In this document: piece by piece, positions 1 through 24,277 of the stretch
Layout: every line of letters begins with the position of its first letter
Numbering within the stretch: the stretch's first letter is position 1
Source of the DNA: a virus
Virus record (IMG/VR): IMGVR_UViG_3300009159_000308
Coordinates: 1 to 24,277 of that record
DNA: 24,277 bases
Strand: one strand, 5' to 3'
Notes under the pieces: generated by a model
What the model was told of the DNA's origin: nothing
Seen by the model: only the letters and a program-made list of their open reading frames with translations
The model's database searches: none
Made by a program: the position numbers and the translations under genes

Positions 1-1
1 C

Positions 2-181
2 TTTCAAAAGTTTCTGTGCCAAGCTGGCCAAACCTTTAGCGAAAGCGAAGAAGAAGCCCGGCAATGGATGCTGGATGAATTCCAGATTGCCTCACGCGCA
101 GAACTTAAAAATAACCCAGAAGCGGCCAGACAATACATGGCTGTGCAACAGGAATACCTAGCATGGAAACAAAGCGTCTAA
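2..181 (+). CDS. C-terminal fragment of an unrecognised phage protein (5' end outside window)
   Basis: An open frame runs in from the left edge and ends at TAA 179-181, leaving 59 residues. The fragment is hydrophilic and helical in character. It has an acidic run near the front (SESEEEARQWM) and ends in alternating Gln/Tyr/Trp/Lys residues (QQEYLAWKQSV). I see no catalytic motif, membrane segment or recognisable domain. Its last 19 bases overlap the start of the next gene, and all five + strand genes overlap in the same way, so it is the upstream member of that operon. The function is unknown. That the frame is coding is supported by its length without a stop and by the overlap pattern. Confidence 0.7.
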   Translation, partial: FQKFLCQAGQTFSESEEEARQWMLDEFQIASRAELKNNPEAARQYMAVQQEYLAWKQSV

Positions 182-468
182 TCCCTTATTCGGTCCACCT
201 GCGGGAGGACATCTACCACCAGCTAAAAGACGCTGCAAAGGGCCGTAAAGCCAGCGGAATCGTGCGTGATGCCATCACCATGATCATCGAGGGCGACGAC
301 GCCTTTAACGCTGGGTTTAACAAAGGTCTGCGCGAAGCCATGAAGGTGGTACGCGATGACGTTTGGGCCAAGAGCTTGTCGGTTCACGGCGAACTTATGT
401 CCGAAGTCCTGGCCGACCAGATCGCGGAAAAGATTGGGGGCGAAAATGGCAACAAGAAAAAAACCTGA
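163..468 (+). CDS. Ribbon-helix-helix-like small DNA-binding protein
   Basis: The protein has 101 residues. Residues 5-16 (RLIPYSVHLRED) look like the single beta strand of a ribbon-helix-helix fold. A first helix follows (IYHQLKDAAKGR), then a second starting at a small-residue turn (ASGIVRDAITMIIEG, about 30-44). This is the order in Arc/CopG/MetJ-type domains, in which the paired strands of a dimer read the DNA major groove. The C-terminal half is a longer amphipathic helical tail ending in a lysine cluster. The ATG at 163 is preceded by AGGA with suitable spacing and lies inside the end of the upstream gene. A regulatory role in its own operon is plausible but inferred. The fold call rests on pattern only. 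Confidence 0.72.
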   Translation: METKRLIPYSVHLREDIYHQLKDAAKGRKASGIVRDAITMIIEGDDAFNAGFNKGLREAMKVVRDDVWAKSLSVHGELMSEVLADQIAEKIGGENGNKKKT

Positions 469-649
469 AGGCATAGCAGCCCTGGCGCCGCCGCCATACA
501 ACCCATCCGTCCAGGAAATTACCATGCTGGACTGGTATGCGGGGTTTGTGGCGCTGCGCACGTTTGCACATCCAGACCACCAGCAATCTGCCCAGGAAAT
601 ATTTGATATGGCAGAGGCGCTGTTGGCCGAGCGGGAGAAACGTCTGTGA
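446..649 (+). CDS. Small phage protein of unknown function (67 aa)
   Basis: I chose the ATG at 446 over an upstream in-frame ATG at 356. The longer version would lie almost wholly over the ribbon-helix-helix gene in another frame and would add an unlikely Cys/Arg/Pro-rich leader. The 446 start has a G-rich Shine-Dalgarno-like stretch (GATTGGGGG) just upstream and gives the usual short overlap. The product has a basic N-terminus (MATRKKPEG), a proline-rich turn, then MLDWYAGFVAL and a helix ending in DMAEALLAEREK. That MLDWYAG...DMAEALLAER layout is familiar from small uncharacterised phage proteins near replication and recombination genes. No enzymatic motif is visible. Its TGA overlaps the next gene's GTG start (GTGA), suggesting translational coupling. 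Confidence 0.7.
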   Translation: MATRKKPEGIAALAPPPYNPSVQEITMLDWYAGFVALRTFAHPDHQQSAQEIFDMAEALLAEREKRL

Positions 650-915
650 ATAACAAGCTGACTGCTAAACACAGGCGCCACCTGGCTTTGGTAAAAGCTT
701 TACCATGTAGCGTATGTGATGCACCAGGCCCCAGCGCTGCGCATCATGTAAAGCAACACCAGCAGTACACCGCTGTCGCCCTATGCACCGACTGCCACCA
801 GGGCTCGGTCATGGGCTGGCACGGGCAGAAGCGTATATGGGCAATCAAAAAGATGGACGAGCTGGATGCTTTGAATATCACAATAGAAAGACTACTTGAT
901 GAGCGATCCCTTTAA
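646..915 (+). CDS. HNH-type zinc-binding nuclease, Ref/RecA-dependent-nuclease-like
   Basis: The protein has 89 residues and starts at GTG 646, which overlaps the upstream stop. It shows the signature of a compact His-Cys treble-clef nuclease: CSVC at residues 21-24, the His pair H33-H34, CTDCH at 47-51 and His59. In this fold the cysteines hold a structural zinc and one His of the HH pair is the general base of the beta-beta-alpha-metal active site. The spacing resembles the short phage recombination nucleases related to P1 Ref (RecA-dependent nuclease family), which nick or cut DNA during phage recombination. A generic HNH endonuclease is the alternative. The upstream small genes fit an early recombination or DNA-metabolism operon. 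Its 3' end overlaps the PAPS-reductase-like gene by 17 bases. Confidence 0.75.
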   Translation: MNNKLTAKHRRHLALVKALPCSVCDAPGPSAAHHVKQHQQYTAVALCTDCHQGSVMGWHGQKRIWAIKKMDELDALNITIERLLDERSL

Positions 916-1756
916 GATTCTTGAGCCGACTTGCATCAGCTTCTCCGGCGGCCGCACATCCGCGTACATGCTTTGGCGCGTACTGCAAAGCAACAACGGC
1001 CTACCCGAAGACGCGGTCATCTGTTTTGCAAATACAGGGAAAGAAGAAGAAGCTACGCTACGATTCGTCGAGCGCTGCAGCACAGAGTGGAACGTGCCCA
1101 TCACCTGGGTGGAGTTTGACTATAACGAAGACACCAGTAAACGTTTTAAGGTGGTTAACTTTGAAACAGCCAGCCGTAACGGTGAGCCATTTGAATCGGT
1201 CATCTTTAAGATCCGGGCCAACGGGTACCTACCTAACCCCGTGACCAGGTTCTGCACCATCGAAATGAAGATTCGCCCCGTGGGGAAATACCTGCGCTCA
1301 ATTGGATTTGCGGCAACACAGACGGCGGCCGAGAACATGAGCTGGGTTGGCATCCGCGCAGACGAGCAGCGCCGCGTAGCCAAGATTGCAGACAAAGACC
1401 GCATGCCCCTGGCTGCAGCTGGCGTGACCAAAGAAATGGTTGGTAACTTTTGGCGGGCTCAGAGCTTTGACCTGGAGCTGCCCAACAACAACGGCGTCAC
1501 CATGCACGGCAACTGTGACCTATGCTTCCTAAAGCCAACGTCACAAATCTTAAGTTTGATTTCAGAGAAGCCATCACGCGCAATATGGTGGGCGGAAATG
1601 GAAAGTAAATGCCAATCATCCGGCATGACCACCGGCGATGGCGCCAGGTTTAGAAAAGACCGCCCAAGCTACGCAGACATGATGAAGTTTTCAGCAGATC
1701 AGCGCAGTTTCTTCGATCCAGCAGAAGAAGGAATATCCTGTTTCTGTGGTGATTAG
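899..1756 (+). CDS. PAPS-reductase-like PP-loop (adenine nucleotide alpha-hydrolase) protein
   Basis: The protein has 285 residues from ATG 899; a TTG at 896 is in frame but less likely. The N-terminal SGGRTS (residues 16-21) is the PP-loop that binds nucleotide phosphates in the PAPS reductase/N-type ATP pyrophosphatase superfamily. A conserved R-x-C-T-x-E-x-K motif follows at Cys119. The C-terminal half carries C206-D-L-C209 followed by FLK, and the protein ends in C281-F-C283-G-D. Two late cysteine pairs of this kind recur in phage members and suggest a metal or Fe-S site. Known relatives reduce PAPS to sulfite or take part in DNA phosphorothioation (DndC). No other dnd-type gene is seen here, so the phage substrate is unknown. 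It is the last gene of the + strand operon. Confidence 0.82.
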   Translation: MSDPFKILEPTCISFSGGRTSAYMLWRVLQSNNGLPEDAVICFANTGKEEEATLRFVERCSTEWNVPITWVEFDYNEDTSKRFKVVNFETASRNGEPFESVIFKIRANGYLPNPVTRFCTIEMKIRPVGKYLRSIGFAATQTAAENMSWVGIRADEQRRVAKIADKDRMPLAAAGVTKEMVGNFWRAQSFDLELPNNNGVTMHGNCDLCFLKPTSQILSLISEKPSRAIWWAEMESKCQSSGMTTGDGARFRKDRPSYADMMKFSADQRSFFDPAEEGISCFCGD

Positions 1757-1769
1757 TACTACACAATGT

Positions 1770-1795
1770 AAAAAGAACCGAAACGTTTTGGTTCT
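1770..1795 (-). terminator. Intrinsic terminator at the convergent junction
   Basis: Positions 1774-1795 form a 22-base near-perfect inverted repeat (AGAACCGAAACGTTTTGGTTCT) with a single G-T pairing. Read on the minus strand, the right arm is followed at once by TTTTT (complement of 1770-1774), the classic hairpin plus T-tract. It lies 17 bases past the stop of the 2521-aa gene and so would end the long minus-strand operon. On the plus strand the hairpin is followed by CGATACACTTT without a clean T-run, so termination of the left operon would be weaker. Confidence 0.75.
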
Positions 1796-1811
1796 CGATA
1801 CACTTTAGTTC

Positions 1812-4800
1812 TCACTTAAGAGATTTGCGTACTGATTCGGCTTGCTCAGCGTACATGCCAATCAGTTCCTTCAGGCGGTCAATTTCTTCCCGCTTATCAG
1901 AACCTGACAGCCCTTCGTTGGCGTTCACTTCCCGAATCTGTTTACGCACGGCAGCCATTTTCTTAGACGTCTGGTCGTACAGTTTAGCCAGGGCTATCTT
2001 GTCGCCCTTCTCTTCCATGATTTCAATTACCTTGTCCGTTTGATTGGACTCAGCATAGTGACGCATGTCGGCAAAGGCCTGGCTGATCTGACGATTGTTC
2101 TCATAGAACGCTGTGGCATAGCGCGACTGGTTAGATGGCAATGACTTAATCAATCCCAAGCTGGCGCGGTCCAACCACTTGGCATCAGGATATTCACCAT
2201 CACGGAATGGCATAACGGCATACTGACTGGTCACGGCAGCAGTACTACCTAACCAACCAAAGTAGGCCTTGATTGCGTAGTCCACCTGGACGGGCGACAG
2301 CTCACCCTTTTCACCCAGAATAGTAGTCATGCCGCCCAAAGCTATGGCCAGAGGGCTAGTAGTGTCAGCTGCGCGCTCCTGCTTAGACAGACGCTCCATG
2401 CCAGCGCTTTCAATTGGGGCGCCGGTGAAGCTGTCTTTATTGGCGTACAGGTCCAGCACTGGCTTGAACATCTGTGGCACAGGATTCAAAGCAAACGTGT
2501 CACCCAGCATGCGCTTAATACTGTCTGCAAACTGTTTGCCCTCGGCGTCTTCGTCAATGATCTGCTCTAGGACGCGCTCGGCCATTGTTCCAAATGCGCC
2601 GATTTCAAACGGCTTAGGTACGCGGAAGGCAAAGTCCATACCGGGCAGCTTGAACCACCAAAAGTTATCGCGGTCCCACTCGTCGCGTTTCTTGTAGTCT
2701 TCGTCGTCTTTGAAGATCATGTACAAAGCCATGGACGCACCGGCTACGGCCAGCGTGGTGTAGCCAAACGCTTCAGCTTTCTGTTTATCCGTCTGCTCAA
2801 TTGGTTTTCCGGTCACGGTGTTATACAGAACGCGAACTGTAGGCGTTACACCATCACGGCCCAGCTTGTACAAACCCTGAACGCGGGCATTCATAAACGG
2901 CACCACCTGGGTCACCAAGCGGAACGCTGGCCACGAACCCTGCATGGAGAAGTCCAGCAAATCCCTGGCAGCAAACGACGCCTGTAAATGGGTTAGCTTA
3001 CGCTCGCGCATCTGGTTATACAAAGCCATGCGGTTGGCGGCTTCAGATTTGTTGCCCCATTCCTGATACTTTTCCCAGGCTACTTTCAAACCAGCTTTAA
3101 TCTTTTCTTCCGTGTCCAAGATATGCTCGCCTTTTACACCCTGCGCCAGCAGCCGTTTGATCATCTTAGATTGGTCGCCTTCGTATGCGGAACCAAAGTT
3201 AAATATGGCACCACCGGCCAAAGCGGATATGTGTGCAGGATTGTTTTTGTCTGTAGCAGCCCAACCTTCAATCACGTTAGCAAATGGATTGCGCTTCAGG
3301 TCGCTAACAGCTAATGCCTGGACTGAATCGCGAACCAAGTTGTTTACCTTGAAAGCGGGAGCAATGGTCACACCGTATTGCAATAAATTCTTGAAGTCGC
3401 GAGCAACGTCCAGGAACTTTGACTTGGGGCCCAGGTAACCAATAGATGTAATGGAATCCAGCAGCATCGGATCCAGCACCTCAAAGTAGGCGGGCTGACC
3501 ATTTATCATGGTCTTGACTGTACCTTTGCCGGCTTCCATATATTCTGGGCGCAATGACCCATCGCCAACCAGCTTGCCTGATTTAGTGGATACCACCTGA
3601 CCGTCTTCCCAGGCCAAGCCAACCTTTAGGTTTGGAATAGCAGCGCCCACTTCCATAGCCGCATCGAGCGTGGCGTTAGAGGCCTGGTTCTTCATCGACG
3701 CAGACAGAATATGACTCCAGTTGCGCAATGTGTTTTCCATCAGGTCGCCAAATGGTTTGTCGCTCTGACCCTTCAGCTCAGCACTAAACTTCTGGCTGGT
3801 CAAACCTGAAGCCGTGGCCGCATCTTGCAGGTCGCCACTCTCCATCTGCTTATAGAACGGAATGTAGAACAGATCCTGGGAGAAGCGCTCATAAGCTGCC
3901 TTGTCCATCAGGCCGGCGTTGTACGCAACATCCAGCACAGATTTGTTTAGGGCGTTCATGTCTTGTTGAACTTCTTGATACACCTCTAGGCGGGGCCTGC
4001 CGTTGATGCTGCCCTGCACCAGCTGGTCGCGGTCAGCAAGCAGCGGGGCCAGGTTGGGCGAGCGCTTGTCAATAGGCAGGCGGGACTCACGACCAAGGGC
4101 AATCCACATCATGTAGCGGTCTGTCTCAGCACCGACGGGCTTCATGGCTTCAAACAAACCTTTGGTCTTGCCCTTGATATCCAGGGCGCCACCGTTGTTG
4201 AACACATGGCCATGCATTAACAGACCTTCTAGCGCGCCGTCCACAGTCTTGGACAGACGGGCCATCATGTAGGCTTCTTCGCTATAGTCTTTGATGGTAC
4301 GGTACTGGTCAGCAATACCCTGGGCAGCACGGCGCCAGAAGCCATCCCTTAAACCTGCAATGCGGTCAATGATGGTCTTGGTCTGTGGGTTAAATACCGC
4401 GCCCAGTTTTTCCACGTAACCTGCATCCATGTCGGACAGGGCTTCGCGGTTAATGGGCTCGCGCTTCTGTAGCTTCTGCTGGGCTGCAGCCTTGACGGTG
4501 GACGCTACCTTGGCCGCTGTTTGACCAGCGCTTTTAAGCATGAACATTTCCATCTGCGCATCTTCTGAGATGATGGGCGGAACTATCATGTCCTGGGATT
4601 TCTGTGCCGCTTCGGCAGCTGTATCCAGATACTTCTTGAACGTTTCGTTTGGCAGGTAGCCGGAATTCTTAACCTTGGCATAAAACGCACGGAGCGTATC
4701 AGCCAGGCGTTTAAAGAACTGCTCCACCACACCTACGGGTTTATCAGACGTCACCGCCCAACGGGACACTTGGTCGGCGTACCACTCCTTGAAGCTTGAC

Positions 4801-7800
4801 CAGTACGGATCCATTTTGGCAGCCGACATGCCTTGTTCAACCTTGGTGGTCTGCGCAGTTGTCTTTGCGCGCAAAGCGTCCACTAATTCGCGAGCAGTCT
4901 TGCCTGCGGTAGATGCAAGCCACTTGTCGTATTCCGCTTTAATAGATGCCTGGGTTTCGGCCGATGCTTTATTGAACACCTCGTACATGTGCATGTGACC
5001 CATCTCGTGGGCTAGTACTTCCAGCATTTTGGTAACGCTGGTTGATGGCTGCATAGCAATGTAGTAATCACCGTTAGGCATCTGACGCACAGAGCCGGCT
5101 TCGCGGTAGTCCAGCGCAGCAGAACCAACGGCGCGCCACTGGCCCGTCATGTTGTGCGCATCTACGCGGGCGTCGGGCGTCGTGGTGATATAGATGTTGT
5201 TTGGCAAACCAAGCAACTCTTTCCAGCCCTTGGCAACGCTAGCAATCTTTGGCGGCAAGTTCTTGGAAAACGCCAATCCATCTTTGTTGAACTTGATGAA
5301 TGGGTTTTCTGCTTCTGCTCTAGCGTCTTCAGCTTCCAGATCCGCCTTGATTTGGCGCAGCTCTTTAACTTCAGAAGACAGCAAAAGGTATTCACCTTGC
5401 TTGGTGTCAATGTCATAGTTGTTGCGCACTTCACCTTTGATTGCCACGTAAACAGGTAGACCTGTTCGAGAATTCCAGCCGCGAATCAAAGCCAGCTTAC
5501 CGCGCTGCCAAACCACCTGACCATTCACGCCGTCGGCGCCCCGGTCAACTACTTCCATCTGCTCTGGCGTAGCATCACGCAACATGTATAGGAACTCACC
5601 GCGGTCAGCGTACTGGACATTCTTGGCCAGCACGAAGCGGCCTACCTGCAACACCTCATCAGCAGATACCACGGGCTCGCGGGTTGTGCGGTCATAAAAG
5701 TAAGCATGACGGGTTGGGTCCAAGCTAACCTGCGTCCAAGCCGGGTCGTTGAGCAAAGCTTTGACACGCCTAAACAATACATCAGGCGGCGTATTTACCC
5801 AGTCGCCTTCAATGGTTTGCTGTGGCGTCTTCTCGCTCTTGCGGCCTTCAACGTTCTGAGCAACGGTAAACGAACGCTCTGGATCGCGCGGCGCAAACAC
5901 TACGTTTTTAATGTGACCAGTGCTGCGATACGCAACGTTATTACCTGTGGTTTTATTGTTAGGACTGGTGCCTTCATGGACCGATACCACGCTGCCATTG
6001 ACGCCATTAGCACGGCCCCACTCCAACGCGGGAATGTCCATGCGCAAACCGACGCGGGTGCCGTCTGCAATAGGTGCATTAATTAATTCAGGCTTTTTCT
6101 TTTGCTTGATCTTGGTGGTCAAGATGTCGGCCATTAGGGCGCTGTCAATTGGCGCTTCCAGGTTGCTACCCAACACAGGGCCAATAGGCGTGTAGTAGTC
6201 AACGTACTCGTCGTACTGTTCTTTGGTAATCCTTCCGGCAGCCAGCTCACGGGCAGCCAGCACCACCTGCTCATTGCGGCCCTTCTTGAGCTTTAGTTCT
6301 GGGGGTGCGGTTAACTTGGGCGGTGCCTTGGGTTTTGCTGGTTCGGCAAAAATATCTCCCTGACCCTGGGCCGCAGCAACATCAGCATCCCGGTCGCTAC
6401 CTGTCAGCGTAAAGTCAGCAGCAGCTTCGTCAGCTTTAGCTTTCTCTTCCGCGGCGCGCTCGGCAGCTTTCCTGTCCTTTTCCGCTTTGATCGCAGCATC
6501 TTGCTTGGCCACAATCTCTTCAACGGAAGGTTGGGTTAGCGTGAGTTCAGCTCCCGCATCGCTCGGTTCGCCAGTATCCTGGACGCTATCTTCACGGCCT
6601 CGGGCGATGGCTCCTTCGAGGGCTGACTTGAAGGCTTTGTAGTAGGCTTGGACTGATTGGGTTTCTGTTTCATAAAAGACCTCTTCTCTCATTGATTCTG
6701 TATCGATGCCCAGCTCATCGGCCTGGGCCAGCAGCGCGCGCACTTCAGCCTGGACGTCAGGGTCGGCAGCTTCGTAGCCAGTGCCGTCAAAGTCAGACAT
6801 CTCATAACCCAGCTCTTCATCGACGGGGGAATATAGGGATGCTTCTTCTTCTGCTTTTAGGTAATCCGCAAACTGTTTTTCAGTTTCGCGCTTAGCCATT
6901 TCTTCTACGTCTTGTGGACGGTACCGGGGCGTTTTAACGCTGTCCGTAAGCATGTTGCGGGCATCGTTCATGGTGGCATTCTCACCCAAGTAGCCGGCTT
7001 CCTGAAGCTTTTCGGTAGCTCGCTCCATGGTTAACCCTTTGCCTTCGCCAGCAAATAGGAATCGGTTACCAACACGGACGTTCTTGTCCATGTTCATGTC
7101 AGACATTTCAGTTTTCGCTAAGCCGCCTTCATTGGTGATGTACTCATGCGCAGACATGGGCACACCTTTGGCAGAGGTTGCGGCCATGCCTAAACGTTTA
7201 GCTTTAGCTTCGTCAGCAGCTATTTGCTTGGGCGTCTTGGGCGCCAGGATAAAGCCCTTCCCGTTTTTATTGGGCAACACGCGCATCTCGGGGTAGTTCT
7301 TGCGCGCCATATCCGCTGACTTGCGGGATGTAAATGGTACGCCGCCTTCAGTGATGGGCTGCGGTGCTACCTGCAACTTACCTTTTTCATTTAGCTCGCG
7401 TTTGGCAGATGCGTCGTGGCCAATGTTGTCAGGGTGGTTAAAGTAATCTACCTTGGGTTCTTTTGGCTTGACCACCTTAGCGGGCGGGATCAGGCCTAAC
7501 TCATCTACTTCGGCTTGCGTAAGCGGTGGGTATTCTTCCCGTACCTCGGGCGCGGCAGTAACCGGTGGCTTTTCTGGTGGCTTTTCCAACGTCAAGGGTG
7601 GCGTAGGCGTGACCGTGGGAGCTGCCTCTTGCTTAGGCTGGGGCACCAGGTTACCCTTCTTGTCCAGCTTTAACTCATATCCCAATTCACCCAGGGCTTC
7701 ACGCTGACGGGCGTTATTCATAATCGGGTCGCGGCTGTATTCGGTAACCATGATCCCGCGAACACGCGCAGCTACATCGCTGGCTTCGGTAGTCTTTTTA

Positions 7801-9377
7801 TCCTGCTCAGCTTTAGCCGCAGCTGCAGCTTGGTCTGCTTGACGTTGACGGATAGACGCCATCAAATCTTCGTTAGCCGTGGTGCCAGCTAGAGATTGAC
7901 GCACCTCATCAGCCCTGCGACCTTCGGCAATCTTTGCCTCTTGAGCTGCACGTTCGGCTGCAATGTCCCTGCCGGCTGGCGGAGTGGGAATAACAATGTC
8001 GTTACCCTGTTTATCCCTGGACATCTGATATCCCAGGGCGGCCAACTGTTCATCACGGCGGATGGCGTTCATCGCCGGGTCACCGCTGTATAGCGTTTCA
8101 GCAACAGCTTTAGCTTCGGCATCACGCTTAGCTTTAGCTTCTTTCTCAGCCTGAATGCGCGCCTCTTCGTCGGCATCAGCCTTCTCTTGCGCACGGACGC
8201 GGGCAGCTTGCATCAAATCTTCATTACGTGGGGCAGCTTGTTGCTCCAACAAACCAGCAGCGCGCTCTTGTGTAGCACGTTGGGCGTCCAGCTCATCTTG
8301 TCTGGCTTTAGCGGCAGCAGCTTCACGCTCACGCACAGCACCCATGACATCAGCACCCATACCCTGACGGCCAGCAGCTTGCTCTTGGAACATCTCGGCG
8401 GGTGTTTTTCCGGTTAGGGAAACCGGTGGCTCGTATGCAGGCGGCTCTTCTTTGGGTGTCACTGTAGGTTTACGTAACGCGCCAGCAGCAGCACCACCAA
8501 CACCACCAATTGCAGCAGCGCCAAAGAATGCCTCTTTGTATTCGCGCATAGCGTCTTCACCTTTGAGGGGTAGGCCAGCTTGCCAGCGTTCACCCATCTG
8601 CTCTAGCACCTCGGTAGGAGCTTCAGCTACCACGCCGACTGTAGCGCCTGTAGCAGCGCGAACACCGGCTCGTTTTGCCAGCTCAGCAGCAACTTGCTCA
8701 CCCAGAATCTTTTCTGGAATCTTTCCAAAACCTAACGTCAGGCGGTCAGCAAAGTAACCCAGTGGCGCGGTCACGGCGGCAGTAGCGGCGGCTTTACCTG
8801 GCTCCAGGGTTTCTCCGGTCCGACCCTCTTCAGCCTGACGGCGCATGAAGTTACCAAACTGCTGTAGTCCATACGTGCCAATACCAGCAACGGGCCCAAC
8901 AATTGGAGCTAAAGGACCTGACACGGCCGCGGCGCCAGCACCAACCGCCAAAGGCACGGCCATAGACGGGGCGCTTTGTAATGCCTGCTCAGTAATGTAG
9001 GACGGCAGCTTCTTGGCCGCAGCCATCAGGCCCTGGTCTTGGTATGCCTTTTCCAGATCAGCAAACGATACACCCTGGGGCTTGCCTGCTTCTGCTTGTG
9101 CTTGGGCACGAATGTCTTCTGCTTGTTTGCCGGCAGATTCTTTCATACCCAGGGCAGCTTTAATACCCAGACCAATACCGGCGGCGCTTTCGGGGACGGC
9201 TTCAAAGCCACGGACAGCTGCAGCTTTGGCACCACCTAAAAAGGTAGGCTCTGCTGGCTCCGCTTGTGCTTGGCCCTGCAAACTCTTGATGTATGTTGCA
9301 AGTTGCGTTGCTGCTTGTACGTCACCTGCCGCATGCGCGTTTTGTAGCGCACGGTAAAGAGTCTGCATGTCTGCCAT
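1812..9377 (-). CDS. Giant polyvalent internal-virion protein with zincin protease and LPD38-like C-terminus
   Basis: The product has 2521 residues. Residues about 1-35 are a short helical Ala/Asp motif. Residues about 50-310 are Ala/Gly-rich hydrophobic helices likely to act on membranes. About 340-580 is a charged helical region with internal repeats. Near 742 is an EYITNEGGL motif of the kind seen in polyvalent phage proteins. Near 1218 is DPTRHAYFYDR, another recurrent module of such proteins. HEMGH at 1457-1461 with KEWYAD (Glu1531) is a zinc metallopeptidase signature. The C-terminal third includes VPFMNARVQGLYKLGR (about 2159), a hydrophobic segment near 2206 and VPKPFEIGAFGT (about 2253), matching my memory of the LPD38 domain of ejected virion proteins. 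The start is supported by AAGGTTGG upstream. I infer that it is ejected with the DNA and acts at the cell envelope or on host proteins. Confidence 0.85.
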   Translation of the reverse strand: MADMQTLYRALQNAHAAGDVQAATQLATYIKSLQGQAQAEPAEPTFLGGAKAAAVRGFEAVPESAAGIGLGIKAALGMKESAGKQAEDIRAQAQAEAGKPQGVSFADLEKAYQDQGLMAAAKKLPSYITEQALQSAPSMAVPLAVGAGAAAVSGPLAPIVGPVAGIGTYGLQQFGNFMRRQAEEGRTGETLEPGKAAATAAVTAPLGYFADRLTLGFGKIPEKILGEQVAAELAKRAGVRAATGATVGVVAEAPTEVLEQMGERWQAGLPLKGEDAMREYKEAFFGAAAIGGVGGAAAGALRKPTVTPKEEPPAYEPPVSLTGKTPAEMFQEQAAGRQGMGADVMGAVREREAAAAKARQDELDAQRATQERAAGLLEQQAAPRNEDLMQAARVRAQEKADADEEARIQAEKEAKAKRDAEAKAVAETLYSGDPAMNAIRRDEQLAALGYQMSRDKQGNDIVIPTPPAGRDIAAERAAQEAKIAEGRRADEVRQSLAGTTANEDLMASIRQRQADQAAAAAKAEQDKKTTEASDVAARVRGIMVTEYSRDPIMNNARQREALGELGYELKLDKKGNLVPQPKQEAAPTVTPTPPLTLEKPPEKPPVTAAPEVREEYPPLTQAEVDELGLIPPAKVVKPKEPKVDYFNHPDNIGHDASAKRELNEKGKLQVAPQPITEGGVPFTSRKSADMARKNYPEMRVLPNKNGKGFILAPKTPKQIAADEAKAKRLGMAATSAKGVPMSAHEYITNEGGLAKTEMSDMNMDKNVRVGNRFLFAGEGKGLTMERATEKLQEAGYLGENATMNDARNMLTDSVKTPRYRPQDVEEMAKRETEKQFADYLKAEEEASLYSPVDEELGYEMSDFDGTGYEAADPDVQAEVRALLAQADELGIDTESMREEVFYETETQSVQAYYKAFKSALEGAIARGREDSVQDTGEPSDAGAELTLTQPSVEEIVAKQDAAIKAEKDRKAAERAAEEKAKADEAAADFTLTGSDRDADVAAAQGQGDIFAEPAKPKAPPKLTAPPELKLKKGRNEQVVLAARELAAGRITKEQYDEYVDYYTPIGPVLGSNLEAPIDSALMADILTTKIKQKKKPELINAPIADGTRVGLRMDIPALEWGRANGVNGSVVSVHEGTSPNNKTTGNNVAYRSTGHIKNVVFAPRDPERSFTVAQNVEGRKSEKTPQQTIEGDWVNTPPDVLFRRVKALLNDPAWTQVSLDPTRHAYFYDRTTREPVVSADEVLQVGRFVLAKNVQYADRGEFLYMLRDATPEQMEVVDRGADGVNGQVVWQRGKLALIRGWNSRTGLPVYVAIKGEVRNNYDIDTKQGEYLLLSSEVKELRQIKADLEAEDARAEAENPFIKFNKDGLAFSKNLPPKIASVAKGWKELLGLPNNIYITTTPDARVDAHNMTGQWRAVGSAALDYREAGSVRQMPNGDYYIAMQPSTSVTKMLEVLAHEMGHMHMYEVFNKASAETQASIKAEYDKWLASTAGKTARELVDALRAKTTAQTTKVEQGMSAAKMDPYWSSFKEWYADQVSRWAVTSDKPVGVVEQFFKRLADTLRAFYAKVKNSGYLPNETFKKYLDTAAEAAQKSQDMIVPPIISEDAQMEMFMLKSAGQTAAKVASTVKAAAQQKLQKREPINREALSDMDAGYVEKLGAVFNPQTKTIIDRIAGLRDGFWRRAAQGIADQYRTIKDYSEEAYMMARLSKTVDGALEGLLMHGHVFNNGGALDIKGKTKGLFEAMKPVGAETDRYMMWIALGRESRLPIDKRSPNLAPLLADRDQLVQGSINGRPRLEVYQEVQQDMNALNKSVLDVAYNAGLMDKAAYERFSQDLFYIPFYKQMESGDLQDAATASGLTSQKFSAELKGQSDKPFGDLMENTLRNWSHILSASMKNQASNATLDAAMEVGAAIPNLKVGLAWEDGQVVSTKSGKLVGDGSLRPEYMEAGKGTVKTMINGQPAYFEVLDPMLLDSITSIGYLGPKSKFLDVARDFKNLLQYGVTIAPAFKVNNLVRDSVQALAVSDLKRNPFANVIEGWAATDKNNPAHISALAGGAIFNFGSAYEGDQSKMIKRLLAQGVKGEHILDTEEKIKAGLKVAWEKYQEWGNKSEAANRMALYNQMRERKLTHLQASFAARDLLDFSMQGSWPAFRLVTQVVPFMNARVQGLYKLGRDGVTPTVRVLYNTVTGKPIEQTDKQKAEAFGYTTLAVAGASMALYMIFKDDEDYKKRDEWDRDNFWWFKLPGMDFAFRVPKPFEIGAFGTMAERVLEQIIDEDAEGKQFADSIKRMLGDTFALNPVPQMFKPVLDLYANKDSFTGAPIESAGMERLSKQERAADTTSPLAIALGGMTTILGEKGELSPVQVDYAIKAYFGWLGSTAAVTSQYAVMPFRDGEYPDAKWLDRASLGLIKSLPSNQSRYATAFYENNRQISQAFADMRHYAESNQTDKVIEIMEEKGDKIALAKLYDQTSKKMAAVRKQIREVNANEGLSGSDKREEIDRLKELIGMYAEQAESVRKSLK
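7648..8360 (-). repeat. Diverged internal repeats in the 2521-aa protein
   Basis: Two copies about 117 residues apart share NEDLM (Asn385 and Asn502) followed by an Arg/Gln/Ala-rich helix. Downstream, also about 117 residues apart, come S-x-DP-x-MN (near 431 and 548) and a Leu-Gly-Tyr...DK-x-GN ending (LGYQMSRDKQGN and LGYELKLDKKGN). A third, partial copy of the helical motif (ADVMGAVREREA) lies near residue 341. DNA-level identity is low, so the duplication is old. Confidence 0.7.
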
Positions 9378-9380
9378 AGC

Positions 9381-9388
9381 CCAACCTT
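9381..9388 (-). promoter_or_regulatory. Ribosome binding site AAGGTTGG for the 2521-aa gene
   Basis: AAGGTTGG on the minus strand lies three bases upstream of the ATG at 9377 and overlaps the TAA stop of the 589-aa gene. It supports this ATG over the in-frame ATG three codons later. The same octamer precedes the 1624-aa gene. Confidence 0.6.
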
Positions 9389-11156
9389 ATTTTGCGTATT
9401 GACTTACTAAGCTTGCGATATTGTCTGGCAGGTCAGGCATGATGCCCGCGTTGCGTTCAATCTCTTGCATGATAGCTTTAGCGGCTGCTTTCTTGGCAGG
9501 ATCTTTACTGAAATAGTACTGTTGTGCGGCGTTTTTGTATGGCTCGCTCTTCTCAACCAGGGCTTGACGCTGCAGCGCTATCTTCTCTTGTGCTGTTTGC
9601 CCGCGGGTTCCGGTCTTGATGCGCTCAATGTCTTGCAACATTTGTTCTGCAGCTTTCGGGTCTTTGGCTTTCAACGCACCGTACTGGGACAGCAAACGCT
9701 CAGTTTCACCTGGGCGGTTAGCAGCCGCACTTTGAATACGTTGCACCTCTAATGCATTCAAGTTACGCTCTCTGGCAATCTGCATTTGCACTGCGTTGCT
9801 AGAAGCCTGGTTAGCCAGCTGAACATTACCTTGCATCTGTGAACCCAAGACGCTGGCGCCCGTGGTAGCAGATGTATCGCGCATCCTACCCAGTACATCA
9901 GCCACTTTATTGGCGGCGGCAATACCTTCGGTGCGGCGCGTAGTATCAATTAGATTGCGCTGCTCCATCTCTTGCTGCTGCATCTTCAGATCTTCAGCGC
10001 GTTTCTGGGTTTGCATAGCCGTGTAAGCCGGGCCTAATCCAGACAAGCCTTTAGACTGACCAGCCTGACCAAATACGCGGATCAAATCATCTAAACCAGA
10101 TGGCTTAGATTGGTTGTATAAATCACGAGCCGCTTGGATTCTGGCCTCTTGATCCTCACCACCTCGACCCGTGACGCCCATTGCTGCACGGCGGGCTTGA
10201 TCTTCTGCAATCAAGTCAGCCTGATTAGGCGCCTTTAAAGCATTAGTAACAGCGGCTTGTGCGGCGGGGTCATTCAAACCAGGAATGTTGGGCATGGCCG
10301 CTTGAGGTGCAGCTTGAGTAGCAACCGCGGGTTGAGTGCTAACAGCGCCAGGCATCACATTAGGCTTGTTGGCCATTGCAGCCGCGGGCAATCCGCGCGG
10401 TGGCACGGCCGCTTGAGGTCCGGCTGCGGCAGTTGCTCTAGCTTCAGAAACAGAGGCTGGTACAGAGCTAGCTGGCGCTGCACTTTGAGCAACAGTATCT
10501 TTAGAAAACCCATAACCAGGCGCACTGACCAAAGTTTTAAAAGCTTCAACAGGTAAGCTGGCTATCAAAGACAATGCCTTCTTAATGCCTTCACTATCTT
10601 TTTTAGCTTCCGGACTGCGGGCCTCTTCTTCTGCTAAACGCGCGGCTTGGCGACGGGCCTCCCAATCAGCACCTTGTTCTTGTAGGGTGTATTGGCGTAA
10701 TTTCTTTTTCTTGGCATCTACTTCGCTCTCGCCATCTTCACCATTAAACGCAACAATACCGCCGCCGTCATAGTTAAAGCTAACAGGCATTTGAGCCAAA
10801 CCACCGCTGGCCATCATCATTTCTGCGTCTGGCTGCATCTCTGGCCGTGGTGTATTTTCGGGCACTGGCCCACCCATAGGACGCTGAGCCATTTGCTGAC
10901 TCTGCATCATTTGTTGTTGAGCTTGTTGTAGCCCCATCAACCCAGCCTTCTGCTCAATCTGTTCTTTAACACTAGGCTGCTGACCCTGAACGCCGCCCTG
11001 CATGGCTCGCATTTTCTGCGCACGTTGCATCTGCGCCTGTATTTCACCCGTTGCCAACCAAGGTGGAATTAAATCAGGGGCAAATCCATCAGCAAACTTT
11101 TGTAATTCTGCCGGGCCCATGCCCTTTGCAAGCTCTTGTGCTTTAACGAGATTCAT
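9387..11156 (-). CDS. Probable internal virion (ejection) protein, 589 aa
   Basis: No enzymatic domain is recognised. Residues about 30-100 are very rich in Gln and Met (QQAQQQMMQSQQMAQRPMGG). MMMASGGLAQMP follows near residue 113, with a nearby GGGIVAFNGE; this MASGGLA...GGIVAF arrangement recurs in uncharacterised proteins of uncultured phages. The middle (about 215-300) is an Ala/Pro-rich low-complexity linker. The C-terminal 270 residues are charged and helical (ERLLSQYGALKAKDPKAAEQ and similar), suited to an elongated helical bundle. It sits between the 662-aa and 2521-aa virion-type genes with 9-base gaps on each side. Its AAGGTG ribosome site is just upstream of ATG 11156. By gene order and character it may correspond to a T7 gp15-type core protein, but no sequence similarity to gp15 is claimed. 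Confidence 0.72.
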   Translation of the reverse strand: MNLVKAQELAKGMGPAELQKFADGFAPDLIPPWLATGEIQAQMQRAQKMRAMQGGVQGQQPSVKEQIEQKAGLMGLQQAQQQMMQSQQMAQRPMGGPVPENTPRPEMQPDAEMMMASGGLAQMPVSFNYDGGGIVAFNGEDGESEVDAKKKKLRQYTLQEQGADWEARRQAARLAEEEARSPEAKKDSEGIKKALSLIASLPVEAFKTLVSAPGYGFSKDTVAQSAAPASSVPASVSEARATAAAGPQAAVPPRGLPAAAMANKPNVMPGAVSTQPAVATQAAPQAAMPNIPGLNDPAAQAAVTNALKAPNQADLIAEDQARRAAMGVTGRGGEDQEARIQAARDLYNQSKPSGLDDLIRVFGQAGQSKGLSGLGPAYTAMQTQKRAEDLKMQQQEMEQRNLIDTTRRTEGIAAANKVADVLGRMRDTSATTGASVLGSQMQGNVQLANQASSNAVQMQIARERNLNALEVQRIQSAAANRPGETERLLSQYGALKAKDPKAAEQMLQDIERIKTGTRGQTAQEKIALQRQALVEKSEPYKNAAQQYYFSKDPAKKAAAKAIMQEIERNAGIMPDLPDNIASLVSQYAK

Positions 11157-11165
11157 AATTCACCT

Positions 11166-13154
11166 TCATTTAACGCCAAGGTTGGCCAATGTTTTATACA
11201 AAGAAGCTAAGCCTGCAATATCGGTTTGCAGCTTGGAAATAGTATCTTGATTAACCGATGTAGTCGAGGCGCCAGTTGGTAAACCTTCCACCAATTTACG
11301 CTGGAATTCCACCATGTTAAATGGATAGGCTTGCTGCTGCTCAAACTGAGCCTTGTCAGCTGTAATACCTTCTTGCTCAATGCCGCGCTGAGTAGCACCG
11401 GCAGACATCAGATCTTGTAAAGACTTCAGACCGTAGTCTGCGCTGTACTGACGGGATGCTTCCGTTGCACGTTGGGTATCTAAGCCGCGGTTTTGCTCAG
11501 CATTGAACTGACCCATAGCCGTGTCATAGGCTTTGTTATATCCAGCGCCAGTAATGTTAGCCAGATTAGCACCCAATGAACGTTGAGTTTCCGAATCCAT
11601 AATGGCCTGACGCGAACCACCAAACCCGCCCGCTCCAGTCATTTTGGCGGCGTTTTGCTGCTGGGTAATCTGGGACTGGCGACGGGCCTCATCAATCTGG
11701 GGTTGTAGGGCGGCCGTCAGATATGGGTTCATATACTGATTAGCCTGAGCCGTACCAAACGTACCGGACGTAAAGGTGTTAGGTTGAAACCCGCTTGTAG
11801 CCACATCGCTCAATCCCGCAAAGCCTTGTTGTTGTAGGTCAGAAGCTCCAGCTGTAAGCGGGCCACCATAGGTTTGCTGCGGGGCATTGGCTAAAGCAGC
11901 ACCCTGACCCAAGAAATTGGTAATGTAATCACCAGCCCAGGGGGAAAGAGTAGAGGTTTTTGATGTATCCAAGGGTACGCCGCCAGCCCCAGTAGGAGCT
12001 GTAGTTGCGGTATTAGACACAACGCTACCCGTGTTGCCGTCAAAACGTTTAACACTTCCACCGTTAGCATAAGCAGCAGCCAAGCCACCAGGCATAAACT
12101 TGTCAGGGTTAATCTTCTTGCCCTGCTTTTCGTTACCTGTCCGTGCTTTACGGATACGGGCCATCATTTGGTACAGCTTGTCTGCGCCGGCTTCTGAATT
12201 GCCGTTACCCAAATGGGATACAACATCAGCAGGAATGACAAACTCTCCGTGGCTTAACGCTGCAGGCTGCTCACCATCAATGTTGGCCGGGATCTTGTCT
12301 GCCATACCATCGGTGCCGCCCTGTAGATATCTAGCGGAAGCAATACCTCCGGACGCCATGCCAACTTTATAGTTGGGGTTCATAAGTTGCTCTTGTGTAG
12401 GAACGGCGGCCAGGCCAGCAGCTGGTGTAGTGCCTGTTGTACCTGTAGTACCGGTGGTAGCTGTAGTGGCCGGAGGATTCCAGTTCATCTTCATCTTGCC
12501 CACATAGGGGTTGGCGGCAGGCTCAGAGGTTGGGTCATAACGACCGCTTAAAAATGCATTAGTTGCAATGCCTTGTGCTTGCGCATTAGAAATATCTTGA
12601 GCTGCTGACATGCTGGCTGCGTCGCCTTGTTTTACAAACAGAGGGTCTGTAAAGTACTGACGACCGGACGCCCCGGGTCTGCGGGCAATGTCTGCGCTGT
12701 AGTCAATCTGTTGACGAATGGCGTCCATCTTAGGGACGGGTACGTTATAGCCGCCGCTTTCACCGGCTTGACCTTTAAGCATGCTGTACAAACCAGTACC
12801 AGCCGTAGCAATGGCCGCCCAGTCATAACTACCGTCAGCTTTCTTAAATCCATTTAAAACTTTGCCAATAAGTGAAGGGTCGGCTCGGCTAGAAATTAAT
12901 TTTTGGACGGCAGCTTGGGCTTCTGGAGTCATTGCCTCCTTCATCCAACCCGTATAGTCAACGTTATCTTTACCTAAAACGGCAGCTAAAGCATCCGGAG
13001 TTAATAGACCACCAGCCAAATCGGCGTCACCTGTGCCGGCATCTAGGTATTCCTGATACGTGTAGTTTTCACCGTCGTCATAGCTCCGTTCACTGTATAT
13101 GGGGTTGCCATAATCGTCGTCCCCGATATACACGTTATAGGTTTGAATCGTCAT
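11166..13154 (-). CDS. Probable internal virion protein with GEFVIPADVV and NPYL...GGFGGSRQA modules, 662 aa
   Basis: The N-terminus is acidic and Tyr-rich (YNVYIGDDDYGNPIYSERSY). A Thr/Gly tract (TTGTTGTTGTT) lies near residue 235. MASGGIA follows near 265, leading into a conserved block, IPANIDGEQPAALSHGEFVI then PADVVSHLGNGNSEAGADKL, and a basic helix. FMPGGLAAAYANGG follows near 351. The C-terminal 220 residues hold YMNPYLTAALQPQIDEARRQ, then GAGGFGGSRQAIMDSE, and long Gln/Ala-rich helices. Both blocks are familiar from uncharacterised virion proteins of podovirus-like phages. I infer a structural or ejection-core role from this and from the neighbours. No catalytic residues are evident. 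A GGAC Shine-Dalgarno lies just before ATG 13154, and the upstream gene ends 9 bases away. Confidence 0.75.
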   Translation of the reverse strand: MTIQTYNVYIGDDDYGNPIYSERSYDDGENYTYQEYLDAGTGDADLAGGLLTPDALAAVLGKDNVDYTGWMKEAMTPEAQAAVQKLISSRADPSLIGKVLNGFKKADGSYDWAAIATAGTGLYSMLKGQAGESGGYNVPVPKMDAIRQQIDYSADIARRPGASGRQYFTDPLFVKQGDAASMSAAQDISNAQAQGIATNAFLSGRYDPTSEPAANPYVGKMKMNWNPPATTATTGTTGTTGTTPAAGLAAVPTQEQLMNPNYKVGMASGGIASARYLQGGTDGMADKIPANIDGEQPAALSHGEFVIPADVVSHLGNGNSEAGADKLYQMMARIRKARTGNEKQGKKINPDKFMPGGLAAAYANGGSVKRFDGNTGSVVSNTATTAPTGAGGVPLDTSKTSTLSPWAGDYITNFLGQGAALANAPQQTYGGPLTAGASDLQQQGFAGLSDVATSGFQPNTFTSGTFGTAQANQYMNPYLTAALQPQIDEARRQSQITQQQNAAKMTGAGGFGGSRQAIMDSETQRSLGANLANITGAGYNKAYDTAMGQFNAEQNRGLDTQRATEASRQYSADYGLKSLQDLMSAGATQRGIEQEGITADKAQFEQQQAYPFNMVEFQRKLVEGLPTGASTTSVNQDTISKLQTDIAGLASLYKTLANLGVK

Positions 13155-13163
13155 CTTGAGTCC

Positions 13164-16100
13164 TTAGCGTAAGAGTTTCAGCAGATCGTCTACCGTCATC
13201 TGCTCCGCCAGCAGGTCATCAAGGTGCCCGCCGGTAGCCATTTTAGTCTTATCCGTTGATTTGTTGTCAGCTTTTTTTGCGGGTTCATCTTTCAATAATT
13301 CCTGCAAAGTTGCCAACAAATTAAATTCATCCATACCGCCCGCGTAGATCGGGTCAGTTTTTTCGCCAGACGCACCAAGCGCGCTAGTTGGAATAATGGT
13401 GTCCTTTGTAATTTTCTTGCACACCCCATTAACACGTACATATCCCGGTTGGCACACAGGTACGCATACGCCGTTAACTTTTTCGTATCCAGGTTGGCAG
13501 TTAGTAGGCGTCACCACGATAGGTACGCACTTACCATCTGCATTTTTAGTTTGACCGGCAGGGCAAGAGGTATCTGCTTTTTCGCAAACACCCGTTGCTA
13601 AATTGCGGATGTAACCTTCTTTACAAACAGGCTCACACACACCGTTAACTTTCTCGTACCCGTCTTTGCATTCTTCATCATCGTCAGGGACGCACAGACC
13701 AGTTGCTTCATCACGATGGAATCCGTCTGCGCAAGGTTTTTCGTCATCAGGAACGCAAACGCCAGCTGCATTGCGGTGGTAGCCGTCTTTGCATGGCTCT
13801 GCTTCATCTGGCACACAGACGCCAGAAGCGTCGCGGTGGTAACCAGCTTTGCAAGGTTCCTCTTCGTCAAGTACGCAAACACCAGAATCGTCTTTATGGA
13901 ATCCTGGTTTGCAAGGCTCATCCGCTGGGACGCACTGTCCGGTTTCCAAGTCACGAACATAACCTTCTGGGCAGTCGTCGGGAACGCATGTGCCATTTTC
14001 TAAATGGTATCCATCGCTACATTTTTCATCATCAGGAACGCACAAGCCTGTGCCGTCATTATGGAATCCTGGCGCACACTCCGTTGTAATGGGCATGCAA
14101 GCATCTAAATCCTCATCATATCTAGTACCAGGCGGGCACGGGTTACGAGGCGCAACAATGATGGTTTCATCAATACAAGCCGTACCCTCATCATTTAACA
14201 CCTTACCCGGTGGACAGATAATTTCATCATCATCTGCGACGCAAAGACCGGTCCCATCATCATGGAAACCAGGCCCACAGTCGGTCGTGCCGCCAGTACC
14301 TGTTCCGCCCGTGCCTGTACCGGTTCCGCCAGTGCCCGTTCCCGTTCCTGTGCCCGTCCCAGTTCCCGTACCTGTGCCCGTTCCTGTACCAGTGCCGGTA
14401 CCAGTGCCTGTTCCGGTTCCGCCAAGAGTGGTGGCATTGATTAAATCTAAAATATCTTGGTTGCTTAGCCCGCTATCTGCAAGTTGCGTAGGGTTTGTAA
14501 TGCCAATCGTGGCCAAGAAAGCAGCAAAATCATTGGCTGATCTAGTGGAATCTAATTTGTCTAGGGTGCCAAGTGAATTATTAAAGAGGGCTGCATCGGC
14601 CAGAATATTGGCATTGCCAGATAAATCGGTAAGTTCCGTGCTGGGCTTGAACCATGCGTTGGCGGTAATGTCGTAGTAGGACCCGGGCGGTTTGTCATCT
14701 GACTCCGCCATAGAAAGCAACGTGTAGCCCAGTGGCGTTTTGACAGTAGATGCATTGGAGCTTTCCGCATACGTGGGTACACCCCCTATATCAGTTTTAA
14801 ATACGCCAGTACCCGTTGAGGCAAGCTGAACGCCAGTAGGAAGCGTTGTATCGGTTCCCGCTGTGGTAGTAGTTGTACCCGTAGTTGAGCCTGTAGTTGA
14901 GCCGGCATTAAGAATGCGAGTTAAACCGGTGACAGCATCAAATAATTGTCTATCGTTGCCCGAATTTGCGGCCGCAAGCACGGTTGCTGCAGCGCCTGCT
15001 AACTTTAAATCAGAGCTACCCGTCAAACTACCAATCGACGTTACCACACCACCTATATCATTATTAAGCGCGGCGTTTGTAAATTTAACCACGTTTAATG
15101 CATCTTGAGCCGTATATCCAGCCACATTAAAAGTGTTGCCTGGCAGGGCGCCAACTGTATTGGACAGCAAACCCATTACGTTACCAGAGTCGATGGCTCT
15201 TGCAGCATTTAGAGCATTGGCGGCAGTCAGGCCCGTCGTCCCTAAAGGTATGGTGCCTAAGTAGCCAGTTGCGGCAGCACTAATAACCGGGCCCAGATCG
15301 TCCCAAATAGTTTCCCAATCACCTTTATTCCATTTTTCACGAGCAACCAATTTGCCGGTGGTGTCGTAAAAATTAACAAAGTCACCATCTTTTTTACTAT
15401 ACCCGCCCAATGATGCGGCACCAGTAATTGGCGTTGCGTCCTGACCTTGACCTTGGTACCCAATAATTGCACCGGGGTTTTCCCACAAACTCAGGCCATT
15501 GTTATATGTAATTGGGTTGTATAGAACTTGATCACCCTGCTCGGTTGTAATGGTGGTGGGCGTATAAACGCCATTTTGCAAATACAACGCTTGCAGTTCA
15601 GCGGCCGTAGGCTTATTGGATATAGTGCTTGTATTGGCAGAAGTGTTTGCTGTGTTGTTTGCAACGTTAGTCGACTGATTGACAACGTTCAACACCTGAT
15701 CATTGGTAATAGTGGGTTGGTTAAATTTAACCCCTAAACCAGACAGACCTGCAAGATCAGCATCCGTAAAACCCCAAAAGTTCTTTACATCTGCAGCGCT
15801 AATACCGCTGCTTAATAGCTGGTTAACGGTACTAATATCGCCAGCGGCGTAAGCGGTTTCTAATGCTTGAGCCTGAGATTGCGTTAACCCACCTCCCGCC
15901 AAACCACCGGCGGCATATCCTCTTGGCCGTATTGATGTTAAGTTCAACGGTTGATTGACTCTACGATTGGGATATACAAAGTTCTGTACCGCATCTCCAA
16001 GTTTAGCAGTCCAAGGAACACTTCCTTTGGGGTAATCAGACGATGTGATTGTTCCGGACGGTAGATCTCTTGGGTCTAAACGAGTACTACGCTCAATAGT

Positions 16101-18038
16101 ATTTGCATTCCACATGGCCGCAGCATGCGGATCACCTAATACTTTTTCTTTAAAAACTGGATCTGTGGCAAAATCAATGCCTTTATTAAACTGAAAACCC
16201 TGCAAGTCAGCCATGCGTTCTTTTAACTCGGGTGTATTGTTAGCATTGTCGTAACCACCCCAGTATCCGTATTGTTTCTGCAAGTATGGAATAACACCTG
16301 TGATATCTTTAGACATACCTTTTAAAAAATGACTAGACGCTTCATTTAACGTCCCTAGCGGTTGGTTAACGTGAACCAATTCGTGACTTAATAAATTAGC
16401 CGCCTCCGAAGGTGAGTACTTATACGGGCCTGAATCAGTCAACATGACAGTTCCCTTTGTACCCGGATACTCGCCTACTGGAACATACGCCGCCGCTGCT
16501 GAGTCGTAATTCGTAGTGTTGGGTTGGCCACTGGCCATGATTTGAACGCCGGGCTTGTATAAACCCCAATTTGGATTCATAAATCCACCAGTTTCTACGG
16601 CATCAATAAATCTGTTAATGTAGTTTCCGGGACGATTAATTGGGTCAAAAGTAGGCAAGTTTCTATAACGACCTTCAACACTACCGGGCGCTCCAATATT
16701 AGAAAATTTACCAACTTGATCGCTTGAAGCTTGTTTAAATGTTCCAGCCATCGGGGAATATGGTCCCTTTCCCGTTTCCGTAGATTTATTGTTTACGCCT
16801 AACGGGGAAGCTGAGATGTCATTTGTGCCTAGAGGTGATGTATATGCGGCTAACTGTTCTGCTGTTGGGCCACCTTGTCCACCACGACCACCACCTACAG
16901 AATCGTAAGTTGGTTTTGATGCTAATTCAGTGGTAAACGTTTGACCCTTCCAGGTAAAGTCTGGCTCGCCCGATAACCGAGCCGCGGCAAAAGCAGAGTT
17001 AAACGAACGCTTAGAGTAATCAGTAGGTGTACGTTGCGTGGCACCTTGAGTGTCTGTTTGAGCAACAAACGGCGCGTCGTCAATGATTTGACTGCTTTTA
17101 TCACCCAAGATATCCAACAAAGATTGCGTGTCTGTAGGCGCAGTTATAGATGAGCTACCAGATTTGCCTGCCAAGATGCTGGTTAAATCATCACTTGTTT
17201 CTGGGTATGTATCAATGGTGGGCGCAGTTGACCCAGATGATCCAAGAATACCGGCCAACGTATTAGCGGCCCCTTGTCCACCGCCGGTGACTGCTGAACC
17301 GACAACATTACCCAGAGTGGAGTTGCCAGTTTGATCCCCAACTAAAGTATCTACCGCAGACCCTAGAATGGTTTTACCCAGGTTGCTGGTATTGCCGGTT
17401 AGCGCACTGTTAACCACCGACGTACCAATGTTGGTAATCAGCTTGGCAGCTGTAGGATCAGAAACTAGGCTTTGTAGTTCACTGGCCACCATGGGTGACA
17501 CGGCTTGTGATAGCTGTGATGTAACCAAACCAGTTAGGATATTTTTAGCATCCCCACCTTGGGCCACTTGCATGCCGGCATTAACCAAAGCTGTTCCCGT
17601 GGCTGTAGAAACACCCAATAAAGATGCCAGCTCTGCCCCAGCAAATGGCACGGCCATTGCAAAAACTGGGCTTAAATCGCTAAATATTTGGCTGCCTAAA
17701 CTGCCGTTATCAATAATGCCCCTGGACTGCATGTCAGGGCTAAAGGCTTCATATTTGCGTTTGCTACCTTCAATATTCTTGCTAAAGCCGCTAACGGTAA
17801 TGGGGGTATACGTAGAGCCAGCTTCGCCTTGCTGTTCACCACCTTCAAAATACACGGCCATGCCCGCGTTTTGTAAACCATTTCTTAAATAATCAAGAAC
17901 TTGCTCGGTGTTGTACCCCATTGCAGACGCTATGTCATCCATGCTCACATTGAACTTGCCTGCAGTTTGTGCAATGGCTACCGGGTCGTATTGCACCGCT
18001 TCAATGTAATCTTTAATTTCTTGTGCAGTAAAAGCCAT
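13164..18038 (-). CDS. Modular virion protein with zincin protease, Gly-Thr stalk and 15 Cys-repeats, 1624 aa
   Basis: Layout by residue: 1-55, a helical module (NVSMDDIASAMGYNTEQVLDYL); about 110-265, Ala/Gly-rich hydrophobic helices; 552-556, HELVH, followed by KERMAD (Glu607), a zincin signature with a likely third zinc ligand; about 707, AAGGLAGGGL; about 712-765, a second, diverged copy of the N-terminal module; about 905-1050, a second Ala/Gly-rich region; 1206-1251, a Gly-Thr dipeptide tract; 1254-1540, fifteen Cys-x-x-Gly repeats; and at the C-terminus MATGGHLDDLL then MTVDDLLKLLR. The protease may cut virion proteins or the host envelope. The Cys repeats would be disulfide-bonded only outside the cytoplasm. 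Its ATG overlaps the upstream stop (TAATG), with AAGGTTGG inside the upstream gene. No known homologue of the whole architecture comes to mind. Confidence 0.82.
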   Translation of the reverse strand: MAFTAQEIKDYIEAVQYDPVAIAQTAGKFNVSMDDIASAMGYNTEQVLDYLRNGLQNAGMAVYFEGGEQQGEAGSTYTPITVSGFSKNIEGSKRKYEAFSPDMQSRGIIDNGSLGSQIFSDLSPVFAMAVPFAGAELASLLGVSTATGTALVNAGMQVAQGGDAKNILTGLVTSQLSQAVSPMVASELQSLVSDPTAAKLITNIGTSVVNSALTGNTSNLGKTILGSAVDTLVGDQTGNSTLGNVVGSAVTGGGQGAANTLAGILGSSGSTAPTIDTYPETSDDLTSILAGKSGSSSITAPTDTQSLLDILGDKSSQIIDDAPFVAQTDTQGATQRTPTDYSKRSFNSAFAAARLSGEPDFTWKGQTFTTELASKPTYDSVGGGRGGQGGPTAEQLAAYTSPLGTNDISASPLGVNNKSTETGKGPYSPMAGTFKQASSDQVGKFSNIGAPGSVEGRYRNLPTFDPINRPGNYINRFIDAVETGGFMNPNWGLYKPGVQIMASGQPNTTNYDSAAAAYVPVGEYPGTKGTVMLTDSGPYKYSPSEAANLLSHELVHVNQPLGTLNEASSHFLKGMSKDITGVIPYLQKQYGYWGGYDNANNTPELKERMADLQGFQFNKGIDFATDPVFKEKVLGDPHAAAMWNANTIERSTRLDPRDLPSGTITSSDYPKGSVPWTAKLGDAVQNFVYPNRRVNQPLNLTSIRPRGYAAGGLAGGGLTQSQAQALETAYAAGDISTVNQLLSSGISAADVKNFWGFTDADLAGLSGLGVKFNQPTITNDQVLNVVNQSTNVANNTANTSANTSTISNKPTAAELQALYLQNGVYTPTTITTEQGDQVLYNPITYNNGLSLWENPGAIIGYQGQGQDATPITGAASLGGYSKKDGDFVNFYDTTGKLVAREKWNKGDWETIWDDLGPVISAAATGYLGTIPLGTTGLTAANALNAARAIDSGNVMGLLSNTVGALPGNTFNVAGYTAQDALNVVKFTNAALNNDIGGVVTSIGSLTGSSDLKLAGAAATVLAAANSGNDRQLFDAVTGLTRILNAGSTTGSTTGTTTTTAGTDTTLPTGVQLASTGTGVFKTDIGGVPTYAESSNASTVKTPLGYTLLSMAESDDKPPGSYYDITANAWFKPSTELTDLSGNANILADAALFNNSLGTLDKLDSTRSANDFAAFLATIGITNPTQLADSGLSNQDILDLINATTLGGTGTGTGTGTGTGTGTGTGTGTGTGTGTGTGGTGTGTGGTGTGGTTDCGPGFHDDGTGLCVADDDEIICPPGKVLNDEGTACIDETIIVAPRNPCPPGTRYDEDLDACMPITTECAPGFHNDGTGLCVPDDEKCSDGYHLENGTCVPDDCPEGYVRDLETGQCVPADEPCKPGFHKDDSGVCVLDEEEPCKAGYHRDASGVCVPDEAEPCKDGYHRNAAGVCVPDDEKPCADGFHRDEATGLCVPDDDEECKDGYEKVNGVCEPVCKEGYIRNLATGVCEKADTSCPAGQTKNADGKCVPIVVTPTNCQPGYEKVNGVCVPVCQPGYVRVNGVCKKITKDTIIPTSALGASGEKTDPIYAGGMDEFNLLATLQELLKDEPAKKADNKSTDKTKMATGGHLDDLLAEQMTVDDLLKLLR
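13419..14279 (-). repeat. Fifteen tandem Cys-x-x-Gly repeats (15-26 aa units)
   Basis: The repeats cover residues 1254-1540 of the 1624-aa protein. The consensus is C-x-x-G-[YF]-H-x-[DN]-x-x-G-x-C-V-P-D-[DE]-[DE], and each unit carries two cysteines. The best conserved are CKPGFHKDDSGVCV, CKAGYHRDASGVCV, CKDGYHRNAAGVCV and CADGFHRDEATGLCV. The outer units are shorter and more diverged (CQPGYEKVNGVCVPV). The even cysteine count per unit suggests one intra-unit disulfide. Acidic linkers (PDDE, DEEEP) join the units, giving a rigid, possibly Ca-binding rod. Confidence 0.92.
14286..14423 (-). repeat. Gly-Thr dipeptide tract (imperfect 6-bp repeats)
   Basis: About 46 codons alternate GGN and ACN, coding residues 1206-1251, with a few extra Gly-Gly steps near the C-terminal end. 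Third positions vary freely while the dipeptide is kept, so the tract is not a fresh slippage array. It looks like a flexible stalk joining the body of the protein to its Cys-repeat rod. Confidence 0.9.
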
Positions 18039-18385
18039 TATCCAACCTTCCAGTCTGTTCCGTCAGAATATACAGGCACAGCTACTGCACCGCCCCCCGC
18101 TACCGTTGCCCCAAATGTGGGAGCAGTTGCATCTGTTACAAAAGACCTGGCGCCCACACCTGATGTCGCCGCACTAGGTAACGTAGCCACCGTGTAATTA
18201 GTTAAAGGAGGCACGACGCCAGAAGCCATTAACTGAGTGGTCAAAGCATCTACACGATTAAAGTACAGACGCAAAATATTAAGCATCTGGTCAAAATACT
18301 GGCGGTTGTAATCCTCTGGAGGTAGCGGCAAGTTAGGTGCGGCTACCTTGTTAAGCTCAAACTCAGACGTAATGATATAGCTCAT
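18038..18385 (-). CDS. Small virion-type protein (115 aa) of unknown role
   Basis: The N-terminal half is helical (NRQYFDQMLNILRLYFNRVD), with a conserved-looking LPLPPEDYN lead-in. The C-terminal half is Gly/Ala/Thr-rich beta (GARSFVTDATAPTFGATVAG) and ends in PVYSDGTDWKVG. That SDGT-x-WK-V ending is common at the C-termini of phage tail and fibre proteins, so a virion-associated role is likely. Its ATG overlaps the stop of the gp10-like gene as ATGA, and its own stop overlaps the start of the 1624-aa gene, so three structural genes are translationally linked. It could be a small adaptor or trimeric knob next to the gp10-like protein; this is inference. No enzyme motif is seen. Confidence 0.7.
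   Translation of the reverse strand: MSYIITSEFELNKVAAPNLPLPPEDYNRQYFDQMLNILRLYFNRVDALTTQLMASGVVPPLTNYTVATLPSAATSGVGARSFVTDATAPTFGATVAGGGAVAVPVYSDGTDWKVG
18042..18049 (-). promoter_or_regulatory. Ribosome binding site AAGGTTGG for the 1624-aa gene
   Basis: The site is built from the last sense codons (Lys-Val-Gly) of the 115-aa gene, and the start ATG at 18038 overlaps that gene's TAA as TAATG. The arrangement favours re-initiation by the same ribosome and fixes the start codon. Confidence 0.6.
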
Positions 18386-20691
18386 CGTCTGCCGTCCGGT
18401 CTAATGTCAATACGGGTGGCGCCAAGCTGCCATGTGGTTCCAAGGTTTGTAGAGCCCACCTTCAAGATAAGCTGGCGGCCCCTAACCCGTGTATTGATCT
18501 GGCCTGTAAAGCCTTCAGTCACAGTGTATTGAGCGCCCGTCAGTTTATCTACGTTTTTATCTACCGCCGTCCCTGTACCAGAACCTGAGTTCTGCATAGG
18601 ATACAAAGTGTACGTAACTTGCGGAGTTGGTGAAGCGTCTGAGCCCGAGAAAGTTAAGTCAGGTAGCATCCTCCAAACAAAGCCAAATCTGTCGCCATCA
18701 TCAATGTCAAACTCAGAAGATGAGATGTACGCCGTAATACCTGCTGGCGTACCTGAAGTGTTGTCATCTAAACCATATTCTTGATTAACCAAGTTATAGT
18801 TGTATGTAGCAGCTACAGGGTAATCCCTTAAACCAGAATCTAGCCAGGCTGTGCGCTCCATTGTGCCGTAGTACCAGACCTTTTCTAGGTAGTTGTACAC
18901 CACATAACGGTTAGCCGTTAAGCTACCAGCAGCGCAGTAGAACCACCAGACCTCGTTAAAGCCTTCGTTGGTGCTGGCAAACACTTGTTGATTCTGTTGT
19001 AAGTTAATGTCTTGATAAATGTACCGGCGCAAGTCGCATGGCAATGTTTGCAAGCGTCCATCGTACAAATAGAACTTATCTACGCCCATCCAGTACACAA
19101 CACCAGAAGCCTGAGCCGCTGCGTTCTGACCCAAAATGGAGATGTTGTCGCCCATCAGCTGGCTAGACCAAACCGCAGGCGGGCCAATGTACTGGAGAGA
19201 ATAGATGGCCGAATCCGTCCAAACCAATATTTCTTGGCGGGTTTGGATGGCCGTCACGATACTGGAGCCGTGGGACAAGGTAACACTGCCAGCCTGGTTG
19301 GTCGCAGATGGCGTCCAGTTGGTCAAAGATTCCTGATCCGACCAGCGAATCAACATGGGGTTCTGCACTGTAGAGCCATAGTCATTACAACCAAAAGCAA
19401 ATACAAACCGGCTTACATCAGATACATAGATGTAGTTCTGAATGATGGGCGCATCAGAAGAGCCCGCTAGACTTGTAATGTTTACACCATTGGGCATGAT
19501 GTAGTGAGTGCCTGATTGCGTCCCCGATGTATTGATTAAAGTGGCAGACTTCATAGTTGTAGAAGATACCGCCGCCCCAGCACTAACCGTATATGTACCC
19601 GTGCCGCCCGTGCCAGTTCCGGTTAACGTCACCGTGCCAAGCGACGTAGATGTACCGCCCAAAGAGTAGTACACGGTCATACCGGCCACAATAGTTCCAC
19701 TGGTGACCGCAGTAACCGTTAAGGTGTTTGAACCAGAACCAGAGCAGGAAGCCACCATAACCACCTGCGTAGCATCTGAGCTTAACCAGAACGTTGTAGC
19801 TGTAACGTATTTTGTATAGTAAGTTGTGCCAATTGTTAAACCGGTAGGCAATGCCGCGGGATAGCTGTTATTGGTAAAAACAACAGGCGCATTGTCTGGT
19901 AGATTTAAAATAGAAGTTACTACCGCTGGCGATGCAATGGTCGTTGTAAATGACGTAGGAAGAACGCCATAGGCTGCATCCCAATAATAAATTGGACCGC
20001 CACGGAAACCATATACCAGGTCTTCGCCAAAGTTGTTCTGGCTCCATAGGCGTAGGGCAGAGGTAGACGTACCACCAAAGCCCCAGGTTCCTGAGCCCCA
20101 TGTACCAGCACCCCAGCCGGACAGTGGAATCTCGTAGGGGTCACCTACGTTAATCTGATAGACCGCATTAACAGTTGAACCACCGCCGGCCGCTACAGTA
20201 GACGTTGCCGCCGTAGCAGCTACGATGGTGTAGGTGTTGGCATCCACATAGGTAATGGAATACTCACCGTTTAAGTTAAGCCCGCCTACGGTCGCTACGT
20301 TACTGAACGTAACAAAGTCATTAGTAATGGCGCCGTGGGCTGCATCTGTAACAGTAACTGTCGTGCTTAAATTAGTAGTAGCAAACGGGTTGCTCAGAAT
20401 GGCCGCCGCCCGAATAGGCGTGATGTCGTTGTACTGACCACCTAACTCCAGGTAAAACTTAAGGTTAGTGCCTACACCGATTAGGTTTAGGTTTTCAAGC
20501 GTAATCCAGTTCCACAATGACCGGCACAGACCTTGGAACGTAGACACGGAAATACGTGCCCAGCCACCTATTTTCTCAGGTGTACCCTGACGAAACCGCA
20601 CTTTGTCGGACTCATACCACCCACCTTCGTTGGTATAACGGGTGTTTTCTCTATTTACGCCTGGTTTTAATACAAGTTTTTTAAGTGCCAT
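18382..20691 (-). CDS. P22 gp10-like tail/neck DNA-stabilisation protein with inserted beta domain, 769 aa
   Basis: The N-terminus (ALKKLVLKPGVNRENTRYTN then GGWYESDKVRFRQGTPEKIGG) and the C-terminal half (NILGQNAAAQASGVVYWMG, KFYLYDG, NEGFNEVWWFYC, NRYVVYNYLEKVWYYG) match my memory of the phage stabilisation or tail-hub family related to P22 gp10. These are beta-propeller-like proteins that close the portal after packaging. Residues about 95-180 are a beta module (VTDAAHGAITNDFVTFSNV) and residues about 305-378 a second Gly/Thr-rich one. The latter seems inserted between FWLSSDAT and LINTSGTQSG, which would otherwise read as one strand. It starts three bases after the lysozyme stop and overlaps the 115-aa gene by ATGA. 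The virion role is well supported; the exact gp10 equivalence is less sure. Confidence 0.72.
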   Translation of the reverse strand: MALKKLVLKPGVNRENTRYTNEGGWYESDKVRFRQGTPEKIGGWARISVSTFQGLCRSLWNWITLENLNLIGVGTNLKFYLELGGQYNDITPIRAAAILSNPFATTNLSTTVTVTDAAHGAITNDFVTFSNVATVGGLNLNGEYSITYVDANTYTIVAATAATSTVAAGGGSTVNAVYQINVGDPYEIPLSGWGAGTWGSGTWGFGGTSTSALRLWSQNNFGEDLVYGFRGGPIYYWDAAYGVLPTSFTTTIASPAVVTSILNLPDNAPVVFTNNSYPAALPTGLTIGTTYYTKYVTATTFWLSSDATQVVMVASCSGSGSNTLTVTAVTSGTIVAGMTVYYSLGGTSTSLGTVTLTGTGTGGTGTYTVSAGAAVSSTTMKSATLINTSGTQSGTHYIMPNGVNITSLAGSSDAPIIQNYIYVSDVSRFVFAFGCNDYGSTVQNPMLIRWSDQESLTNWTPSATNQAGSVTLSHGSSIVTAIQTRQEILVWTDSAIYSLQYIGPPAVWSSQLMGDNISILGQNAAAQASGVVYWMGVDKFYLYDGRLQTLPCDLRRYIYQDINLQQNQQVFASTNEGFNEVWWFYCAAGSLTANRYVVYNYLEKVWYYGTMERTAWLDSGLRDYPVAATYNYNLVNQEYGLDDNTSGTPAGITAYISSSEFDIDDGDRFGFVWRMLPDLTFSGSDASPTPQVTYTLYPMQNSGSGTGTAVDKNVDKLTGAQYTVTEGFTGQINTRVRGRQLILKVGSTNLGTTWQLGATRIDIRPDGRR

Positions 20692-20694
20692 CGC

Positions 20695-21138
20695 TTAATC
20701 CAACAAAGCGCACTCAGCCGTGCGGCGTTTTAAAAGACCCGGCAAAACCTTGCCGCCACCTTTAGTCCAGAGCATCAGTTGTTCTTTTGCGCCTTCCCAA
20801 TCATTGGCATTGATTTTCCTCTTTAACGTGCTTGTTTGCAAGCGTCCAGTGCCTAAGTTATAGCAGAAATCTACAATGGCATTGCACTTACGTACATCCG
20901 TAATCAGGCCGGGACAGTTACGCAGAACACCGGGCAGATACGTATGTTCAAGCTCAATCATCAAAAGCGCCCGTGCTGTGGGTTCATCCATCGGTGGGTC
21001 TTCCAAAGTTACCTTGCGTTTATCTGCGTAGTACGTAGAGCCGTAGCCAATCGTAGCCACACCAGCCGGACACAAGTACGGCTTGGCGCGGTAGCCCTCA
21101 AACTGACGGCACAGACTGGCGGCTAACTCTAGGTTCAT
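20695..21138 (-). CDS. GH24 phage lysozyme (endolysin), 147 aa
   Basis: This muramidase cleaves the MurNAc-GlcNAc beta-1,4 bond of peptidoglycan at lysis. The N-terminus shows FEGYRAKPYLCPAGVATIGY. Glu14 is the catalytic acid, Cys23 stands at the Asp position of T4 lysozyme and Thr29 completes the E-8-[D/C]-5-T pattern common in P21- and lambdoid-like enzymes. CNAIVDFCYNLGTGRLQTST and a C-terminal GLLKRRTAECALL helix are also typical. The length is usual for the family. There is no hydrophobic N-terminal signal, so it should depend on a holin for export, unlike SAR endolysins. The start ATG overlaps the holin-like gene's stop as ATGA. Confidence 0.93.
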   Translation of the reverse strand: MNLELAASLCRQFEGYRAKPYLCPAGVATIGYGSTYYADKRKVTLEDPPMDEPTARALLMIELEHTYLPGVLRNCPGLITDVRKCNAIVDFCYNLGTGRLQTSTLKRKINANDWEGAKEQLMLWTKGGGKVLPGLLKRRTAECALLD

Positions 21139-21629
21139 ATGCCGCGCTGCTTGAGAGTTCTATCAAGGAACCAATAGTTAATCGTCCCAGACAACAAAGC
21201 GGAGAAGTCAGGGGTCATCATGGTCTTAAACACTTCAGTCGCAGGAGCACCGGCAAGCCATGCGTTCCATGCAAACCATACGTGGATAAATGACCAGACA
21301 AACAAGACCCAATACGTTACTACTGGGCGTACAGAAGCTGACAGACTAGCCACCCAACCGCCTGCGGCTTTGACCATCTCGGCCTGCTGGGTGATGGCGT
21401 TGTTAAACGCATCCATAACACCAACGTCAATAGCAGCTTCACGCTGTGCACCAATCTCAGCTAACTTCTGCTGACCACGCTGCGCTTCCAAATCGCATTG
21501 GTGTTTAAACATAGCCAGTTCGTGTAAACGCTCGTTCTTTTTATCAAAGAATTTCAGCACCTCTGGGGCCATACGGAATAGGCCACCAAACACAGAACCC
21601 AGAATACCGCCACTTAATATGTCTAACAT
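21135..21629 (-). CDS. Holin-like protein of the 3-TM (GTA-release) type, 164 aa
   Basis: Hydrophobic stretches lie at about residues 4-21 (ILSGGILGSVFGGLFRMA), 102-126 (VTYWVLFVWSFIHVWFAWNA) and, more weakly, 140-156. Between the first two is a charged helical segment (KKNERLHELAMFKHQCDLEA). The SVRPVVTYWV motif entering the second segment is typical of the three-TM holin family first noted in gene-transfer-agent release. The gene directly precedes and overlaps the lysozyme, as expected for a holin that times its release through the inner membrane. It overlaps the preceding 2-TM gene by 7 bases. Function is inferred from family pattern and position. Confidence 0.8.
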   Translation of the reverse strand: MLDILSGGILGSVFGGLFRMAPEVLKFFDKKNERLHELAMFKHQCDLEAQRGQQKLAEIGAQREAAIDVGVMDAFNNAITQQAEMVKAAGGWVASLSASVRPVVTYWVLFVWSFIHVWFAWNAWLAGAPATEVFKTMMTPDFSALLSGTINYWFLDRTLKQRGI

Positions 21630-21907
21630 TTTGAATCCTTTTTAGAGTCGTCATTCTGCATGAGTTTGATACCAGACAGGAACCCAATCATGCCGCCGAT
21701 AAGAGTAGAAAAAGCGGGTGAAATCATCTTGAATATTTCTGCGTTGTCCACCTCTTTGGCCCAAAGGCCAAGCATAAAGGCGATTACCATAGCCAAGACG
21801 GAGATGCACAGGGTGGTGCTTACCATCAGCGTGACCCACAGGGTCAGCTTGTCCTTGGTGTCCATTGACACTTTCTTCACTGGTCTGGGTATCGGCTTTC
21901 TGGTCAT
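21623..21907 (-). CDS. Small 2-TM membrane protein, possible second holin or antiholin, 94 aa
   Basis: A basic N-terminus (MTRKPIPRPVKKVSMDTKDK) precedes one long hydrophobic stretch (about 22-50, WVTLMVSTTLCISVLAMVIA) and a second at about 59-83 (ISPAFSTLIGGMIGFLSGIK). The tail is short and charged (DDSKKDSKC). Size, two membrane spans and polar ends fit class II holins or antiholins, and it stands just before the 3-TM holin-like gene. Two holin-type genes in a row often act as a holin/antiholin pair, but nothing in the sequence decides which is which. Its ATG overlaps the previous stop as ATGA. Confidence 0.7.
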   Translation of the reverse strand: MTRKPIPRPVKKVSMDTKDKLTLWVTLMVSTTLCISVLAMVIAFMLGLWAKEVDNAEIFKMISPAFSTLIGGMIGFLSGIKLMQNDDSKKDSKC

Positions 21908-22140
21908 ACATAAATATCCAGCTTACGGTTATTAAATATCTCCATACGGAGCCGCTCTTGAACCACCTTTTTGCAGTAAATCTCAAACCCTATGTCCTGT
22001 AGCTCTGTCTGTTTTTGCTTGGCTACCTCAAGGGTTTTGTTCATTTCATGTTGTTTCTCTAGTTTGGCTTGGGCAAGGTCATGCTTGTCTGGATACCCAG
22101 ACGCTTGGACAGTTGGAAATAATCTGATGGTTTCTATCAT
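21904..22140 (-). CDS. Small helical protein in the lysis cassette, unknown function, 78 aa
   Basis: Residues about 20-50 are strongly helical and charged (DLAQAKLEKQHEMNKTLEVA), suggesting a short coiled coil. A mixed segment with one Cys (GFEIYCKKVVQERL) and an ILE/TYR-rich tail ending NNRKLDIYV follow. No membrane segment or catalytic motif is seen. The gene overlaps both neighbours by four bases (ATGA) and so is co-translated with the lysis genes. Coding status is supported by that exact overlap at both ends rather than by homology. Confidence 0.62.
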   Translation of the reverse strand: MIETIRLFPTVQASGYPDKHDLAQAKLEKQHEMNKTLEVAKQKQTELQDIGFEIYCKKVVQERLRMEIFNNRKLDIYV

Positions 22141-22427
22141 TTCTTCTCCCTCTCAAGCGCATCCTTGTATCCATGTACAACTTTATTGCGTAGCCATGTG
22201 GAATCTGCTGCGCCCGCCCACTCTGCCAAGTTGTTCCAAATGACTATGTATTCTGTTGACTTGCAATAGCCTGCGTTCTGATCCAGCCACGCCATCATTT
22301 GTTTGTGCCGTTCGGTCGGATCGTGGACTGTATAGCCTATCCCATAGAACTCGCGCACATGACAGCCATTCTTGGCTACGGCCCCAACTAGCCCTAACAG
22401 CAACAGTAGCAGAAGGAGCCAGCGCAT
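22137..22427 (-). CDS. Small exported protein in the lysis cassette, 96 aa
   Basis: The N-terminus is a textbook signal sequence: MRW, eight leucines, then GLVGAVA with an A-x-A signal-peptidase site before Lys19. The mature part has two cysteines (Cys22, Cys55) that could pair in the periplasm, and the motifs REFYGIGYTVHDPTERH and IVIWNNLAEWAGAADS. This pattern recurs in small uncharacterised phage proteins near lysis genes. Cys22 lacks a proper lipobox (KNGC), so a lipoprotein o-spanin is unlikely. Uncleaved, it would be a membrane-anchored periplasmic protein. Its start lies 10 bases after the adhesin's sense codons, with GGAG inside the adhesin's end, and its stop overlaps the 78-aa gene (ATGA). 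Confidence 0.7.
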   Translation of the reverse strand: MRWLLLLLLLLGLVGAVAKNGCHVREFYGIGYTVHDPTERHKQMMAWLDQNAGYCKSTEYIVIWNNLAEWAGAADSTWLRNKVVHGYKDALEREKK

Positions 22428-22434
22428 ACATTGG

Positions 22435-24066
22435 TTAGCTCCACTTGATGATTACGATACCAGAGCCGCCGTTTGCGCCAGCGCCAGTTGTAGGGGAGCT
22501 GCCGTATCCACCACCACCACCTCCGCCACCAGTAAATGCGGTTCCGTTTGTTGGAAGAACAGTAGCAGTTCCACCATTGCCACCACCGCCTGCACCACCA
22601 GAAGGTGTTGGTGTGTTGTAATTCCAACCGCCTCCGCCGCCACCTGCGTAAGTAATAGAAGTACCTGTAATGCTAGACGCTGTGCCCGCTCCGCCATTAC
22701 CGGGAACACCGCTACTCGTAGTTGTAGTTCCAGCCGCACTTGCACCACCGCCTCCACCGCCTCCGTTATAGGCACTGCCTGTCATGCCGCCACCAGAACT
22801 TCCTTGGCTTGGGGATGTGCTTGGTGTATTTCCAGCGCCGCCAGTACCGGGATTGCCAGTTTCACCAGCACCACCGCCACCTGATCCACCAGATAAACCA
22901 TTTGCACCAACAGAAGGTCCTGTGCCTGCCCCACCACCTCCGCCTGTTGAGGTGATGCTTGAAAATGACGAATCACCGCCAGATGTTCCGTACACTCCAG
23001 AAGTCGGCCCGCCGTTACCGCCGTTGCCACCAGCACCAACCGTAACTGTGTATGTTGTTCCAGCCGTTACAGATAGACCAGTAGCAGTACGGAAACCACC
23101 CGCACCACCACCACCGCCACCGTAATCAGCGCCGCCACCGCCTCCACCGCCAACAACTAAGTATTGAACTTGAGTTGCGCCAACAGGAGCCGTCCATGTG
23201 TTGGACGAAAAGAATACGATTACGTTATTTGCTAAAAAGTCTGTTGGCGTTGTTGGAGCCAATGTTCCTGAAGATGTAAACGTATGAACGACATTACCAG
23301 CGGCATAGGTTACTGTGCCACCAGTGAAATATTGAATTGAGCCGGGGTAGCGAACAATGACTGTGCCAGAACCACCTGCGCCGCCTGCAAAATCTGCTGA
23401 AACATAAGCGCCACCGCCGCCTCCGCCCCCAGTATTGGCAGTCCCAGCAGTTCCAACTCCTTGTGAAGTCGCTCCATTGCCACCAGCACCACCACCGCCA
23501 ACGCCGCCTGTACCGCCACTTGTTCTTGTTGCTCGATTATCCCCGCCGCCACCACCGCCTCCAGCATAAGTAATTACTGTTCCAGTTATTGCAGATGCTA
23601 TCCCTGCGCCGCCATTTCCTGCTATGCCACCAGAAACAGCGTTAATGGCAACTGTTCCAGCGCCTCCACCTCCGCCACCAATTCCGTAAGTAGAGCCATC
23701 AGTAAATGATGAGCCTCCTGCGTTGCCTTGCCCAGAAATTCCTGATGAACCAGCAAAAGCGCCAGAAGTGTTACCGGGCGAGCCACCGCCGCCAGAACCG
23801 CCACTGTTTCCCCCAGAAGGCGTTGGGTAATTATTAGAACCACCACCTCCGCCGCCCGATGCTGTAATGTTTCCAAAAACAGAATTTACGCCATTCGTTC
23901 CAATAGTACCCCTAGCAGAACTTGCCGCTCCACCAGCGCCTACAGTAACGGTATAAGAAGAGCCAGCAGTAATACCGTGGTATCCAGCAAGCAATCCACC
24001 CGCGCCTGCTCCACCGCCTTGTACATATCCACCGCCACCACCCCCAGCAACAACAAGATACTCAAC
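22435..24066 (-). repeat. Duplicated glycine-rich module within the adhesin
   Basis: Module A is encoded at about 23341-24066 and module B at about 22435-23170. The same landmark strands occur in the same order in both, with different loop sequences between the Gly runs. On the plus strand the region reads as CCN-rich (CCACCACC, CCGCCGCC) because the glycine codons are reverse-complemented, which creates long spurious open frames on that strand. Confidence 0.85.
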
Positions 24067-24153
24067 CACAGACGGTGGCAGACCCGTCCAATTCAAGTCT
24101 TTTACGGCTTGACTGACTTGACTTAGCGTCCACATTCCACTGTATTGAGGCAT
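22435..24153 (-). CDS. Polyglycine-rich tail adhesin with two tandem glycine-rich modules, 572 aa
   Basis: A short N-terminal segment (MPQYSGMWTLSQVSQAVKDL) is the kind used to attach fibre-tip proteins. Two modules follow (about 30-271 and 329-572). Each opens with V[EQ]YLVV plus a Gly run, continues with SYTVTVGAGG or TYTVTVGAGG, TGT-x-ITYAGGGGGG, and closes with GSG-x-VI[VI] (VIVRYPG and VIIKWS). Runs of up to eight glycines separate short loops. This is the glycine-rich domain seen in phage and bacterial surface proteins, and resembles polyglycine-II adhesin tips such as S16 gp38, where the Gly helices form a sandwich and the loops bind the receptor. The linker between modules (about 272-328) carries SSNTWTAPVGAT. 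A receptor-binding role is inferred. Confidence 0.8.
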   Translation of the reverse strand: MPQYSGMWTLSQVSQAVKDLNWTGLPPSVVEYLVVAGGGGGGYVQGGGAGAGGLLAGYHGITAGSSYTVTVGAGGAASSARGTIGTNGVNSVFGNITASGGGGGGSNNYPTPSGGNSGGSGGGGSPGNTSGAFAGSSGISGQGNAGGSSFTDGSTYGIGGGGGGAGTVAINAVSGGIAGNGGAGIASAITGTVITYAGGGGGGGDNRATRTSGGTGGVGGGGAGGNGATSQGVGTAGTANTGGGGGGGAYVSADFAGGAGGSGTVIVRYPGSIQYFTGGTVTYAAGNVVHTFTSSGTLAPTTPTDFLANNVIVFFSSNTWTAPVGATQVQYLVVGGGGGGGADYGGGGGGAGGFRTATGLSVTAGTTYTVTVGAGGNGGNGGPTSGVYGTSGGDSSFSSITSTGGGGGAGTGPSVGANGLSGGSGGGGAGETGNPGTGGAGNTPSTSPSQGSSGGGMTGSAYNGGGGGGGASAAGTTTTSSGVPGNGGAGTASSITGTSITYAGGGGGGWNYNTPTPSGGAGGGGNGGTATVLPTNGTAFTGGGGGGGGYGSSPTTGAGANGGSGIVIIKWS

Positions 24154-24164
24154 GATTATTCCTA

Positions 24165-24277
24165 TTAAGCGGGTACTACAAGTTCAACCCAAGAGGTTGT
24201 AGGTTCGTCCCATGTGTATCTCTTGTCGTCTGTAGGCATGGGTGTAGGTGCGCCCCACTGACAAGTGCTTTCATTCA
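24165..24277 (-). CDS. C-terminus of a probable tail-fibre or tail-associated protein (5' end outside window)
   Basis: A minus-strand frame enters from the right edge and ends at TAA 24165-24167, giving 36 residues. The visible part includes APTPMPTDDKRYTWDEPTTS followed by WVELVVPA. The P-x-PTD-x-x-x-Y-x-WDE-x-TTSWV ending is a pattern I associate with C-termini of phage tail-fibre-like proteins. Eleven bases separate its stop from the adhesin start, so both belong to the same operon. It may be a fibre or a fibre-associated protein upstream of its adhesin. With only the last residues visible the identity is uncertain. Confidence 0.6.
   Translation of the reverse strand, partial: NESTCQWGAPTPMPTDDKRYTWDEPTTSWVELVVPA

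Follow-up and report, generated by a model that had tools for sequence, protein, structure and literature searches.

The locus considered here raises the question of why several adjacent virion-type proteins of a phage, otherwise different from one another, should carry the same short Gly-Gly (GG) motif. It lies in a 24,277-base IMG/VR virus record, the whole of which is referred to below as the window. A minus-strand block in this window specifies, in the order of transcription, proteins of 769, 115, 1624, 662, 589 and 2521 amino acids (aa). Relatives of the 662-aa protein occur on 57 viral contigs, in which the gene order is mostly kept (individual loci among those compared are given L-numbers). 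The leading 769-aa protein (18382..20691, minus strand) is a virion structural protein (PHROG 3287, E 6e-59) that also matches six chains of a single PDB entry (9nwi; chain Y, E 6e-15). It is probably the tail nozzle, which would supply a podophage context for the block. With the nozzle-like protein and an LPD38 protein adjoining the 662-aa protein, the block is podophage-like, as known here from its genes alone, and the phage is probably podovirus-like, i.e., short-tailed. Next to the block, on the opposite strand, is a phosphoadenosine phosphosulfate reductase-like gene (896-1756; PHROG 424, E 3e-43), and positions 22435-24153 code for a Gly-rich 572-aa protein in which Gly forms long runs (PHROG 2295, E 3e-94).

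An initial annotation of the window had reported the motif from four proteins, and every string it quoted is present in the protein and at the position it named. Three of the four, the 1624-, 662- and 589-aa proteins, do have in common a real motif that is conserved across relatives. MAxGG occurs in all three of these adjacent genes—mildly improbable in any one of them (P ~0.03 each by composition shuffle)—and in none of the 2521-, 769- and 572-aa proteins of the window. Across the families of relatives, the pattern [MYF][AS]xGG is enriched 10.9 fold in the 589 family (37 sites observed against 3.4 expected), 8.8 fold in the 662 family (101 against 11.4) and 4.8 fold among the proteins at the 1624 position (28 against 5.8). 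For the last of these, we preferred this stricter count to that of GG within the last 32 residues, which is a weak signal by itself (31 of 50 proteins against 14 expected by composition shuffle). The 769 family has a single [MYF][AS]xGG site against 5.2 expected, and the fourth protein of the initial annotation falls out of the set: the 2521 zincin/LPD38 family is depleted, with no site in 35 proteins against 7.5 expected. The EGGLAK of the 2521-aa protein (residues 750-755; 7113-7130, minus strand) is unrelated to the motif, being a clade-specific element: within the large-protein family, no members but the two nearest relatives (L002 and L003) have it, in the form SAHEYITSEGG.

Two of the GG elements lie within the 662-aa protein (11166..13154, minus strand), which split-gene comparison resolves into an N-terminal unit, ending in a GG/GEFV module, and a C-terminal unit fused to it. 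The module spans 106 residues (266-371; 12042..12359, minus strand) and is bounded by a leading element, MASGGIA (residues 266-272; 12339..12359, minus strand), and a trailing element, MPGGLAAAYANGG (residues 354-366; 12057..12095, minus strand), with MPGGLAAA at residues 354-361. All 50 unique relatives of this protein have such flanking GG pairs. In 47 relatives, G269, G270, G356 and G357 never change, and A267 and A363 are each kept at 98%. The module as a whole is near-invariant, as these 47 relatives agree throughout at 70 positions and residues 266-370 account for 53 of them; residues 371-400 are mostly unconserved. The conserved core reads GG..RYLxGxTDGMADKIPA...AALSHGEFVIPADVVSHLGNGNSxAGAxKLYxMM...INPDKFMPGGLAxxYAxGGxV and matches the pattern GG...SDxIPAxLSxGE(F/Y)V...PxFxxGG, found C-terminally in tail tape measure proteins.

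This likeness extends to direct sequence matches. The module matches gp066c of Caulobacter phage RW (E 1e-4), which we regard as an intermediate because it also matches the tape measure proteins of many phages. An ejection-type module profile from 80 contigs, aligned by hhalign to a tape-measure-type profile from 79 contigs, gave a match at 96.9% (E 1.7e-10). The latter profile matches lambda gpH at residues 731-791 (E 3.2e-5), and the trailing GG is kept in 78 of the 79 tape-measure-type modules. The A1 alignment profile, which itself contains three tape measure sequences, matches the Douge tape measure protein (PDB 8zdo, E 4.8e-9, two copies) and, weakly, that of JBD30 (PDB 8rk3, E 0.067). 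In JBD30, the module match at residues 1019-1057 overlaps residues 1022-1066, which are predicted to act as a hook retaining the protein in the baseplate (PMC11445458). We take these sequence comparisons to show homology between the 662-aa module and the C-terminal GG/GEFV module that tail tape measure proteins carry. The motif is hence not undescribed in kind, much of it being a common tape measure module, and a full-text literature search on its signature strings found nothing of relevance and no paper naming it. Homology of the C-half of the 662-aa protein to P22 gp7 or BPP-1 bbp12 was looked for and not found. AlphaFold2 gave a weak model of the 662-aa protein with an alignment (mean pLDDT 59, and below 50 for most of residues 265-319 and 353-400) and an uninformative one without (pLDDT 37). 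As both GG segments are left below 50, a folded hook is not confirmed by the model, and a Foldseek search with it found nothing significant.

Two known kinds of double-glycine site were considered for these elements and rejected. Adenovirus-type proteases have the consensus (M/I/L)xGG↓x or (M/I/L)xGx↓G (arrow marking the cut), and here the residue two before the GG is the conserved alanine (A267, A363) rather than M, I or L. Double-glycine leader peptides of the C39 type do not fit because the GG elements are internal or C-terminal and do not end a short N-terminal leader. Separately, the GG motif was seen, in several copies in some cases, in clusters of small basic head-region proteins of two genomes (L083:353-823, L083:834-1412 and L085:16782-18582), which end in RADGIAxKGKTKGxMxC-type sequences.

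The position of the trailing element becomes clear from phages in which the 662-aa protein is specified by two genes. In Caulobacter phage RW, Synechococcus phage MinM2 and pelagiphage HTVC023P, the module closes one protein and the C-half is a separate gene; the block of Planktothrix Pag-Yong1 is likewise of the split form. Separate C-half genes are also found in Microcystis phage MJing1 and many contigs, the stand-alone C-half matches in four isolates having E values from 5e-12 to 2e-24 (search space as set for that comparison). The split into two genes is seen in 25 of 80 contigs. Nearly all the first genes stop at INPDK-[FLY]-[LM]-P-[AR] or at a closely similar sequence, and the second gene in many of them starts with a short Met leader followed by ESSLSNWAGPYVTDMLGKG. 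The fused forms have MP-GGLAxxYAxGGxV at the split point and then pass into the next unit. Since the stop of the split forms coincides with the MP-GGLA of the fused ones, two units of the 662-aa protein are joined at its second GG element.

The 1624-aa ejection-type protein (13164..18038, minus strand) is likewise composite by blastp, with a 708-aa unit fused to a unit homologous to stand-alone proteins of its relatives. Residues 1-705 have no blastp match in 65 loci, and from about residue 800 onward the protein aligns with relatives from near their N-termini. Alignment to relatives places the element YAAGGLAGGGL (residues 708-718, with AAGGLAGGGL at 709-718; 15885..15917, minus strand) where the two units meet, and it is a second fusion joint, located to within some tens of residues. 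The other GG element of this protein, MATGG (residues 1600-1604, 21 residues before the stop), belongs to the C-terminal tail MATGGHLDDLLAEQMTVDDLLKLLR (residues 1600-1624; 13167..13241, minus strand). At this gene position in relatives, tails of the same kind close proteins that otherwise differ, in the forms MAxGG...LLxLLR, FSNGGxVxxxxVDxLLQILR and GFSGGGDIDELLQLLRS; additional small proteins encoded next to the 589 gene end in MFAKGGLVNLLRRR. The plan of these tails is xAxGG with LLxxLR at the end. In both the 662- and the 1624-aa proteins, the GG elements thus stand at the ends of protein units, be they natural C-termini or fusion joints.

Several observations adjoin these tails. Small genes beside the 589-type gene in four loci (L040:4506-5105, L041:11662-12231, L043:11584-12000 and L055:11566-12156) code for products ending in FAxGGLVxLLRR or similar. 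A portal protein (L091:3654-6215, from the genome of L005; PHROG 1216, E 3e-23) has the C-terminal sequence KMAHGGQVHNQKLEHAEMDRIAKLLQGNRE, built on the plan of the 1624-aa tail. At about residues 1250-1550, following a long Gly-Thr repeat, the 1624-aa protein also displays Cys-rich repeats of the CxPGFHxDGTGLCVxDDD type, the copy number of which seems to vary among the proteins at this position in relatives.

The 589-aa protein (9387..11156, minus strand) contains two GG elements, MASGGLA (residues 115-121; 10794-10814, minus strand) and YDGGGIVAF (10746-10772, minus strand). The pattern GG[IV][IV][AG] falls at residues 80-200 in all 46 unique proteins at the 589 position, against 0.05 expected by chance. 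As both this element and the C-terminal tails are devoid of the GEFV core, only the motif relates them to the module of the 662-aa protein.

The remaining large protein of the block, that of 2521 aa (1812..9377, minus strand), contains an LPD38 domain (2172-2705, minus strand; Pfam E 1.9e-35, scoring 123 bits where the cut-off is 27). Its zincin signature, HEMGH, lies at residue 1457 (4995-5009, minus strand) with FKEWYADQ downstream of it (4770-4793, minus strand). These features qualify it as a phage polyvalent protein as defined in PMC5512222. The initial annotation had counted two HExxH metallopeptidase signatures among its four proteins and made the pair part of one system with the motif. 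Both signatures do exist in the window, the second being HELVH at residue 552 of the 1624-aa protein (16371-16385, minus strand), where an eCIS_core-like zincin match stayed below the cut-off (E 0.17). However, HExxH is absent from the protein at the 1624 position in all relatives; the second zincin is unique to the window, and the idea that the pair is part of the system is unsupported. The zincin of the large protein is by comparison pervasive. All 30 unique large proteins of >1800 aa carry HEXXH or HEXXXH, as do the large proteins of 17 of 18 split contigs, the sole exception being incomplete; L009 and L039 were dropped as candidate zincin-less loci upon alignment revealing the HEXXXH variant HEVGAHLG. 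Since every full-length large protein has a zincin, in fused and split contigs alike, its co-occurrence with the motif is uninformative within the group, and the fused or split state does not track the presence of a zincin. The zincins vary (HEMGHMH, HEIGHIV, HELTHAA, HEALHAL, HEVGAHLG) while the GG motif stays constant. The motif also persists where no zincin was seen, namely in the parts read of the RW block (the last gene of which codes for an SLT transglycosylase), in the stretches read of HTVC023P and of the roseophage CRP-207, and in the part of lambda gpH examined, which runs counter to the supposed co-occurrence of motif and zincin across phages. In MinM2, L066:15886-24297 codes for a 2803-aa polyvalent protein with LPD38 and two HEXXH signatures, annotated as RelA/SpoT in the record, and with a weak ART-PolyVal match below the cut-off (E 0.0026).

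We lean towards the reading that the GG motifs are the edges of a docking or retention module, together with related C-terminal tails, of podophage ejection proteins. The motif pair of the 662-aa protein flanks a tape-measure-type C-terminal module, and by homology, this module or a tail most probably anchors its protein to the portal/nozzle channel or to the capsid interior during assembly, much as the C-terminus of a tape measure protein is held in the tail tip. The flexible GG edge would then be the place where the anchored end parts from the protein that is to be ejected.

A competing explanation, to which we give distinctly less weight, is that the GG elements are processing sites cut in assembly by a host or phage protease, with the fused proteins being polyproteins released as the units for which split phages have separate genes. 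Maturation by cutting at GG edges is tentatively plausible by analogy with two known cases. According to PMC10038345, a cut in the T5 tape measure protein pb2 was mapped by mass spectrometry after R1127, and the C-terminal fragment remains docked at the tail tip. The T5 record reads FVPR↓AEGG at this point (R1127↓AEGG); by chance, a GG beginning 1-3 residues downstream would be met at only 1.2% of the bonds in pb2. Mature P22 gp7 begins with KGGKG after the action of the host metallo-oligopeptidase OpdA (PMC8402733); the cut is E20↓KGGKGG, a placement next to a GG that 7.5% of the bonds in gp7 would share by chance. These matches, and the one in lambda gpH given next, are post hoc and the module profile does not match pb2, the kinship of which with the module is suggested by an AxGG and a GE.G.EVV.P pattern recognized by eye only; therefore, they are precedents and not proof. 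In lambda gpH, a cut before the leading ATGG (A734-G737) would give a calculated product of ~79.7 kDa, close to the size of gpH*; a literature search did not find the exact gpH cleavage site. The coexistence of split and fused forms, the trailing GG being the exact point of the joint, and the disorder predicted by AlphaFold2 at both GG segments are further compatible with processing. However, a conserved flexible joint would appear identical, the residue preceding AxGG varies (M, Y, F, L) and so gives no P1 signature, and a GG cut in the C-terminal tail would remove merely ~20 residues. The initial proposal of a processing site, docking peptide or assembly signal was a fair list, given a motif at unit boundaries and the T5 and P22 cuts at such GGs, but the role it assigned to the zincins is unsupported.

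That proposal would make the zincin of the large polyvalent protein the processing enzyme, which we consider improbable. The near-universal zincin of the large proteins agrees with it, as does the want of motif sites in these proteins, as might be expected of a protease that spares itself. Moreover, the zincins of polyvalent proteins have been proposed to process their own polypeptides (PMC5512222), and the enzyme acting on P22 gp7 is itself a metallo-oligopeptidase. Against this, the zincin sequences diverge widely around a constant motif, the motif persists in RW, HTVC023P, CRP-207 and lambda although their relevant genes showed no zincin in the genome parts read, fusion is independent of zincin presence, and the N4 vRNAP, which has such a domain, is packaged uncleaved (PMC5512222). 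GG cutting by the phage's own zincin is hence speculative and unlikely. We hold equally small hope for a broader version, in which AxGG would be the common parting site of tape measure and podophage ejection proteins, the docked anchor being cut off at the GG, here by the zincin in trans, and the fused proteins being polyproteins. Finally, we disfavour as doubtful the notion that the GG elements are mere flexible linkers, a coincidence of composition in Gly/Ala/Met-rich proteins: the proteins are indeed Gly/Ala rich and partly disordered, the single-protein P values are modest and residues 371-400 of the 662-aa protein are mostly unconserved, but the four glycines of its flanking pairs are unchanged in 47 relatives, the 5-11 fold enrichment in three families is absent from the neighbouring large protein, and the flanked module is homologous to tape measure proteins.

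On the docking reading, a single module ties the ejection proteins of a large group of uncultured freshwater phages to the tape measure proteins of long-tailed phages, and this raises the question of GG edges as general maturation sites in genome-delivery proteins. Among known systems, encapsulin cargo-loading peptides and the capsid-targeting sequences of T4 and phiKZ are short terminal peptides that direct unrelated proteins to the same shell; their likeness to the GG...LLxLLR tails is one of analogy alone. The 2521-aa protein shares LPD38, HEXXH and a downstream glutamate with the polyvalent proteins of Iyer et al. 2017 (PMC5512222) and differs from its ejection neighbours in being without the GG motif. 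P22 gp7 is, like the proteins considered here, a podophage ejection protein, and its N-terminus is matured to KGGKG by a host metallo-oligopeptidase (PMC8402733), but it loses an N-terminal propeptide, has KGGKGG instead of AxGG and displays no detectable homology to the 662-aa protein. T5 pb2 offers a mapped cut at an AxGG with the C-terminal piece docked in the tail tip (PMC10038345), but it comes from a long-tailed phage and is not matched by the module profile. The closest parallel is the tape measure module itself, as seen in lambda gpH (731-791), Nitrincola 1M3-16, JBD30 gp46 and Douge gp16. It shares with the 662 module the leading A-x-G-G, SD-x-IPA, L-S-x-G-E-[FY]-V, the segment that follows and the trailing P-x-F-A-x-G-G, usually near the protein C-terminus. 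The 662 version differs in that the protein bearing it is of the ejection type and comes from a phage that is probably short-tailed, and in having a longer TDGMADKIP segment, an INPDKFMP end and frequent fusion to the next protein.
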